Shown here piece after piece: positions 1 to 64,000 of a stretch of DNA of 64,000 bases (position 1 is its first letter; each line of letters starts with the position of its first letter). The position numbers and the translations under genes are program-made. This stretch comes from an uncultured delta proteobacterium. Its GTDB lineage: Bacteria; Myxococcota; Myxococcia; Myxococcales; 40CM-4-68-19. The notes under the pieces are model-generated. The model ran no database searches, had not been told where the DNA came from, and was given only the letters and a program-made list of their open reading frames with translations. The DNA lies in the NCBI GenBank assembly GCA_903911145.1, contig CAIWCD010000003.1:64642-128641 (forward strand), read 5' to 3'.

Positions 1-1691
1 TCGCCGGCGTTCGGCTCGAGATATCTTCCGACGCGACCGTGCACGTAGAGAATATCTCCCTGGCGATTCACGAGAGCCGCGGCCTGCCCGCTCTGCCGCA
101 GCAGCGTCTGCTCAACGAGTTCGCGCAGAAGTGGCTTCTTCGGAGCCGCTTTCAATTCGGGATTAAAATCGCGATGACCTGGCATCCGCTTCGCCTCCGG
201 TTGAACTGCGCCGACCGTCGACAACGCCGCTCGCCGACGTTCGTTCACGAGTTGCTTGCGCAGGTACAGCCTGGCTTTGCGATCGACCCACGCAAACAGT
301 TCGTCGAAGTTGCCCACCGTCTCCGACGTTCCGAGAAAGAGATATCCGTCTCGATTGAGCGCGTAATGAAACAGGGGGATCAGCCGCTCCTTCAGCTCGT
401 CACCGAAATAGATAAGCAGGTTGCGGCAACTGATGAGGTCGAGGCGGGAGAACGGTGGATCCTTGTTCGGGTCCTGCTCCGAGAAGACGAGCATATCGCG
501 AATATTCTGATTCACCCGATATCCAGCTCCATTGGGCAGCAGGGTAAAGAACGCAGCGAGCCGCTCGGGCGACACATCGGCGCTGATGGTCGCTGGATAG
601 TTCCCTGCGCGGGCAATTGCAATGGCGTGATCGTCGATATCGGTGGCGAAGATATGGACGTTCAATGACCGCTTCAGCGCGGCCTCAGACTCGGCGAGCA
701 GGATGGCGATTGAATAAGCCTCTTCTCCCGTCGCGCAGCCGGCCGTCCAGATGCGCACGGCATCGCCCGCCTGTTTTCTCGCCAGCATCGGAGCGATCGC
801 CTGCGACTCGAGAACGAGGAAGGCATCCGGATCGCGAAAGAAGCCGGTCACGCTGATGAGCAGATCGTGAAACAGCGCCGATACCTCGTCCTTGCTCTGC
901 TGCAGGAGCTTGACGTAGCCGTCGAGCGTCTCGAGCCGATGGACGGACATGCGGCGCTCGATCCGGCGCTGCACCGTGCCGATCTTGTAACGAGAGAAAT
1001 CGTGGCCAGTCTGCGCGCGGAGGATGACGAGCAGTTTCTTGAGCGCGCTCTCCGTCGGCGCCGGCAGCACGGGCAGCGTTGCCACGCGCCTCGGACCGCG
1101 GCCCGAACAGGCGTCGACCAGCGCGGAGACCATCTTCGCCGGCGGCAACACGAAGTCGGCAAGCCCCGTGGCGATCACGCTGCGCGGCATCCCATCGTAC
1201 TCGGCGCTCTCGATGCTCTGGACGAGCACCATTCCGCCTTCCTTCTTGATCGCGCACGTTCCCAGGGTTCCATCGCTGCCGGTTCCGGAGAGCACGATCC
1301 CGATCGCCCGGTCGTGCTGGTCTGCCGCGAGCGACTTGAAGAAATAGTCGATCGGAAGGCGATGGCCGTGCGGCTGGGTCGGAGCAAGCAGGTGCAGGCC
1401 GCCGCCGAGAAACGCCATATCGACACCGGGCGGAATGACATAGACGCAGTTGGGTTTCACCACCACGCCATCGACGACTTCGACGACGGGCATTGGAGTA
1501 AAGCGCTGCACCAACCCAGTCAGGATGCTCGGGCGATCAGGCGCGAGGTGCTGCAGCAGCACGAACGCCATGCCCGTCTCAGAGCCGATGGGAAATCCGG
1601 AGAAGAACGACTCGAACGCCGCGAGGCCACCGGCGGACGCGCCGATTCCAACGATGGGAAATCCCACCTGCGCTGGAGTCTCTGGTTCCAT
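1..1691 (-). CDS. CheB-CheR fusion chemotaxis protein with PAS start (3' partial)
   Basis: Translating the minus strand gives one open frame from an ATG at 1691 to the window edge. The N-terminal domain is a CheB methylesterase: GIGASAGG (Ser about residue 19), a QHLAPD histidine motif and GTGSDGTLG. No receiver domain precedes it. A CheR methyltransferase follows, with the SAM motif WTAGCATGEEAYS and the RNLLIYF motif. The last visible residues (GDILYVHGRVGRYLEP) look like the start of a PAS domain, as in CheB-CheR-PAS hybrids that often continue into a histidine kinase. The start is well supported by AGGAGG at 1700-1705, eight bases upstream. The protein would add and remove methyl groups on chemoreceptors or act as a stand-alone two-component sensor. 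The C-terminus lies outside the window. Confidence 0.93.
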   Translation of the reverse strand, partial: MEPETPAQVGFPIVGIGASAGGLAAFESFFSGFPIGSETGMAFVLLQHLAPDRPSILTGLVQRFTPMPVVEVVDGVVVKPNCVYVIPPGVDMAFLGGGLHLLAPTQPHGHRLPIDYFFKSLAADQHDRAIGIVLSGTGSDGTLGTCAIKKEGGMVLVQSIESAEYDGMPRSVIATGLADFVLPPAKMVSALVDACSGRGPRRVATLPVLPAPTESALKKLLVILRAQTGHDFSRYKIGTVQRRIERRMSVHRLETLDGYVKLLQQSKDEVSALFHDLLISVTGFFRDPDAFLVLESQAIAPMLARKQAGDAVRIWTAGCATGEEAYSIAILLAESEAALKRSLNVHIFATDIDDHAIAIARAGNYPATISADVSPERLAAFFTLLPNGAGYRVNQNIRDMLVFSEQDPNKDPPFSRLDLISCRNLLIYFGDELKERLIPLFHYALNRDGYLFLGTSETVGNFDELFAWVDRKARLYLRKQLVNERRRAALSTVGAVQPEAKRMPGHRDFNPELKAAPKKPLLRELVEQTLLRQSGQAAALVNRQGDILYVHGRVGRYLEPNAG

Positions 1692-1841
1692 CCCAATCGC
1701 CTCCTGTACCGCGCGGCGATGGCTGACGGTCTGCCGGGCTGCACGGCGCGCCAAGCGCGTGCAACCCCGCCATGTCAATCCAATGCGCTCAGAATGGCGA
1801 TCTCAGAACTGCACCACGCTGCGCGGCGCTGCGTGTTCAGA

Positions 1842-2066
1842 TCACCGCGCGCGATGTTCCGCAACCAGCTCTTCGTTCGCCAGCGCCCAATCCTCTTGAT
1901 CCATGCCGTGAACCATTCCGCGCGCGGCGAACTTCTCATACGCACGCTTCGCGATCGATTCGTTGGAGACGATGCTCGTCTGTGTCGGGCGCGCAGCGGC
2001 ATCGAGCATGGCCGCGATCGGTTGCTGCCGTTTCGACGAGGAACGCGTCATTGGAACTTGAGCCAT
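1842..2066 (-). CDS. DUF2934 family small protein
   Basis: A 74-residue protein. The C-terminal half (IAKRAYEKFAARGMVHGMDQ, then EDWALANEEL) matches the DUF2934 signature, a helical segment of the form IAxRAYxxxxARGxxxGxDxxDWxxAExEL. The N-terminus is basic and low in complexity. I start it at the ATG at 2066 rather than the longer 2180 start, because GAGG lies six bases upstream and the extra residues look unrelated. Function is unknown for the family; such proteins often sit near stress or signalling genes. It is read in the same direction as the CheB-CheR fusion, about 150 bases upstream of it. Confidence 0.65.
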   Translation of the reverse strand: MAQVPMTRSSSKRQQPIAAMLDAAARPTQTSIVSNESIAKRAYEKFAARGMVHGMDQEDWALANEELVAEHRAR

Positions 2067-2219
2067 AAGAGACCTCGAGGGGTTGGAGTGATGCTCTGAA
2101 GTTGTGACCAGCGAGCGAAGACAGCATCCGGCGTGCCGATGAGCGAATGCGTTGAGCGGTGTCGTTTCCGGCGTGAGCACACCGAGCGGGGCCTCGGCTC
2201 CGAAGCGCGAAGACGGTTG

Positions 2220-2249
2220 ACGTTCGCCCAGAGAACGCTCGGCGAACGT
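2220..2249. repeat. Inverted repeat ACGTTCGCC/GGCGAACGT
   Basis: Perfect 9-base arms at 2220-2228 and 2241-2249 with a 12-base spacer, in the divergent intergenic region. It could be an operator for a dimeric regulator or a small hairpin. No T-run follows, so it is not a good terminator. Confidence 0.5.
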
Positions 2250-2368
2250 TTGCCGACGCAGCGCGAGTTCGTGCGCGGTGAGGAATCAATCCACGTCCTT
2301 CGGCCTCCAGACAACACGGGGCCCCGGCACGGCGCATGCGTATCGATCGGCTGTTGCTACCGGAGCTG

Positions 2369-2395
2369 ATCTCAGACTCTGGATCTCAGGAGTCT
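2369..2395. repeat. Tandem ATCTCAG motif overlapping an AGACTC/GAGTCT inverted repeat
   Basis: GATCTCAG occurs at 2368-2375 and 2383-2390, and AGACTC (2374-2379) is inverted as GAGTCT (2390-2395). The element runs into the ribosome-binding site (CAGGAG) of the lipoprotein gene at 2400. The same half-site, read as CTGAGAT, recurs at 3028 and in a cluster at 14353-14433. Confidence 0.5.
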
Positions 2396-2399
2396 ACCC

Positions 2400-3017
2400 A
2401 TGCGACGTCTTGTGTCTGGAATCATCTCAGCCGTCGTTGTTGCCACGGCCGCTTGTGCGAATACGCAGATTGTCTCCTCCTGGCATGACCCCTCTGTCAG
2501 CAACGTGTCGTTCAAGTCTGTGATTGTGATCGCGATGGCACGCAGCGAGACGCGGCGCCGCGCGATCGAGGACCGACTGGTCTCAGACATCGAGGGAAGA
2601 GGAGCTGCGGCGACGGCCTCCTATCGACTGATCTCAAGGGAAGACACGCAGAGCCCCGACGTCGTAAAGAAGGCGATCCTCAAGGGGATGTTCGATGGCG
2701 CGGTGACCTGGAGGACGATCGGCGTGACGCTGGAGACGCAGTACATTCCTTCCATCGGCGGTCCGGGACCGCGCGGATTCTGGGGTTACTATGACGTGGG
2801 CTGGGCGTCTGAGTATTCACCCGGATATCTGCAGACCGATCGGATCGTCAGGGTGGAGACGATGATCTACCAGGTGACCCCGGGCAGCGATCGGCTCATC
2901 TGGGCGGGCACCAGCGACACCGTGGACCCTGCCTCGCTCGACAGCACGATCGACGGAGTCGCCGACGCAACCATCAACGGGATGCGTGCAGCAGGGCTGT
3001 TCGCACCGCGGCAGTAG
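2400..3017 (+). CDS. Putative lipoprotein (DUF4136-like)
   Basis: A 205-residue protein with a signal peptide and an AAC lipobox-like site near residue 19. The mature start (NTQIVSSWHDPS) and the C-terminal part (RLIWAGTSDTVDPASL followed by a helix with NGM) resemble small DUF4136/CsgG-like envelope lipoproteins. It is probably anchored in the periplasm or outer membrane. The start has CAGGAG eight bases upstream. The ppk2 gene begins 22 bases downstream, so the two are probably co-transcribed. No catalytic motif is visible and the role is unknown. Confidence 0.75.
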   Translation: MRRLVSGIISAVVVATAACANTQIVSSWHDPSVSNVSFKSVIVIAMARSETRRRAIEDRLVSDIEGRGAAATASYRLISREDTQSPDVVKKAILKGMFDGAVTWRTIGVTLETQYIPSIGGPGPRGFWGYYDVGWASEYSPGYLQTDRIVRVETMIYQVTPGSDRLIWAGTSDTVDPASLDSTIDGVADATINGMRAAGLFAPRQ

Positions 3018-3022
3018 ACAGA

Positions 3023-3036
3023 CAGGTCTGAGATTC
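3023..3036. repeat. CAGGTCTGAGATTC element, copy 1
   Basis: This 14-base sequence lies between the lipoprotein stop and the ppk2 start. An exact copy occurs at 14384-14397, between the convergent ends of the beta-barrel and response-regulator genes. It may be a regulator-binding site or a dispersed short repeat. Confidence 0.5.
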
Positions 3037-3039
3037 CAT

Positions 3040-3930
3040 ATGAGGATCGACCCTGAGAGTTTCCGGATTCCAACAGACTCCCGAGTCAGACTTAAGGACT
3101 GGCCGACCGTTTCCAAACCGGTCTACACGAGCGAGAAGGACTACCAACGACAACTTCTCTCCAGTGTCTCAGAACTCAGCGCTCTCCAGACTCTTCTCTA
3201 TGCGTCTGATAGCCACTCGCTGCTCCTGGTTTTCCAGGCAATGGACTCAGCGGGTAAGGATGGAGCGATCAGCCATCTGCTGACGGGAGTGAATCCGCAG
3301 GGCTGCGAGGTCTTCAGCTTCAGGCATCCGACTCCCGCAGAGCTGGAGCACGATTTTCTCTGGCGCACGACGCGCTGCCTGCCCGCGCGAGGTCGAATCG
3401 GAGTCTTCAACCGCTCCTACTATGAGGAAGTGCTGATCGTCCGGGTGCACCCTGAGATCTTCCGCGGTGAGCGGATTCCAGACAAGACGAAGAGCGGGGA
3501 GTCTGTCTGGACGGGACGATTCAGATCAATCGTCGAGTTGGAAAGACATCTCCACCAGAGCGGGACCCGGGTCATCAAGATCTTCCTCCACCTCTCCAAG
3601 GAGGAGCAGCGCAAGCGCTTCCTCGAGCGCATCGACGATCCAGAGAAGCAGTGGAAGCTGAGCCAGGCCGATCTCGACGAGCGCCGATTCTGGAAGCAGT
3701 ACCGGGTCGCCTACGAAGAGTGCCTCGGCGCGACGAGCACCGAGGATTCGCCCTGGTATGTCGTGCCCGCGGACGACAAGCTCAGTTCGCGCCTGGTGGT
3801 CTCCCGCATCGTCGTCGATACGCTCAAGAGCCTGAACCTCAGCTATCCGAAGGCGACGCGGGAGCGCAGACATGAGCTGCGCCGGATCCGCAAGCAACTC
3901 GTGAAGGCCGCGCCGAGGCGACCAGGGTGA
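3040..3930 (+). CDS. ppk2: Polyphosphate kinase 2 (PPK2 family)
   Basis: A 296-residue single-domain PPK2. The Walker A-like loop is AMDSAGKDG (residues 67-75), followed by the family motif FNRSYYEEVL (about 123-132) and a charged lid segment with HLSKEEQRKRFLERIDDPEK. PPK2 enzymes transfer phosphate between polyphosphate and nucleotides (AMP, ADP or GDP) in the cytoplasm. The length and single domain fit class I or III enzymes; substrate preference cannot be read from the sequence. I chose the ATG at 3040 because an upstream alternative at 2986 would overlap the lipoprotein gene. It sits just before the multihaem cluster and could buffer nucleotide energy when electron acceptors change; that link is inference. 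Confidence 0.92.
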   Translation: MRIDPESFRIPTDSRVRLKDWPTVSKPVYTSEKDYQRQLLSSVSELSALQTLLYASDSHSLLLVFQAMDSAGKDGAISHLLTGVNPQGCEVFSFRHPTPAELEHDFLWRTTRCLPARGRIGVFNRSYYEEVLIVRVHPEIFRGERIPDKTKSGESVWTGRFRSIVELERHLHQSGTRVIKIFLHLSKEEQRKRFLERIDDPEKQWKLSQADLDERRFWKQYRVAYEECLGATSTEDSPWYVVPADDKLSSRLVVSRIVVDTLKSLNLSYPKATRERRHELRRIRKQLVKAAPRRPG

Positions 3931-4009
3931 GGGGAATCGGCAGCGGGCCCCGCAGCATCCGGCATCGATCCGTGCGACATCGTACTCACTGGTCCGGCGG
4001 GAAACTGCG

Positions 4010-7000
4010 ATGCTACTGATCAGGGTGATGCGATCATCCAGAGCCCTCTTGTCCGCCGTCGCCTTCTTGCTTGTTGCCTGCGAGCAGGTCGCCACGTCCG
4101 CACCGAACAACACGGCGCTGACGCCGCAGACCCACGTCGCGTTCGACATCACGAGCGGCCCGCACGCCGTCGACTGCAACGTCTGCCACGGAGGTCTGCC
4201 GACCTTCCAGCAGTTCACCTGCTTCGGCTGCCATGGGGCGACCCACGACGAGACGACGACGGCGGCGCAGCACAGCGGAATCAGCCAGTACAGCTACACC
4301 AGCACCGCCTGCTACTCGTGCCACAAGAATTCGACTGGCGATGGAGGCAGCCTCCCGGTTGGTCTGATTCGCGATCCGAACAGGGACGTCACGGTGAACG
4401 CGGTGATCCCGACGTTCGCGGGCACGACGATCGCGAGCGTCTCCGCCCAGCCCGAACAGCTGCCGATGCCGTTTGATCACGCCTCGACCCAGCTGCCTGC
4501 CGGCGCGTCGGTGAGCTGCGCCGGCTGCCACGCGAATGCTGTCTCGGGGAGCTTCTATCCGGGCACGCTGCACTCGGCGCTCGCGAACCTCTCGCTCGCT
4601 CAACCGACCGGCTGCAACAGCTGCCACTTGACCTCGCAGCCGACCGGGCTCGTCGGGCCCGCCGCCACCTCGCCCGTCCGGACGCCCGCGTCGGGAGAGA
4701 TGAAGCACGACGCGGTTGCGTGGAACAATGGCGCGCCGACCTCGACCACGCTCGTGACGCAGGACTGCGCGATCTGCCACGCGAGCCCGTCGGCGACGCT
4801 CGATGCAAAGTGGACGATGGGTCTTGGCGATGGCGGACCGGCGCTGTTCCACGCGGCGCTCACGACCGCGTCTGTCGCGCAGCCCGCCTCCTGCCTCGAT
4901 TGCCACGCGAACTCGCGCCCGGCCACCGTGCTCACGTCGAGCAACGCAGCCCTGCCCGCGTCGCTACAGTTCGATCACAGCTCGAGCGCAGCAACCGGTG
5001 ATTGCAAGACCTGTCACACGAGCGGCTCGTGGACCTCGTGGCAAGGCGGCAAGTTCCACCTCGCCGGCAGCACTGCTCCGTCGACCTGTCTGCCGTGCCA
5101 CGCAGGCGAGCGGCCGACCTCGACGAGCAATTGGACGAGCACCACCTGGTCCGCGATCCCGTTTGACTACGTGACCAACGCCCAGTCGATCGGCCACGGC
5201 GACGGCCAGGACTGCGCGCTCTGCCACGCCGGACCGGGCGGCGGCGCCTGGGGAGCGACGCCCGACTGGACGGGCGGACACTTCGCGCACGCAGCCTCGA
5301 GCGTCTCGGGAACCACCTGCGTCTCCTGCCACTCGACACAGCGGCCAGACCTGCTCTCCGGCGCAACCGCCTCCAGCGCGGCCACGCTGGTCGGCTTCGA
5401 TCACGCTTCGAGCGGAACGGGCGACTGCTTTGGCTGCCATCAAGCAACCGTGACGGCGGGGACGTACGCCAACTTCAACAATCCCCAGACGCACACGCTG
5501 CCCGGCGGAGACTGGAAGGGCGGCCAGTCCTATCCGGGCTCGACGCTCACCGGCTCGACCACCGAATCGATCACGATCACCGAGTACGCGCTCACGCACG
5601 CCACCAGCAACGGCCCGATCACGGGGATCACCTCGACCTCCGCGACGCTCTACAACGAGATGCTCCACATCTCGGCGGCGGTCCCGTCGCAGCTCAACGC
5701 CGGGCCGTCGAACGCGCCGGACAACACCAAGTGCTGGCACTGCCACGTCAACAACAACGGCACCGTGACGATCTACGCAGGCGGCAAGTTCCACACGTCG
5801 CTGACCAACTTCAAGGCGACACCGGGAGGCAGCGTCTCTGCGCTGCCGCAGCCGACCACGCACTGCACCGACTGCCACACGCAGATGCGTCCGGCAGGAA
5901 TCGTCGAGGGAACCAACTCCGATCTCATCGCGATGGATCACTCGGCCACGTTCACCGGCTCGGTCACGATCGCGGGCACGTCCGTGAGCGGGGTCCAGGC
6001 GATCGACTGCTCCGTCTGCCATCACAGCCCGGGCAGCACCTGGACGGATGGGCTCTTCCACCCGAACATCTCCGGCGCGACGCCAAGCGACTGCACGAAG
6101 TGCCACTACCCGCTGATGGCCGACGCCGCGAAGGCCGACCTCGCGTCGGGCAGCAACTACACGATGAACCACCGCTCGACGCAGATGACCATCCAGGCCT
6201 GCCAGACCTGCCACACCGGCGCGCTGGCCCAGGCCGCCACGACTCCCGCGGCCTCGACGCTCTGGCACGGAGGAGTCCTGCACGGCAGCGTCTCGACGCA
6301 GCCGAGCGCCTGCGTCGACTGCCACTCGACCTCTGTTCCCGGCGCAACGCAGAGCAGCTTCAGCTACACGCTCTCCACGGGAGGCACCTCGACCAACTCT
6401 GCGCAGTGGATGAGCCACACCAGCGCTGCGGTCGTGGGCAAGGACTGCGCGGTCTGCCACGCCTCCGACGCGAAGAGCCCAGCGGGCACCTGGAGCAAGT
6501 CGATCTCGTTCCACGCAGTCGTGACGAATCCGACGACCTGCCAGGGATGCCACGGATTGACGAACGGACAGGGCAGCACGGCCGGCACGAACAACAATCT
6601 TCCTTCGGGCCTGACCAACTCCACGATGGCGTCGAGTGCGGGCAACGATTCCGCGACCGGAATCTCCTCAGGCACGCTCGATCAGATCATCCACACCGAC
6701 GTCAATGCCACCAGCCACGACTGCAACTTCTGCCACTCGCAGGTCGGCCGCTCGAATACCTCGGGCGTGCAGGGCAAGGAGTGGGCGCAGGCGAAGTTCC
6801 ACCAGAGCTTCGGCACGTCGACGCCGCTGGTCGCAAACGGAACCACGGGCCGCTGCAGCAACTGCCACATGAACGTCAAGCCGACGGCGAGCTTCACCGC
6901 GGCCGCCCACGGCGCATTCACCAATGTCTCGGGCACGCAGGACTGCGTGCAGTGCCACTCCTGGCCCGGCACCGGCAGTGCGTCTGCCCCGAACTGGCTG

Positions 7001-7504
7001 GGCGCGAGCGGAGTGCCGGCGAACATCAACGTCGGCGGATTCCCCGTCTCGCAGCCACCGGCAAGCTCGTCGACGACCGAGGGCGGAATCGCAAACCTTC
7101 CCCACCCGAGCTCGGCGACCTGCGCGAATTGCCACGCCGGAGGATCGGGCGGGAAGAACGCCACCGGCTACGACCACTCCTCATCGCTGGGCAGCAACTG
7201 CAACGCCTGCCACGAGGCCGGCACGAACCTGCTCGGCACCGTCTGGAACCAGGCCAGCAGCCAGAGCTCCGGAGCGGGAGACAGCCGTCCCTACACGCTC
7301 TCGAGCGTCACCGCGACCAAGGGCGGCTCCTCGATGAACGTCAGCACGCCCAACCATTTCTATCCGGTCAACTGCAACCAGTGCCACGTCGCGCCGTCCG
7401 GGAACGGCAACGTCACGACCGGATCGAGCTACAAGAGCGCGTGGACCTTCCCGCACAACAGGTCAGCGATGAGCAACTCGTCGACCTGCAACTTCTGCCA
7501 CTGA
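4010..7504 (+). CDS. 27-haem c-type cytochrome lipoprotein
   Basis: A 1164-residue secreted protein in which I count 27 CxxCH haem-attachment motifs spread over the whole length. A hydrophobic N-terminus ends in LLVAC, a lipobox placing the lipidated Cys at residue 24, so it is probably membrane-anchored and exposed. Spacers are rich in Ser, Thr, Gly and Asn, and many His residues (FDH, LFH and KFH segments) could serve as distal ligands. The last motif, CNFCH, is the extreme C-terminus: the stop codon directly follows the haem-ligating His. The next gene begins 22 bases later. The likely role is long-range electron transfer at or beyond the outer membrane. An alternative ATG at 4028 would give a shorter signal peptide. 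Confidence 0.93.
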   Translation: MLLIRVMRSSRALLSAVAFLLVACEQVATSAPNNTALTPQTHVAFDITSGPHAVDCNVCHGGLPTFQQFTCFGCHGATHDETTTAAQHSGISQYSYTSTACYSCHKNSTGDGGSLPVGLIRDPNRDVTVNAVIPTFAGTTIASVSAQPEQLPMPFDHASTQLPAGASVSCAGCHANAVSGSFYPGTLHSALANLSLAQPTGCNSCHLTSQPTGLVGPAATSPVRTPASGEMKHDAVAWNNGAPTSTTLVTQDCAICHASPSATLDAKWTMGLGDGGPALFHAALTTASVAQPASCLDCHANSRPATVLTSSNAALPASLQFDHSSSAATGDCKTCHTSGSWTSWQGGKFHLAGSTAPSTCLPCHAGERPTSTSNWTSTTWSAIPFDYVTNAQSIGHGDGQDCALCHAGPGGGAWGATPDWTGGHFAHAASSVSGTTCVSCHSTQRPDLLSGATASSAATLVGFDHASSGTGDCFGCHQATVTAGTYANFNNPQTHTLPGGDWKGGQSYPGSTLTGSTTESITITEYALTHATSNGPITGITSTSATLYNEMLHISAAVPSQLNAGPSNAPDNTKCWHCHVNNNGTVTIYAGGKFHTSLTNFKATPGGSVSALPQPTTHCTDCHTQMRPAGIVEGTNSDLIAMDHSATFTGSVTIAGTSVSGVQAIDCSVCHHSPGSTWTDGLFHPNISGATPSDCTKCHYPLMADAAKADLASGSNYTMNHRSTQMTIQACQTCHTGALAQAATTPAASTLWHGGVLHGSVSTQPSACVDCHSTSVPGATQSSFSYTLSTGGTSTNSAQWMSHTSAAVVGKDCAVCHASDAKSPAGTWSKSISFHAVVTNPTTCQGCHGLTNGQGSTAGTNNNLPSGLTNSTMASSAGNDSATGISSGTLDQIIHTDVNATSHDCNFCHSQVGRSNTSGVQGKEWAQAKFHQSFGTSTPLVANGTTGRCSNCHMNVKPTASFTAAAHGAFTNVSGTQDCVQCHSWPGTGSASAPNWLGASGVPANINVGGFPVSQPPASSSTTEGGIANLPHPSSATCANCHAGGSGGKNATGYDHSSSLGSNCNACHEAGTNLLGTVWNQASSQSSGAGDSRPYTLSSVTATKGGSSMNVSTPNHFYPVNCNQCHVAPSGNGNVTTGSSYKSAWTFPHNRSAMSNSSTCNFCH

Positions 7505-7526
7505 GAGAAAGCCCGACTTCGCGCTG

Positions 7527-9779
7527 ATGGAAACGCTCTTTATCGTCGGCTCTCTGTTGATCACCGTTGTCGGTGCGGTCTGGCAGCTCTCTGCGCGGCG
7601 CAAGCGACAGCTGCGCTCGGAGGCCGAGCTGGCCGAGGCGGTCGAGCAGCGGCGCACGCTCCCGCCAACGCTCTACCCGATCGTCGACCCGGACAAGTGC
7701 ATCGGCAGCCTCTCCTGTCTGAAGGCCTGCCCCGAGGGAGACATCCTCGGCATCATCGATGGCAAGGCGAAGCTCATCCACGCCGATCGCTGCATCGGTC
7801 ACGGACAGTGCGCGCTCGAGTGCCCGGTGGGCGCGATCAGATTGGTCGTCGGCACGTCGGAGCGCGGCGTCGATCTGCCCGAGGTGGACGAGTACTTCGA
7901 GTCGAGCCGCGCTGGCGTGCACGTGATCGGTGAGCTCGGTGGAATGGGCCTGATCAAGAACGCCGTCTCGCAGGGCAAGCAGGTCGGCCGCAGGTTGAGC
8001 GAGCTCGTCGAGATCGCAGCGCCCGCGGGACGCCCGGCTCCGTCCATCGAGGAGCTCGTCGACGTCGCGATCATCGGCGCGGGGCCAGCGGGACTTTCGG
8101 CGGCGGCGGAGTTGCGCTCGCTTGGTCGCTCTGTGCGCGTGCTCGATCAGCAGACGACCGGCGGAACCATCGCGCAGTATCCGCGGCAGAAGCTGGTGCT
8201 CACCGAGCCGCTCGAGTTGCCGTTCGTCGAGGGCCGCCTCGGCAAGAAGATCGTCAGCAAGGAGGAGCTGCTCGAGACGTTCCACGAGCTGGTTTCGCGC
8301 GGAGGCATCCGCGTCGAGGAGGGCGTGAAGGTCTCCGGCCTCAGCGGCAGCGACGGCGCGTTTGAGCTGATCACCGAGAAGGGCCCGGTGGCTGCGCGCA
8401 AGGTCGTGCTCGCAACGGGGCGGCGCGGCTCTCCGCGCAAGCTGGGCGTCCCGGGCGAGCAGCTCGCGAAGGTCACCTATTCGCTCGCGGACGCGGAGCA
8501 GTACGACAGCTGCGGCGTGCTGGTGGTGGGCGGCGGCGACTCCGCGGTCGAGGCTGCGGTGCAGCTCGCAGAGAAGAGCTCAGCGAAGGTCACTGTGAGC
8601 TACCGCGGCCCATCATTCACGCGCTGCCGCGCGGTCAACCAGAGGCGCATCGAGCAGCTGCGCAGCGAAGGCAAGCTCGACGTCCGCTTCAACACCAACG
8701 TCGAGAGCATCGACGAGCGCACGGTCGTCCTGCGCAGCGACGCGGGCGAAGAGATGCGGCTCGCGAACGACTTCGTGCTCGTGCTCGCGGGCGGCGAACT
8801 GCCGGTCCAGTTCCTCTCCTCGATGGGCGTCGAGATGCGCCGCTATCACGGCGAGGAGCACAAGGCGTTCAATCCAACGCAGGGCCGCACCGGCCTTGCC
8901 AAGGAGAGGCAGGCTCGCGAGGCGCGTCGACAGGAGATGTTGAACTACGTCCTCGTCGGCGCGTTCGTCGTCGCCTGGCTCTCGTGGGTGGGTCGCGGCT
9001 ACTACACGCTCAGCCAGATCGAGAGGCTGCGCTCGCCGCTGCACGCAACGCTCAAGTCCGCGGGCAGCTGGGGTCACGGCGTCGGCATCGTCGCCACGCT
9101 CGTGATGATGGGGAACTTCCTCTACCCGCTGCGCAAGCGTCACCCCAAGCTCAAGGGCGTCGGCTCGATCGCGCGCTGGCTCGACTTCCACGTCTTCGTC
9201 GGCTTCATGTCACCGCTGGTGATCGCGTTCCATGCGGCCTTCCAGTCGAAGAATCACCTCGCGACCGCGACAGCGACGGCGCTGGTGGTGGTGATGATCA
9301 CCGGCGTGATCGGCCGCTTCCTCTACGGACTCGTTCCGTCCGAGCGAGGAAGCATGCTCGAGCGGGCCGAGGTGGTGTCGCGCTTGAAGATGGAAAAGGC
9401 CCGGCTGCTGGCGCTGCTGCACGAGCGACACGATCCCGCGCGCCTCGAGGAACTCGTCGAGTGGGCGACGGGTGAGCTCTCGGCGGGATCGCTCTTCGAG
9501 TTCCTCGTTCACGCGCCCGCGCAGGCCATCCAGTTGCGTCTGCGCATTCTCGGTGTGCGCTCGATGTTCGACGATCGCCGCCAGTACAACGACTTCCGCG
9601 ACGAGCTGCTCAAGGCCTCTCTTCTGCGCACACAGGCGCGCTTCTTCGGCGGCCTCAAGAAGCTGATGGGAAGCTGGCGCATCGCCCACGCCTCGCTCGC
9701 GGTGTTCCTCGTGGTCGCGATCGTGCTGCACATCGGCGTGTCGCTCTACTTCGGCTACGGACTGGGGTCGGCCGGGTGA
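7527..9779 (+). CDS. Membrane FeS-flavoprotein NAD(P)H oxidoreductase with haem-b-like domain
   Basis: A 750-residue fusion. Order: an N-terminal membrane helix (3-20); a ferredoxin-like domain with CIGSLSCLKACP (Cys 58, 64, 68) and CIGHGQCALECP (Cys 89, 95, 99); a two-dinucleotide-binding flavoprotein domain with GAGPAG (184-189) for FAD and GGGDSA (335-340) for NAD(P); then about four to five membrane helices from residue 470, with His 517, 555, 569 and further His near the last helix (about 720-735), as in ferric-reductase or cytochrome b domains. No CxxC redox disulfide of thioredoxin reductase is present. The second Cys of each usual CxxCxxCxxxCP motif is replaced by Ser or His. The protein could carry electrons from cytoplasmic NAD(P)H across the inner membrane to the adjacent periplasmic cytochromes. 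Its stop overlaps the next GTG start. Confidence 0.88.
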   Translation: METLFIVGSLLITVVGAVWQLSARRKRQLRSEAELAEAVEQRRTLPPTLYPIVDPDKCIGSLSCLKACPEGDILGIIDGKAKLIHADRCIGHGQCALECPVGAIRLVVGTSERGVDLPEVDEYFESSRAGVHVIGELGGMGLIKNAVSQGKQVGRRLSELVEIAAPAGRPAPSIEELVDVAIIGAGPAGLSAAAELRSLGRSVRVLDQQTTGGTIAQYPRQKLVLTEPLELPFVEGRLGKKIVSKEELLETFHELVSRGGIRVEEGVKVSGLSGSDGAFELITEKGPVAARKVVLATGRRGSPRKLGVPGEQLAKVTYSLADAEQYDSCGVLVVGGGDSAVEAAVQLAEKSSAKVTVSYRGPSFTRCRAVNQRRIEQLRSEGKLDVRFNTNVESIDERTVVLRSDAGEEMRLANDFVLVLAGGELPVQFLSSMGVEMRRYHGEEHKAFNPTQGRTGLAKERQAREARRQEMLNYVLVGAFVVAWLSWVGRGYYTLSQIERLRSPLHATLKSAGSWGHGVGIVATLVMMGNFLYPLRKRHPKLKGVGSIARWLDFHVFVGFMSPLVIAFHAAFQSKNHLATATATALVVVMITGVIGRFLYGLVPSERGSMLERAEVVSRLKMEKARLLALLHERHDPARLEELVEWATGELSAGSLFEFLVHAPAQAIQLRLRILGVRSMFDDRRQYNDFRDELLKASLLRTQARFFGGLKKLMGSWRIAHASLAVFLVVAIVLHIGVSLYFGYGLGSAG

Positions 9780-11578
9780 AGTCGCTCGTCGTCGCTCTCG
9801 GAATCGCCCTGCTCTTCGGCGCCGCCGAGGTGCACGCGGACACGTTCTCGCCGGGTCCGCTCAACAAGGGGCACGCCGCGCTCGACGGCCTCGACAACTG
9901 CGCCAAGTGCCACCCGACGGGAGGTCGCCTCTCTGCCGCGCTCTGCCTTGACTGCCACACCGAGCTCAAGGATCGCGTCGCGCACGGGCTCGGCTTCCAC
10001 GGGCGCATGGAGAAATCGGAGCAGCACTGCGAGAAGTGCCACCACGAGCACCAGGGCGAGGATTTTGAAATCATCGACTGGGGCAAGGAAGGGAAGAACA
10101 AGTTCGACCACGCGAAGACCGGCTGGCCGCTGAAGGGCAAGCACGTGACGACGACGTGCAAGGATTGCCACGAGCAGCGGCTGATCGTGGCGCCCGAGAT
10201 CAAGAAGATGCTCGCCGAGCACAAGGGGCGCGCGACCTTGCTGGGCGCGGCCGCGAACTGCGCGGGCTGCCACTTCGACGATCACCGCGGGCAGGAAGGC
10301 AACGACTGCAAGCGCTGCCACGACGAGAAAGCGTGGAAGCCGGCGACGGCGTTCGATCACAACAAGGCCTCGATGGCGAGCTATCCGCTCGAGGGCGCGC
10401 ACGCAAAGGTCGCCTGCGATCAGTGCCACCAGACCGAGACGGACAGCTCGCACAACGGCGCGTTTCCCAAGCCCGTCACCGAGGTGTTCGCGCGCTACAA
10501 GCCAGTCGTGCACAGCTCCTGCGAGTCGTGCCACGTCGATCCGCACGACGGACGGTTCGGCTCAAGCTGCGAGGATTGCCACTCGGTCAATTCGTGGAAG
10601 GAGCTGCACGCGGCCAAGCACACGGCGAGCAAGGATCTCGCGTTTCACGAGAAGACCCGCTACCCGCTGCGCGGCAAGCACGAGACGGTCAGCTGCGCGG
10701 CCTGCCACGGCGCGGGGCACGGAGCGCGCTTCCGCGGCGTGCCGTTCGCGCTCTGCACCGACTGCCACGCGGATGCGCACCAGGGGCAGATGGCGAAGGC
10801 GTCGGAGATGATTCCGAACTGCGAGCGCTGCCACTCGGTGAATGGATTTCTCCCGCCGAAGTTCGAGCTCGAGGAGCACAGCAAGACGCGCTACCCCTTG
10901 ATGGGCGCGCACCAGGCGACGCCGTGCCTCTCCTGCCATCTCCACGATGCCGCGCGCGCTGCCGTCGCTGCTCCTGCCGAGATGCGCATGCAGACGAGCC
11001 GGCGAGCGCTCGCGCCGAAACTCTCTCCCGCGGTCATCCTCGTGCGCGGCGATGTGCAGCGCTGCGAGACGTGCCACAACGACATCCACGGCGGACAGTT
11101 CGACGCCTCGCGCGGCGGCGGGGCCTGCACGCGCTGCCACGTCGTCGAGAGCTTCAACACCGTCCGCTTCGATCACGCCACCGCGCGCTTTCCTCTCGAG
11201 GGAAAGCATGCGCCCGCCGCGTGCGTGGCCTGCCACAAGGCCCCGTCTGCGAACGCGCCCGTGGCCTGGCGAGGCGTACCGACAGCCTGCGCGAGCTGCC
11301 ACGCCGACGCGCACGCGGGACAGTTCGGCGCGAACTCCGACTGCGCCACCTGCCACGACGCTTCCGCGTGGAAACCCGCGCGGCGCTTCATCCACGCGCC
11401 TCCCTTCACCAACTGGCTCCTCGACGGCAAGCACATCAACGTCGCGTGCAAGGAGTGCCACCCCGAGGTGAACGTCGGCGGCGGCCTGCGCGTCGCCCGC
11501 TACAAGCCTGTGCCGCACGAGTGCGAGAGCTGCCACGCCGATCAGCACGACGGCAGCATGTCGAGGTTCTCGCGATGA
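9776..11578 (+). CDS. 20-haem periplasmic c-type cytochrome
   Basis: A 600-residue protein with a signal peptide (cleavage near AEVHA-DT) and, by my count, 20 CxxCH motifs. The motifs recur in a repeating pattern: CxxCHxDxHxGxF, then CxxCH with a nearby Trp, then FxH, PLxGxH, CxxCH. This suggests growth by duplication of a small multihaem module. The same module builds the next protein. It starts with GTG in a 4-base GTGA overlap with the reductase gene, so the two are probably translationally coupled. It is a likely periplasmic wire between the inner-membrane reductase and the outer-membrane proteins. Confidence 0.93.
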   Translation: MKSLVVALGIALLFGAAEVHADTFSPGPLNKGHAALDGLDNCAKCHPTGGRLSAALCLDCHTELKDRVAHGLGFHGRMEKSEQHCEKCHHEHQGEDFEIIDWGKEGKNKFDHAKTGWPLKGKHVTTTCKDCHEQRLIVAPEIKKMLAEHKGRATLLGAAANCAGCHFDDHRGQEGNDCKRCHDEKAWKPATAFDHNKASMASYPLEGAHAKVACDQCHQTETDSSHNGAFPKPVTEVFARYKPVVHSSCESCHVDPHDGRFGSSCEDCHSVNSWKELHAAKHTASKDLAFHEKTRYPLRGKHETVSCAACHGAGHGARFRGVPFALCTDCHADAHQGQMAKASEMIPNCERCHSVNGFLPPKFELEEHSKTRYPLMGAHQATPCLSCHLHDAARAAVAAPAEMRMQTSRRALAPKLSPAVILVRGDVQRCETCHNDIHGGQFDASRGGGACTRCHVVESFNTVRFDHATARFPLEGKHAPAACVACHKAPSANAPVAWRGVPTACASCHADAHAGQFGANSDCATCHDASAWKPARRFIHAPPFTNWLLDGKHINVACKECHPEVNVGGGLRVARYKPVPHECESCHADQHDGSMSRFSR

Positions 11579-12444
11579 GAGACATCCGCATCGCCGCGCT
11601 GCTGTTGACTCTCCTGCTCTCTGCCGCGGGGCCGCTCTTCGCCGCGCCGTCCGCCGCGCACCACGGCATGTCGACGCAGACCCACTGCGCCTCCTGCCAC
11701 GTGACGGAGAACTGGAAGACCGTCCGCTTCGATCATCTCGCGCAGACGAAAGTGGAGCTGCGGGGTGCGCACGCGCTCGCGACCTGCGCGGGCTGCCACG
11801 ACGCGGAGTTCAAGAAGGCGGTGCCCGAGAGCTGCAGCGCCTGCCACCAGGATGCGCACCGCGGAGAGTTCGGAGTGCGCTGCGCGGGCTGCCACGACGA
11901 GAACAACTGGGAGAGCCGCTTCACGGCCGACGCGCATCGCAACACGACGTTCCCTCTCAGCGGACGGCACGGAATGGTCGCGTGCACCGAGTGCCACGGA
12001 AACGTGCGCGACCGCAGCTTCTCCCGCACGGGCATTGCGTGCGTCAGCTGCCACCAGCGCGACTACGCGGCGACGACCGGCAGCTACGTCGATCACGGCG
12101 TCTACAACTTCAGCAGCGCCTGCTACGACTGCCACACGGGCTCGCGCTGGACCGGCGCGCGCTTCCGCGAACACGAGGCCTGCTTCCAGCTCGCAGCAGG
12201 CCCGCACTCGGGCGTCGCCTGCCTCGACTGCCACAGCTCACTCACGGGCGCGCGACCAAGCGGGACCTGCTCCACCAACACCGAGGCCTGCACGCACTGC
12301 CACGCGCACGCGCAGCCGAAGACCGATCAGCAGCACGCGAACGTGCCCGGATATGAGTACTCCGACCTGAAGTGCTACTCGTGCCACAAGCAGGTCGCGC
12401 CCGGCAGTACGCCCGCGGCCCGGCATCCGAGGCGGACGCCGTGA
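11575..12444 (+). CDS. 10-haem c-type cytochrome
   Basis: A 289-residue protein with a signal peptide (hydrophobic stretch ending LFAAPSAA) and 10 CxxCH motifs. The arrangement FDH, then a PLSGRH-like segment, then CxxCH resembles the repeated module of the preceding 20-haem protein, so the two are probably paralogous. A decahaem periplasmic cytochrome next to a beta-barrel gene matches the MtrA-MtrB logic of porin-cytochrome conduits, although no direct homology is claimed. The start is an ATG in an ATGA overlap with the upstream stop. An open frame extends upstream in this phase from 10156, but that part is a shadow of the 20-haem gene. Confidence 0.92.
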   Translation: MRDIRIAALLLTLLLSAAGPLFAAPSAAHHGMSTQTHCASCHVTENWKTVRFDHLAQTKVELRGAHALATCAGCHDAEFKKAVPESCSACHQDAHRGEFGVRCAGCHDENNWESRFTADAHRNTTFPLSGRHGMVACTECHGNVRDRSFSRTGIACVSCHQRDYAATTGSYVDHGVYNFSSACYDCHTGSRWTGARFREHEACFQLAAGPHSGVACLDCHSSLTGARPSGTCSTNTEACTHCHAHAQPKTDQQHANVPGYEYSDLKCYSCHKQVAPGSTPAARHPRRTP

Positions 12445-14330
12445 CTCTGCGCTCCACTGCTCGCGCAAGCGTGATCGTTCGCGCGGCTGCGCTGCTTCTG
12501 GCGTGTGCGGCTGTGCTCGCGTTCGCGACGCCAGTGCGCGCTGCCACCGCTGGCGACCCGGCAGCACGCAAGAAGGCGCGGACCGGCAAGAGCACGAGCA
12601 GCACGAAGAACACAAAGAGTACGAAGAGCACAAAGGGCACAGCGAAGACGATGCGCGGCGCGGTGCAGGAGGCGCCGAAGCGTCGGGCCGAGCCAACCGA
12701 GTCGGTGCCCGTTCGCGCGCAGCAGTCGACAGCGCCGATGCAGGCTGCGCGCCCGGGCGCGGTGCGGACGCAAGGCCAAGTCGTGCAGGTCTCCACGTCA
12801 CGCGTCTTCGTGAACGCTGGCGCACGCGAGGGGCTGCGCGTCGGACTCTCCGTCGAGCTTCATCGCGGCACGAGCCTCGTCGGAAAGTGCGCGATCGATC
12901 GGGTCGCCGATCACTCGGCCTCCTGCCACGGAGCTGCGGCCCGCGCTGGTGACCGCTTTGCGCTCGGTCCGCCGCCGCCGGGTCCGAAAGTGAATGAGCT
13001 CGCGCAGCCCGTCGGAGACGCCGAGTTGACGCGGCGACGGCGCGCGATGGAAGCGGCGCCGATGACTGGAGTCGACTTCACCGGGAGCAGTGCGATCGCA
13101 CGCTCCTCGGCACCGCGCATGTTCTTCCGCGCCGCTCAGCTCGTCTGGGCATCCACCGACGCCTCTGCCTGGGTCGGCCAGCGGCTCGACGTGCGTGTGA
13201 TCGGCGCGCAGCTCACCGACGGCAAGGGCTTCCTTCCCGCAACGACACTCTCGCTCGACATCACACTGCTGCACCTCTCAAGGCCCGACGTCGCCACCTA
13301 CCGCCCGGGCGCCGATGTGCAGCTCTTCGTCTGGGAGGCCGCGCTCGCCTCGCGCTCGCGCGAGGGCAACACGTTTGCCGTCGGGCGACTGCTGCCCTGG
13401 TATGCGCCCGGCGCCACGCGCCTCGACGGAGCGCAACTCGGCCGACGCTTCACTCCCGGATTCGAGCTCGGCATCTTCGGCGGCGGCGTCCCCGATTCGG
13501 GAACGCTCGAGCCAACCTTCTCGCGCGCGACGGCCGGCGCCTACTGGGCCCTCGACCACAACGGCGCGCACTCCGATCTCTTCCCGTACGCGAACACCAC
13601 CGGCCGCCTCGCCTGGGTGCAGTCGCCCGAAGCGGGCACGCGCATCGAGCTCGAGTCGAGTTCGATCGTGCAGCTGCGCCGCCTCGGTGATGTCGCTGCG
13701 AGCTTCCGCTTTGCGCTGGGAGATACGACGGCGCCAGGCGCGCTCGATGCGGCACGACTTTCGTTCGCGCTGCGTCCGACCGACCGGCTCTCGTTCAACG
13801 GTGCGTTCCGCTACAGCGGCGCGACGCTCCTCGAGGACACCGCGCTCCAGGTGGCCAGCGGCCCGTCACTCCACCTCGATCTCGCAGGCTCATGGGAAGT
13901 GCGCCGCACGCTGCTGCTCGGACTCGAGGTCGGCGTCGCGCAGGACGACACCGCCAACGCCTCATTCGGACGCAGCTGGTTTGGCCCGACGATCGCGATG
14001 CCGCATTTCTTCGGAGACAACGGCGGCCTCTCCGTCGGTCTCCATGTCGAGGAGGGCGACCTTCCCGGCTACAGCAGCTGGATCGGCACAACACTCTTTC
14101 CCGGCAAGCGCATCCAGTTGCTCGTGCGCGCGACTCTGCAGATCGACTCACGCACCGAGGGGCGCGACGTGACGGCGGGCATCTACTCCAGCATCCACGC
14201 GCAGCTCTTCAACCACCTCGCGCTGCAGTGCGCAGTGCAAGCGCGGATGCAGCCCGTCGCACTCGGAAACATCCCGCCGGAACTGATGGGCGGCCTGTTC
14301 GTCGACCTCGGAGCGCGCGGAGAGTTCTGA
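12441..14330 (+). CDS. Outer-membrane beta-barrel protein of the cytochrome cluster
   Basis: A 629-residue protein starting at a GTG in a GTGA overlap with the decahaem gene. It has a signal peptide (about 1-35, ending PVRAA), then a low-complexity Lys/Thr/Ser linker (KSTSSTKNTKSTKS), a small soluble segment with one Cys pair, and from about residue 290 alternating amphipathic strands ending in a terminal Phe (GARGEF). That is the usual signature of an outer-membrane barrel. No family was recognised. Its place as the last gene of the multihaem operon makes it the likely pore or sheath through which the cytochromes reach the surface. The Lys-rich linker before the barrel is unusual. Confidence 0.8.
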   Translation: MTLRSTARASVIVRAAALLLACAAVLAFATPVRAATAGDPAARKKARTGKSTSSTKNTKSTKSTKGTAKTMRGAVQEAPKRRAEPTESVPVRAQQSTAPMQAARPGAVRTQGQVVQVSTSRVFVNAGAREGLRVGLSVELHRGTSLVGKCAIDRVADHSASCHGAAARAGDRFALGPPPPGPKVNELAQPVGDAELTRRRRAMEAAPMTGVDFTGSSAIARSSAPRMFFRAAQLVWASTDASAWVGQRLDVRVIGAQLTDGKGFLPATTLSLDITLLHLSRPDVATYRPGADVQLFVWEAALASRSREGNTFAVGRLLPWYAPGATRLDGAQLGRRFTPGFELGIFGGGVPDSGTLEPTFSRATAGAYWALDHNGAHSDLFPYANTTGRLAWVQSPEAGTRIELESSSIVQLRRLGDVAASFRFALGDTTAPGALDAARLSFALRPTDRLSFNGAFRYSGATLLEDTALQVASGPSLHLDLAGSWEVRRTLLLGLEVGVAQDDTANASFGRSWFGPTIAMPHFFGDNGGLSVGLHVEEGDLPGYSSWIGTTLFPGKRIQLLVRATLQIDSRTEGRDVTAGIYSSIHAQLFNHLALQCAVQARMQPVALGNIPPELMGGLFVDLGARGEF

Positions 14331-14352
14331 ACGCGGCACGAAGAGGAGGTCG

Positions 14353-14433
14353 TCTGAGATCTCAGAGATGATGTCTGAGTAGTCAGGTCTGAGATTCTGG
14401 AGCCGGGTCGTCGCCCTCTCTCCCGATCTCAGG
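14353..14433. repeat. Cluster of TCTGAGAT elements including a 14-base palindrome
   Basis: The perfect palindrome TCTGAGATCTCAGA lies at 14353-14366. TCTGAGT follows at 14374, CAGGTCTGAGATTC at 14384-14397 (exact copy at 3023-3036) and ATCTCAGG at 14426. The cluster sits between the convergent ends of the barrel gene and the response-regulator gene. It could be a regulator-binding array, a bidirectional transcription end or a short dispersed repeat. Confidence 0.55.
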
Positions 14434-14444
14434 ATTTCGTCCCA

Positions 14445-15254
14445 TCATCCGTCCCGCGACAGCAGATAGCCGCGGCCGCGGATGGTCTTGACGTATCGAG
14501 GGTGGCGCGGATCGCGTTCGATCTTGGCGCGCAGCCGGCTGACATGAATGTCGATCGCCCGGTCGAACGACTCTTCGGCGCCGCCCGGTCCCTTGATCAG
14601 CTCGAGCAACTGCTCGCGCGATGCCGGCCGGCCCGCCAGCTCCGCAAGCGCGAGGAGAAGTTCGAACTCGCACGGAGTGAGCCGAACCGGACGGCCCTCG
14701 AGTGCGACGGTCCGCGCCGCGAGATCGATCGAAAGTCCACAGATCGCAAAGCTCTGAGGTCTGGATGGCTCCCTACCCCGCGATCTGCGGACCACCGCGT
14801 GCATCCGCGCCAGCAACACGCCTGGACTGACCGGCCTCGTTACGCAGTCATCGGCACCACATTCAAGCCAATCGATCATCTCCTCGTCGCGACCCGCATC
14901 GACCACCATGATCATCGGCGTGCGCCGTGCCACGAGGACTTCGCGCAGAAGGGTCCAGTCGCGGAGCGGGGCGCTTGCGGAATCGATCAGGAGAAGATCG
15001 AACCGCTGCGCGCGGATCGCGAACCTGGCCTCGTCCACGTCCGCCGCGACCACGAGACGAGCCCGCGGCGCGTCGGGTGAGCCGATCAAGCTCGCGCGGA
15101 GATTGCCTCCGTTCTCGATGAGCAAGGCGCGAATGAGCGACCTCGTCTGCCCAGGCTCGGTGCGAGGTTGACGCTCGTGCGTCGAGGTCCTGGTCGTGAG
15201 CTCTTCGCGGGCCACCGACAGCGGCTCCTCGGGCGCAGGAAGCATCAGCATCAT
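14445..15254 (-). CDS. OmpR/PhoB-type response regulator with degenerate receiver
   Basis: A 269-residue protein. After about 40 variable residues comes a receiver-like domain: LLIEN in place of the acidic DD pair, the presumed phospho-acceptor Asp in DLLLIDS, and VTRPVSP in place of the usual TKP, so the conserved Lys is Arg. The C-terminal winged-helix DNA-binding domain is clear (LTPCEFELL, AIDIHVSRLRAKIE, VKTIRGRGYLL). It should bind DNA, but phosphorylation-dependent switching is doubtful. The start ATG overlaps the stop of the upstream OmpA-like gene (ATGA), giving a two-gene operon. No histidine kinase is adjacent. It is a plausible local regulator of the cytochrome cluster. Confidence 0.88.
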   Translation of the reverse strand: MMLMLPAPEEPLSVAREELTTRTSTHERQPRTEPGQTRSLIRALLIENGGNLRASLIGSPDAPRARLVVAADVDEARFAIRAQRFDLLLIDSASAPLRDWTLLREVLVARRTPMIMVVDAGRDEEMIDWLECGADDCVTRPVSPGVLLARMHAVVRRSRGREPSRPQSFAICGLSIDLAARTVALEGRPVRLTPCEFELLLALAELAGRPASREQLLELIKGPGGAEESFDRAIDIHVSRLRAKIERDPRHPRYVKTIRGRGYLLSRDG

Positions 15255-15700
15255 TCCCTCGCCACGAGCACGATTTCGATCCTCCGATTCGCCGCGCGGG
15301 TGTCTGGAGTGTCATTGGAAGACACTGGCCGGAATTCCCCGTAACCGGTTGCGATCAACCGCTTCGGATCCGTGCTCGTGTTCTCCTGGAGGTATCGGGC
15401 TACAGCGGTTGCACGGGCAGTTGAGAGCTCCCAGTTCGTCGCGAATTTCTGCGCCAGCTCGCTGTTCGCTTTCTGGATCGACGCGATCTGCGCCGCGTCC
15501 GCCTTGAGCTGCCGGGTGAGATCCTGCTCGGTGGTCTTCTCGGCCTCGAGCGCCTTCTTCGCCGCGTTCAGCTCGGTCTGCTGCTTCGCGATCTCTTTCT
15601 GTGCGTCGTCAGCGCGGGTCTTCTCTTTCTGGAAGGTCCCGGTGGTGACACAGCCAACCATGCAGAGCGAGACGACAGCCATCTGCAAAACACGAATCAC
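15251..15700 (-). CDS. OmpA-domain lipoprotein with coiled coil
   Basis: A 149-residue protein, taken from the GTG at 15700, which has GGAG upstream and gives a proper lipoprotein signal (MAVVSLCMVGC). Residues about 30-85 form a Lys/Glu/Gln-rich coiled coil. The C-terminal 60 residues match the second half of an OmpA/MotB peptidoglycan-binding domain (ELSTARATAVARYLQ, GYGEFRPV, NRRIEIVL). The first strand of that domain, with the usual LF and S/D motif, is absent or replaced by the coiled coil. It is probably outer-membrane anchored, with weak or no peptidoglycan binding. It is translationally coupled to the response regulator. Confidence 0.78.
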   Translation of the reverse strand: MIRVLQMAVVSLCMVGCVTTGTFQKEKTRADDAQKEIAKQQTELNAAKKALEAEKTTEQDLTRQLKADAAQIASIQKANSELAQKFATNWELSTARATAVARYLQENTSTDPKRLIATGYGEFRPVSSNDTPDTRAANRRIEIVLVARE

Positions 15701-15894
15701 GATGTGCTCCAGCGTTGAAAAGAACCGGGCCGCGCGGCCGGCAATCAGTCCTTGCAGGTCCAACGATCAACACCACCGTAGCCGCTTGCCACATTCGAAT
15801 CAAGATCATTGGAGGTCCAAGCATCTGGTTGCGCGCCCAGCACGCGTGTGCTAGATCAGCGCAGAGCTGTTCCCCTGAATCGACGGAGGATGCC

Positions 15895-16374
15895 GTGATT
15901 CGCATGGTCATCAGTCTGCTGTTGGTTGTGCTGGCCGCCTGCTCGCAAGCGCAGAAAGTTCCTGAGCCCCCACCGCAGGTCGCCGCAGCCCCGCCGCCCG
16001 TCGCGACGCCACCGAAAGCCGCCCCGGCTTCGACGCCAGCTCCGGTCGCCGAGGTGCCCCCGGCGGCAGCGACTCCGACGCTTCCGGAGAGCCTCTATTT
16101 CCTCTACGACAGCTCGACGATCTCCTCCGCGGACACCGAGCCGCTCTCTCAACTCGGGCGGTTTCTCGCCAACCATCCCGCGACAAAGCTGCGGATCGAG
16201 GGGAACTGCGATGAGGAGAACCACAGCTGGACCTATGAGTACCGGATCCTCAACCCGCACCAGGTTGGATCTCTGGTTCTTCATTTCGCACCAGAAGGGA
16301 CCCTGACGGACTACACACTCAACACTCCGTTTGAGGACGAGACAAAGCCGCTCGACTCTGCCCTTGCTCAATAG
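15895..16374 (+). CDS. Pal-like lipoprotein with incomplete OmpA domain
   Basis: A 159-residue protein starting at GTG 15895, with GGAGGA upstream. The signal peptide ends at an AAC lipobox, then about 50 Pro/Ala-rich residues lead to the start of a Pal/OmpA domain (LYFLYDSSTIS, then LRIEGNCDEE). After this the expected NxxLGxRRA helix is missing and the sequence diverges (YEYRILNPHQVGSLVL). I found no obvious single frameshift that restores the domain, so this may be a decayed or repurposed Pal paralogue. Its 3' end overlaps the proposed ClC start. Confidence 0.65.
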   Translation: MIRMVISLLLVVLAACSQAQKVPEPPPQVAAAPPPVATPPKAAPASTPAPVAEVPPAAATPTLPESLYFLYDSSTISSADTEPLSQLGRFLANHPATKLRIEGNCDEENHSWTYEYRILNPHQVGSLVLHFAPEGTLTDYTLNTPFEDETKPLDSALAQ

Positions 16375-17761
16375 TCCAGAACATCGACCCGGCTCTCCGG
16401 TCCCGACGACGGGCAGCCCAGCATGGCACCAGCACGCCTCGCTCCAGCCGCTGCAACGCAAGACCCTCCGCTCCCTGTCGATCTGGATCGCAGCCAGCAT
16501 CGCTGCAAGCGTCGCAGTTCTCTACGCACGGCTGATCGGCTGGGCGCAGACATTCCAGTCTCAAGCCTTCCATGCGCATCCGATTCTGGTTTCGATCGCG
16601 ACGCCCGTGCTCTTTCTCCTCGCGACAGCTACAGTCCGGTTTCTCGCGCCTGAGGCCAGGGGAAGTGGAATCCCCCAGGTCCTTGAGGTGATCGAGATCT
16701 CTCAGAGCGGAAACACCGGAATCAACATCTGGGTACATCGACTCGTCTCTCTCAAAGTCGCGCTGGTCAAGGTGCTCTCGTCGACGATTGGAATCTTCGG
16801 CGGCGCATCGATCGGACGGGAAGGCCCGACCGTGCAGATCGCGGCGTCGGTCTTCTCCGCGATCGGAAACCGCGTAAGGAAGTTCTATCGCGAGGCGGAG
16901 TTCCCCTCATTCGCCACTGCGGGTGCGGCAGCGGGCGTCGCGGCTGCGTTCAACACGCCCTTCGCCGGGATCACGTTCGCGCTCGAAGAGTTGGCCGAAG
17001 ACAGCTTCAGTTCGCTCAAAGGCGTCGTCGTGCTCGGCGTCGTACTCGCGGGGATTGCCGCGCAGTTGCTCGCGGGAAACTATCTCTACTTCGGTCATCC
17101 AACCATTCCACCGTTCAGTCTCGTGACGCTCGCGCTCGAGTCGATTCCAATCGGCCTTACCGCCGGACTCCTCGGCGGAATCTTCGCGCGCATCCTCGCC
17201 CGGCCGATCCTTCCCATGCCGAAATCGTGGTGGATGAAGTCGCTGCTCTGCGGCGCGCTCTGCGCAGGTCTTGGAATGCTCACCCACGGTGACACCGCAG
17301 GGTCCGGCTACGAGGTCACCCGTCTATCGCTGGAGTCAGGCACCGCGCCGCCGCTCTACTTCCCGCTGCTCAAGCTGGTCTCCACCGCGCTCTCCTATCT
17401 CTCCGGAATGGCCGGTGGGATCTTCTCGCCTTGTCTCTCCATCGGCGCCGGAATTGGATTCTCGTTTGCCACCGTCTTCCACATCGCGAGCATCCGCGCC
17501 TGCGGCCTGGTTGGCATGGTCGCGTTCTTCTCGGGAGTCGTGCAGGCCCCGCTGACGGCGGTCGTGATCGTGATGGAGATGACCGATCAACACAACCTGA
17601 TCCTTCCCTTCATCGTCGCGGCGCTTGTCGCGAAGAGTGTCGGAAAGCTCTTCATGCCGACACCGCTCTATCGCTTTCTCGCCAAGCAGAGCCAGGCGGC
17701 GAGTCGTGGCACAATCAGCTCGGATTTTTCCACCGAAGGCCACGCGATGGATTTGCGATGA
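16331..17761 (+). CDS. ClC-family chloride/proton exchanger
   Basis: A protein of about 476 residues with the ClC selectivity motifs GSGIP, GREGP and GGIFSP and about 12 or more membrane segments. The gating Glu lies in GREGP. The internal proton Glu appears conserved in FALEELAED, aligned with E203 of the E. coli exchanger, and the pore Tyr in TPLYRF. This favours H+/Cl- exchange over a channel. There is no CBS domain. The start is uncertain: TTG 16331 overlaps the previous gene, and TTG 16364 is an alternative. The stop overlaps the MarR start (ATGA), so the two are coupled. Confidence 0.9.
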   Translation: MRTRQSRSTLPLLNSPEHRPGSPVPTTGSPAWHQHASLQPLQRKTLRSLSIWIAASIAASVAVLYARLIGWAQTFQSQAFHAHPILVSIATPVLFLLATATVRFLAPEARGSGIPQVLEVIEISQSGNTGINIWVHRLVSLKVALVKVLSSTIGIFGGASIGREGPTVQIAASVFSAIGNRVRKFYREAEFPSFATAGAAAGVAAAFNTPFAGITFALEELAEDSFSSLKGVVVLGVVLAGIAAQLLAGNYLYFGHPTIPPFSLVTLALESIPIGLTAGLLGGIFARILARPILPMPKSWWMKSLLCGALCAGLGMLTHGDTAGSGYEVTRLSLESGTAPPLYFPLLKLVSTALSYLSGMAGGIFSPCLSIGAGIGFSFATVFHIASIRACGLVGMVAFFSGVVQAPLTAVVIVMEMTDQHNLILPFIVAALVAKSVGKLFMPTPLYRFLAKQSQAASRGTISSDFSTEGHAMDLR

Positions 17762-18276
17762 AGCGAACGACGAGTCCGAGATCCACACTGCCTGCAGCGA
17801 CGCCGACGTCTCGGAGAAGCAGCGCGCCCGCGTCGCAATCCGACGCGACTGCGACGCCGACGCTCGAGCTGCTGCGCCTTCTGTGGCGCGTCCACCACGG
17901 TCTTCAGAGCGCTTCGAAGCGGATGGAGCGCGAACTTGGTGTGACGGGCCCGCAGCGGCTGGTCGTGCGCCTCCTCGACGAATCGCCGGGCACGACCGCG
18001 GGCGCGCTGGCGCAGGCGCTGCATCTCGACCCCGGCACGATGACCGGCATCATCCAGCGGCTGCAGCGCGATCGACTCGTGCGGCGCGCGGCGGATCCGC
18101 ACGACGAGCGCCGCTTCCTGCTTGCGCTGACTCCGCGGGGACGACAGCTCGCGACGAGGCGCGATGGAACGATCGAGGGTCTCGTCAGCGAGGCGGCCGG
18201 GAAAATGAGTGCTGCCGATCTGCGCGCGGCCGAGCGCGTGCTCGAGTCGTTGGCCAGCGCGCTGCTCGGTGAGTGA
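17758..18276 (+). CDS. MarR-family transcriptional regulator
   Basis: A 172-residue protein with a Ser/Thr/Ala-rich N-terminus of about 35 residues and a MarR winged-helix core: LLRLLWRVHHGLQ, TAGALAQALHLDPGTMTGII as the recognition region, then the wing DPHDERRFLLALTPRG. It probably binds DNA as a dimer and may control its own ClC operon or a nearby gene. The ATG overlaps the ClC stop by four bases. Confidence 0.9.
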   Translation: MKRTTSPRSTLPAATPTSRRSSAPASQSDATATPTLELLRLLWRVHHGLQSASKRMERELGVTGPQRLVVRLLDESPGTTAGALAQALHLDPGTMTGIIQRLQRDRLVRRAADPHDERRFLLALTPRGRQLATRRDGTIEGLVSEAAGKMSAADLRAAERVLESLASALLGE

Positions 18277-18344
18277 CGCCCGCGCTTTGAGTCTCGAGAA
18301 GCGCACGCGCGTCCTGGATGTGGGCGCCTTCGCGAACTGCCGCG

Positions 18345-18695
18345 TCAGCCCCCATCCCGCGAACGCATCTTCTTGAGCACGGCCACGGCGGTCTGGCAGT
18401 AGAGCGACGTCTCCATGTCTGAACCGGCCGCGAGCGCGCAAGAGTCATAGGCTTTGGCCGCACCCGCGTTGTCGCCACCCCTCGCGAGTTCGTCCCCGCG
18501 CGCACGCCACTCGACTGCATTCGCAGGCGGCCGGACTTGCCCGGGAGCCGTGGGCGCAGGTTGCGCGATCACCGGATTGGCCGCGACTGGAGCGGTCGGG
18601 AGGCTCGCAGGAGCAGCGGGCACAGCAGGCGGCGGCGCGGAAGCACTGCACGCCACCGCGAAACCGGCGCAGAGAGAAATCAGCGTTCGCCTCAT
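18345..18695 (-). CDS. Small Pro/Ala-rich lipoprotein
   Basis: A 116-residue protein with a lipoprotein signal (CAGFAVACSAS), a Pro/Ala linker of about 45 residues, and a C-terminal helical part (EWRARGDELARGGDNAGAAK, then AYDSC and SLYCQTAVAVLKK) resembling a single tetratricopeptide-like hairpin with two Cys. It is probably a periplasmic, outer-membrane-anchored protein. Function unknown. It is read divergently from the glycosyltransferase gene. Confidence 0.65.
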   Translation of the reverse strand: MRRTLISLCAGFAVACSASAPPPAVPAAPASLPTAPVAANPVIAQPAPTAPGQVRPPANAVEWRARGDELARGGDNAGAAKAYDSCALAAGSDMETSLYCQTAVAVLKKMRSRDGG

Positions 18696-18875
18696 CGCAA
18701 CCTCTCCTCAGTCCAACTCATCCGCGAGTCGCCATCGTCGCTTGAAGAATGGGCCGCTGTCGATCGCGAGAACGTCACCTGTCGCTCGCAGCGCGTTGCG
18801 GCCAGACGGTGCGCGCACTCGCTGCATGCCGCTGCTTCCGCTCCCGCTCCTCCTTTTGCAGTACTCTGCCGCCGC

Positions 18876-20411
18876 GTGAAATCTCTCCGTGCTGCAGTTC
18901 CGTGGCTGCTCGTCGCAACAGCCGTGCTCCGCCTGCCCGGCTTCATCTTCCGCATCCTCGGCATCGACGACAGCGACTTCACCGTCATCGCGCGCGCCAT
19001 CGCGCACGGGGCGATGCCCTACCGCGACGTCGTCGACATCAAGCCGCCGCTCGCGTTTCTGCTCTATCTGCCCAACGCAATCTCGAACGCGCTCTGGCCC
19101 GTCCAGCTTGAGGGAGCGCTCTTCGTCGTCGCGACCGCGCTCTGCCTCGGGCTGTTCGCGCGGCGTGCGTGGGAGAGCGAAGAGGCCGGCATCGCGGCTG
19201 CGTTTCTCTCGCTCGCGGTGGGCCTCTGCGAAGCGCCGACGGTGAGCACTGAGCTCCTGATGAACCTGCCGACCGCGGCGGGCCTCGCGCTCTTCGCGCG
19301 CGCGGAGGTCGAGGGGCGCAAGCGCGACGATCTGCTCGCGGGCATCCTGCTCGGACTCGCCGCGCTCATCCGGCACCAGGCGATCTTCACGCTCGGCACG
19401 CTCGGTCTCGCGACGCTGCTCCTCGGGATCTTCCTGCGGCGCGACTGGTTCCTGCGCTGCACCGCGCTCGCGATCGCCTTCGCGCTTCCATGGTTCTGCA
19501 CGCTCGCAATCTTCCACCTGCTCGGCGCGCTACCCGAATTCATCGAGTGGGTCTTCGCGCGCAACTTCGGCTACGTCAGCCAGGGCGCGGGCTCGGCGCT
19601 CATGCGCTGTCTGCAGAGCATCGGCGTCTGCATCGTCGCGGCCGCGCCGCTCGCCTGGTGGGCCGCGCTCTCGGGGGCAGCATCGACGCTGCGCTCAATC
19701 CGCTCTCGCGCAGAGCTTGCGAGTCCTGCCGCTCGACTGCGCCTGATCGCGACCGCGCTGCTGGCCATCTCATTCGTTCCGGTGAGTCTGGGCGGCCGTT
19801 TCTACGAGCACTACTTTCTCCAGCTCGTTCCCGCTGCGGCAATCGTCGGCGCCGGTCCGCTCGCGACACTCGTCGCGACTCTTCGCACGCGCAGGGCCGC
19901 CACCCGCGCGGCTCTCACTGCTCTCGCGTTGCTGCCGATGCTCGGCAATCTCGGCTACGTCTTCGCGCGCGGAGTGATGCACCAGTACCCGCTGCAGAAC
20001 GAGAAGGTGATCGCGATCGGCGATTGGGTCCGCGCCAACACCACGCCGTCGGACCGCCTCTTCGTCTGGGGTCATTTCTCGCCAATCTATCTGGCGTCGG
20101 AACGACTCCCCGCGACGCGCTATCTGACGACCTCGTGGCACGTCGGCAATTTCGATCCGGGACATCTCGATGATTCGATCGATCTGCGCCGCTTCGTCTC
20201 GCAGCGCGATGTCGAGCGGACGGTCGAGGATCTCGCGAAGAGTCCGCGCGCGCTGATCATCGATACCTCTCCTGCCGATATCCACTCGTGGCACCGCATT
20301 CCGCTCACGCTGGTGCCCGGACTCGACGAAGTGATCTCACGCGGCTGGGTTGAAGTGGCGCGGCCCGGCGGTGCGCGGGTGCTGCAGCGGCGGACGCTCT
20401 CGGGTCACTAG
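18876..20411 (+). CDS. GT39/PMT-like membrane glycosyltransferase
   Basis: A 511-residue integral membrane protein with about ten hydrophobic segments. Near the N-terminus, GIDDSDFTVIARAIAHGAMP, then YRDVVDIKPPLAFLLY, is typical of GT-C enzymes of the GT39/ArnT/PMT type, with the acidic pair in the first periplasmic loop. The soluble C-terminal part (RLFVWGHFSPIYLASER) is also typical. These enzymes use polyprenyl-phosphate sugars. The GTG start at 18876 fits the hydrophobic N-terminus; the frame is open further upstream but that part looks non-coding. Confidence 0.85.
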   Translation: MKSLRAAVPWLLVATAVLRLPGFIFRILGIDDSDFTVIARAIAHGAMPYRDVVDIKPPLAFLLYLPNAISNALWPVQLEGALFVVATALCLGLFARRAWESEEAGIAAAFLSLAVGLCEAPTVSTELLMNLPTAAGLALFARAEVEGRKRDDLLAGILLGLAALIRHQAIFTLGTLGLATLLLGIFLRRDWFLRCTALAIAFALPWFCTLAIFHLLGALPEFIEWVFARNFGYVSQGAGSALMRCLQSIGVCIVAAAPLAWWAALSGAASTLRSIRSRAELASPAARLRLIATALLAISFVPVSLGGRFYEHYFLQLVPAAAIVGAGPLATLVATLRTRRAATRAALTALALLPMLGNLGYVFARGVMHQYPLQNEKVIAIGDWVRANTTPSDRLFVWGHFSPIYLASERLPATRYLTTSWHVGNFDPGHLDDSIDLRRFVSQRDVERTVEDLAKSPRALIIDTSPADIHSWHRIPLTLVPGLDEVISRGWVEVARPGGARVLQRRTLSGH

Positions 20412-20461
20412 TGCGCGCGAGTTGATCGGCGCGCGCGGCGCCGCCTATCGTGGCCCGCATC

Positions 20462-20971
20462 ATGAATCTCAAGCCTCTGCTTCTGGTCGCCGCGGGAGCT
20501 CTTCTCGGTGCGCTCGTCACCTCTTCGGCGATCCGCACGCAGACCGTGAAGCCCGTGCCGCCTGCTTCGCCGACTCCTTCCACTCCCTCCATCCCGACCG
20601 CGCCGTCGCCCGCTGAGGAGTGGAGCATTCCCCAGGGGACGCTCGTGACGGTGGTGCTCGCCCCGCGTTCACACAAGACCGGTCACGCGCAGAGCTACGA
20701 GGAGGCCAACATGCAGCAGAATTTCTACGACATCACCAGTGTCGACGGGCATCCGGTCAATCCGCGGCCACTTCACGTCGAGAGCTCTGGCGCGCTGCCC
20801 ACACAGGAGGCGACTGCGCGGGGTTACTTCTACAAGAGCGTTGCGCCATTCAGCGTCGTCCCTGGATTCTCCGACGACGCGCAACAGGGCTATGCGTTTC
20901 GCTACGACCTCAATCTGCGGATCAGATCCGATTGGGTCGCAAACGTGCCCGCAGCGCCCGCGCAGCATTAG
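20462..20971 (+). CDS. Hypothetical membrane-anchored protein
   Basis: A 169-residue protein with an N-terminal hydrophobic anchor (LLLVAAGALLGALV), a Pro/Ser/Thr-rich linker and a soluble domain of about 110 residues containing AEEWSIPQGTLVTVVLAPR and QQGYAFRYDLNLR. I do not recognise a family. ATG 20462 is preferred over GTG 20450. It follows the glycosyltransferase by 50 bases on the same strand and may be co-transcribed. Confidence 0.6.
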   Translation: MNLKPLLLVAAGALLGALVTSSAIRTQTVKPVPPASPTPSTPSIPTAPSPAEEWSIPQGTLVTVVLAPRSHKTGHAQSYEEANMQQNFYDITSVDGHPVNPRPLHVESSGALPTQEATARGYFYKSVAPFSVVPGFSDDAQQGYAFRYDLNLRIRSDWVANVPAAPAQH

Positions 20972-21045
20972 CGACAGGCCGCATCGCCGAGTTCCACCTC
21001 GCACGCCGCGTCTGCTGCAACGACAGACAGTCGCTTCGGCACTGA

Positions 21046-21834
21046 TCAGGGCGACGAGACCCGCGCGGGCAACGTCGGCGCGACGCGCGCGAGATGGCGG
21101 CGGATGCGCAGGATGCCGAAGAACATCTTCACTGCGTCGACGATCGGGCGGACCTTCGAGCCACCCGGCTCGCGCCAATCGATCGGCTCCTCGCGCATCC
21201 GGCCGCCGAGGAGACCCACCAGCGCAAGCAGCTCGATGTCGAGCATCCAGCGGCGTTCTTGAAGCACGTCGAGATGCGGACGCACGAGTGAGCCGCGCAC
21301 GAACTTCACTCCGCACTGCGTGTCGTAGAAGCCGAGGCGGAAGGCCCACTCGGTAAGCGTGGCGAAGACGCGTCCCTGCAGATGGCGCGCGAGGCTGCGA
21401 TCGATGGTGTGGCCGGCCATCAGCACGCGCGAGCCCGCGAGCACATCCCAGCGATCGTCGAGCAGTCCGACCAGCCGCCAGATCTCGCTGGCGCTGATCG
21501 CGCCGTCCGCGTCGACGAAGGCGAGCCAGGCCGATTCCGGAACTGCTTCCTGCCATCCGCGACGGACCGCGGAGGCCTTGCCCTGGTTGACGCCGCACTC
21601 GATCAACCGCACGCGATGCGGCGAGCCAATGGATGCAAGCTGCAGGGCGGCGGCTTCGGTGCACGCGCGATGGCGCACCAGATGATCGGGCGCGCTGCCG
21701 TCGTCGACGACGAGGAACTCGACGGGCCGCGCGTTGTGCAGCGACGCCTGCGCGACGAGATCGGCGAGCAGCGGCGGGAGCCGGACCCCCTCGTTGAAGG
21801 CAGGAATGACGACGCTGGAGAAGATCCCGGTCAA
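21046..21834 (-). CDS. Family 2 glycosyltransferase (dolichyl-P-mannose-synthase-like)
   Basis: A 262-residue GT-A enzyme: VVIPAFNEG at the N-terminus, VVDDGS, GKASAVRRGW and the metal-binding FVDADGAIS, followed by GSR and QCGVKFVRG, then the LDIELLAL segment typical of polyprenyl-phosphate glycosyl transferases. There is no C-terminal membrane domain. It probably makes a lipid-linked sugar from a nucleotide sugar and could supply the GT39-like enzyme nearby; that link is inference. Confidence 0.9.
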   Translation of the reverse strand: MTGIFSSVVIPAFNEGVRLPPLLADLVAQASLHNARPVEFLVVDDGSAPDHLVRHRACTEAAALQLASIGSPHRVRLIECGVNQGKASAVRRGWQEAVPESAWLAFVDADGAISASEIWRLVGLLDDRWDVLAGSRVLMAGHTIDRSLARHLQGRVFATLTEWAFRLGFYDTQCGVKFVRGSLVRPHLDVLQERRWMLDIELLALVGLLGGRMREEPIDWREPGGSKVRPIVDAVKMFFGILRIRRHLARVAPTLPARVSSP

Positions 21835-21949
21835 GGCGTGGCAGATAGTCGGGTTCGCCCGCGGCGGTCAAGTGCGCGGCGAGTGGGTGGCGGAGGATCG
21901 CCGCGAACGACGCCGCTGCCGCTCAACTCGAGTTAGGTTGCCGCCCACG

Positions 21950-24247
21950 ATGAGTCGCTCCTGCGCTGCCTTCGCCGCCCTGCTCGCACTCTGCGGCTGC
22001 CACTACAACGCCGCGCTCACGCCTGTCGGGGATCCCGTGCTGCTGGCAGATCCGCGCATGGGCTCCGGCGGATATGCCTACGCCTATGGCGCGGCCTTTC
22101 CGGGCGCGAGCTGGCCGAATGGAATGATGCGGGTCGGTCCCGATACAACGGGAGCACTCGGGACGCTGGCGTTCCAGCACTTCTCCGGCGATTGGGCCAA
22201 CGACAACACCGTGCTCGCCTTCTCGCATCTCCATCTCCACGGCGCAGGTGCAACCGATTACGGCGTCCTCGCGATCATGCCGACGCTCGCCTTCGATCCG
22301 GCGAGACTGCGTGTCGAGCAGCTCGCGAGCACGTTCTCGGAGTCCTCCGAGGTCGCAACGCCCGGAAGCTATTCGGTCCGGCTCGATCAAGGCCCGATCG
22401 AGTGCGCGTTCACAGCGCACGCGCACTCTGCGCACGAGGCATTTACGTTTCCGGCGCAGCAGCAGACGGGAACCATCCAGCTCGATCTCGCGCATCAATT
22501 GACCGGGACGATGCCCGCGGCGCAATTAAGCGTCGGCGCAGATTCGCAGAGCGCGACCGGTTCGCTCACGACGAGCGGCGGAATGTCCGGCGGCTTCACG
22601 CTCTACTTCGCGATTCGATTCTCAACACCCTGGAGCGCACAGCACCTGTTCGCAGATGGCGCACCCCCCTCGAGCGCCACCAGCGCGTCGGGAACCAACG
22701 TCGGCGCAGCCTTTGATTTCACGCTCTCCGCCGCGCCCGTCGAATTGCAGCTCGGCATATCGCTCGTTTCTGTCGCGGGTGCGCAGGCAAATCTCGCCGC
22801 CGAGATGACGTCGTGGAGTTTCGCGACGAATGTCTCGACCGCACAGGCCGCGTGGCGCGCGCGACTCGACAGCGTGCGCGTCTTCGGCGGGACGAGCGCG
22901 CAGCAGGCCACGTTCTATTCCGCGCTCCACCACGCATTCGTCATGCCGGGCGTCTATAGCGATATCGACGGGAACTATCGATATCGCGCGCAGACCGCGC
23001 ACGCCGCCGACTTCTCCTTCGTGACCGACCTCTCCCTCTGGGATACCTACCGCACGCTCAATCCACTCTATTCGCTGCTCGCCCCCGAACTCTCCCGCGA
23101 TATTGCCGCCTCGTTGGGTGCAATGGCTGCAATCGACGGCGCCTACCCGAAATGGCCGATCGCGACGGGCGATTCCGGTTCGATGATTGGCGATAGCGCA
23201 GAGATCGTGCTGGCCGATGCCTATCTCAAGGGCATTCGAGGATTCGATGCGGCCGCCGCCTATTCCATGCTGCGCGCGGCTGCGCTCGATCCGAATCCGA
23301 ATATCGTCCGCGGCGGGCGCGGTGATTCAATCGAATATATGTCGCTGGGATATGTCCCGGCAGAGTTGCACGAGGGCTCGGTCGCGAAGACGACTGAATA
23401 TGCTGCCGATGATTCTGCCCTGGCCAATCTCGCCGCCGCGCTCGGGCACGCCGAGGACGCCGCGGCACTGCAGGCGCGCGCGCTGGGATATCGGAAACTG
23501 TTCGATCCCGCGACGGGCCTTCTGCGCGCACGCGATACATCCGGCGCGCTGCAGTTCAATCCAGCGCACGCATTCGACCCGACCGCCTGGACTGATTACG
23601 TCGAAGGCAATGCTCGGCAATATACCTGGGCACCTATCCACGATCCCGCAGGCCTCGCGACGTTGTTCGGAGGAGCGGCACAGCTGGTCGCGCTGCTCAG
23701 CGACTTCTTTGCTTCATCGGCAGAGGAATACAGCGCCAATCAAGCAGCTGCAGGCAGCGACAACGGGACCGACCAGTTGGTGCAGGCGCGAAATCTCCCG
23801 CTGCATTTCTATTGGGCTGGCAACGAAATCGATTTGAATGCCCCGCTGCAGTTCGCGCTGCACGGCCGCCCCGACCTGACCGCGCAATGGACCGCCTGGG
23901 CGCGCACGACGTTCTATTCCAGCGCGCCCAACGGCCTCCCGGGCAATGACGATGGTGGCACGATGTCGGCCTGGTATCTCTTCTCCGCACTCGGGCTCTT
24001 CCCGCTGCCCGGCACCGACCAGTACCTCATCGCCTCGCCACTCTTCCCGCGGGTCGATATCGCCGTCACGGGCGGCGCATTCAGCATCATCGCCAATGGT
24101 GTTTCGGCGACGAATCTCTATGTGCAGAGCGCGACGTTGAATGGCGCTGCGTTGAACAACGCGAAACTCAAGCATGCCGATCTGCGCGCGGGGGGATCGC
24201 TGCTGCTGCAGATGGGAAACGCACCGAGCGCCTGGGGAACTCATTAA
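21950..24247 (+). CDS. GH92 alpha-mannosidase lipoprotein
   Basis: A 765-residue protein. The signal peptide ends in the LCGC lipobox, so it is anchored at the cell surface or in the periplasm. The GH92 hallmarks are present: WPNGMMRVGPDTTG near the N-terminus, DLSLWDTYRTLNPLY in the helical barrel, and LPGNDDGGTMSAWYLFSALG near the C-terminus. GH92 enzymes are calcium-dependent exo-mannosidases that act on glycans. The ATG at 21950 is chosen because it begins the signal peptide; the open frame runs further upstream. Tyr TAT and GATATC words become common in this gene, unlike genes further left. Confidence 0.9.
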   Translation: MSRSCAAFAALLALCGCHYNAALTPVGDPVLLADPRMGSGGYAYAYGAAFPGASWPNGMMRVGPDTTGALGTLAFQHFSGDWANDNTVLAFSHLHLHGAGATDYGVLAIMPTLAFDPARLRVEQLASTFSESSEVATPGSYSVRLDQGPIECAFTAHAHSAHEAFTFPAQQQTGTIQLDLAHQLTGTMPAAQLSVGADSQSATGSLTTSGGMSGGFTLYFAIRFSTPWSAQHLFADGAPPSSATSASGTNVGAAFDFTLSAAPVELQLGISLVSVAGAQANLAAEMTSWSFATNVSTAQAAWRARLDSVRVFGGTSAQQATFYSALHHAFVMPGVYSDIDGNYRYRAQTAHAADFSFVTDLSLWDTYRTLNPLYSLLAPELSRDIAASLGAMAAIDGAYPKWPIATGDSGSMIGDSAEIVLADAYLKGIRGFDAAAAYSMLRAAALDPNPNIVRGGRGDSIEYMSLGYVPAELHEGSVAKTTEYAADDSALANLAAALGHAEDAAALQARALGYRKLFDPATGLLRARDTSGALQFNPAHAFDPTAWTDYVEGNARQYTWAPIHDPAGLATLFGGAAQLVALLSDFFASSAEEYSANQAAAGSDNGTDQLVQARNLPLHFYWAGNEIDLNAPLQFALHGRPDLTAQWTAWARTTFYSSAPNGLPGNDDGGTMSAWYLFSALGLFPLPGTDQYLIASPLFPRVDIAVTGGAFSIIANGVSATNLYVQSATLNGAALNNAKLKHADLRAGGSLLLQMGNAPSAWGTH

Positions 24248-24468
24248 GGGCAGTTTCACAAATGCCCGCGGGAGAACGTGATTCGCCCGCGCAGAACCCG
24301 GATGATTGGCGCGGCTTGAACCTGCTCGGATTCGCGCTGGTGGCCGCGCGTGCGCAATTGCGAAGCCTCAACAGCTGACGGCGCCTTGAAGCCGGTTCGC
24401 GACTCTTGCGACTGCCGTGATAGGAGAGCGCCTGCTCAGCCATTGCGCTCATCACTCGGGGGCACCGC

Positions 24469-25209
24469 ATGGATCGCCGGTTCATTCATCTCTCGTTCGG
24501 ACTCATCATCTGCACGGCCATTGCGGCCGGCGCCTGGATGAATGTCCGCCTGCATGAGACGACGTCGATCGACGTGCGCGGCTCGGCCAAGCGGCGCATC
24601 GCTTCTGACTTCGCCGAATGGGAGGCCGTTGTCAGTTCGGCCAAGAAGACGCGCGTCGAGGCCTATTCTGCATTGAAGACGGATATCGAATCGGTGCGCG
24701 CGTTTCTCAAGACCAACGGCGTTCCCGAGAAGGAGATCCGCGTCTCGGCCGCTGAGTTGAACGAGCTGTCGCACGAAGAGTCGACGGTGGTGGGCGACAA
24801 GGTGCTGGAGAAAAAGGTGTTCGATGGCTGGCAGGCAAGCCAGCATGTGGATGTCTCGTCAAACGACGTCCCGCGCGTCGAGCGCCTCTCGCGCGAAGCG
24901 ACGCAGTTGCTCGAGAATGGAATCGCAATCACCTCGGAGCCGCCGCACTACCACTACACGAAGGCCGGCGATCTGAAGATCGAGATGCTCTCCGAAGCAG
25001 CGCACGATGCGCGCACGCGCGCCGAACGGATGATCGACTCCGCTGGCGGCGGAGCGAAGGTTGGACATATCGAGACGATCGATACCGGCGTCGTGAATAT
25101 CAACGCGGCGAATTCGACCAATACTTCGTGGGAGGGGAACTATGACACCTCCTCCTTCGAGAAGGATATCATCACCACCGTGCGCGTCCGGTTCAGCGTC
25201 CGGTATTGA
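24469..25209 (+). CDS. SIMPL (DUF541) domain protein
   Basis: A 246-residue protein with an N-terminal signal anchor (LIICTAIAAGAWM) and a SIMPL/DUF541 domain: IDVRGSAKRRIASDFAEW, then conserved KTDIESVRAFLKTNGV and AAHDARTRAERMID, and a terminal beta strand. SIMPL proteins are periplasmic or membrane-associated, and their molecular role is poorly known (linked to oxidative stress in some bacteria). It is a well-supported gene, downstream of the mannosidase by about 220 bases. Confidence 0.85.
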   Translation: MDRRFIHLSFGLIICTAIAAGAWMNVRLHETTSIDVRGSAKRRIASDFAEWEAVVSSAKKTRVEAYSALKTDIESVRAFLKTNGVPEKEIRVSAAELNELSHEESTVVGDKVLEKKVFDGWQASQHVDVSSNDVPRVERLSREATQLLENGIAITSEPPHYHYTKAGDLKIEMLSEAAHDARTRAERMIDSAGGGAKVGHIETIDTGVVNINAANSTNTSWEGNYDTSSFEKDIITTVRVRFSVRY

Positions 25210-25291
25210 TGTTCCGCCTATCGGGCTTGTGCCCGGGTTGGGTGCCACCTCGACCGCGCGCAAGGTGGCCCGCTTGTCGTATGCTGCCGCG

Positions 25292-25660
25292 ATGAGCTTC
25301 AACCCGATCGCATACGCGTGGCGGATCGCGACCAGCAACGACGAGATGGCGCTCGCCTACGCGGCGCCGTTTCAATTCATCGACAACCGAGGGCAGGAGC
25401 GCGAATGCACCTGCCTCATCCCCCACCTCGGCTCGCCGATGGGAACCTTGATCAGCACCCGCTACGATCCCGATTATCAATCGTTCATCGCGTCTGTACG
25501 CGGCCTCGGATATTACGCGGTCACGCAATATACCGACGCGTTCGAGACCTATGACCGGGCCCGTTTCCTCAAGGCCGTTCTCGATTGGGGCTGGTATGGC
25601 CCCGAGGGTCTATTGCCCACGTTCTTCGAGGACGATCCGAGCCAGCACCTCGGCGAGTAA
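25292..25660 (+). CDS. Hypothetical protein
   Basis: A 122-residue soluble protein starting at ATG 25292, 82 bases after the SIMPL gene. The sequence is rich in aromatic residues (YAWRIATSNDEMALAYAAPF, LDWGWYGPEGLLPTFFEDD). I recognise no family. Codon use matches the neighbours. A longer start at 25142 would overlap the SIMPL gene in another frame and is unlikely. Confidence 0.6.
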   Translation: MSFNPIAYAWRIATSNDEMALAYAAPFQFIDNRGQERECTCLIPHLGSPMGTLISTRYDPDYQSFIASVRGLGYYAVTQYTDAFETYDRARFLKAVLDWGWYGPEGLLPTFFEDDPSQHLGE

Positions 25661-25672
25661 CGCCCGTGCTGC

Positions 25673-26197
25673 CTAATCGTCGCTCGTATCGTCGTTGCTC
25701 GTGAAGAAGTTCATCCAGGCGAAATAGGGCTGGGCCCACATGATGAGCCAGGCGACGCCGCCCACGAGCGCGGTACGGATCACGAACTGCCTGGCCTTCA
25801 CCAGAGGATCGGGTTCGGAGGAGACGGAGAACCAGGCAAGGGCGGCCCCGATCAAGACCGAGGCTACGGCTCTGCTGTAATCGCCCTTCGTCGCCTCGAT
25901 GACGATGAAGTTGGCGTGGTTGTCCGGATCGATCTTGATCGTCACCTTCGGATGCGTCTGGCAGAAGTCCGATTGATACCGATAGATCTTCGTATCGTAG
26001 TGATATTCGATCTGCTGCCGCTGCCCGTGCAGGAGAAACTCCACCAGCACGAAGTTCGGATTCATCCGGAGATTGGTATCCGCCGCGGTCGTCGTCGTCG
26101 CCACCAACGTCACGCTGCGGCGATGGGCGCGATAGGCAACGTAGACGATTCCCAGTAGTGCGGCGCCTGCGATGACTAGAGCTGCGATCAGTTCCAA
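25673..26197 (-). CDS. Hypothetical membrane protein (DUF3592-like topology)
   Basis: A 174-residue protein with an N-terminal helix (ALVIAGAALLGIVYVAY), a central soluble beta-rich region (FVLVEFLLHGQRQQIEYHYD, KVTIKIDPDNHANF) and two C-terminal hydrophobic segments. The arrangement resembles DUF3592-type proteins, but the match is weak. It converges with the preceding plus-strand gene with a 12-base gap. Confidence 0.6.
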   Translation of the reverse strand: MELIAALVIAGAALLGIVYVAYRAHRRSVTLVATTTTAADTNLRMNPNFVLVEFLLHGQRQQIEYHYDTKIYRYQSDFCQTHPKVTIKIDPDNHANFIVIEATKGDYSRAVASVLIGAALAWFSVSSEPDPLVKARQFVIRTALVGGVAWLIMWAQPYFAWMNFFTSNDDTSDD

Positions 26198-26244
26198 GGT
26201 ATCCCCTCCAGAGCCCGAACGTCAGACTCTGAAGGGTAACACAA

Positions 26245-26385
26245 TCAAAGCCAGGGCCGGCCGATCGGCAGCGTGATCCCCGACTCGGCGTAGACGTTCA
26301 CCGCCATCGGATACCAAGCGACCATCGCGCAGGGAACCAGGTCCCGCGCGGCGAACGTTCCCACGCGGGCGCTGCCATCTGCCAA
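26245..26385 (-). CDS. Possible 46-residue peptide gene
   Basis: From a TTG at 26385 with GGAG about six bases upstream, the minus strand encodes 46 residues ending GITLPIGRPWL. It lies 26 bases beyond the porin stop. Composition looks protein-like (few Arg/Pro shadows), but there is no recognised family. It could instead be a remnant of a longer gene. Low confidence. Confidence 0.25.
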   Translation of the reverse strand: MADGSARVGTFAARDLVPCAMVAWYPMAVNVYAESGITLPIGRPWL

Positions 26386-26411
26386 TGTACTCTCCGTCCC
26401 GCGAAGTCTGG

Positions 26412-27734
26412 TTAGAACTGGTATTGGCCGCTGAGCAGAAATTGGTTCGAGTGAATCATGCCGTCGGGCGCGCCCGCACCAGCCGCGGCTCCCTTACCCG
26501 TTGCCGTGATCTTCTTCGCGACCACATGATAGAACTCCGGACCGAACGAGACGCCTGCAATCTTGTAACGAATCATTCCGCCCACCATTGAATTGCGCGC
26601 GCGGCCGCCGCCCGCCGAGGCAATCTCGGATTCATCGGGCCGGGCAATACCGCCGATCGCAGTCGCGCTGAGCTCCTTGGTCACGTCATATCCAACCTGG
26701 ACCCAGCCGCCCCACTCAGCCACGTCGTTGGCGGTGACGAACTGCAGGAGTTCACCAAGCAGCGGTCCGAGGTTCTTTCCATCGTAGACGCTCGCGATCG
26801 CGGTGACGCCGTAATAGGTGGCCTTCACCGTCGCGACACCTGCCACGACGTCCCAATCCCGGGTCGGCGGAGTCGCCGGAGCGACCGCGAGGCCACCCGC
26901 CTTGCTCCCGGATACGCGGTTGTAATGTCCCGCGATGAACGCCGTCACGTGGTCATCGACATACTTCACGCGCGCTTCGACTCCCGGATAACCAGAGAGC
27001 TGGCCATAATCGACGTTGAGGTCGGCGTTCGTCGGAGTGCCAAAGCCGACCGGGTTCTCCCAGTCTGCCTTGAGCACCTGCGCGGCCACCTCAACACGAG
27101 AGGTCCCGAGGGAGATATTATGGAAGTATCCAATTCCCGGCTCGCGCCAGCCGAGCTGGCCATTCGCATAGGTCGAGAGAAAAGCCTGGTGGGCAATCGA
27201 CTCCGGGACGATCCCGCCGAGGATCAGCTCGTGGTCCTGGCCAAGGCGAATGATGTCGTTGGCCCATTTCAACTCGGCATAGGCGAGCCGCACGCGCGAA
27301 TAGGCCGATACCTCGCCATATCCACCCGGACTGTCGAGACCGAAGAGGTCGATCTCGAGGACGGCCTTGGGAACACCGCCGAAGACTTTCGGTCCTGTGA
27401 CCGAAAAGTTGAATCGGCTTTGACGGATATCGGCTCCGGTGGTGATTCCGCTCGCTGGCTGGCTGAGCGGGAGGAGCACGCCCTGCCCATTCAGCACCAG
27501 GGACGCCGTGTCCTGCACATAGAAGGACACGCCCGCAAACCCATGGAAGGCGAACTTCCAATCCGACGGATCGGCGGCCGGAGCAGGCGGCGCAACCGGA
27601 GCAGGAGGAGCGACCGGCGTCTCCACGACTGGAGCAGGCGCTGCATCAACCGGAGGCGCACTCTCCGCCCGAATCGAGGAAGCGCCAAGCAGCACCGCGA
27701 GCGCAGCAACACAGCTCCGGAGTCCCATCGTCAT
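26412..27734 (-). CDS. Outer-membrane porin-like protein
   Basis: A 440-residue protein with a signal peptide (ending SSIRAES), a Pro/Ala-rich linker of about 30 residues and a beta-barrel body that begins WKFAFHGFAGVSFYVQDT and ends in SGQYQF, with a terminal Phe. The domain resembles DcaP/OprB-like porins (FNFSVTGPKVFGGVPKAVLEID). Start ATG 27734 has GAGGG upstream; the longer frame start at 27791 is less likely. A role in uptake of small solutes is inferred. Confidence 0.75.
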   Translation of the reverse strand: MTMGLRSCVAALAVLLGASSIRAESAPPVDAAPAPVVETPVAPPAPVAPPAPAADPSDWKFAFHGFAGVSFYVQDTASLVLNGQGVLLPLSQPASGITTGADIRQSRFNFSVTGPKVFGGVPKAVLEIDLFGLDSPGGYGEVSAYSRVRLAYAELKWANDIIRLGQDHELILGGIVPESIAHQAFLSTYANGQLGWREPGIGYFHNISLGTSRVEVAAQVLKADWENPVGFGTPTNADLNVDYGQLSGYPGVEARVKYVDDHVTAFIAGHYNRVSGSKAGGLAVAPATPPTRDWDVVAGVATVKATYYGVTAIASVYDGKNLGPLLGELLQFVTANDVAEWGGWVQVGYDVTKELSATAIGGIARPDESEIASAGGGRARNSMVGGMIRYKIAGVSFGPEFYHVVAKKITATGKGAAAGAGAPDGMIHSNQFLLSGQYQF

Positions 27735-27954
27735 TTGATCCCTCTCTGCCGGCCGTCGTGGCGGGCGCTCAACTGTCCGCGGCGCGCTCACAGAGCGCTC
27801 CGTTCAACTGCCTGAAGTTGGCCGTGCCGATGCAAGCAGTACGCCACGATTCGCCCGCGCTGCGCGAAGGGCCGCGCGGACCTGTCACCACAGCGAGGAC
27901 GGGAGCGGTTCGCAATCGCGGGCGACAGTTCGTCGCAACCGCGCGGGCTGTTCA

Positions 27955-27970
27955 GGGCACGCGCCTTGCG
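27955..27970 (+). promoter_or_regulatory. Possible sigma-54 promoter before the small chemoreceptor gene
   Basis: GGGCACGCGCCTTGCG has GG at 27956-27957 and GC at 27968-27969 with the required 10-base spacing, and matches the -24/-12 consensus except at two positions. Transcription would start only a few bases before the ATG at 27985, which weakens the case. Confidence 0.25.
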
Positions 27971-27984
27971 TTAAGCAGAGCGGT

Positions 27985-28803
27985 ATGAGCGATGAGCTTT
28001 ACTCCGCGGATGTGGCCCTGGCGATCAGCGTAGCCCACTGGATTCCGCGTCTCTTCGACAAAGAGGATATCGCCATCTGGATCACCGACACGGAGAAGTT
28101 CGTGCAGGTCAACCAGTATGGAAACTTCAAGGTCGACTTCAAGTCCGGCGACCCGCTCAAGCCGGGAGGAACGCCCGCGAAGATTCTCGCCACGCAGGAG
28201 CGCATCTCCCGTCTGGTGCCGCCCGAGGTCTATGGCGTTGCCTGCCGTTCGATTGGAATTCCCATTTCCGGAGGCGTGCTCGGCGTCTCGTTTTCCGTCG
28301 ACAGCGAAGAGAAACTCCAGGCCGATATCGGCCATCTCGATAGCGTGACCAAGGCGCTCAATGAGACTGGCGCGGCCATCGCGACCCGCTCGCGCACGCT
28401 TGCAGAGTTCATGGTCCGCGTCCGGCAGGATCTCGAGTTGACGCGCAAGGAAGTGCAGGGAGTCGAGGCCGTCGGTGACCTCATTTCGACCATCGCCGAT
28501 GACACCCGATATATCTCGCTGAACGCGCTGATCGAGGCCAAGCGCGTCGGTGAGAGCGGGCGGGCATTCTCCGTGGTGGCCAACGAGATGCGCACGCTCT
28601 CCCGCACAACAGCCGATTCGATGCGCAAGGTGAAGCAGGACCTCGAGTCGATCCGCAAGCGCTTCGAGGTTCTCAACGGCGCTGTCGCGCAAGCGGCGGG
28701 AGATGTCGATAACCAGTCCGATGGTGCGCAGACGATCGCGCGAGGACTCGGCGAGATCCTCGCGGCAATCAGCAGCATCGAGGCGGCCGCGCGTCACCTC
28801 TGA
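27985..28803 (+). CDS. Small soluble methyl-accepting chemotaxis-like protein
   Basis: A 272-residue protein without membrane helices. The N-terminal 120 residues (EDIAIWITDTEKFVQV, SGDPLKPGGT, VYGVACRSIGIPISGGVLGV) resemble the small cytoplasmic sensor domain found in some soluble chemoreceptors. The C-terminal half carries a shortened, divergent chemoreceptor signalling hairpin (LISTIADDTRYISLNALIEA, then SVVANEMRTLS). It should interact with a CheA/CheW pair, perhaps the system at 38-46 kb. It is encoded divergently from the porin. Confidence 0.82.
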   Translation: MSDELYSADVALAISVAHWIPRLFDKEDIAIWITDTEKFVQVNQYGNFKVDFKSGDPLKPGGTPAKILATQERISRLVPPEVYGVACRSIGIPISGGVLGVSFSVDSEEKLQADIGHLDSVTKALNETGAAIATRSRTLAEFMVRVRQDLELTRKEVQGVEAVGDLISTIADDTRYISLNALIEAKRVGESGRAFSVVANEMRTLSRTTADSMRKVKQDLESIRKRFEVLNGAVAQAAGDVDNQSDGAQTIARGLGEILAAISSIEAAARHL

Positions 28804-28928
28804 TATCGCACTGCGTCGATATTTCTGCGCGCAAACTATGCAGGAATTGACATTGATTCGTCAGATCTGCGCGCCGGCAGCAGCATTCGCTCCCGCGCTC
28901 CGCGCATTTCGCGCGCCGCGCTGCTGAA

Positions 28929-28945
28929 TTGGCATGACGACTGCT
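28929..28945 (+). promoter_or_regulatory. Possible sigma-54 promoter before acs
   Basis: TTGGCATGACGACTGCT has GG at 28931-28932 and GC at 28943-28944, the correct -24/-12 spacing, with one mismatch in the -12 box. The acs ATG at 28959 would leave almost no leader, so this may be chance. A TTGACA hexamer also occurs at 28847. Confidence 0.25.
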
Positions 28946-28958
28946 CTGAATCGGACGC

Positions 28959-30917
28959 ATGAGCGAGCGCCCTGAATCAAACGAACTGAATCTTGAGTTG
29001 ACCGAGTCTCAGAAGGCGGCCATTTCGCGCCTCGGTCGAGACGAGAATGTAATTCCTCCGCCGATCGCACTCGCGCGCGACGCGGTGCTGCGCAATGACG
29101 AGATCGAGCGCATGCATGCGCAGCAGGATCCCGCCGGCTTCTGGGGCGAGCGGGCCGCGGCCGTGGATTGGATGCGCCCCTGGGACGAGGTGCTCCGCTT
29201 CGATCCGCCGCGGCACGCCTGGTTCAGCGGAGGGAAGCTCAACGCGTCGGTCAATTGCATCGACCGTCACGCGCAGGGAGATCGGCGCAACAAGGCGGCC
29301 CTGCTCTGGGTCGGCGAGGACGGAGAGGAGCAGGCCTTCACCTATGGCCGCCTCTATCGTGAGGTCTGTCGTTTCGGCAATGCGCTGCGCCGCCTCGGGA
29401 TCGGAAAAGGTGACCGTGTGGTCATCTATATGCCGCTCGTTCCCGAAGGAATCATCGCGATGCTCGCATGCGCGCGCATCGGCGCGATCCATTCGGTCGT
29501 CTATGCAGGCATGGGAACCGAGGCGCTGCGCTCCCGCTTGATTGATTCCGGCGCGCGGGCGCTCATCTGCACCGATTTCACCTGGCGGCGCGGTCGCAAG
29601 ATTCCACTCAAGCCGACCGTCGATGCCGCCGTTCGCGACGTCGTCACCGTCGAGCATGTCATCGTGCACCGGCGCGGCTCGCGCCCCGGAGATGCGCCGG
29701 TCGCTTTCGAGAGTGAGCGGGAGCGCGACTTCTATGACATCCAGCAGGCGCGCGAAATCCATTGCAGGCCCGAGCCGATGGATGCCGAGGATCCGCTCTT
29801 CATCCTCTACACCTCGGGCACGACCGGGAAGCCCAAAGGGGTCGTGCATACCACCGGCGGATATCTCGTCGGCGTGACCTATCTCGCGCGTGCGTTCTAT
29901 CAAATCGGCGAGCGCGATATCTATTGGAGCACGTCCGATATCGGCTGGGTCGTCGGCCATTCATTCATCGTCTATGGCCCTCTCTCCATCGGCGCGACCA
30001 TCTTCTGCCGCGAGGGGGTACCCGACTATCCAACCCCTGACGTGACCTGGGAGCTCTGCGAACGATTCGGCATCAACATCATGTTCACTGCGCCCACGGC
30101 TCTGCGCATGTGGATGAGCCACGGCGGCGAAACGCCGTCTCGTTATGACTTATCCCGGCTGCGATTGATTGCCTGTGCGGGCGAGCCGTTGAACCCGGAG
30201 GCGCACCTCTGGGCCCAGAAATACCTCGTTGGGCAGTCGCACGGATTCATCGTCGACAACTGGTGGCAGACCGAACTCGCAGCGCCGGTATTGGGCACAC
30301 TTCCGACATTCGAGGCGCGCCCCGGCAAGGTCGGCAAACCCATGCCTGGCGTGGTCGCGGATATCGTCGATGCCACCGGCAAGCCGCTCCCCGATGGGCA
30401 GGGGGGACTGCTCGTCCTTCGCCAGCCGCTCCCGTATATGCTGCGGACGATCTGGAATGACGACGCACGATATTGCCACTATTGGAATCAGATCCCGAAC
30501 TGCTATACGGCCGGTGATATCGCCGTGCGCGACGCGCAAGGATATTACGCGGTGCTTGGCCGCGCCGACGACGTGCTGAATGTCGCGGGTCACCGCATCG
30601 GCACCGCGGATGTCGAAGGGTCCCTGTTGCGCCACCCGTCCGTCGTGGAGAGCGCGGTGATCGGCGTTCCTGACGAGATCAAGGGCGAGAGGATTAAAGC
30701 GTTTGTCGTGCTGCGCGCCACCGCCACCGTGAGCCCCGCGTTGATCTCCAGTCTCAAGGACCATGTCCGCCAGGATCTCGGCCCCATTGCACAACCGGCC
30801 GAGATTGAGATCGTCGCATCGCTTCCCAAGACACGCAGCGGGAAGATTCTTCGCCGATATCTGAAAGCGAAGGAAATGGGCGAGGACCCCGGCGATCTAT
30901 CCACGCTGGCGGATTAG
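28959..30917 (+). CDS. acs: Acetyl-CoA synthetase (AMP-forming)
   Basis: A 652-residue adenylate-forming enzyme. Motifs: YTSGTTGKPKGVVHTTGGYL (phosphate-binding loop), the ACS-type segment YWSTSDIGWVVGHSFIVYGPL, DNWWQTE, YTAGDIAVRD and the catalytic Lys in KTRSGKILRR. The DNWWQTE motif and length fit acetyl-CoA synthetase rather than long-chain enzymes; propionate use is possible. It converts acetate, ATP and CoA to acetyl-CoA. The RSGKI Lys is the usual target of regulatory acetylation. No obvious ribosome-binding site precedes the ATG. Confidence 0.93.
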   Translation: MSERPESNELNLELTESQKAAISRLGRDENVIPPPIALARDAVLRNDEIERMHAQQDPAGFWGERAAAVDWMRPWDEVLRFDPPRHAWFSGGKLNASVNCIDRHAQGDRRNKAALLWVGEDGEEQAFTYGRLYREVCRFGNALRRLGIGKGDRVVIYMPLVPEGIIAMLACARIGAIHSVVYAGMGTEALRSRLIDSGARALICTDFTWRRGRKIPLKPTVDAAVRDVVTVEHVIVHRRGSRPGDAPVAFESERERDFYDIQQAREIHCRPEPMDAEDPLFILYTSGTTGKPKGVVHTTGGYLVGVTYLARAFYQIGERDIYWSTSDIGWVVGHSFIVYGPLSIGATIFCREGVPDYPTPDVTWELCERFGINIMFTAPTALRMWMSHGGETPSRYDLSRLRLIACAGEPLNPEAHLWAQKYLVGQSHGFIVDNWWQTELAAPVLGTLPTFEARPGKVGKPMPGVVADIVDATGKPLPDGQGGLLVLRQPLPYMLRTIWNDDARYCHYWNQIPNCYTAGDIAVRDAQGYYAVLGRADDVLNVAGHRIGTADVEGSLLRHPSVVESAVIGVPDEIKGERIKAFVVLRATATVSPALISSLKDHVRQDLGPIAQPAEIEIVASLPKTRSGKILRRYLKAKEMGEDPGDLSTLAD

Positions 30918-31002
30918 AGCTACCGCACTCTTCGCCGTGCAGCGGGGCACGGCGCATGCATTTGAGCGAGGCCAGTCGCGCGTCCGCGCGTTGAGTTGCC
31001 TC

Positions 31003-31608
31003 GTGCCGATTACCCTCCGTTCACTCGCGCTCGTCGCGTTCGCTCTCGCGCTGGCGCTCGCCCTCTCCGCGAGCGCACAGAGTCGCGTTCAAGCGTCGAT
31101 GATCTGTTCGCGCGGGGACGAGCACCAAACGTTCGCGGCCATTGTCACGATGGCCAGCACCCGCCCGGTCGGCTCGCTTCTCCAGATCCGCATCGACGGT
31201 CTGCCCTCCGGCACCATCTCGCACTTCGGCCTCAACTATCTCCACGATATGAATACCGACTATTCGCTGCCGCGCGGCGGCACCTATATCGAAGGCTCCG
31301 CGCAACTGGTTCCCGGCACGGGGACCGCGAATGCGCTCCAGGGCGCATCCGTGCGGCACGAGGCCAATACGATTCGTCTCCTCCTGCCTGGACATATCGA
31401 CAGCGGCTCGAGCTATACCCCGCCCAGCATTGAATTCACGCTGCGAGTGGATGCTCTCCCCGGCGCACGGCTCGAGCTCGGCTTTCTTCATTACCAGCTC
31501 ACGGCGAATGCAATCATCATCGGGGATGTGCTGACCAGTTGCGAGCCGGCGTCTCCGATGCCGAGCATCGCCACCACGCTCGTGATCGCGGGCGACGTGC
31601 GCCCGTGA
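31003..31608 (+). CDS. Secreted hypothetical protein
   Basis: A 201-residue protein from the GTG at 31003, which gives a good signal peptide (LALVAFALALALALSASAQ). The mature part is beta-rich (LLQIRIDGLPSGTISHFGLN, EFTLRVDALPGARLELGF) and has no recognised family. An upstream GTG at 30937 adds charged residues before the signal and seems less likely. Its stop overlaps the start of the glucosidase gene in a GTGA, so the two are translationally coupled. Confidence 0.65.
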   Translation: MPITLRSLALVAFALALALALSASAQSRVQASMICSRGDEHQTFAAIVTMASTRPVGSLLQIRIDGLPSGTISHFGLNYLHDMNTDYSLPRGGTYIEGSAQLVPGTGTANALQGASVRHEANTIRLLLPGHIDSGSSYTPPSIEFTLRVDALPGARLELGFLHYQLTANAIIIGDVLTSCEPASPMPSIATTLVIAGDVRP

Positions 31609-33299
31609 GCCCTGCTTCGGATCCGCACTGGTGGAAGCGAACGACGGTCTACCAGATCTATCCCCGCTCGTTCGCCGACTCGAACGGCGATGGGATTGGA
31701 GACCTCCGGGGAGTGCTCGGCAAGCTCGATTACCTTCAGTCTCTCGGCGTCGAGACGCTCTGGCTTTCGCCCTTCTTCCAGAGTCCGCAGGCCGACTTTG
31801 GCTACGATATCAGCGACTATAAAGCGATCTCCCCTGACTATGGCACGCTCGCCGACTGCAACGAGCTGATCAAGAAGGTCCATGCGCGGGGAATGAAGCT
31901 CGTCTTCGATATGGTGCTCAACCACACTTCGGACCAGCACCCCTGGTTTCTCTCGTCGCGCAGCAGCAGCCTGAACAACAAGCGCGACTGGTATCTCTGG
32001 CGCGATGGACGCCAGCCGCACGGCAAGAGCCCTCCCAACAACTGGCGTTCGATGCTGGGCGGCTCGGGTTGGCATTACGATGCGAATACCGGGCAATGGT
32101 ATTTCGCCAGCTTCCTCGCCAACCAGCCTGACCTCAACTATCGCAATCCGGAGGTCAAGCAGGCCATGCTGGGGATCGTCAGCCATTGGCTTGATGCCGG
32201 GGCCGATGGTCTGCGCCTTGATATCTTCAACGCGCTCTTCAAGGACGCTTCATTCGCGGACAATCCATTCTCCTGTCGCCCCGTCCCGACAGAGAGCAAT
32301 CCGCATGGCTTCTTCCAGAAGCATATCCACACCATCGATCACCCGGACACCATCGCGTTCGCCCTCGAGTTGCGCGCCGTCGTAGATCGATATCATTCGC
32401 CCGAGCGCTTTCTCGTCGGAGAGGTGTTCGGTGATGCAGCAATGCTCAAGCGATATTGCGGCGACGCAGCGCAAGGGCTTCACCTGGTCTTCCTCTTTGA
32501 ATCGCTTCGCGCGCACGCCTCTGGTCCGGAGATTCGCGCTCTGATCAGCGAGTTTGAAGCATCGTTCCCCGCGCCTTATACGCCGACCTATGTCTACGGC
32601 AATCACGACCGCCCCCGACTGGCGCTGCGGATCAGGAACCACGAGGAGAAGGCGAAGCTTCTGGCGGCGATTCAACTGACGGTGCGGGGTGTCCCCTTTA
32701 TCTATTACGGCGAAGAGATCGGGATGGAGAACCACGATATCCCGTTGCACGAAGGGCTCGACCCTGTCGCCGCCCGTTTTCGCCTCATCCCGCAATTTCT
32801 CGTTCGTTGGTTGCGCCGTCGGGGAGTGCTGCTCAATCGCGACGAATGCCGCTCGCCGATGCAATGGACTGCGGGTCCCAACGCGGGCTTCGCTGCGCCC
32901 TCTGCGAAGCCGTGGTTGCCGATCCATCCCAATCATCTGCGTATCAATGTCGCCACCCAGAGCGAGCGCCCCGACTCTCTTCTCAACTGCTATCGCGCGT
33001 TGCTGGCGCTGCGCCGCGAGCTGCCCGCGCTCCAAGCCGGTGCGCTCGAATGGATCGAGATTTCCGGAATGCCGCGCTCGCTGGTTGCATTTCGCCGGAC
33101 GATCGCCAACGCAGTTCCCGGCGTCGACGTGTTCCTCAACTTCTCTTCGCGCGCCTGCGCGCTCGACCTTTCAGCCCAGTCTGGCCGCACGCTCTTCAGC
33201 AGCCGCGATGCCTCGCGCATCGCGGCGCCACGCGAATATCAACTCGCACCGCACGAGGCGGTCATCCTCTTCGGCGAAGCATTGCAATCATCCCAATAG
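31605..33299 (+). CDS. GH13 alpha-glucosidase-type enzyme
   Basis: A 564-residue protein of the alpha-amylase superfamily: VYQIYPRSFADSNGDGIGDL at the N-terminus, FDMVLNHTSDQHPWF, nucleophile Asp 206 in GLRLDIFN, acid/base Glu 273 in VGEVFGD and the third Asp 335 in YGNHDRPR. This fits oligo-1,6-glucosidase/alpha-glucosidase members that act on short alpha-glucans or sucrose-like sugars. There is no signal peptide, so it is cytoplasmic. GTG start in a GTGA overlap. The 3' end overlaps the convergent GT8 gene by 12 bases. Confidence 0.92.
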   Translation: MSPASDPHWWKRTTVYQIYPRSFADSNGDGIGDLRGVLGKLDYLQSLGVETLWLSPFFQSPQADFGYDISDYKAISPDYGTLADCNELIKKVHARGMKLVFDMVLNHTSDQHPWFLSSRSSSLNNKRDWYLWRDGRQPHGKSPPNNWRSMLGGSGWHYDANTGQWYFASFLANQPDLNYRNPEVKQAMLGIVSHWLDAGADGLRLDIFNALFKDASFADNPFSCRPVPTESNPHGFFQKHIHTIDHPDTIAFALELRAVVDRYHSPERFLVGEVFGDAAMLKRYCGDAAQGLHLVFLFESLRAHASGPEIRALISEFEASFPAPYTPTYVYGNHDRPRLALRIRNHEEKAKLLAAIQLTVRGVPFIYYGEEIGMENHDIPLHEGLDPVAARFRLIPQFLVRWLRRRGVLLNRDECRSPMQWTAGPNAGFAAPSAKPWLPIHPNHLRINVATQSERPDSLLNCYRALLALRRELPALQAGALEWIEISGMPRSLVAFRRTIANAVPGVDVFLNFSSRACALDLSAQSGRTLFSSRDASRIAAPREYQLAPHEAVILFGEALQSSQ

Positions 33300-34100
33300 C
33301 ATTCGTTCGAGATGATCGAACGTCCAGTCCTCGAACGCGTGTATCCGGTGACGCCAGCTCGATGCTTTCTCGGGATAAGCGGCAACATAGAGATTCCACC
33401 AGATCTCCGAACCACCCGTCAGGTTCACGTTCGCGAGCCACGGCTTCTGCAGCATGTAATGAACCACCTTGGCCTCGTGCTCGAGCGTCGCGTTCAACCC
33501 CGGATGGCCGCGCATGAACTGGTAGATGAAGTGCGGCATATTCATCCCCACGGGCAATCGCTGCTCGATGGACATGCCATACCAATTCGAGAAGTAGCTA
33601 TTGAGGAATCCCTGATCGCCCCCGTCATAGGTGGCCGTTAATGGAAGCGCCTGCATCATCTCCGCGAACGTTACTTCTGACGGCTCAAGCACCATCACGC
33701 CTGAATTAAAACGATCGGGCATGAAGAAGTCCGGCGCGGCCGCAAAGTGCTTTCGCTCGAACAGCGCATCGATATTCTTCAGCACCAGGGTATCCGCGTC
33801 GAGGAAGACGATCCGTTCGAACTCGCAGAGTTGCCAGGCCCGAAGCTTGGTGAAGACGGCCGAGAAGCGTGGATAGAGCGGCTGATCCGAGTTCGGCACG
33901 CCGATCGGTTGGACGTCGCGCAGCAGCCAGCCGAGGCGTTTCAGTCGGTCGCGCGCCTCGGCTCCAACGTCTGCTGTCACCATGACGACGCGCGGAATCG
34001 TGCTGCCTGCCAACTCGAGCGACTTGCCGAGCACCTCGACGCCGGTCGCATATCCGTCACCATTGCAGAGCAGACTTGCATAGGCAGTCTTCGACACCAT
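33288..34100 (-). CDS. Family 8 glycosyltransferase (glycogenin/galactinol-synthase-like)
   Basis: A 270-residue GT8 protein: AYASLLCNGDGYATGVEVLG at the N-terminus, PRFSAVFTKLRAWQL, metal-binding DxD in VFLDADTLV, FNSGVMVLEP and the terminal His motif VVHYMLQKPW. It should transfer a sugar from a nucleotide donor with retention. The start at ATG 34100 has GAGG upstream; the longer frame from 34163 is less typical. It is a tail-to-tail neighbour of the GH13 gene, which hints at alpha-glucan metabolism. Confidence 0.87.
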   Translation of the reverse strand: MVSKTAYASLLCNGDGYATGVEVLGKSLELAGSTIPRVVMVTADVGAEARDRLKRLGWLLRDVQPIGVPNSDQPLYPRFSAVFTKLRAWQLCEFERIVFLDADTLVLKNIDALFERKHFAAAPDFFMPDRFNSGVMVLEPSEVTFAEMMQALPLTATYDGGDQGFLNSYFSNWYGMSIEQRLPVGMNMPHFIYQFMRGHPGLNATLEHEAKVVHYMLQKPWLANVNLTGGSEIWWNLYVAAYPEKASSWRHRIHAFEDWTFDHLERMLLG

Positions 34101-34217
34101 GAGTGGCCTCAATGCGCGGAGACGATTGCCGCTGCGCTCGAAGGCTGGCAGCGCAACATTCATGCCCCATCTCGCGGTCGCTTCTCTTTGATTCGCGGGT
34201 TGGGATAGTTTCCGTTG

Positions 34218-35129
34218 ATGGATTTCTTCAAATCAATGAGCACCTCGGTCAAGTTCGCCGCGGCCCTCGCGGGCGCGCTGGTTCTTTTCTTCGCCTATGT
34301 CTGGCCCCGCCTGATTCCTCTGCTGGCTCGCTATTGCAATGCGCGCGGCTGGATCCATCTTGAGGATCCCGACGAGGTGCCGGGCTGGTTTGAGGCGGCG
34401 ATGTACATCACGCCGGTCGTGCTCGCAGCGGTCGCCGCGGTGAGTTTCCTCACGGCCAGCATGCGCTCCACGGCGAACTCATTCGAGCTCTTTCTGCAAT
34501 CCGAGGCCAATGCACGAGGGCTGGGTTTCGAACCCGGATACCAGCAGCCCACGCTGAGCTTTACCGGCGTCGCCGTGCGGGAGTTTGTTCCGAATGGGCG
34601 AATCATCAATGGAGCGGATGGTTCGGTCGGCTCAGTGTATTGCCAGCAGACCAATTACACGGAGATGCGGCCCTTGGTCCGGCAAGACCTGGATGACGCG
34701 AAGCACTTTGGATTGGAACCCGTTTCCCAATTAAACCTGGTCGTCGTGCTCAATATCGCGAAGAAGGTCCCGAGAGCCTTCGTTTCGCACGCACCGCTGA
34801 AGCAGGAACCGTTCGCGGTCGTTCGCGAACAGGAGCAGCACTTCTATTTCTGCGCGAACGAGCAGGATGCGCAAAGAGTTCTTCCCTTGATTCAGCGCTG
34901 GTCATCGCAGCAGGCATCACTGCTCGCGACCGCAGCGCCGCTCTCCTCGTTGTCTGGCGCCGCGGGCCCGCCGCCGTCCTGGGACCTCGAGCTTGGCCCG
35001 AGCGCGACGGCAGAGGGCTCGACGCTGAAGCTATACCTGCCGATTACCCTGTTCGCAGACGCGGAGCGGGGACACGCGCTGCTCTCGCAGGCCATCGACG
35101 GCCTCAACGATCTTGGGAAGCTCTTCTAA
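34218..35129 (+). CDS. Hypothetical membrane protein
   Basis: A 303-residue protein with two N-terminal membrane helices (KFAAALAGALVLFFAYVW and AMYITPVVLAAVAAVSFL) and a soluble domain of about 220 residues, which carries VREFVPNGRIINGADG and a helical end. No family recognised. ATG 34218 is preferred to the overlapping TTG 34215. The end overlaps the convergent acyltransferase gene by 26 bases. Confidence 0.65.
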   Translation: MDFFKSMSTSVKFAAALAGALVLFFAYVWPRLIPLLARYCNARGWIHLEDPDEVPGWFEAAMYITPVVLAAVAAVSFLTASMRSTANSFELFLQSEANARGLGFEPGYQQPTLSFTGVAVREFVPNGRIINGADGSVGSVYCQQTNYTEMRPLVRQDLDDAKHFGLEPVSQLNLVVVLNIAKKVPRAFVSHAPLKQEPFAVVREQEQHFYFCANEQDAQRVLPLIQRWSSQQASLLATAAPLSSLSGAAGPPPSWDLELGPSATAEGSTLKLYLPITLFADAERGHALLSQAIDGLNDLGKLF

Positions 35130-36210
35130 TCGGGCCGATCGCTTGTGCCGCTCGCCTGCGCGGAGCAAGGCGCTGATCGACTCGGCGATAGATCTGGTCG
35201 ACGACCCACGTCAGCATGAACGTGCATGCAATCAACAGCACCAGCAGCGCCGAGTAGCGCAGCCAGGTCTGGTGCTCGCCCCAGATCACATAGAATGAAT
35301 ATCCGAAGATATGAAAGTAGAGCAGCGTCTCATGCAGGAAGTATCCGGCGAGCGATGAAGTTCCGAAGATCTCGATGAACCGGATGGCGCGGGAGTTGGC
35401 CTTCGGCCAGAGCTGCTCGAGTGCAAGCAGCAGCAGCGCGAAGAGGCAGACCTGCGTCCACCGGCGCGCGCAGTTCGCGGGATTGGTGACCCAGAACTCG
35501 TGCGCCGGATAGATCGATGTAAACCAGGGAGTGCAATACCAGATGATTAGGCCCACTCCGACGAGCGCTGCGAGCCATTTCGCGGTGCCGCGCGCGCCTT
35601 CCACGGCTGCGGTCGCGCCGATCGCCGCGCCCAGATATACATATCCGCTCCAGGGCAGGAGCGGGAATACCGACCCTGACGCTGTATTCAATAAATGCCC
35701 CAGCGGGAGCGGGATATGCTCGCCGAGCGGCGCTGCTGCGAAGACCAATGCCGCGAGCAGCAGCGACGATCCGCGAAGCGCACGAGGGTGCGGCGCGAGA
35801 AGAAAGAGCAGCGGCAGCGCGATGAGCAGAGATATCCCGATGCATTGGAGGATATCAATGCGCAGGATCCAGCGCGGCTCGCGGAAGATCGGAAACCACA
35901 TCCAGTTCATGAACGTGGCGACGAAGAGCACCTCGAAGATGCGCCGGAGCGTGCGCAGGAAACGGCTCTTGCGCGCTTCAGGAGAATCGGAGGCGAGCGC
36001 GGCGCGGACCTGCGTCAGCGCGAGCGCGAACCCTGCTGCGAAGATGAACGACGGCGCTACAAGTCCGTCGATCCACTGCACCGTCGAATAGAACGCGCCC
36101 GCGCGCAGCTCGGGCTTGAGCAGCGCGAGTGCGTGCGTCTGGATCATCACCAGCACTGCGATGCCGCGCAGCCAATCGAAGGTCCGCACACGAGTGGCCG
36201 TTGGAATCAT
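35104..36210 (-). CDS. HGSNAT/DUF1624-like membrane acyltransferase
   Basis: A 368-residue protein with about ten membrane helices. The start RVRTFDWLRGIAVLVMIQTH carries the conserved Arg and His of the heparan-alpha-glucosaminide N-acetyltransferase (DUF1624) family, followed by FIFAAGFALALTQ. Such proteins acetylate sugars using cytoplasmic acetyl-CoA. The substrate is unknown; surface polysaccharide is a reasonable guess given the nearby glycan genes. Confidence 0.78.
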   Translation of the reverse strand: MIPTATRVRTFDWLRGIAVLVMIQTHALALLKPELRAGAFYSTVQWIDGLVAPSFIFAAGFALALTQVRAALASDSPEARKSRFLRTLRRIFEVLFVATFMNWMWFPIFREPRWILRIDILQCIGISLLIALPLLFLLAPHPRALRGSSLLLAALVFAAAPLGEHIPLPLGHLLNTASGSVFPLLPWSGYVYLGAAIGATAAVEGARGTAKWLAALVGVGLIIWYCTPWFTSIYPAHEFWVTNPANCARRWTQVCLFALLLLALEQLWPKANSRAIRFIEIFGTSSLAGYFLHETLLYFHIFGYSFYVIWGEHQTWLRYSALLVLLIACTFMLTWVVDQIYRRVDQRLAPRRRAAQAIGPIRRASQDR

Positions 36211-36354
36211 GGTGGTGACCTCATCATTGGACGCGCACCGGGTAAAGGTGGAAATCGCCGCGGCGCGCGTGGCGGCCGATTGAATTGACTGAGCGATGCA
36301 GAGATTTCCAGGGCGGTGCTATAGAGCCGCGGTTGGCAATTCAAGGAGACCTCC

Positions 36355-37437
36355 ATGGGCATCGCCCGTTCGCATCTTTCATTGATTCTCGCTGCGGCCG
36401 CAGTGCTCTGCTCCTGCGCAGGGCGAACTGCGCTACCGGCCGAGAGCCCGGCCGCGGTCAAGGGTTCAACGGGCGAGGGTTCGTCGGGCGCGACTGTCGC
36501 GCCCGCACCGATTGTGCTCAACGGCGGCGCGCCGGTATCGATGGACTATCTCGCGTATGACGCCGTCCGCGACCGCGTCTGGATACCAGCGGGCAATACC
36601 GGGAATGTCGACGTATACGACGTAAAGGTCGGACGGCTCGTCCCTATCGGCGGATTTGATACCAACACGGTGAAAGGCCGAGACGGCAAGGATCGCATTG
36701 TCGGCCCCAGTTCGGTCTCTCTCGGCAATGGGTTTGCCTATATCGGTAATCGCGCGGGCTTCAAGGTCTGCGCTGTGCGCGCGGATACGCTGGTGAAGTC
36801 AGGCTGCATCGCTCTGCCCTCTTCGCCCGATGGCACTGCATATATCGGGACGACGCAGGAGGTATGGGTGACAACGCCGCGCGATCACTCCATCTCGATT
36901 CTCGATGTGGCGAAGGCAGACGAACCCAAGCTTGCGGGCAGGCTCGAACTCGATGGGGCCGAGGGATATGCCGTCGATACCACGCGCGGCCTCTTCTATA
37001 CCAACCTCGAGGAGAGCGACCGGACCGTGGTGATTGATGTGAAGACGCGCAAGATCGTCAAGACGTGGAAGCCGAATTGCGGAGAAGCAGGCCCGCGCGG
37101 GCTCGCGCTCGATGTGGAGCGGCGCCACCTGTTCGTCGCCTGCGCCAGCGGCAGCGTCAGGACTCTCGATGCGGCAAATGACGGCGAGTTGCTCGGCGAC
37201 GTGATGGCCGGGGATGGACTCGATAACATCGACTATCTGCCCGCTCAGCATTTGATCTATGCCGCAGCGGGGCGCGCGGGAACATTGGCCGTAATCGAGG
37301 ACGCAGCAAGTGGCGCGCTCAAGAGCGTCTCTACCTCCCCGTCAGTCGACGGCGGCCGCGTGGTCGTCGTCGACTCTGCGGGCAGCGCCTATATCGCCGA
37401 CTCAAAGGGTGGGCGGCTCGTCGTCGTCAAACCCTGA
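36355..37437 (+). CDS. Lipoprotein with YVTN-like beta-propeller
   Basis: A 360-residue protein with a lipoprotein signal (VLCSCAG) and seven or so propeller-like repeats of the YVTN/SMP-30 type (VSMDYLAYDAVRDRVWIPAG, GLALDVERRHLFVACAS, TLAVIEDAASGALKSV). The strands alternate with short Gly/Asn turns. It is probably an extracytoplasmic scaffold or binding protein; no catalytic residues are recognised. It is read divergently from the acyltransferase gene. Confidence 0.8.
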   Translation: MGIARSHLSLILAAAAVLCSCAGRTALPAESPAAVKGSTGEGSSGATVAPAPIVLNGGAPVSMDYLAYDAVRDRVWIPAGNTGNVDVYDVKVGRLVPIGGFDTNTVKGRDGKDRIVGPSSVSLGNGFAYIGNRAGFKVCAVRADTLVKSGCIALPSSPDGTAYIGTTQEVWVTTPRDHSISILDVAKADEPKLAGRLELDGAEGYAVDTTRGLFYTNLEESDRTVVIDVKTRKIVKTWKPNCGEAGPRGLALDVERRHLFVACASGSVRTLDAANDGELLGDVMAGDGLDNIDYLPAQHLIYAAAGRAGTLAVIEDAASGALKSVSTSPSVDGGRVVVVDSAGSAYIADSKGGRLVVVKP

Positions 37438-37602
37438 CCGTCGGGCAACGACGAGTTGTTCGCGGTCGCATTGCTTGCGTCGGATCGCCCTGTTTCCGCC
37501 ATCCGGCGCAATCTCTGCGCTGACCGAGGAACGGATTGCGCGACCATCGGGCCGCGGGACTTCCCGCATGCCCGCCTGGCCGCGCTCCGCGCAGTCCGTG
37601 CG

Positions 37603-38010
37603 CTAACGCACGCCCTTTTGAATGAGGTGCGGCGCGTACTTCTTATCCGAGCCCTGGATATGATCGATCAGCCAGGCATTGAGGAACTTCAGCGTCTCCA
37701 TCGAGACGGCCGCCTTCCCTGACTCAAAGTCCTTCTTCAGTCCCAGCGCCTGCTTGGCAAGCTCCGTGTGCTGGCGCACGTGTTCTTCCTTATCGCCATA
37801 CCCATGCTGCCGGAAGAGACTCTCCTCGAAAGCGAAGTGCTCCTTCGTATACTCGACAAGGCCGCCGAACACCTTGGCGAGAACCTCCTTGGACTTCCCG
37901 TCTTTCATTGCATCGGCGAGGTCGTTGACCAGGCCAATCAGCTTCTTATGCTGCGCGTCGATCGAGTCAATCCCCACCGAGATGCTGGGATTCCAGACAA
38001 TAAAAGCCAT
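37603..38010 (-). CDS. Bacteriohemerythrin
   Basis: A 135-residue stand-alone hemerythrin. Di-iron ligand motifs are all visible: His 21 in DAQHKKL, HFAFEE, HVRQHTEL and HIQGSDKKY. The protein binds oxygen reversibly at a non-haem di-iron site and can store, deliver or sense O2. It is the last gene of the chemosensory block, separated from the CZB gene by 182 bases with a strong hairpin. A paralogue lies at 47846. Confidence 0.93.
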   Translation of the reverse strand: MAFIVWNPSISVGIDSIDAQHKKLIGLVNDLADAMKDGKSKEVLAKVFGGLVEYTKEHFAFEESLFRQHGYGDKEEHVRQHTELAKQALGLKKDFESGKAAVSMETLKFLNAWLIDHIQGSDKKYAPHLIQKGVR

Positions 38011-38149
38011 CGATTGCTCCAGAGGTCAGCGCGGGGCGAGATGCCGCGCGCATCGAGAGAAACGCGGGCGTGTTTTGCAGTCGACATGCCAGACCGACTC
38101 CAGGCTGGGTAAGACTCCGCAGCCCGCGCGTTGCTCTGGGCGAACGCGT

Positions 38150-38183
38150 GGCCAGTGCCCGCGATCGCCGCGGGGCACTGGCC
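38150..38183 (-). terminator. Strong hairpin after the CZB gene
   Basis: GGCCAGTG and CACTGGCC arms extend through CCCGCG/CGCGGG to about 14 paired bases with a 5-base loop and one bulged G. It lies ten bases past the CZB stop on the minus strand. No T-run follows, so it may be a pause, processing or Rho-assisted end rather than a classic intrinsic terminator. Confidence 0.5.
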
Positions 38184-38192
38184 GGGTTCGAA

Positions 38193-38549
38193 TCAGTGAG
38201 ACTTCGTCTTCATCACCATGATCAAGCGAACCACGTCTGCGGAAGCCGCGGCATAAGGACTCCCGCTACCGAGCGCAAGCTGCTCCGTCACGCTCTTGCC
38301 CGCATCGGCTTCGCGAATAATGCCAGCGGCCTGCTTATGGAACGTCGCGTGCGCCGTCACGAGCTGCTTGTATTCCGCGATACCGCCGAACTTTCCCACC
38401 GTCGCTGCTTCGTGGAGCCACTTGCCGAGCGCGCAGAGATTGTCCGGCTCAACCGCGGCGACCTTGAGCGAGCCATCCGGCTTCTTGATGTAGGCCGACA
38501 GCTTCATCTTCCAGCCGGCGTGTGCAACCACTGCTTCGTCGAAGTTCAT
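38193..38549 (-). CDS. CZB (chemoreceptor zinc-binding) domain protein
   Basis: A 118-residue protein consisting almost only of a CZB domain: VAHAGWKMKLSAYI, CALGKWLHE and LVTAHATFHKQAAGI supply the His, Cys and two His zinc ligands. CZB domains usually form the C-terminal end of chemoreceptors or sit on diguanylate cyclases and tune signalling to zinc or oxidants. Here it is separate, directly downstream of the che genes. The start ATG has AGGAGG nearby; longer frames upstream are shadows. Confidence 0.85.
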   Translation of the reverse strand: MNFDEAVVAHAGWKMKLSAYIKKPDGSLKVAAVEPDNLCALGKWLHEAATVGKFGGIAEYKQLVTAHATFHKQAAGIIREADAGKSVTEQLALGSGSPYAAASADVVRLIMVMKTKSH

Positions 38550-38623
38550 AGTGCCTCCTCTGGGCGAAGAACCGGTTGAGCGGCCTGCAGGAGTGGGTCC
38601 AAACGGCACTGCCGGGTTGACGG

Positions 38624-39529
38624 CTATGCGGACGGGCAGAGCAGCAGCGAGAGCTTTCCGCCCCCGTAGTCCTCGACGTCGATGTGGATATCGAGCCGCT
38701 TCTTCGCCTGAAGCACGAGAGAGGAGACCTCTTTCGGAACCGGCGTCCCCGGCCAATAGACGGCACTCTGGACGAAGTGCGCGGAGGCCTTTGGTTCGAT
38801 CATCGAGGCAAACACATTGAAGACGTCAACAGCGTTCTTGCGCATCGCCTCAGGCACGGTGCGGGACGCGATGGCCTCCTGCACCGTGGACGCCGAGAGC
38901 AACGAAAGAGCAGCGCCGACACTCGCGCAGAGCGGCAGGCTGCAGACGCACGCAAGCATGAAGGGCGAGCCGTCCATCCGATAGACCGCCACGGCCTTCG
39001 CATCGCCGAGCGTCAATGGCGCGTCGGGCTTGATGGAGATCTGCTTCTTGATCAACGAGAAGAGAACGTGGGTGACTTCGGCGGACGGCGCGAAGGAATA
39101 ATCCACCGACGGAACGGCTGCCCCGCTTGCCTGCGCTGGACCCGATGCCGCGGGCGTTGCAGCCGCCCCGCTCGGCTTGGGCACCACCGCGCGAAAATCC
39201 TTGGCCGTAAACGGCTTGACGATAACGAACTCCGCGCCCGCCGCCGCCGCGATGGTCCGCATCGGCCCTGTCCCCTCGGTGGTTACGAACCCGAAGCGAA
39301 CAGTCTTATCCGTCTCACGAATGGTCTTGAGCAGCTGCAGCCCATTCACTTCGGGCATATTCCAATCAGAGAGAATCAGGTCGGGCATCCCGCCCGCTGC
39401 GATCTTCGCGAGAGCATCGCGGCCATTGATCGCCTCCTGGATCTCGAGCTCGCCGAGCTCCGCCTGCTTCAGCGTGCGCACCACCAACATGCGCATCATC
39501 TGGCTGTCGTCGACGACTAGAATCTTCAC
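38624..39529 (-). CDS. CheY receiver fused to a CheX/CheC-like phosphatase domain
   Basis: A 301-residue protein starting at a GTG that overlaps the CheR stop (GTGA). Residues 1-125 are a receiver with VVDDSQM, phospho-acceptor Asp in LILSDWNMPEVNG and the conserved Lys in VIVKPFT. A Pro/Ala linker leads to a C-terminal domain (about 150-301) resembling CheX: VLFSLIKKQISI, VPEAMRKNAVDVFNVFASM (the Glu and Asn of the phosphatase helix) and a final beta part. It may dephosphorylate its own receiver or other CheY proteins. Assignment of the second domain is from pattern only. Confidence 0.8.
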   Translation of the reverse strand: MKILVVDDSQMMRMLVVRTLKQAELGELEIQEAINGRDALAKIAAGGMPDLILSDWNMPEVNGLQLLKTIRETDKTVRFGFVTTEGTGPMRTIAAAAGAEFVIVKPFTAKDFRAVVPKPSGAAATPAASGPAQASGAAVPSVDYSFAPSAEVTHVLFSLIKKQISIKPDAPLTLGDAKAVAVYRMDGSPFMLACVCSLPLCASVGAALSLLSASTVQEAIASRTVPEAMRKNAVDVFNVFASMIEPKASAHFVQSAVYWPGTPVPKEVSSLVLQAKKRLDIHIDVEDYGGGKLSLLLCPSA

Positions 39530-40377
39530 GGTCCACTCCTGGTTGGTTGCGCCTGCGGATGGCGGTGCCGATAAGCGATCACATCCTTGAGCCAGACAGG
39601 CATGAGATCCTCGAGCCCCGCCGCGGGCGTCTCGGTCGTGCCGAGGAAGAGGCATCCATCGGCACGAAGCTTCTTGCAGGCGCGGGTCAGAATATCGCGC
39701 TTCACTTCCGCCGAGAAATAGATCAGCACGTTGCGAATCATGATCAGGTCGATCGGCTCTGCGATCGGCCACGCAGCAGTGAGATTGAGCTCGCTGAAGC
39801 TCACCAGACTTCGATATTCCTTCTTCAGCTCGTACTCGTCGCCGACCTGGGTGAACGCACTCGCGAGAACATCGGGCGATAACCCGCGCCGCACCTCATT
39901 CGCGCTGTAACGACCGCTGCGCGCCTGCGCCACCACTGCGCCGGAGAGATCGGTTGCATAGATCTTGATATCCCACGTTGCGAGCAGCGGGAAATCGCGG
40001 CGCAGCATGATCGCCAGCGTATATGGCTCCTGCCCCGTCGAGCAGGCCGCGCTCCAGATCCGCAACGTCCGCGACTGCGAGCGAGCCCGAATCAGATCGG
40101 GGATCACGCTCGCCTTGAGCGCGTCATAGACATTCTGGTCGCGAAAGAAGCTCGTCTCGTTGGTGCAGAGAGCCTCGACGAGCAGTTTGCGCAGGCGTCC
40201 GCTCGAATCGCTCTTCGTCTTGCGGATGAACTCGTCGACGGACGACAGCCCCTCCGCGCGCGCGACAGGGAGCAACCGCTGGTCGACGAGATACTGCTGC
40301 GTGGCCGACAGGATGATCGAGGCCTGCTCGCGCACCACTTGCTGCACATAGAGATAATCGGCGGGCGTGACGCTCAT
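39526..40377 (-). CDS. cheR: CheR chemotaxis methyltransferase
   Basis: A 283-residue protein with the CheR helical N-terminal domain (YLVDQRLLPVAR, ALCTNETSFFRD) and the SAM-binding domain WSAACSTGQEPYTLAIML, IYATDLS, RNVLIYF and LGTTE. It methylates Glu residues of chemoreceptors with S-adenosylmethionine. Coupled by 4-base overlaps to cheB upstream and the CheY-CheX gene downstream. Confidence 0.95.
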   Translation of the reverse strand: MSVTPADYLYVQQVVREQASIILSATQQYLVDQRLLPVARAEGLSSVDEFIRKTKSDSSGRLRKLLVEALCTNETSFFRDQNVYDALKASVIPDLIRARSQSRTLRIWSAACSTGQEPYTLAIMLRRDFPLLATWDIKIYATDLSGAVVAQARSGRYSANEVRRGLSPDVLASAFTQVGDEYELKKEYRSLVSFSELNLTAAWPIAEPIDLIMIRNVLIYFSAEVKRDILTRACKKLRADGCLFLGTTETPAAGLEDLMPVWLKDVIAYRHRHPQAQPTRSGP

Positions 40378-41540
40378 TTTTTCGTCTCGATCGGGCGCGT
40401 ATCAACGGGAGTCGGACCCTTGCCGCCGACAGTTCGCGACGCCACCCGCTGCAGAATCTCCGCGCCGATCTGTTCGAGCGGCAGCACGCGGCTGGCAAGC
40501 CCCGCCTTCGCGACCGCGCCAGCCATGCCCCAGACGACCGAGGTCGCCTCGTCCTGCACAATAACGTTGCCTCCCTTTTCGGTAATCAGCGCCGAACCTC
40601 GCAGTCCGTCTTCACCCATCCCCGTCAGCACGACGCCGAGCGAGCGCGCGCCCATCGTCTCCGCCACCGAGCGAAAGAGCACGTCCACCGAGGGCCGACA
40701 GAAATTCTCTGCGGGTCCTTGACTCAGCTCGATCCGCAGCGTCGTCGACTCCCTCTTCAAGGTCATATGAAAGTCGCCCGGCGCGACCCAGACATTTCCC
40801 GCCTTGAGCTCTTCCTTGCCCTGCGCTTCGCGCACCGGCAGCCGGCATCCAAGCGCGAGCCGCTCAGCGAGATACTTCGTAAATGTGGGCGGCATATGCT
40901 GCACGATCACGACGGGCACCGGGAAATCGGGCGGCAGCTGCGCGAGCACGCGGGCGAGCGCATTCGGCCCACCTGTGGAGCTCCCGATCGCAAGCAGCTC
41001 GACGGGAAAGCGTGCTGCGCTCGGCGGGCGCACCACGACCGGCCGAGCCGCCACGGGCGCGGCTTTGGCAGGCTGCAGTGAGATCGGCCCCGTCGAGGGC
41101 CGCGTTGACGAGGCCGATTGGCCCGGCCGCCCGACCTTACCGAGCTCCTTGATCTTCACCAGCAGCGAGTCGCGAACGAGCTGGTAGGTCGCCGCGGGAT
41201 TGGCGCCCGCTGGTTTCGCGACGTAATCGGTCGCGCCTGCAAAGAGCGCATTCATCGTCACCGACGCGCCGCGCTCCGTCAGGGAGCTGAACATGATCAC
41301 CGGCAGCGTCGGGTGGAGCTTGCGAATCTCCTTGAGCGTCTGCAGCCCGTCCATCTCGGGCATCTCGACATCGAGCGTGACCACATCTGGAAGTGCGCGC
41401 GCGATCGCCGCGAGCGCGAGGACACCGTTCGCCGCCGGCTCCATCACCTCGACGGCCGGATCCTCCGCAAGGATCTTCGCCACCACGGTGCGAAGCATCC
41501 GGCTGTCATCGACGATCAGGACTTTGATTTTCTGCGGCAC
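40374..41540 (-). CDS. cheB: CheB protein-glutamate methylesterase
   Basis: A 388-residue CheB: receiver with VDDSRML, phospho-acceptor Asp in VTLDVEMPEMDG and Lys in YVAKPAG; a Pro/Ala linker; then the catalytic domain with Ser in IGSSTGGP, His in VQHMPP and Asp in GMGEDGLRG. It removes methyl or amide groups from receptors when phosphorylated by CheA. The stop overlaps the cheR start (ATGA). Confidence 0.96.
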   Translation of the reverse strand: MPQKIKVLIVDDSRMLRTVVAKILAEDPAVEVMEPAANGVLALAAIARALPDVVTLDVEMPEMDGLQTLKEIRKLHPTLPVIMFSSLTERGASVTMNALFAGATDYVAKPAGANPAATYQLVRDSLLVKIKELGKVGRPGQSASSTRPSTGPISLQPAKAAPVAARPVVVRPPSAARFPVELLAIGSSTGGPNALARVLAQLPPDFPVPVVIVQHMPPTFTKYLAERLALGCRLPVREAQGKEELKAGNVWVAPGDFHMTLKRESTTLRIELSQGPAENFCRPSVDVLFRSVAETMGARSLGVVLTGMGEDGLRGSALITEKGGNVIVQDEATSVVWGMAGAVAKAGLASRVLPLEQIGAEILQRVASRTVGGKGPTPVDTRPIETKK

Positions 41541-41542
41541 AG

Positions 41543-42973
41543 CTATCCTTGAAAGTAGGCAATGCCCTTGAGCTCTTCAGCGATGCGCGAGATATCGACC
41601 GCAGCCTGGTGCGTCTCCGCGCTGCCGACGGCCGTGCTCTGCGCCGCCTCCGCGACGCCCGAGATGTTGTGCGCGATCTCGCCGCTCGCCGTCGCGACCT
41701 CTCCCGCGCGCCGCCCGATCTCGCCGACCGCGAGCGTCTGCTCCTCGACCGCGCGCGCATTGAGCGTCGAGACCTCGTGGATCTTGCGGATGGTCTCGGT
41801 GATCTCTTTAATCCCCGCCGTCACCGCCAGCGTCCCGCTCTGGATCGCTTCGACGCTCTGGCGAATGATCTTGGTCGCCTTCGTCGTCTCGCGCGCGAGC
41901 TCCTTCACTTCGCGGGCAACAACCGCAAACCCTTGCCCCGCCTCGCCTGCACGCGCCGCCTCGATGGTGGCATTGAGCGCGAGCAGATTGGTCTGCTGCG
42001 CGATCGAGGTAATCATCGTCACGACCTCGCCGATCTCTGCGCTGCGGGTACCCAACACCGCCATCGTCTCGATCGTGCTCTGGCTCGCCGTGACCGCCGC
42101 CTGCGCAATGCGCGCAGCCTCGACCGAGTTGGCGGCCACCGTGCGAATGCTCGCGAGCATCTCTTCGGTTCCAGTCGCGACCGATTGAATGCTCGCACCG
42201 ACCTGCTTGGCCGCCGACGACACCGCGTGCGCCTGCACCGAAGTCTCTTCGGCCGCCGCGCTCATCGACTGGCTGACCTCTTCCGCCTTCGTCGCCGAGG
42301 CCGCGAGCGCAAAGACGTTGTTCTTCGCCTGCATGCGGATCTCGTTGACGACGCGATCCACCTGCTCGAAGTGCTCCGACTTATCGACGCCCGGAGGGAC
42401 GCTAATGGTGTCGAGGCTTAATCCAACCGCCTCCAGCGTGTGCCAGAGGAAGGAATCGCAGAACAGCTGCATGTCGTAGTTCATGATCGCGAAGATCGCG
42501 TTCTCGGCCTTGAGCAGCTCCGCCGCGCTCTTGATCTGCTTGCGCAGATACTCGCGCGTGAGCTGCGCGAACTCATTGTAGGAGCCGAGATACCACTTGA
42601 GGGGGAGCTTGATTCGATAATGGACCGAGCCGACGTGCAATCGCCGCTCGGCGTAGGCGGCCCCCCAGTTGTCCTTCGCGCCGGCGAAGATCGAACGATA
42701 GTAGTCCGACTGGGCCTGCTCCAACGTCTTGCGCAGAACCTCGATCGTCATTCCCGCCTGCGCGGCGTGCTTCTCGAAGAGTTGGCGCGTCGGCTCGAAG
42801 GCAAACTGCCAGTCGTAGAACTCCTCAGCGATCTTCTTCGAGTTCTTATCGGCCCAGGGAATCAGCTTGACGAGCGCATCGCGCTCCGCTGCGCCGAGGC
42901 GAAGGAACGCCCGCCGCACTGCGAGGTTCTTATCGTCAAGTCCATATTTGGTTGCAAGCGACTGGTCAGCCAC
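41543..42973 (-). CDS. Globin-coupled chemoreceptor (HemAT-like)
   Basis: A 476-residue cytoplasmic receptor. The N-terminal 180 residues are a sensor globin: [11 protein letters not shown], then [20 protein letters not shown] with the likely proximal His in SVHYRI. The C-terminal signalling domain is canonical ([20 protein letters not shown], then [15 protein letters not shown]). No membrane helix. Globin-coupled receptors bind O2 through haem and steer aerotaxis. I chose GTG 42973 because it has GGAGG upstream and begins the globin; the longer frame is a shadow. Two bases separate its stop from cheB. Confidence 0.93.
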
Positions 42974-42998
42974 TGAAAGCCTCCGGGATCTTCGATGA

Positions 42999-43445
42999 CT
43001 AGCTGCGAATTTCGTTGGACCGCATGAGCTGCATGATCTTTTCCGGGTCGACGAGGAGCAGCAGCTTCTCCTCGACCTTGTAGACGCCCACCACCAGTTC
43101 GCGCGCTTCGCGCATCGTCTCGGGCGGTGTTTCAAAATCGCTGTCGGGAACATCGACCACGTCGCCGACGTCGTCGACGATTAAACTCAGCAGGCCATGC
43201 CCCGTCCGGATAATCACGTTTAATGACTGTGTGCCAGCCGCGCGCGGAGCGACTTTCAACAAGCGCCGCATGTCGACTGTCGCGACGATCTGGCCTCTTA
43301 AGTTAATCAGCCCGCGCACCGCGGTCGGCGCGAGTGGCACCCGCGTCATCTCCTGCGCGCGCAGGATCTCCTGCACCTTCCCGACCTCCATTCCAAAGAA
43401 GAGGTCGGCGACGACGAAGGTACAGAGCTCGCGTTGATTGCTCAT
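42999..43445 (-). CDS. cheW: CheW coupling protein
   Basis: A 148-residue single CheW domain: [41 protein letters not shown], and [11 protein letters not shown]. It links the receptor signalling tip to CheA. Its start overlaps the cheA stop (ATGA), and the globin receptor gene follows after 25 bases. Confidence 0.95.
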
Positions 43446-45724
43446 GCTTCCTCCGCCGCGTGGCGTTGCGCCTGCCCGAGACGAATCACCTCGTCGAGGC
43501 TGAGCAACTCGGTGATGCGCTCCTGGATAATCGCCGTCCCGACCGAGCCCTCCCGACCCTTGCCGCGCCTCACTTCGACCGGACCGTCGTAGATATCGAT
43601 GATCTCGTGCACGACAATCCCGATGGGATGCTCGAGGCCCGAATAGACGACCACCGAGATGCTCTTGATATTCGGGTCGACGAATGCGGAAACCGCGCGC
43701 GCGCCCGTCCTGCGCTCCGGCAATGCCGCCGAGAGTTTAATCAGCGGAAGGATATCCCCACGATACTGGATGCACTCGGTACCACCCGAGCGCTCGATGC
43801 GGTCGACCGGAAACTCCTCGAGGCGCGCGACCGTCGAGAGCGGCACCGCCAACTGGCCGCCGTCGGGCGCCGCGAGCAGCAGCAGGCTCGTCTGCGATCC
43901 TTTGCTCACGGCCGCTGCCGCTTGCGCCGCGCGATCGCGAACATCCGAGAGCACGCGCGCGCGCTGGGCCAGCCCGAGCACATCGAGGATCAGCGCGACC
44001 TTTCCGTCGCCCATGATCGTCGCGCCCGCGAACGACGATAAGCCTTTCAGATAGTTCCCCAGCGGCTTGACGACGATCTCCTCGGTATCGAGCACGCTAT
44101 CAACGACCAATCCAAACGGATGATCGCCCGCCTGCACAATCACGATCTCCAGCGACGTCGCCTCCGGCAGCACCACGCCCGGCTCGTCGAGCGCCAGCTC
44201 CTTGCGCAGATAGATCAGCGGCAAAAGCTTCCCGCGCAGACGGTACACGGGGGCGCCATAGACATATTCAACGGCCGTCTTGCACTTCGCGCCTTCAATG
44301 CGCACGAGCTCCTGGAGATTCACCTGCGGGATCGCATACCGATCGCCCGCGCACGAGGTGATTAGTGCGGGGATGATCGCCAGCGTCAGCGGGATCTTGA
44401 TGCTGAAGGTCGTGCCCGTTCCCAGCTTGCTGCGGATATCGATCGCGCCGCCGATGCGCTCGATGTTCGTCTTGACGACGTCCATCCCAACGCCGCGGCC
44501 GGAGATGTTCGTCACCTTTTCCGCCGTCGAGAACCCCGGCAGGAAGATCAAGTTGACGGCGTCCCGATCGCTGATGCGCGAGGCTTGATCGGGAGTAATG
44601 AATCCGCGTTGGATCGCAGTGGCTTTAATCCGCTCCGGGTCGATGCCGCGCCCGTCGTCGGAGATCTCGATATTGACCTGGCCGCCTTGATGAAACGCGC
44701 GCAGCGAGATGCAGCCTTGCGCGACCTTCCCCTTCTCAACACGCGTGTCAGGCAGCTCGAGTCCGTGATCGGCGCTATTGCGGATCAGATGCATCAGCGG
44801 ATCTTTAATCGCCTCGATAATCGTGCGATCGAGCTCGGTCTCGGCGCCCGCGACCTCGAGACGGATCTGCTTGCCGGTGCGCTGGCTCAAGTCGCGGATG
44901 ACCCGCGGATACTTGCTCCAGATTGTGTCGATCGGCTGCATCCGCGCCTTCATCGTGTGCTGCTGCAGCTCGCTGGTAACCAGATTCAATCGCTGCGACG
45001 CGGCCGGCAGCGTCACCAGGTCTTCGGTCATCGTGCACTGCAGGATCTGATTTCGCGCCAGAACCAGCTCGCCAATCAGATTGAGCAGCTTGTCGAGCAC
45101 CTCGACGTCGATGCGGATCGTCGTCTCGATGTTCGGCGCGACCGCGGCAGCGACATTTCCTTCCGTCGCCCGCACGACCGCGGGTGCTGGCATTTCCGGG
45201 GCGGGTGCGGGATGGGAAACTGTCGGCGGGGGCGACGGCTCAGAGACCACTGCAGACGCAGGCTCACTCACGGCTGCGCTGTTGGCGACAGGAGCAGTCG
45301 CGGCAGGCGTCGCCGATGCGTCCTGCGCTCCTGCTGCGCCCGCCTCGAGCGCCTTGAGCGTCGCGACCAGCGCAGAGGTGTCGGTCTCACCTTCGCTCGC
45401 GATCGTCTGCAGATTGGCGAGACATTCGCGGAGTGCATCACCCATCGCGAAGAGCGCGCCGGCGACCTCGCGCGTACAGCTCATCTGTCCGTCGCGCAGC
45501 CGGCCGAGCAGGTTCTCGCCCGCGTGCGCCAGCGATTCAATCTTGCCGAGACCGAGAAAGCTCGCTCCCCCCTTGATGGTGTGGATGGCGCGAAAGACCC
45601 GCGTGACGGCCTCGGGCGAGTCGCCGCTCTTTTCCAACACCAGCAGGTCCTGGTCGAAGAGATCGAGGTTCTCACTGCTCTCGATCAGGAACATCCGCCC
45701 GACTTCATCTTCAAGCAGGTTCAT
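43442..45724 (-). CDS. cheA: CheA histidine kinase with two CheW-like domains
   Basis: A 760-residue CheA. Order: HPt domain with phospho-accepting His 48 in HTIKGGASFLG; a Pro/Ala-rich linker in place of a P2 domain; dimerisation domain; catalytic ATPase with N box (HLIRNSADHGLE), DDGRGID and GRGVGMDVV; then two successive CheW-like regulatory domains. It transfers phosphate to CheY and CheB type receivers. The ATG at 45724 starts the HPt domain; an upstream frame to 45841 is not needed. First gene of the operon. Confidence 0.95.
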   Translation of the reverse strand: MNLLEDEVGRMFLIESSENLDLFDQDLLVLEKSGDSPEAVTRVFRAIHTIKGGASFLGLGKIESLAHAGENLLGRLRDGQMSCTREVAGALFAMGDALRECLANLQTIASEGETDTSALVATLKALEAGAAGAQDASATPAATAPVANSAAVSEPASAVVSEPSPPPTVSHPAPAPEMPAPAVVRATEGNVAAAVAPNIETTIRIDVEVLDKLLNLIGELVLARNQILQCTMTEDLVTLPAASQRLNLVTSELQQHTMKARMQPIDTIWSKYPRVIRDLSQRTGKQIRLEVAGAETELDRTIIEAIKDPLMHLIRNSADHGLELPDTRVEKGKVAQGCISLRAFHQGGQVNIEISDDGRGIDPERIKATAIQRGFITPDQASRISDRDAVNLIFLPGFSTAEKVTNISGRGVGMDVVKTNIERIGGAIDIRSKLGTGTTFSIKIPLTLAIIPALITSCAGDRYAIPQVNLQELVRIEGAKCKTAVEYVYGAPVYRLRGKLLPLIYLRKELALDEPGVVLPEATSLEIVIVQAGDHPFGLVVDSVLDTEEIVVKPLGNYLKGLSSFAGATIMGDGKVALILDVLGLAQRARVLSDVRDRAAQAAAAVSKGSQTSLLLLAAPDGGQLAVPLSTVARLEEFPVDRIERSGGTECIQYRGDILPLIKLSAALPERRTGARAVSAFVDPNIKSISVVVYSGLEHPIGIVVHEIIDIYDGPVEVRRGKGREGSVGTAIIQERITELLSLDEVIRLGQAQRHAAEEA

Positions 45725-46000
45725 TGACCATGCCCCAGGGCGACGGAGAGCGAATCTGCCGCGCAAACGTTGCAGCTCCGTGATGGATGAAAGTCGGAAA
45801 TGGGCGCTCTCCAGAGTTCTTGCGAGGAGACAAAGCAGCAAGCATCGCGCCAGCGGAAGATGGCAAGTGGCCGCACCCGCATCTCTGCCTTCAGCTACTT
45901 GTTGGCACGCGAGAGGTGGTCACCCTCCGTTGCAGTTCGACTTCGGCTCGCTGCTTGCTCGGTTGCCCGCGGTTCAGGCGAGTTTCCCCCGGGAGGGACG
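45725..46000. other. Divergent intergenic region
   Basis: This stretch separates cheA (minus) from the PLP enzyme gene (plus) and should carry promoters for both. A TGGCACG word at about 45903 resembles half of a sigma-54 site, but the -12 part is missing. I see no recognised riboswitch. Confidence 0.4.
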
Positions 46001-47197
46001 ATGACAGTCCACGATCCAATACAGAGCATGCGCGACGTCCAGCATTTCGGCGAAGAGGGCGGCGTCGTTCCCGTCATCGACCTCGCCGCAACCTCCACGT
46101 TCCTCAATCCCGAGGATATGGAGAAGGCGTTTCACGGCGAGATCGACGGTTGCTATCTCTACAGTCGCCACTCCAACCCCTCGGTGAGCGCGTTCGGCCA
46201 GAAGCTTGCCGCGCTCGAAGGGATGGAGGCCGCGCTCGGCGTCTCGAGCGGAATGGCTGCGATCTCCTGCGCCATCCAGCAGGCGATGCCGACGGGCGGG
46301 CACATCATCTCATCGCGCACGGTCTATGGTGGAACCTATGCGCTCTTCCAGAATCTGCTCCCGCGCAGCGGAATAGAGTCCTCCTTCGTCGAGATTGAAG
46401 ACCTTGCCGCCGTCGAGCGGGCGATCACTCCAGCCACGCGCGTGATCTTCACCGAGACGATGAGCAACCCGCTTCTGCGCGTCTCGGACCTGCGCGGCCT
46501 CTCGGCACTCTGCAAGCGGCGCGGGCTCAAGCTGATCGTCGACAACACCTTCACGCCCGTGCTGGTGACACCTGGAAAGCTCGGCGCTGATATCGTCGTC
46601 TATTCCTGCACCAAGTACATATCCGGCGCGAGCGACCTGATCGCCGGAGCAATTGTCGGCTCGCAGGAGTTCATCAATTCGCTCGTCGACATCAACCACG
46701 GCGTGGTCATGCTGACCGGCCCAGTCATGGACCCGCGGGTCGCGCACGAGCTCTATCTGCGACTCGATCACCTTCCCGTGCGTATGGCTGCCCACTCGCA
46801 CGCGGCTCAATATCTCGCCGAGAAGATGCGCGCGGCCGATATCCCGGCGATCTATCCCGGCCTCCCGATTCACGAGCACCACGCGCTCCTCTCGGCGCAG
46901 ATGAATCCCGGATATGGGTATGGAGGAATGACTGCCGTCGATTGCGGCAGCGTGAAGCGCGCGATGAAGCTCGCCGCGCGGCTGCAGCAGGAGAAGTTCG
47001 GGCTGTACGCCGTCTCGCTCGGATTCTCCCGCACCTTGATGAGCTGCCCGTCGGTGAGCACCTCGAGCGAGATCCCCGAAGCGGAGCAGAAGAAGATGAA
47101 CCTCTCGCCCGGGCTTCTGCGACTGAGCATCGGGTTCGTCGGCAACGACGAGACGCTCGCGCAGCGTTTCCTCAAGTGCTATCGCGAAGTGAGTTAA
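46001..47197 (+). CDS. PLP-dependent Cys/Met metabolism enzyme (gamma-lyase or gamma-synthase)
   Basis: A 398-residue protein of the cystathionine gamma-synthase / methionine gamma-lyase family: YLYSRHSNPSVSAFGQKLAA, SSGMAAIS, TETMSNPLL, VDNTFTPVLV and the PLP Lys 205 in SCTKYISG. It handles sulfur amino acids; synthase versus lyase cannot be decided by eye. GGGAGGG just upstream of ATG 46001 fixes the start. Confidence 0.9.
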   Translation: MTVHDPIQSMRDVQHFGEEGGVVPVIDLAATSTFLNPEDMEKAFHGEIDGCYLYSRHSNPSVSAFGQKLAALEGMEAALGVSSGMAAISCAIQQAMPTGGHIISSRTVYGGTYALFQNLLPRSGIESSFVEIEDLAAVERAITPATRVIFTETMSNPLLRVSDLRGLSALCKRRGLKLIVDNTFTPVLVTPGKLGADIVVYSCTKYISGASDLIAGAIVGSQEFINSLVDINHGVVMLTGPVMDPRVAHELYLRLDHLPVRMAAHSHAAQYLAEKMRAADIPAIYPGLPIHEHHALLSAQMNPGYGYGGMTAVDCGSVKRAMKLAARLQQEKFGLYAVSLGFSRTLMSCPSVSTSSEIPEAEQKKMNLSPGLLRLSIGFVGNDETLAQRFLKCYREVS

Positions 47198-47242
47198 TCC
47201 CCGCCTACAGTTTCCGGCCGGTTCTTCCGATTGAACGGAAGG

Positions 47243-47827
47243 ATGAGAGCCGGGCCCGCCACGCACTCCGATCCGCTTTCGACCGCGCAGGAGCGGCCGC
47301 CGACCGCTGCTGCGACCGCGACCCAGACGGCTGGATTCAACGCGGCCGACAAGCTCGCCGGAGGCGGAGTCTCGTCATCAAGCGGTGGAGTTGGAACCCC
47401 GAGCACTGGCGCACGTGGAATCGGCGCCGTTCAATCGAGTACCCCGCGAGCTCCGCCAACGCCCGGCATGTTTCCGAGCGACTCCGCGTCGGCGTCGAAC
47501 GTGGGGAGCATGCTCCACCAGTTGCAGCAGCTCTCGGCAGAGGATCCCGCCGCATTCCAGGACGCCGCCGGCAACATCGCAAGCCGCCTCAAGAGCAGCT
47601 CGGCAACGGCAACCGGCACCACCGCGCGCGCCCTCGATTCGCTCGCCAGTTCGTTCCGCGCTGCCGCGACTACCGGCAAGGTCCCGACTCTCGCCTCCAC
47701 TGCTCCGATGACGGCCAGCAGCCACGTCGCAGTCGCGAAATACGCGCAGAGCATTTCGAAGGGCGGCGAGGATGAATCGTTGGCAACGCTCCACGACGCG
47801 CTCGCCGACGCGCTCGCGGCCGCATAG
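47243..47827 (+). CDS. Hypothetical Ala/Ser/Thr-rich protein
   Basis: A protein of about 194 residues, low in complexity at the N-terminus (Ala, Ser, Thr, Gly, Pro), with a helical middle (SMLHQLQQLSAEDPAAFQDA, ALDSLASSFRAAA) and a helical end. No signal peptide and no known family. The start is uncertain: ATG 47243 has a purine-rich AAGG directly adjacent, and TTG 47231 is possible. It is convergent with the next gene by 18 bases. Confidence 0.5.
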   Translation: MRAGPATHSDPLSTAQERPPTAAATATQTAGFNAADKLAGGGVSSSSGGVGTPSTGARGIGAVQSSTPRAPPTPGMFPSDSASASNVGSMLHQLQQLSAEDPAAFQDAAGNIASRLKSSSATATGTTARALDSLASSFRAAATTGKVPTLASTAPMTASSHVAVAKYAQSISKGGEDESLATLHDALADALAAA

Positions 47828-47845
47828 TCGGCGGGGCCTCGCCCG

Positions 47846-48253
47846 TTACTTCGCCGCCGCGTGCTCCTGGACATACTTCGCGTAGCGCATATCAACGCCG
47901 AGGATATGTCCGGTCAGCCAGCGCGCGAGGAAGTCGAAGAGCTTCTCCCCGGCAAGCTGCCCACCTGCCATATCCCGACGGAATCCCTGCAGGCTGGCCA
48001 CAAGCGCCTGGTGCAGCGAGCGGTGCATCGACAGCTGGGGATAGGACATCGCGCCCATATACTTCTCTTCGTCCCGGAAATGCTCCGCCGTGTAGTTCAT
48101 GAAGTCGTCGAGCGCCTCGAGGCACTGCGCGAGCGGCGCCTTCGCGGTGATGAGCTCATAGGTGCGGTTCATCTTGGCGATGAGGATCTTGTGCTCCCCA
48201 TCCATCTCGTCAACGCCAAGCTTGTACTTCGCATTCCATTCGAAGAAGCTCAT
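47846..48253 (-). CDS. Bacteriohemerythrin, second copy
   Basis: A 135-residue hemerythrin with all di-iron ligand motifs: DGEHKIL, HFRDEEKYM, HRSLHQAL and HILGVDMRY. It is diverged from the copy at 37603 but the same length. It is probably an oxygen-binding or oxygen-delivery protein. Read divergently from the DUF2946-like gene. Confidence 0.92.
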   Translation of the reverse strand: MSFFEWNAKYKLGVDEMDGEHKILIAKMNRTYELITAKAPLAQCLEALDDFMNYTAEHFRDEEKYMGAMSYPQLSMHRSLHQALVASLQGFRRDMAGGQLAGEKLFDFLARWLTGHILGVDMRYAKYVQEHAAAK

Positions 48254-48432
48254 CTAACCACCCCTCGTCGCCATCGCGGCGGCTGACCAGTTCGCCTGAA
48301 TCACTCTCTCAACAACGCAGTTGTACAGCAAGAACCGTGCAGCGATCATTTTCCAGCCGGGACGTCGATCACGCGATCGAATTGCGTCTTGGCCTAAACT
48401 GCCCGCAGGATTTGCGCCGAATCAGATCCAGG

Positions 48433-48498
48433 TAGCATCCGCCGACGCCTCGTGTTGGGGAATATGCTATGAGCCCGGTCGGCTTTGCGCCGATACCG
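48433..48498 (+). promoter_or_regulatory. Candidate structured leader RNA (possible pseudoknot)
   Basis: TAGCAT (48433-48438) pairs with ATGCTA (48464-48469), and GCCGAC (48441-48446) pairs with GTCGGC (48478-48483); the interleaved order makes a pseudoknot possible. GTCGGC can instead pair with GCCGAT (48489-48494). The element ends about 45 bases before the DUF2946-like GTG start. It is only a visual prediction and could be chance. Confidence 0.2.
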
Positions 48499-48543
48499 AT
48501 TGAGGGACGGTGGCGAGGTCGAACGCCATCGGAGGGAGTTGCG

Positions 48544-48837
48544 GTGCGGTCTCTGGTGCACCAGTTGAGACGAGCGGGCGCGCTGATCGCGGGTGGATTG
48601 GCGCTCGCCCTGCTGCTGCTGCTCGCGCAACCCCACCAGCACGCGACCGCGCATCCCGAACGGTCCGATTGCGTCGCCTGCACAGTTGCTCATCTGCACT
48701 CAACGGCGGCCGCGCCAACCACGCCGAGCGTCGCTCCGCTGCTGCTTGTCACCGCCACGATCACGCGCGAGCCGCACCAGCCGCCGCTCGGCGCACTGCT
48801 CCCCGAACCTCGCGCCCAGGGACCGCCTCAAGCCTGA
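48544..48837 (+). CDS. DUF2946-like His/Cys small secreted protein
   Basis: A 97-residue protein from the GTG at 48544, with GGAGG seven bases upstream. It has one hydrophobic N-terminal segment (GGLALALLLLLAQ) and a metal- or haem-binding-looking motif, HQHATAHPERSDCVACTVAH, then a Pro-rich end. This pattern is seen in DUF2946-type peptides that often sit just upstream of TonB-dependent receptor genes, as here (95 bases before the next gene). A role in metal uptake is inferred. A longer start at ATG 48469 is possible but would cover the candidate leader element. Confidence 0.6.
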   Translation: MRSLVHQLRRAGALIAGGLALALLLLLAQPHQHATAHPERSDCVACTVAHLHSTAAAPTTPSVAPLLLVTATITREPHQPPLGALLPEPRAQGPPQA

Positions 48838-48932
48838 AGCAGGCCGAGGAGATCCTGAATTCCGTCTTGATTTGATCGCGCGAGAGTATCGCGCGACCTC
48901 TGCCGCTTTGCGCGGCCGCGAGAGTTATTCCC

Positions 48933-51329
48933 ATGAACGCATCGTTTCGCCCACCAGCTCTGCTGTGCATTTGCCTTCTCGTCTCCACACTCCCGCTCGC
49001 AGCCGTTGCGGCGAACCTCGGCAGTCTCGATTGCGATATTCGCGATTACGACGGCCAGCCCATCGCCCACGCGGTGGTTGAGCTCCTGGCAACCGACGGA
49101 CGCCCGCTGCAGCACCGCGCGTCCGACGAACAGGGCCACCTCGACTTCAGTCAGATTCCATTCGGGAACTATCGCGTCAAAGCCAGCCTGAAGGACGGCC
49201 GCAGCGAGCAGCAGGAGGTCCGCATCACATCGGGAGACGTCATGGCCATCGAGCTCTATATCCCGCTCCCTGGCCAGGAGGTCGAGATTGAAGTCGAGCG
49301 GCCGAAGGCGCCACCGCCCGGAACGAGTGCCGCGTCGATATCAACGCTCGATCGGCAGAATATCCAGGACCTGCCGCGCGGCGATAGTTCGTCAGTCAAT
49401 GAAATCCTCGCGACGCAATCGGGATTCGTCAACGACGCGCTGGGGAATCTATATTCGCGGGGTAATCACGCGAATATCCAATACCAGGTGGATGGCGTGC
49501 CGCTCCCCGACTCCGTGAGTGGTCTGTTCGGCGGCTTCCTATCGCCAAAGCTCGTCGAGAATCTGGAGATCCTCACCGGGGGGCTCGGCGCGGAGTATGG
49601 CGAGCGATTGGCGGGCGTGGTGAATCTGAATACGCGCAAGCCAAGCAAGGACGGACAGGGCGAGTTTGAATTGATGGGCGGTTCCTATCAGACGCTGAAG
49701 CCGAGCGGTTCATATGGTCGTCAATTCGGCGCGCTCTCCGTGCTCGCCGGCGGCAGCTATCAATTCACGCAGCGCGCGCTCGATCCGCAAACCTTCGATG
49801 GCACCACGCACGACAGCGGCGACGAAGAGCGTGCGTATCTCCGCCTCGACTACGACCTGGGCGAACGAACGCACATTTCCGCGCTGGGCGCCTTCGCGCA
49901 CAATTTCTATCGATTGCCGATCGATACCAGCCTGACGCAATACGACCCTGCGCTCCCCAATGGAGGAAGGATGCCCGATTCCTACGGCAACCCCCCTCCG
50001 TCGTTCATTCCCTTCGATACCAACCAGAGCGAGAACGAACAGGATATCTTCGCGCTTCTCTCGATCCGACACGATTTCGCCGATTCACGCGCATCGCTTC
50101 GCATCGCGGCTTCATATCGGCACTCCGAAGGATATCTCGAGAGCGACCCCGCGCATGCGCTCGGCCCGACCGCGGATCCATGCAGCCCTGATGCGGGGTG
50201 CGCGACAGCGAGCAATGTCGGCCGCACCGCCGACCACCTCGGCGTGAACGTCGAGCAGCGGCTGCGCGTGGGCGACCATCAACTGCTTCAACTCGGCGGC
50301 CAGTTCGACCAACTCTTCGGCAGCACGAATTATATCGCTTATACACGCAGCGATATCCTGCAGGCTCCAGACCCGGGCCTGACGATCCGCGGGAGCGACA
50401 ATGCCCGCGTGACCAGCGGGGGCGCATATATCCAGGATCGAATTGCACTCGGCCGCTGGGTCATCAATGCCGGGATTCGATTCGACGCGCAGGCTGTGCG
50501 GTTCCGCGACAGCGGTTCGCGCAACGCCGCGGCCGGAGTCGGCCCACGCCTCGGCGCGGCCTATTCACTCACCAAAGATACCGTCGCGCACGCATATATC
50601 GGACTGCTCTGGCAGCCACCCGCCGCGCTCGACGCTCCCTCTGCCGCACGTATCCTCGGCGTACTGCAACCGGGCCAAGTGGCGCCCTACGACCTTCTCC
50701 CCGAGCGCGATCAATATGCCGAACTGGGGATTGAATCGCGGATATTGCCCGAACTATCCCTCAAGCTGACGGCGTGGGGCCGCCTCTCGACGGATCAACT
50801 CGACGACGTGAGCGTCGGCAATACCAATCTGGTCAGCCCCTATAACTTCCGCGACGGCCGAGCAGGAGGAATCGAGGCGGGCGTCGTCACCGTCCTCGGC
50901 AGCCATCTGAACGCCTTCGCGAATGCCTCGTTGGAGAGGGCACAGGGACGTGGAATCGAGAGCGCGAGATATCTCTTCTCGGCCAAGGATCTCGCGAATA
51001 CCAACTGGCAACTGCTCGACCATACGCAGACCTGGACCGCCAACGTCGGGGCGACAGTGAAGGACGGCTTCACGCAGCTATCGTCAACTCTCGCATATGG
51101 TAGCGGCCTGCGCACGGGAGCGAACAACGATCAGAATGTCCCCGGACATATCAAGGTGGATATCTCGCTCCAGCACCAGTTCTTCAATGCCCCAGCGAAG
51201 CCAACCATCGGCCTCGATATCGTCAATCTATTCGACGCCCATTACGCATATCGAGTCGCCAACGGGTTCATCGGTTCTTCCTATGCGCCGGGCCGCTCGG
51301 CCTATCTGCGCGCCAGCGCGATCTTCTGA
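48933..51329 (+). CDS. TonB-dependent outer-membrane receptor
   Basis: A 798-residue protein: signal peptide (1-27), an N-terminal carboxypeptidase-regulatory-like beta domain (about 30-115, with GNYRVKASLKDG), a plug domain (DRQNIQDLPRGDSSSVNEIL, QVDGVPLPD, GGLGAEYGERLAGVVN) and a 22-strand-type barrel ending in RASAIF with a terminal Phe. I see no clear TonB box. The ligand is unknown; the His/Cys peptide gene upstream suggests a metal or metal complex. Rich in ATAT words like its neighbours. Confidence 0.92.
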   Translation: MNASFRPPALLCICLLVSTLPLAAVAANLGSLDCDIRDYDGQPIAHAVVELLATDGRPLQHRASDEQGHLDFSQIPFGNYRVKASLKDGRSEQQEVRITSGDVMAIELYIPLPGQEVEIEVERPKAPPPGTSAASISTLDRQNIQDLPRGDSSSVNEILATQSGFVNDALGNLYSRGNHANIQYQVDGVPLPDSVSGLFGGFLSPKLVENLEILTGGLGAEYGERLAGVVNLNTRKPSKDGQGEFELMGGSYQTLKPSGSYGRQFGALSVLAGGSYQFTQRALDPQTFDGTTHDSGDEERAYLRLDYDLGERTHISALGAFAHNFYRLPIDTSLTQYDPALPNGGRMPDSYGNPPPSFIPFDTNQSENEQDIFALLSIRHDFADSRASLRIAASYRHSEGYLESDPAHALGPTADPCSPDAGCATASNVGRTADHLGVNVEQRLRVGDHQLLQLGGQFDQLFGSTNYIAYTRSDILQAPDPGLTIRGSDNARVTSGGAYIQDRIALGRWVINAGIRFDAQAVRFRDSGSRNAAAGVGPRLGAAYSLTKDTVAHAYIGLLWQPPAALDAPSAARILGVLQPGQVAPYDLLPERDQYAELGIESRILPELSLKLTAWGRLSTDQLDDVSVGNTNLVSPYNFRDGRAGGIEAGVVTVLGSHLNAFANASLERAQGRGIESARYLFSAKDLANTNWQLLDHTQTWTANVGATVKDGFTQLSSTLAYGSGLRTGANNDQNVPGHIKVDISLQHQFFNAPAKPTIGLDIVNLFDAHYAYRVANGFIGSSYAPGRSAYLRASAIF

Positions 51330-51420
51330 GCGAGGCGTCCCAAGATCGACCGCGGCGGTTCTGCTATCGTCGCGGCGATGGCCGCCGCCTGCTCCACCCG
51401 CCCGACGGAGAATTCCAACG

Positions 51421-51654
51421 ATGAAAAGTCTACTCATCCCCGCCTCCCTGCTCCTCGCGCTGGCAGGCGCTCTCGGCTTCCACTGGATCACCTATCCGAA
51501 CGCGAATGGCCGAACATTCTGCCTGGTCGCAAAGGACCACCTCTCGTTCGCTGACACCTTCCTTTCAGCCGATTCGCAGTTGGCGTTTGCATTCCGGCAT
51601 CCCGTTCTTGCGGGACAGGTCGTCGTCGGACAGGGCTATTGCGCAGGCCGTTAG
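51421..51654 (+). CDS. Small exported hypothetical protein
   Basis: A 77-residue protein with an N-terminal hydrophobic segment (LLIPASLLLALAGALGF) and two Cys (TFCLVAKDH, GQGYCAGR) that could form a disulfide. Start ATG 51421 has GGAG upstream. Function unknown. It follows the receptor gene by 91 bases. Confidence 0.55.
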   Translation: MKSLLIPASLLLALAGALGFHWITYPNANGRTFCLVAKDHLSFADTFLSADSQLAFAFRHPVLAGQVVVGQGYCAGR

Positions 51655-51698
51655 TCGAAGCCGTTCGCAGCGCAATCGTGACTCACTGCAAAAAATGC

Positions 51699-51726
51699 GC
51701 GGAATGCTCCCGACGGGCCGCTTTTT
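51699..51726 (+). terminator. Weak possible terminator
   Basis: GCGG (51699) pairs with CCGC (51718) around an inner CCCGACGGG, followed by TTTTT at 51722-51726. The stem is short, so the call is tentative. It fits the end of the TonB receptor unit just before a new promoter. Confidence 0.3.
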
Positions 51727-51727
51727 G

Positions 51728-51756
51728 TTGACAGTGAACCCAACAGTCGAGAGGGT
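51728..51756 (+). promoter_or_regulatory. Candidate promoter with consensus -35 box
   Basis: TTGACA at 51728-51733 is a perfect sigma-70-type -35 box. At 17-base spacing lies GAGGGT, a poor -10 box. It is the right distance before the giant lipoprotein gene at 51808. Confidence 0.35.
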
Positions 51757-51777
51757 GCAAAACTTCAAAAACGTCTC

Positions 51778-51795
51778 CCCGCCCTTCTGGGCGGG
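51778..51795 (+). promoter_or_regulatory. Hairpin just upstream of the ribosome-binding site
   Basis: CCCGCCC (51778-51784) and GGGCGGG (51789-51795) form a perfect 7-base stem with a TTCT tetraloop, ending a few bases before the AGAGGAG ribosome-binding site of the gene at 51808. It could stabilise the mRNA or tune translation. Confidence 0.5.
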
Positions 51796-51807
51796 CAGAG
51801 GAGTTCC

Positions 51808-54800
51808 ATGTCTCGATTCGCGACGCTTGCTCTCGTTGCTCTCGTCGGACTCAACACTGGCTGTCGACGCCAGGACAGCGCGATGGACGGCCGGCTCCAG
51901 GCGGGCCGCGTGCAGAGCGCCCCCGCTGCACTCTTCGCCAACGGCGGATTCGAGACCGGCAACCTGAACAGCTGGACCATCTCCAGCTTCCTCAACACCT
52001 CGGGCCTGAACTGCGCTGACGCCGGCGACTGCGCGAACTTCCCCCCCTCCAGCGAAGCCGAGCTCCGACTCGCTGACGGCGGCGCGCTCACCACCCTCGC
52101 CATTGAAGGCAACGGCGGCGCGACCAGCTCAACCGACCCGGCCATCTTCGACGGCGGTGGCTCGCTGCGCTACCCGCGCTTCGACAGCTGGGCCGCGCTC
52201 GTCAACGACAAGAGCAGCACCAGCACGCAATGGGGCACGCCCCACGGCCAGAACGTCAACCTGCTCTCGCAGCAGTTCGCGGCGACGGCCGCGGACATCG
52301 ACCCGGCCGACGGACTGATCCACGTCCGATTCGTCATCGCCCCCGTCCTCGAGAACGGCAACCACAGCCCCGACACGCAGCCCTACTACTTCGTGCAGAT
52401 CAACAACGTCACGCAGGGAACGACGCTGCGTACGCAGTACGCCTATGCCAACCAGGTCGGCTATCCCTGGAAGAAGGAGATCGGAACCCAGAGCCTGACC
52501 GGCAGCGAAGTTGATTACACGGACTGGATGCTCTTCGACGTCGCTCCTGGCGCGGCCGCGCTCGGCGTGGGCGACATCGTCAAGGTCGACATCATTGCAG
52601 CAGGCTGCCAGCCCGGTGGGCACGCCGGTGAAGTCCTCGTCGACGGATTCGGCTCCTTCATCCCCGGCCTGACTGTCGCCGCGAACGCCCCGTCGCAGGT
52701 GAACGTCAGCTCGCCCATCACGTATACGTACACGGTCCGCAACGGCTCCACGTCGACCGCCACCAACACGATCGTGACGCAGCCGATCCCGGCGGGCACC
52801 GCCTTCGCGTCCTACACGGTCCCCGCCGGCGCATCGTGCACCGCGCCCGCACCCGGCACCACCAGCGGCAGCATCGTCTGCGACCTCGGCACCGTGAATC
52901 CCGCGGCAACGACAAGCTTCACGATCACCGTCACGGCACCCGCGACCACCGGCGACGTGCCGAACGGCTTCTATTCGGTGCAGGCCGATCAGGTCGCACC
53001 GCTCATCGGCAGCAGGGTCGACACCAACGTTTCCGGCAGCGGAACCTACGCCGATCTTTCGCTCTCGATCGATGATGGCGTTGCGGCTGTCGGCTTCGGC
53101 ACGACCACGATCTACACCGTCGCAATCCACAACGCGGGCCCCGCGACGTCTCCCAGTGCAACCATCGATCTGCCCCTTCCTACTGGCGCCGCCAGCGCGA
53201 GCTGGAGCTGCGCCAGCACGCTCGGCGAAGCGTCGATCACCGGCGCGGCCAGCGGCGTCGGCGCGCTCGCCTCGACGTTCAACCTCCCCGCGAACAGCAC
53301 GATCCAGTGCAGCTACACGGCCGTCGTGAGCGCCGGCTCGGGCGTCGGCTCACTCACGTTCGGAGGTACCGTCTCCGACTCTGAGATCATCGACCCGCAG
53401 CCGGCCAACAACTCGGCCGCCGACCAGGATCAGGTCGGCACTCTCATCACCCTCACTGTCGAGAGCGACTTCCAGGGAACCGGAGTCGGCACGATCGTCA
53501 GCGCCCCGTTCGCGATCAACTGCGGCGTCAAGTGCAGCGCCCAGTTCGTCGCTGGCGTCCCGATCAGTCTGACGGCCACGGCGACCAGCGGCTCACAGTT
53601 CACCGCATGGGGCGGCGTCTACTGCAACCGCTCCACGAACACCCAGTGCTTCTTCACGCCCACGTCGAACACGCAGCTCGCAGCCCGCTTCGACATGCTC
53701 GCCTTCCCCATCAACGCCTCCGTCACTTCTGGCCAGGGAACCATCAGCTGCCCGGCCACCGCGCAGGCTGGCACCAGCCCCGTCTGCACCGTGACGCCCG
53801 CCGCGGGCTACTCGGTCGAAGCGCTCATCGACAATAGCACTGACTCAACCAGCTCGTTGTCCAACCGCAGCTACACGGTCGGCCAGATCGAGCAGGCCCA
53901 CACCATCACGGTCGCGTTCGTGAAGCTCAACGGCCAGACCTGCTCCACGGCGAGCGACTGCGGTAGCGGCTTCTGCGTCGACGGTCTCTGCTGCAACAGC
54001 GCGTGCGGCGGGCAGTGCCAGGCGTGCGACGTTGCAGGCACGTTGGGAACCTGCACCACCGTCACCTCGGGCGCACCGCACGGCGAGCGCACCGCCTGCG
54101 TCGGAGATAGCTCTGCGTGCAATGGCGTCTGCGATGGTGCAAGCCCGAACGCCTGCGACTTCCCAGGCGCAGCGACGCAGTGCCGAGGGCCTTCATGCAC
54201 CGGCGCAGTCGCGACCCTTGCCGCGAGCTGCAACCAGAGCGGCTCGTGCCCGCAGATGGTCACTGTCTCTTGCGGCCGCTACGGCTGCGGAGCCACCGAC
54301 TGCAACACCAGCTGCGGCTCTGACGGAGACTGCTCGAGCGGCAACTTCTGCAACTCGCACGGCCAATGCGTCCAGCAGCACGTCCCCGGAGACACCTGCT
54401 CGGCGGCCGATCAGTGCAACACCGGCAACTGCGTCTACGGAGTCTGCTGCTCTGTCTCCAGCTGCGGCTCCTACACCTGCACCGGCGAGGGTGGCACTTG
54501 CCAGACCAGCTGCAGCAACGACAACAACTGCGGCAGCGACGCCTACTGCAACAACGGCGGACAGTGCGTGCCGAAGAAGGCCCAGGCGATCGCCTGCACG
54601 GCGGACGACCAGTGCTCGAGCGCGGCCTGCGTCGACGGCTACTGCTGCAACCGTGGCTGCCACGGCCAGTGCGAGGCCTGCGACGTCGCCGGCAGCATCG
54701 GCACCTGCACTGAGCTGAGTGCGGGACAGCCCCACGGCACGCGTGAAGTCTGCACCAGCGATGGTTCGGCTTGTGGCGGAACGTGTGACGGAAAGAGCTC

Positions 54801-57800
54801 GACGGCCTGCGACTACCCCACGGCCACGACGGCGTGCCGCGCGATCTCGTGCACCAACGGCGTTGCAATCGCGCCCGCCAGCTGCACCGGCACCGGCGCC
54901 TGCCCCGCTGTCGTCTCGACCTCCTGCGGGAACTTCACGTGCAACACGGCAGGGACTGCTTGCAACACCGACTGCAGAACCGACCACGACTGCTCCTCCG
55001 ATGCGTTCTGCAGCAGCGGAACCTGCATCCCGAAGGGCTCGAGCGGAAACGCAACGACCTGCACCGCAAACGATCAGTGCGCGGACAACCACTGCGTCGA
55101 CGGCTACTGCTGCAACACCGCGTGCGAAGGCCAGTGCGAGGCGTGCAACGTGGCCGGCAACAAGGGCACCTGCTCGCCCGATCACGCTGGCGACGCTCCT
55201 CACGGGACGCGTGCAGCCTGCGCCGACGACGGCTCGGGATGCGGCGGCTCCTGCGATGGAACGCGCCGTCTGACCTGCGGTTACCCGGACGGCCTGACCT
55301 CCTGCCGCGCGGGCTCCTGCGCGGCCGGTGTTGCGACCCTCGCCGCTGGTTGCAACGGCGCTGGCGCGTGCCCGGCAGAGAAGAGCGAGAGCTGCTCGCC
55401 CTACGCGTGCGGCGCGACGGAGTGCGCCGGAAACTGCATCGCCGACTCCGACTGCCCGACGGACGACTTCTGCGCGGGCGGCGTCTGCGCGCCAAAGCTT
55501 GCTCCCGGCTCGGTCTGCGCCGCGTCCGATCAATGCGCGACCGGCTTCTGCACCGACGGCGTCTGCTGCGACTCGGCGTGCGATGGTCAGTGCGAGGCGT
55601 GCAACGTCTCGGCGAAGGTGGGAACCTGCTCGCCCGTTACGGGAAGCCCGGTCGGTCCGCGCAGCGCCTGCTCGACCGACGGCACGAGCTGTGGTGGCGT
55701 CTGCGACGGAACGCACAGCAACATCTGTCACTACCCCACTGCCGAGACGAACTGCCGTGCGGCCTCGTGCACCGGCGACACTGCGGTGATGGCGGGCGTC
55801 TGCAACGGATCTGGCGCTTGCCCCCCCGAGCAGGACGTTGGCTGCGGCGCGAATGGCTGCGGCGAGACGACGTGCAAGAACGGCTGCTCCGTCGACCTCG
55901 ACTGCTCGGCGGGTAGCTACTGCGCCGCCGGAATCTGCACGCCGCAGAAGGGCCCGGGAGCAACTTGCGGCGGCACGGATCAGTGCGCGAGCGGCAACTG
56001 CGTCGACGGCGTTTGCTGCGACTCGGCCTGCACGGGCCAGTGCCAGGCGTGCGACGTGACCGGGCGCGTGGGCACCTGTTCCCCGGTTCCCGCGGGAGGT
56101 TCACCGCACAGCGCTCGCCAGGCCTGCACGAACGACGGCAGCGGTTGCGGCGGCGTCTGCGACGGCGTCGACATCGCAATCTGCGCGTATCCCTCGGCAG
56201 AGACGACCTGCCGCGCGGGAAGCTGCACGGGAGGCGTCTCCATTCTCACCGCCTCCTGCGATGCGAACGGACACTGCCCCGCAGAGCAGACTCAAGGCTG
56301 CGGCAGCTACGCGTGCGGCGCGACTTCCTGCAACGGCGATTGCCGCTCTGACGCGGACTGCGCAAACGGGAGCTACTGCGCCGCCGGCATCTGCACGCCT
56401 CGCCTGAACAACGGCGGGACCTGCAGCACGAACGACCAGTGCGCGAACGGCGAGTGCGTCGATGGCGTCTGCTGCAACAGCGCTTGCGACGGCCAGTGCG
56501 AAGCCTGCGATGTGACCGGCCACGTCGGCACCTGCAGCCCCGTCACCGGCGCGCCCCATGCGGCCCGCACGGCCTGCGACTCCGATGGCACAAGCTGCGG
56601 GGGCCAGTGCAACGGGACACTCGCGACGGCCTGCACGTATCCCGACAGCTCGACGCAATGCCGGGCCGATTCATGCACTGCAGGCGTCGCCACCAACGAG
56701 GCGTTCTGCGCGGGTACGGGTGCTTGCCCGACCGTTGGCCAGACGTCCTGCGCGGCCTACGCCTGCTCGGGAGCCACCTGCGGCACGACCTGCACGGGTG
56801 ATGCGCAGTGCGCGAAGGGCGCGTCGTGCATCGTCGGGGCCTGCGTCGTCAACGGAACGCCTGGCACGTTCAAGCTCGCGGGCGCTGGCGGGTGTGCGTC
56901 GGGTGGAGCGGGAAGCCTGCTGCCTCTCTGGGCGCTGGCGCTCTTCGCGGCCTGGCAGCTGCTGCGGCGTCGCGTGCGGATGGGCGCGGCTGCCATCGCT
57001 GTGGCGGTTGTCCTCCCTGGAGCGGCCCTCGCGCAGACGACTCCGACGGACGTGCAGCTCTCGGTGGATCGATTCCAGCCCGGAGCAGGAGCCTATGACC
57101 TGCTCCAGGTTGGCTCGGCCCAGACGCCTGAGAACTTCGCGCTCCACCTCTCGGCGTTCGTCGACTACGCGAACCAGCCGCTCCGTCTGCTCCCCGCGAG
57201 CGACGCAAATCAGCCGATCATCCTGCTGCGCTACCAGTCGATGGCCTACATCGGTGCAAGCATCGGCCTCTTCGATCGCTTCGAGATCGGCCTGGTGATC
57301 CCGATGCTGATCGCTGAGGGAGCGAGCAACACGCAGGTGCTCGGCACGTCGCTCGCGCCCGCGGGCTCGGGCATTGGCGATATCCGCTTCGTCCCCAAGG
57401 CGCGGCTCTACGAAGACAAGCACATCCTCTTCGCCATCGCGCTGCCCTTCACGCTTCCGACCGGCGCTGGTCACGCTTATCTGAGCCACGGGACGGCCAC
57501 GTTCAGCCCCGAACTGCGCCTCGAGACTGCGAAGGAGTGGCTTCCAGTTCGCCTGATGGTGAACGCAGGCGTTGCGCTTCGCGAATCCCGCACGCTCGTC
57601 GACCTCGACCTCGGCAACGCCTTCACCTGGGGTGTCGCGGGCGAGTATCCGTTCCAGATCTCGACGGAAAAGCTCTCCGTGATCGGTACGGTTGGAGGCG
57701 AGGTTGGATTTCAGGCAGCGCACGATGTGGAGCGCCCGACCGAGGCAGACTTGGCGCTTCGCTGGTTCCTCCCTGCCGGCGTGAACGTGACGGCGGGAGC

Positions 57801-58752
57801 CGGTCCGGGCATCACCAACGGATACGGAACGCCGCGCTTCCGTCTCTTCGCCGGGGTTTCCTACAGCCCTGAGCGCGGGTCAGTGCCGGCTCCCGCGCCG
57901 GCCCCTCTTTCGTGCCTCGCTGCCGACGACGTTTCGCTGCACACACCCGCTGGAGAAGCGGTTGGGGTTCCGGTTCGTGCGAGCGGCGATAATGGCGCTG
58001 CGATCAGTGTCGCGCGCGTTGAAGAGCCACGGCACGGAGCAGTCCAGACCGACAAGAACGGCGCAATCAGCTACAAGCCTGCCAACGGCTACTCGGGACC
58101 CGACGACTTCGTTCTCGTCCTCACCGATAAGGGAGCGCGGACCGCGCGCGAGCACGTCCACGTCGAGGTGATGCCGCCGCCGCCTCCTCCTCCGCCGGCT
58201 CCTGCTCCGGTCGTCGAGGCACCACCGCCGCCTCCTCCTCCGGCCCCGGCCCCGGCCCCCGTCGCGGCCCCGGCTCCTGAGCGGGTCGTCCGCAGCGGCC
58301 ATATCGCGCTGCTCGCGCAGGTTCAGTTCGAGACCGACAAGGCCGAGATCGTCAACTCCTCGCTCGCCATCCTCGACCAGGTTGCCAAGGTCCTGCGCGA
58401 GAATCCCGAGTTCAAGAAGGTCCGCGTCGACGGTCACACGGACAACCGCGGCGGAGTGGCTCACAACAGCGATCTTTCGCTGCGGCGCGCGGAGGCCGTG
58501 AGGACCTACCTCGTCAAGGTCGGAATCGATCTCGCCCGCCTCGACGTCAAGGGATTCGGACAGTCGCAGCCGCTCGCGACGAACGCGAACGAGGCCGGGC
58601 GGAGCCGCAATCGACGCGTTGAGTTCGTCGTGACGGACGGGCCCAAGCCCGGATCCCCCATGGATACACCCGCTACGCCGGCATCCACCACGGCCGCACC
58701 GGCGCCCGCGGCGACCCAGCTCGGTCTTCCTGAGTTGCCGTCCACGAAGTAA
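51808..58752 (+). CDS. Giant Cys-rich surface lipoprotein fused to an OmpA-family protein
   Basis: A 2314-residue protein. Order: lipoprotein signal with Cys 19 (LNTGC); a lectin-like N-terminal part (NGGFETGNLNSW); DUF11-type beta repeats (about 287-545); short bacterial repeats; a Cys-rich region (about 709-1690) with six full units of the form CxxDQC, CVDGVCCNSAC, GQCxAC, GTCSPV and one partial unit; a GC_trans_RRR-like segment (Cys 1696, hydrophobic stretch, RRR 1720-1722); directly after it a second signal-peptide-like stretch starting Met 1725; a barrel-like part; an Ig-like domain; Pro-rich linker; and an OmpA domain (about 2165-2285, VDGHTDNRGG, GFGQSQPL, NRRVEFV). GC_trans_RRR normally ends a protein. 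Here the reading frame continues, which looks like the fusion of two genes. Confidence 0.9.
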   Translation: MSRFATLALVALVGLNTGCRRQDSAMDGRLQAGRVQSAPAALFANGGFETGNLNSWTISSFLNTSGLNCADAGDCANFPPSSEAELRLADGGALTTLAIEGNGGATSSTDPAIFDGGGSLRYPRFDSWAALVNDKSSTSTQWGTPHGQNVNLLSQQFAATAADIDPADGLIHVRFVIAPVLENGNHSPDTQPYYFVQINNVTQGTTLRTQYAYANQVGYPWKKEIGTQSLTGSEVDYTDWMLFDVAPGAAALGVGDIVKVDIIAAGCQPGGHAGEVLVDGFGSFIPGLTVAANAPSQVNVSSPITYTYTVRNGSTSTATNTIVTQPIPAGTAFASYTVPAGASCTAPAPGTTSGSIVCDLGTVNPAATTSFTITVTAPATTGDVPNGFYSVQADQVAPLIGSRVDTNVSGSGTYADLSLSIDDGVAAVGFGTTTIYTVAIHNAGPATSPSATIDLPLPTGAASASWSCASTLGEASITGAASGVGALASTFNLPANSTIQCSYTAVVSAGSGVGSLTFGGTVSDSEIIDPQPANNSAADQDQVGTLITLTVESDFQGTGVGTIVSAPFAINCGVKCSAQFVAGVPISLTATATSGSQFTAWGGVYCNRSTNTQCFFTPTSNTQLAARFDMLAFPINASVTSGQGTISCPATAQAGTSPVCTVTPAAGYSVEALIDNSTDSTSSLSNRSYTVGQIEQAHTITVAFVKLNGQTCSTASDCGSGFCVDGLCCNSACGGQCQACDVAGTLGTCTTVTSGAPHGERTACVGDSSACNGVCDGASPNACDFPGAATQCRGPSCTGAVATLAASCNQSGSCPQMVTVSCGRYGCGATDCNTSCGSDGDCSSGNFCNSHGQCVQQHVPGDTCSAADQCNTGNCVYGVCCSVSSCGSYTCTGEGGTCQTSCSNDNNCGSDAYCNNGGQCVPKKAQAIACTADDQCSSAACVDGYCCNRGCHGQCEACDVAGSIGTCTELSAGQPHGTREVCTSDGSACGGTCDGKSSTACDYPTATTACRAISCTNGVAIAPASCTGTGACPAVVSTSCGNFTCNTAGTACNTDCRTDHDCSSDAFCSSGTCIPKGSSGNATTCTANDQCADNHCVDGYCCNTACEGQCEACNVAGNKGTCSPDHAGDAPHGTRAACADDGSGCGGSCDGTRRLTCGYPDGLTSCRAGSCAAGVATLAAGCNGAGACPAEKSESCSPYACGATECAGNCIADSDCPTDDFCAGGVCAPKLAPGSVCAASDQCATGFCTDGVCCDSACDGQCEACNVSAKVGTCSPVTGSPVGPRSACSTDGTSCGGVCDGTHSNICHYPTAETNCRAASCTGDTAVMAGVCNGSGACPPEQDVGCGANGCGETTCKNGCSVDLDCSAGSYCAAGICTPQKGPGATCGGTDQCASGNCVDGVCCDSACTGQCQACDVTGRVGTCSPVPAGGSPHSARQACTNDGSGCGGVCDGVDIAICAYPSAETTCRAGSCTGGVSILTASCDANGHCPAEQTQGCGSYACGATSCNGDCRSDADCANGSYCAAGICTPRLNNGGTCSTNDQCANGECVDGVCCNSACDGQCEACDVTGHVGTCSPVTGAPHAARTACDSDGTSCGGQCNGTLATACTYPDSSTQCRADSCTAGVATNEAFCAGTGACPTVGQTSCAAYACSGATCGTTCTGDAQCAKGASCIVGACVVNGTPGTFKLAGAGGCASGGAGSLLPLWALALFAAWQLLRRRVRMGAAAIAVAVVLPGAALAQTTPTDVQLSVDRFQPGAGAYDLLQVGSAQTPENFALHLSAFVDYANQPLRLLPASDANQPIILLRYQSMAYIGASIGLFDRFEIGLVIPMLIAEGASNTQVLGTSLAPAGSGIGDIRFVPKARLYEDKHILFAIALPFTLPTGAGHAYLSHGTATFSPELRLETAKEWLPVRLMVNAGVALRESRTLVDLDLGNAFTWGVAGEYPFQISTEKLSVIGTVGGEVGFQAAHDVERPTEADLALRWFLPAGVNVTAGAGPGITNGYGTPRFRLFAGVSYSPERGSVPAPAPAPLSCLAADDVSLHTPAGEAVGVPVRASGDNGAAISVARVEEPRHGAVQTDKNGAISYKPANGYSGPDDFVLVLTDKGARTAREHVHVEVMPPPPPPPPAPAPVVEAPPPPPPPAPAPAPVAAPAPERVVRSGHIALLAQVQFETDKAEIVNSSLAILDQVAKVLRENPEFKKVRVDGHTDNRGGVAHNSDLSLRRAEAVRTYLVKVGIDLARLDVKGFGQSQPLATNANEAGRSRNRRVEFVVTDGPKPGSPMDTPATPASTTAAPAPAATQLGLPELPSTK

Positions 58753-58755
58753 TCG

Positions 58756-58792
58756 AAAGGCGCGCGGCGCTGCGTTGCTGCCGCGCGCCTTT
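58756..58792 (+). terminator. Terminator hairpin after the giant gene
   Basis: Perfect 13-base arms AAAGGCGCGCGGC and GCCGCGCGCCTTT with an 11-base loop begin three bases after the stop codon. The second arm ends in TTT. It is a strong intrinsic-type terminator for the gene at 51808. Confidence 0.8.
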
Positions 58793-59445
58793 CAGTGTCC
58801 TGTTGAAGTGCCGACGTGGCTCTCGCTGCTGGTTTCTCGCGCGAGGGGTCGAGGCAGGTACCGGTGACGGCATACCTCACCGGCTTCATCATGATCGCCC
58901 CGGACCCGCCAGCGTGGCCCCACAGAATCAATGGGGATGGCCGACGAGTACGTTTGGTACTTCGTGGTTGCTAGACTTGGCTGCAGTGCGAGTTGAGCCA
59001 TCGCAAGCTCACGCACTCGGGAGCGACTTGGGGGCTGAGCCGACCAGCTCCGTGGCGGCGGGGCTACGTGCGCGGTCATCTCAGGAAACCCCAAGGGAGG
59101 TGGCTGCGAAGCGAGACCGCGTTCGTGTTCATCAGACGCTCGCCTGAAGCCGTTCGGCTGCGCTGAAAGCCGTTGCGATCACGCTTTGAACAGCATCGCT
59201 CCTGCGGAACGCGCATTCCCGCTGGTCACTCCCGGGAGGCGCGGCGCCCATGCCCGGTCAGCTGGAATCGCCGAGGCCCAACGGAACGTGCCGTCTCCAA
59301 AGCTGGCGCTCCGATCGCCCTGACGTGCCAAAGTCAAACCGGTGCGCATTCGACCCCGCAAAAGTTCATCGCCTCGACGCCTGCCCTAAAGGGAGGCGTG
59401 AGGCGATGACAGGACAGCACGAATGCTCAACCGCAGAAGCCTGGG
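58793..59445. other. Gene-free stretch
   Basis: About 650 bases between the giant gene terminator and the stop of the minus-strand gene. Open frames of up to 114 codons exist on both strands but lack recognisable domains, start signals and typical composition. The only clear structure is the bulged hairpin at 59364-59410. It may be a degraded insertion or a long 3' region. Confidence 0.5.
59364..59410. repeat. Long bulged inverted repeat
   Basis: Arms TCATCGCCTC...ACGCCT...CCC and GGG...AGGCGT...GAGGCGATGA pair over about 20 bases with a TAAA loop and single-base bulges (G at 59376, G at 59383, T at 59365), all on one arm. It lies 36 bases past the stop of the minus-strand gene. There is no T-run. 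It could be a REP-like element, an RNA-processing structure or a terminator variant. Confidence 0.6.
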
Positions 59446-62400
59446 CTAAAGACCGCCGCTCATCGTCGCGAACACTCCGTGGTCGTCGCTGGCGATGAAG
59501 ATGTTGCCAGACGTCACCGGGTCGACCGCAATCGCACGCAGCTGCCTCGTCCCGAGGCCCGCGGAGATGTCACTCCAGGTCGAGCCACTATCCGTGCTCT
59601 TGAAGAGACCGCCGCTGCTGCCATTGCTTGAGTTGCCGAGCGCAATGAGGATGTTCGAGTGGAGCGGGTCGATGGCGATCGACGTCAGGTTCTGGACCGC
59701 CGTCGAGCCAAAGCCGAGGTCGTTCCAGCTGATCCCGCCGTCGACGGACTTGAGCACCTGGCTACCCGCAGGCTGGCCACCGACCACAACGTAGACCGTC
59801 GTCGGCACTGCAGCGTCCACAGTGATCGACCGGACATGACCGATGTTCTGTGCAGGTGCCGTCCAGCTGGTGCCACTGTCAGACGAGTACCAGAAGCCAG
59901 AATCACCGCCAGCGTAGAGCCGCGACGTCGCGCTCGGCGCAACGGCAAGCGCCCGCAGCCCCTGGGCGTTCACTCCGGCCGAGATCAGACTCCAGGTAGG
60001 CTTGGCATCGGTGAGATTCGTGCTCTGGTAGATCCCGGTGTCATAGACCAGCGCGTAGCCCGTCGATGAGGAAGCGAGCGAAATCGCGCTGGGAACGAAG
60101 TTCGCGTTCGTCGACTTCCAGGTGGCGCCGCCGTCCTTCGAGCGCAGAACGCCCTGCGCGCCAATGTAGACCGTGTTCGCGTCCGAGGGATCCACGGCAA
60201 TCGCCGTCGTGATCGCTGGATACGCGATTCCACTGCCCATCGCCGACGTCCAGGTTGCGCCGCGGTCTGCCGACTTCACGACGCTGTACCCTGCAAGCCC
60301 GTAGAGAATTGTAGGACGCGACTTGGCGATTGCAATGGCCGGTGCACTCGCCGCAGTAATCCCCGAATTCGCAACTGACCAGTGGCTCCCAGCATCCGTC
60401 GAGAGGAAGAGTCCGGCGCCGCCGATGGTGCCAGCGAGGACCTTCCCGTGTGCGATGGAAAGGGCATCAACGCCAACGAGCATCGAAGCCGAGCCGCCGG
60501 CGAGGGAGAAACTACCCGCACCATCGCCAATCTGCAGGCCGCCGCTCGTGCCCGCAATCAGGGCCTGTCCCGACCAGGCGAGGCTCCGGACCTGCGCGAT
60601 GGCGCCCACCGCGTTCCAGCTCTGCCCGCCGTCAGTCGACAGGAACACGCCGTTCGTCGTCCCGACCCAGATCCGATTGGCGTTGTTCGGGTCGATGATG
60701 ATTCCACCCTGGCAAGCCGCCGAGGCTGGACCGATCGACGCCCAGGTAGCACCGCTGTCCTGGCTCATCTGGACACCGGCACCATCCGTCGCTGCATAGA
60801 CCGTAGCCGGGTTCGCCGGGCTGATCGCAAGCGCAAGCACGGGCGCTGCAGGAGCGAGAGCGGTCGCCGACCAATTTGCCCCGTTGTTCGTGGAGACATA
60901 GACGGCGGAATAACTGGCCGCGTAGATCGTGCCACTATTGCCCGGGTCAGCAGCGAGCGCCGAGTAGGTGTCAGTCGCGACGAGGCCTCTGTTCACGGCC
61001 GTCCACGAAGTTGCACCAGACGCCAGAGCGTAGATGCCTGCCCCACGGGTGCCCGCGAAGACGCTCCCCGAGGAGAACGCCAGCGCATGAACTTCGTTCG
61101 AGCCCAGACCCGTTGACTTGGCGTTCCAGGTCGAGCCTGTATCAGTCGACTGGTAGACGCCCGCGCCACCTTGAACGGCCGCCCACGCGATCCGAACATT
61201 GCTGGGATCGAACGCCACCGCAGCGACCGAGCCTCCGAACACACCCGAGCCAGCTGCGTAGGCAGAGGTCTGCGTCGACACGCCCACTGTCGGCGACGGC
61301 GGGCTCGCGCCGGCGGGGCTCAGCGTGACGATCTGATAGTAGTAGGAGGCGCCATACGGAAGGTTGGCGTCGGAGTACGTCGTCCCGCCGGTCTCGCCGA
61401 TTTCGACGAAAGGCCCGTTCGGCGAGGTGCTCCGCTCGATGCCATAGTTCGTTGCGCCGGGAACGGCGGCCCAGGTCAGCACAACCGTGTCGCGATTATC
61501 GACTTCAAATCCGACGTTGCCTGGGGCAGGAAAGACCGTGGTCGCCGTTGCAACGTTCGAGTAATCGCTTTCCGCGACGCCTGTGACCGCCCGAATCTCG
61601 TAGTAGTAGGTGGTCGCCGGCGCGGGAGGGAAGGCGCTGTCCCCGCAGTTGCAGTAGGTCATGCTGGTCGTCGCACCGATCACGACAAAGCCGCTCGCAG
61701 GCGACGTCGAACGCAGAATCTCGTAGCCGGCGGCTGCCGCGTTGCCAGTCCACGTCAACGTGATGTCAAAGAGACTGTTGGTTGCAGCCAGCCCGCTCGG
61801 TGCATCAAGTGTCGTGATCGCCACCGCGATGTTCGAATCCGCGCTCTCAAGGTCCAACGTCACAGCGTGGACCACGTAGCTGTATTCCGACCCCTCATTG
61901 ACGCTCGCCGAGTCGACGTAAGACGCTGAGGATACCGTGGCGAGCGGTGCAAACGCACCATTGCCCGTGCCATCGCGGCGGTAGATCGCGTACTGCGTTG
62001 CGTTGGCAACGGCGCTCCAGGAGAGGCCCACAGTGGTCGCGCCAGGGTTCGCAGCCAGGTTCTGGGGCGCGGGCAGGTTCGTGATCGCTGACTGCTCCGT
62101 GGTCGCTGCGCTGGTCACCTGGTCGGTCGCGGCCTCGACTGCATAGAAGTAACGCTTGCCGTTCGGAAGCGTGCTGTCGGTCCAACCCGTACTCGTCGAG
62201 TCCGCAAGCTGAGTGGGCGCCGAGTTCGCATCACCCGCGCGAAGGACATGATACTTCGTCGCGCCCGGAACGCCATTCCAGCTGATCACCATCTGATTCG
62301 CGCCGCCCGTCACCACCAGGTTGCCAGGGGCAGCGATGGTCACCGGAACTGTTGCGGTGACAGTCTCGGCCGCCGACGCCTGGTTGGTTCCCGTGCAGCT

Positions 62401-63384
62401 CAAGAATACGGTCGGCCCGTTCCCCGCGATGAAGCGGACGGCAGCTCCCGTCGCACTGGTCGTGAGATCGGCGAAGCTCCCGCCGACGATCGTCCACGCA
62501 TAGGTAACGCCCTGCTGCGCCACAACGTGCGCATCGAGGTTGGTGGCACCAACCGGTGCGCTCGCGACAGTCGTGATCGTGAATCCGGAGGGGAGGATTC
62601 CCGGCGCAATCTGGACGGTCGCCTGCCCGTTCGCGGTTGTTCCCGAAGGATTCGTCGCTACGACAGAGATCACGACTGTCCCGGTGGCGCCCGCGGTGTA
62701 GGTCGTGGTGGTGCCGGCAGTCGAAGCGAGCGTGCCGTTCGCAATGCTCCATGCGTACGTCACGTTCGGCATCGGCGTGGTCACCTGCGCTGGGATTCCT
62801 GCGGTCGATGCGGTGACCGTCGCTGCCGTCGTGATCGCGATGGTGTTCGGCAGCGGCGCAACCAACGTCACTGTGGCGCTTGCCGTCGACGAGGAGCCAG
62901 CGACATTGGTCGCCGTCACCTGGAGGATCAGGAACGCGCCGGTACCTGCCGTAAACGTCACCGACGCGCCAGTCGCCTGCGCCGTCCCGTCCTGGAAGGT
63001 GCCGCCAGTAATGGTCCAGGCGTACGTCGCCGCCGGGTCGCCGGATGTCGCGGTCGCGATCAGTCCCGTCGCGCTCTGATCCGCAAACGCGGGAGCAGTG
63101 ATCGCGGCGGTGCCAACGGGCACTGCGCACGTCCCTGAAATGCAGGACGTCGCGCCGGTGCAGACGTTGCCGCACGCACCGCAGTTGGACGAAGTGCTGA
63201 CGTCCGTGCAGACCGTGCCGCACATCTTCTGCCCGGTCGGGCAGGCTGGCGCGTTCTCACAAACACCATCCGCGCCGCAAACTTCGCCGCTGGAGCACTG
63301 CGCGGTGGTCGTGCAGGTGACCTGATGCGCGCGAGGGGTACAGGCGGCAGCGCAAACGAGCGCAATGAGTGCAAATCGCTTCAT
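59446..63384 (-). CDS. Surface lipoprotein with Cys-rich, fibronectin and BNR/sortilin-like repeats
   Basis: A 1312-residue protein from ATG 63384. Lipoprotein-like signal (ALVCAAAC), then two Cys-rich motifs (CSSGEVCGADGVC; CGTVCTDVSTSSNCGACG), Ig/PKD-like beta domains (about 105-380), four fibronectin type III domains (about 380-740), and a C-terminal series of BNR/VPS10-like blades (STDTGSTWNA, STDGGQSWNA, SKDGGATWKS, STDSGSTWSD). These are typical extracellular adhesion or carbohydrate-binding parts. It is preceded by a related gene with a 48-base gap and is probably its operon partner. Confidence 0.88.
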   Translation of the reverse strand: MKRFALIALVCAAACTPRAHQVTCTTTAQCSSGEVCGADGVCENAPACPTGQKMCGTVCTDVSTSSNCGACGNVCTGATSCISGTCAVPVGTAAITAPAFADQSATGLIATATSGDPAATYAWTITGGTFQDGTAQATGASVTFTAGTGAFLILQVTATNVAGSSSTASATVTLVAPLPNTIAITTAATVTASTAGIPAQVTTPMPNVTYAWSIANGTLASTAGTTTTYTAGATGTVVISVVATNPSGTTANGQATVQIAPGILPSGFTITTVASAPVGATNLDAHVVAQQGVTYAWTIVGGSFADLTTSATGAAVRFIAGNGPTVFLSCTGTNQASAAETVTATVPVTIAAPGNLVVTGGANQMVISWNGVPGATKYHVLRAGDANSAPTQLADSTSTGWTDSTLPNGKRYFYAVEAATDQVTSAATTEQSAITNLPAPQNLAANPGATTVGLSWSAVANATQYAIYRRDGTGNGAFAPLATVSSASYVDSASVNEGSEYSYVVHAVTLDLESADSNIAVAITTLDAPSGLAATNSLFDITLTWTGNAAAAGYEILRSTSPASGFVVIGATTSMTYCNCGDSAFPPAPATTYYYEIRAVTGVAESDYSNVATATTVFPAPGNVGFEVDNRDTVVLTWAAVPGATNYGIERSTSPNGPFVEIGETGGTTYSDANLPYGASYYYQIVTLSPAGASPPSPTVGVSTQTSAYAAGSGVFGGSVAAVAFDPSNVRIAWAAVQGGAGVYQSTDTGSTWNAKSTGLGSNEVHALAFSSGSVFAGTRGAGIYALASGATSWTAVNRGLVATDTYSALAADPGNSGTIYAASYSAVYVSTNNGANWSATALAPAAPVLALAISPANPATVYAATDGAGVQMSQDSGATWASIGPASAACQGGIIIDPNNANRIWVGTTNGVFLSTDGGQSWNAVGAIAQVRSLAWSGQALIAGTSGGLQIGDGAGSFSLAGGSASMLVGVDALSIAHGKVLAGTIGGAGLFLSTDAGSHWSVANSGITAASAPAIAIAKSRPTILYGLAGYSVVKSADRGATWTSAMGSGIAYPAITTAIAVDPSDANTVYIGAQGVLRSKDGGATWKSTNANFVPSAISLASSSTGYALVYDTGIYQSTNLTDAKPTWSLISAGVNAQGLRALAVAPSATSRLYAGGDSGFWYSSDSGTSWTAPAQNIGHVRSITVDAAVPTTVYVVVGGQPAGSQVLKSVDGGISWNDLGFGSTAVQNLTSIAIDPLHSNILIALGNSSNGSSGGLFKSTDSGSTWSDISAGLGTRQLRAIAVDPVTSGNIFIASDDHGVFATMSGGL

Positions 63385-63432
63385 AAAACGGACCTCGGTT
63401 GAAACGGACCAGATGGAGTTCATGTTCGTCAC

Positions 63433-64000
63433 CTAGTTCCGGATCGGGGCGGCAGGAATCGATGAACGCTTCGTATGCTTGCTTCGTTCGGCCGGCATGA
63501 AGCTGGCTCCAACCGGCACAGTGACGAAGCTGTTGCAATCGACCGACATTCCATTGAATTGGTCGATGGCACGCAGGCGCACAGAGTAGGAACCGGTCGT
63601 CTGCGTGCTCGACAGCTGCACAGCCGACGTTCCGAGATCAGAGAGGGAGAGCGGCGTCCCACTGGCTGCTCCGCTCATCATCACCAGCTGAACGTCGACG
63701 GGGTGACGGAAGACGGCCGACCAGTCGACCTCCTGGCCACCACCGCTCGTCACGTTCAGGTTCGTCGGGCAGGTCAGCGTCGGCGCGGCAACCGGCTCGC
63801 TGGTAACGGTCACGTTTGCAGTGCAGGTCGACACGTTCCTGTGAGCGTCGGTGGCGGTGAACGTCACCGCAGTAGTCTCATTCGCCGGGAACAGCCAAGG
63901 CGCGCTGTTCGTCAGCGAAGGCGACGAGTCGACGATGTCTGATGCGCTCGCGTTGGCAAAGAATGCTGCGATCGCATCGCTTGTCGGCTCGTCCATCCCG
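63433..64000 (-). CDS. HYR-domain surface protein (5' partial)
   Basis: The last 188 or so residues of a protein that continues beyond the right edge. A HYR-like domain is visible (PSLTNSAPWLFPANETTAVT, FTATDAHRNVSTCTANVTV), followed by another beta domain with two Cys (LTCPTNLNV, VDCNSFVTV) and a basic tail. The internal ATG at 63996 is not taken as the start because the frame stays open to the edge. Confidence 0.75.
   Translation of the reverse strand, partial: GMDEPTSDAIAAFFANASASDIVDSSPSLTNSAPWLFPANETTAVTFTATDAHRNVSTCTANVTVTSEPVAAPTLTCPTNLNVTSGGGQEVDWSAVFRHPVDVQLVMMSGAASGTPLSLSDLGTSAVQLSSTQTTGSYSVRLRAIDQFNGMSVDCNSFVTVPVGASFMPAERSKHTKRSSIPAAPIRN

Follow-up and report, generated by a model that had tools for sequence, protein, structure and literature searches.

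A candidate PCC3-type trans-envelope electron conduit with an NAD(P)H-type flavoprotein in a Myxococcota genome

Myxobacteria are best known as aerobic soil predators, and the locus described here raises the question of whether one of their genomes encodes a wire that carries electrons from the cytoplasm to the cell exterior. We analyzed a stretch of 64,000 nt (the window; all coordinates are positions within it) and identified five neighbouring open reading frames at positions 4010-14330, all on the + strand, designated LP27, RED, C20, C10, and BAR (Table 1). The ORFs and their CxxCH counts agree with the five same-strand genes and 57 haem motifs reported by a sequence-only reading of this DNA. 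Such numbers are far from chance, with residue-shuffled versions of the cytochromes (2,000 shuffles each) retaining a mean of 0.12-0.24 motifs and a maximum of 3, and LP27 averaging 0.12 against its real 27. RED follows the end of LP27 after a gap of 22 bases, and the last four genes are joined by 4-base stop/start overlaps, as had been claimed, which read GTGA (RED/C20), ATGA (C20/C10), and GTGA (C10/BAR). The GC3 was 0.82-0.90 across all five genes. A search for sigma-70 promoters gave 0 matches, terminator matches stayed at chance level, and the Rfam search gave no match.

Table 1. Genes and motifs of the locus, with positions in the 64,000-nt window
Feature	Position	Strand	Length (aa)	CxxCH motifs	Description
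LP27	4010..7504	+	1164	27	27-haem lipoprotein, predicted surface cytochrome
RED	7527..9779	+	750	0	Fe-S/FAD/NAD(P) membrane reductase
Fe-S motifs of RED	7698..7826	+			C58-x2-S61-x2-C64-x3-C68P; C89-x2-H92-x2-C95-x3-C99P
C20	9776..11578	+	600	20	periplasmic cytochrome, predicted periplasm-spanning wire
C10	11575..12444	+	289	10	cytochrome predicted in or at the barrel
BAR	12441..14330	+	629	0	porin-like outer-membrane beta-barrel

RED combines 2 ferredoxin-type motifs, a YpdA-like FAD-NAD(P) domain, one N-terminal transmembrane (TM) segment, and five C-terminal TM segments, with matches to Pfam Pyr_redox_3 (E 5e-45) and Fer4_10 (E 9e-11). Its score against the YpdA bacillithiol disulfide reductase family TIGR04018 was 159.7 bits, under the cut-off of 339.9, and the relation to YpdA is, judged by sequence, limited to the FAD/NAD(P) domain. 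Two histidine pairs, WLDFH-x13-H (W551, H555/H569) and WRIAH-x13-H (W717, H721/H735), and a TGVIG at 592-596 (T592-G593-x2-G596, an S/TGxxG) lie in the membrane part, which we predict to be a five-TM di-haem-b domain. These features correspond to the inner-membrane protein of the hypothetical porin-cytochrome clusters PCC3, described with five TM segments, two WX3HX13H motifs (TM3 and TM5), and SGxxG (TM4) (He et al. 2017, PMC5566968), with Thr for Ser and an extra N-terminal TM segment in RED. The His and Cys residues were invariant in 34 homologues, and the second ligand position of the Fe-S motifs was Ser/His in 38/38 Myxococcota REDs. The inner-membrane FeS/FAD/NAD(P) reductase with a haem-b-like membrane part that had been read from this gene was thus recovered in its domains, TM segments, and Hx13H pairs. 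An AlphaFold2 model of RED from 3 sequences reached a pLDDT of 53, and no fold claim rests on it.

The three cytochromes share a pattern of conserved histidines beyond their haem motifs. C20 has all 20 CxxCH motifs and 21 other His invariant in 30 homologues, its motifs being invariant across phyla; C10 has 10 motifs and 10 other conserved His; and, across 12 homologues, LP27 conserves another 27-28 His. Because the conserved extra His roughly equal the motifs in number, C20, C10, and LP27 are probably bis-His haem wires. The lipobox LLVAC of LP27 has counterparts in its homologues, and LP27 matches the Pfam MtrC/MtrF domain II/IV over 8 stretches (E 3e-31). The phmmer searches of C20 and of LP27 against the PDB gave no match. 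Lipoproteins adjoining other loci include LP27 homologues of 26-31 haems in many cases and shorter ones of 8-13 haems in others. The same genome also harbors a paralogous operon, with 57 haem motifs in its surface lipoprotein alone.

BAR has a signal peptide and a small N-terminal beta domain; its best start is the GTG at 12441, and a longer ORF opens at 12372. The profile of BAR found nothing significant among PDB sequences, and the HMM of its family matches proteins adjoining cytochromes in other phyla, with E down to 1e-28. The AlphaFold2 model, built from a 3-sequence alignment, has a mean pLDDT of 55, with the barrel-core strands, which span residues 301-627, mostly at 70-89, and all of the structural matches listed were outer-membrane barrels (Z 13.4-15.6). 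The models of RED and BAR are of low to moderate confidence, and at that level the antiparallel C-terminal strands resemble outer-membrane barrels, in keeping with the barrel that had been proposed. A periplasmic or outer-membrane redox role without extracellular respiration, in which the proteins feed peroxidases, serve disulfide or metal detoxification, or store charge, appears very unlikely to us: the conserved barrel and the surface-type lipoprotein would be needless, and the operon has no substrate-reducing enzyme, although a capacitor role has been suggested for large multihaem proteins (PMC2330069) and the flavin domain of RED is like YpdA, a disulfide reductase.

Gene order, which the sequence-only reading had proposed to compare with other genomes, was conserved in Myxococcota and across phyla. 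Among 35 Myxococcota loci, C20 directly followed RED in 34, C10 lay at most 3 genes from RED in 31, and the order RED>C20>C10>BAR was kept in 34, 31, and 29 loci for C20, C10, and BAR, respectively. The gene set with RED split in two was identified in Bacteroidota (Emticicia) and in genomes of other phyla, most split homologues keeping the His of the Fe-S motif. Cytochromes of the homologous loci elsewhere carry mostly 20-23 and 16-51 haems, the C10 homologues beyond Myxococcota being longer, mostly with 16-51. In most Myxococcota one gene encodes the flavoprotein and the membrane domain as a fusion, and in most other loci the two genes adjoin; the flavoprotein gene sometimes lies apart from the rest of the set, and some C20-like wires occur without it. 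All C20 genomes of two other sampled phyla also encode the flavoprotein (14/14, p = 1e-19, and 15/15, p = 6e-10), these p values assuming that the genomes are independent. Two candidate observations were set aside: apparent RED-C20 gene fusions in loci L082 and L086, considered as proof of direct contact, were frameshifts, the joining residues being frame-shifted sequence, and a match on a Pseudoalteromonas plasmid was a flavoprotein in an unrelated gene context.

This distribution bears on how electrons would enter the conduit. Under the quinone-linked model published for PCC3, the b-haem domain would exchange electrons with menaquinol and the flavoprotein would be a regulatory or auxiliary entry; RED shares the membrane signature of PCC3 and PCC4 proteins modelled as quinone-active (PMC5566968), and di-haem b proteins often contact quinone. 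RED may have a quinone site, but we regard such a link as improbable here, given a flavoprotein that is fused in most Myxococcota, adjoining in most other loci, and co-occurring in 29/29 genomes.

The operon is instead probably a PCC3-type trans-envelope conduit entered through an NAD(P)H dehydrogenase in place of a quinol oxidase. Cytoplasmic NAD(P)H would reduce the FAD of RED, whose Fe-S clusters would then relay the electrons to a pair of stacked b-haems ligated by four His on TM3 and TM5, an arrangement shared with NADPH oxidases and ferric reductases. On the periplasmic side the b-haems would pass them to C20, which would span the periplasm. C10, lodged inside the outer-membrane barrel BAR or docked against it, would receive them next, and then LP27 at the cell surface, which would deliver them to an extracellular acceptor, for instance Fe(III), Mn(IV), humic substances, or a partner cell. 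The quinone would be bypassed, with a NOX-like NAD(P)H dehydrogenase driving a continuous haem wire outward. Conserved synteny across phyla and conserved haem ligands, together with the lipoprotein signal of LP27 and the modelled barrel, support the earlier claim that these genes form a complete system for extracellular electron transfer that includes a pyridine-nucleotide-linked reductase, the function itself being predicted.

We prefer outward flow, since NAD(P)H is a powerful electron donor and the inside-negative membrane favours electron exit. Run in reverse, the same conduit would draw in electrons supplied by Fe(II), by minerals, or by partner cells, and RED would pass them to NAD(P)+ or to ferredoxin for use in biosynthesis; multihaem wires carry electrons both ways, and RED has ferredoxin-type clusters. 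We consider this direction unlikely: NAD(P)+ reduction is uphill from typical multihaem potentials, the inside-negative membrane opposes electron entry, the operon has no pump or bifurcating partner, and orthologues occur in an uncultured Anaeromyxobacter and in genomes of what we take to be metal-reducing Anaeromyxobacter strains. The operon is also present in lineages not known for metal reduction (family f6). Fe(II) oxidation is the role that He et al. (PMC5566968) proposed for PCC3, which favours the reverse direction. With outward flow, the conduit itself would conserve little energy, so that it likely serves to balance redox state or to dispose of electrons quickly.

More tentatively, PCC3-type conduits of Myxococcota, of Bacteroidota, and of two or more additional groups may be dedicated NAD(P)H-to-outside wires, in each of which a NOX-like NAD(P)H dehydrogenase is connected directly to a periplasm-spanning 20-haem cytochrome and a porin-cytochrome gate, with unusual Ser/His Fe-S positions. 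If true, they would make up a class of extracellular electron transfer that needs no quinone. The flavoprotein, conserved, often adjoining, and mostly fused in Myxococcota, points to pyridine nucleotide over the published quinone link, which makes the direction, energy yield, and physiological role of the conduit directly testable. It would give myxobacteria a candidate means of disposing of electrons outside the cell, and bioelectronics a compact quinone-free conduit.

Among known systems, MtrCAB, MtoAB, and PioAB likewise pair a decahaem cytochrome with a barrel, and MtrCAB also has a surface cytochrome. The search for members of the MtrA and MtrC families spoke against such membership, and we rejected it: C20 (41.3 bits) and C10 (31.2) fell below the 192.2-bit cut-off of the MtrA/DmsE family TIGR03508, LP27 (23.7 bits) fell below the 209.3 of the OmcA/MtrC family TIGR03507, and BAR had no NCBIfam match, the MtrB/PioB porin family TIGR03509 included. 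A TIGR03509 search of the whole genome gave 0 matches, with the controls also silent. The proposed entry also differs from CymA/quinol. Geobacter OmbB-OmaB-OmcB and the Anaeromyxobacter Adeh_3392 Pcc clusters (Shi et al. 2014, PMC4245776) resemble the locus in having a porin and a periplasmic multihaem cytochrome but have no RED-type reductase and fewer periplasmic haems (8 or 12-14); the Anaeromyxobacter cluster, with only two genes, is not the same operon. We also rejected the operon reported by Skennerton et al. (2017), which has a beta-propeller and a PPIase beside cytochromes of 16 and 26 haems, as neither a propeller nor a PPIase is encoded here. NADPH oxidases and ferric reductases share the FAD-NAD(P) module and two Hx13H pairs for two b-haems, whereas RED has ferredoxin-type motifs, a YpdA-like flavin fold, no ferric reductase match in Pfam, and a periplasmic 20-haem cytochrome as its likely acceptor. 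In PCC4 (He et al. 2017), the inner-membrane protein shares the His motifs of RED, and in subgroup II an Fe-S gene adjoins it, but PCC4 differs in its 4-, 5-, and 10-haem cytochromes, in having no extracellular cytochrome, and in its other redox genes.

The locus had been described as matching no system that could be named, which holds in part. Its layout, haem numbers, and membrane signature fit PCC3 as compared by published description: PCC3 comprises a porin, a periplasmic cytochrome of ~21 haems, and an extracellular one of 10-85 haems (PMC5566968; Gallionellaceae pangenome, PMC10734462), and here BAR lies beside C20 and LP27, plus C10. PCC3 was reported as four genes with a quinone-linked model and no flavoprotein (PMC5566968), and we found no description of a flavoprotein linked to PCC3-type conduits in the open-access PMC literature. 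Absent from the PCC3 descriptions are the separate 10-haem cytochrome and 27-haem lipoprotein and the fusion of the membrane protein to an Fe-S/FAD/NAD(P) flavoprotein. The layout corresponds to the hypothetical PCC3, and what is new is the NAD(P)H-type flavoprotein at its cytoplasmic end.

On re-examination of the sequence (gene calls by a simple script), we recovered exactly the five open reading frames, the haem counts of 27, 20 and 10, together with the three overlaps of 4 bases described in the sequence-only reading, with position 12441 as the preferred start of the barrel gene, BAR. Shuffled cytochromes averaged only 0.12-0.24 CxxCH motifs, so the observed haem counts are beyond chance. 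The predicted surface lipoprotein, LP27, has a lipobox, and the cytochromes C20 and C10 and BAR begin with signal-peptide-like N-termini of the ordinary type, read directly from the translations. The word TCTGAG/CTCAGA, rarer than chance across the window, has 14 of its 20 copies flanking the operon on both sides and none within it. Elsewhere in the window lie two hemerythrin-domain proteins and a large OmpA-family protein.

Coordinates of the operon and other features (window positions unless a homologous locus is named)
Feature	Location	Strand	Description
LP27	4010-7504	+	27-haem lipoprotein
RED	7527-9779	+	Fe-S/FAD/NAD(P) membrane reductase
C20	9776-11578	+	20-haem cytochrome
C10	11575-12444	+	10-haem cytochrome
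BAR	12441-14330	+	outer-membrane barrel protein
TCTGAG/CTCAGA copies	684-3173, 14353-14758		flanking the operon
Hemerythrin-domain proteins	37603-38010, 47846-48253	minus	flank gene group with CheB
OmpA-family protein	51808-58752		2314 aa; DUF11, Ig and cadherin-like repeats
Paralogous operon	L114:8679-16130		source genome G000, contig labelled C10
Fused membrane protein	L109:5510-7492		di-haem-b; cNMP (cyclic-nucleotide)-binding and several Fe-S domains
Small membrane protein group	L107:3247-5773		di-haem-b protein, 16-haem C20-like cytochrome

The cytoplasmic-type parts of the reductase, RED, comprise two ferredoxin-type motifs and a YpdA-like FAD/NAD(P) domain (Pyr_redox_3 5e-45), scoring below the YpdA family cut-off in family-model comparison; the YpdA relatives and an invariant Arg360 suggest NADPH over NADH as cofactor. 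The second cysteine usual in such motifs is absent from both Fe-S motifs: in 38/38 Myxococcota proteins its position is taken by Ser61 in the first motif and by His92 in the second, so the clusters may have an unusual ligand or be of an unusual type. Where the membrane and flavoprotein (Fe-S/FAD/NAD(P)) halves are separate genes, the second-motif histidine is nearly constant and the first-motif position is Ser, Thr or Cys. In the membrane half, W-x3-H-x13-H lies on the third and fifth of five hydrophobic segments, and the fourth carries T-G-x2-G.

A bis-histidine, low-spin electron wire requires one extra conserved histidine per haem, and homologue alignments revealed about that number in all three cytochromes: C20 kept 20/20 motif histidines plus 21 other invariant ones, all 20 motifs being invariant between phyla too; C10 kept 10 plus 10 others; and LP27 kept 26 of 27 at a level of at least 90%, plus 27-28 other conserved histidines. 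BAR had no match in Pfam or NCBIfam. Its AlphaFold2 model, of low confidence (three-sequence alignment, mean pLDDT 55, pTM 0.45), has a signal helix and a small beta domain besides an extended run of beta hairpins (301-627), and the structural matches listed (Foldseek, VIA-align) are mainly outer-membrane barrels, in line with the barrel initially proposed. In other phyla, BAR homologues adjoin the cytochromes (E values as low as 1e-28; 99.7% probability in profile-profile comparison).

We identified RED in 47 of 195 Myxococcota genomes (E < 1e-100). Gene order, proposed earlier as a check, was conserved: C20 followed RED in 34/35 Myxococcota loci, with C10 within 3 genes in 31 and BAR within 5 in 29. 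Large LP27-like proteins occurred at 13 of the 35; at other loci a short cytochrome of 8-13 haems, in many cases with a recognisable lipobox, is encoded ahead of the barrel. One homologue (L079, 49% identity) has no cytochromes after it; a RED-type reductase may thus work with a different acceptor. Two apparent RED-C20 fusions (L082, L086) were rejected for frameshifts in the RED C-terminus, perhaps assembly errors. The RED tree mostly tracks taxonomy, with a paralogue from the source genome as sister to the window copy (99/99 support). The surface lipoprotein of the paralogous operon, encoded convergently, is 2472 aa long and holds 57 CxxCH; three of its regions match LP27 at 50-53% identity, which suggests duplication within the protein.

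Outside Myxococcota, the two halves are adjoining genes on plasmid pEMTOL02 of Emticicia oligotrophica (Bacteroidota), with 23-haem and 40-haem cytochromes encoded downstream and a CcsA/ResB cytochrome-assembly gene upstream; eight further genomes from other phyla carry the split reductase. In two genome sets, each centred on one of the eight, the flavoprotein occurred in 16/39 and 16/199 genomes and C20 in 15 and 14, every C20 genome having the flavoprotein (15/15, p 6e-10; 14/14, p 1e-19, taking genomes as independent); these groups and Bacteroidota may overlap. Most of 18 fetched neighbourhoods combine membrane protein, flavoprotein, C20 (~19-23 haems) and a long C10-like cytochrome, usually with BAR. 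Some C20-like wires of 26-27 haems stand beside a barrel without a flavoprotein, and the L109 membrane protein, near a 27-haem cytochrome, is fused instead to the domains given in the table, a different cytoplasmic module on a conduit of the same kind; the cytoplasmic module is thus exchangeable. At L120 (G406), a 1549-aa reading frame with 60 CxxCH, in which C20-like and C10-like parts appear merged, lies beside a barrel-like gene, a di-haem-b membrane protein and a flavoprotein. The L107 group has Fe-S genes and cytochrome bd-like genes beside it and may represent use of such parts without a barrel.

From this anatomy, electrons would pass from NAD(P)H through FAD and Fe-S to two b-haems in RED, then through C20 and on through C10, which would sit inside or against BAR, to LP27 and an extracellular acceptor. 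Electron uptake through the conduit is retained as an alternative to this outward flow, which would be downhill and aided by the inside-negative membrane. Outward flow would conserve no energy in the conduit itself, so a role in redox balancing or rapid electron disposal would fit.

The window proteins did not reach the Mtr (MtrA/MtrB/MtrC-type) family cut-offs in family-model comparison. The RED membrane half shares the His-motif signature reported for inner-membrane proteins of porin-cytochrome classes PCC3 and PCC4, likened to a di-haem ferric reductase/NOX domain (He et al. 2017, PMC5566968). A PCC3 cluster comprises a porin, an inner-membrane protein and two cytochromes, one extracellular (median 34 haems) and one periplasmic (median 21); the function proposed for these clusters is hypothetical, and the model for them stops at the quinone pool (PMC5566968, PMC10734462, PMC12442390). 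We retain a quinone-linked conduit as a rival to NAD(P)H entry. By layout and signature, rather than direct comparison with named PCC3 proteins, the operon would belong with PCC3. We consider it real and conserved, and probably a PCC3-like conduit whose NAD(P)H-type entry is newly recognised relative to the open-access literature. The Anaeromyxobacter pcc cluster (Shi et al. 2014) has two genes and 12-14 haems.
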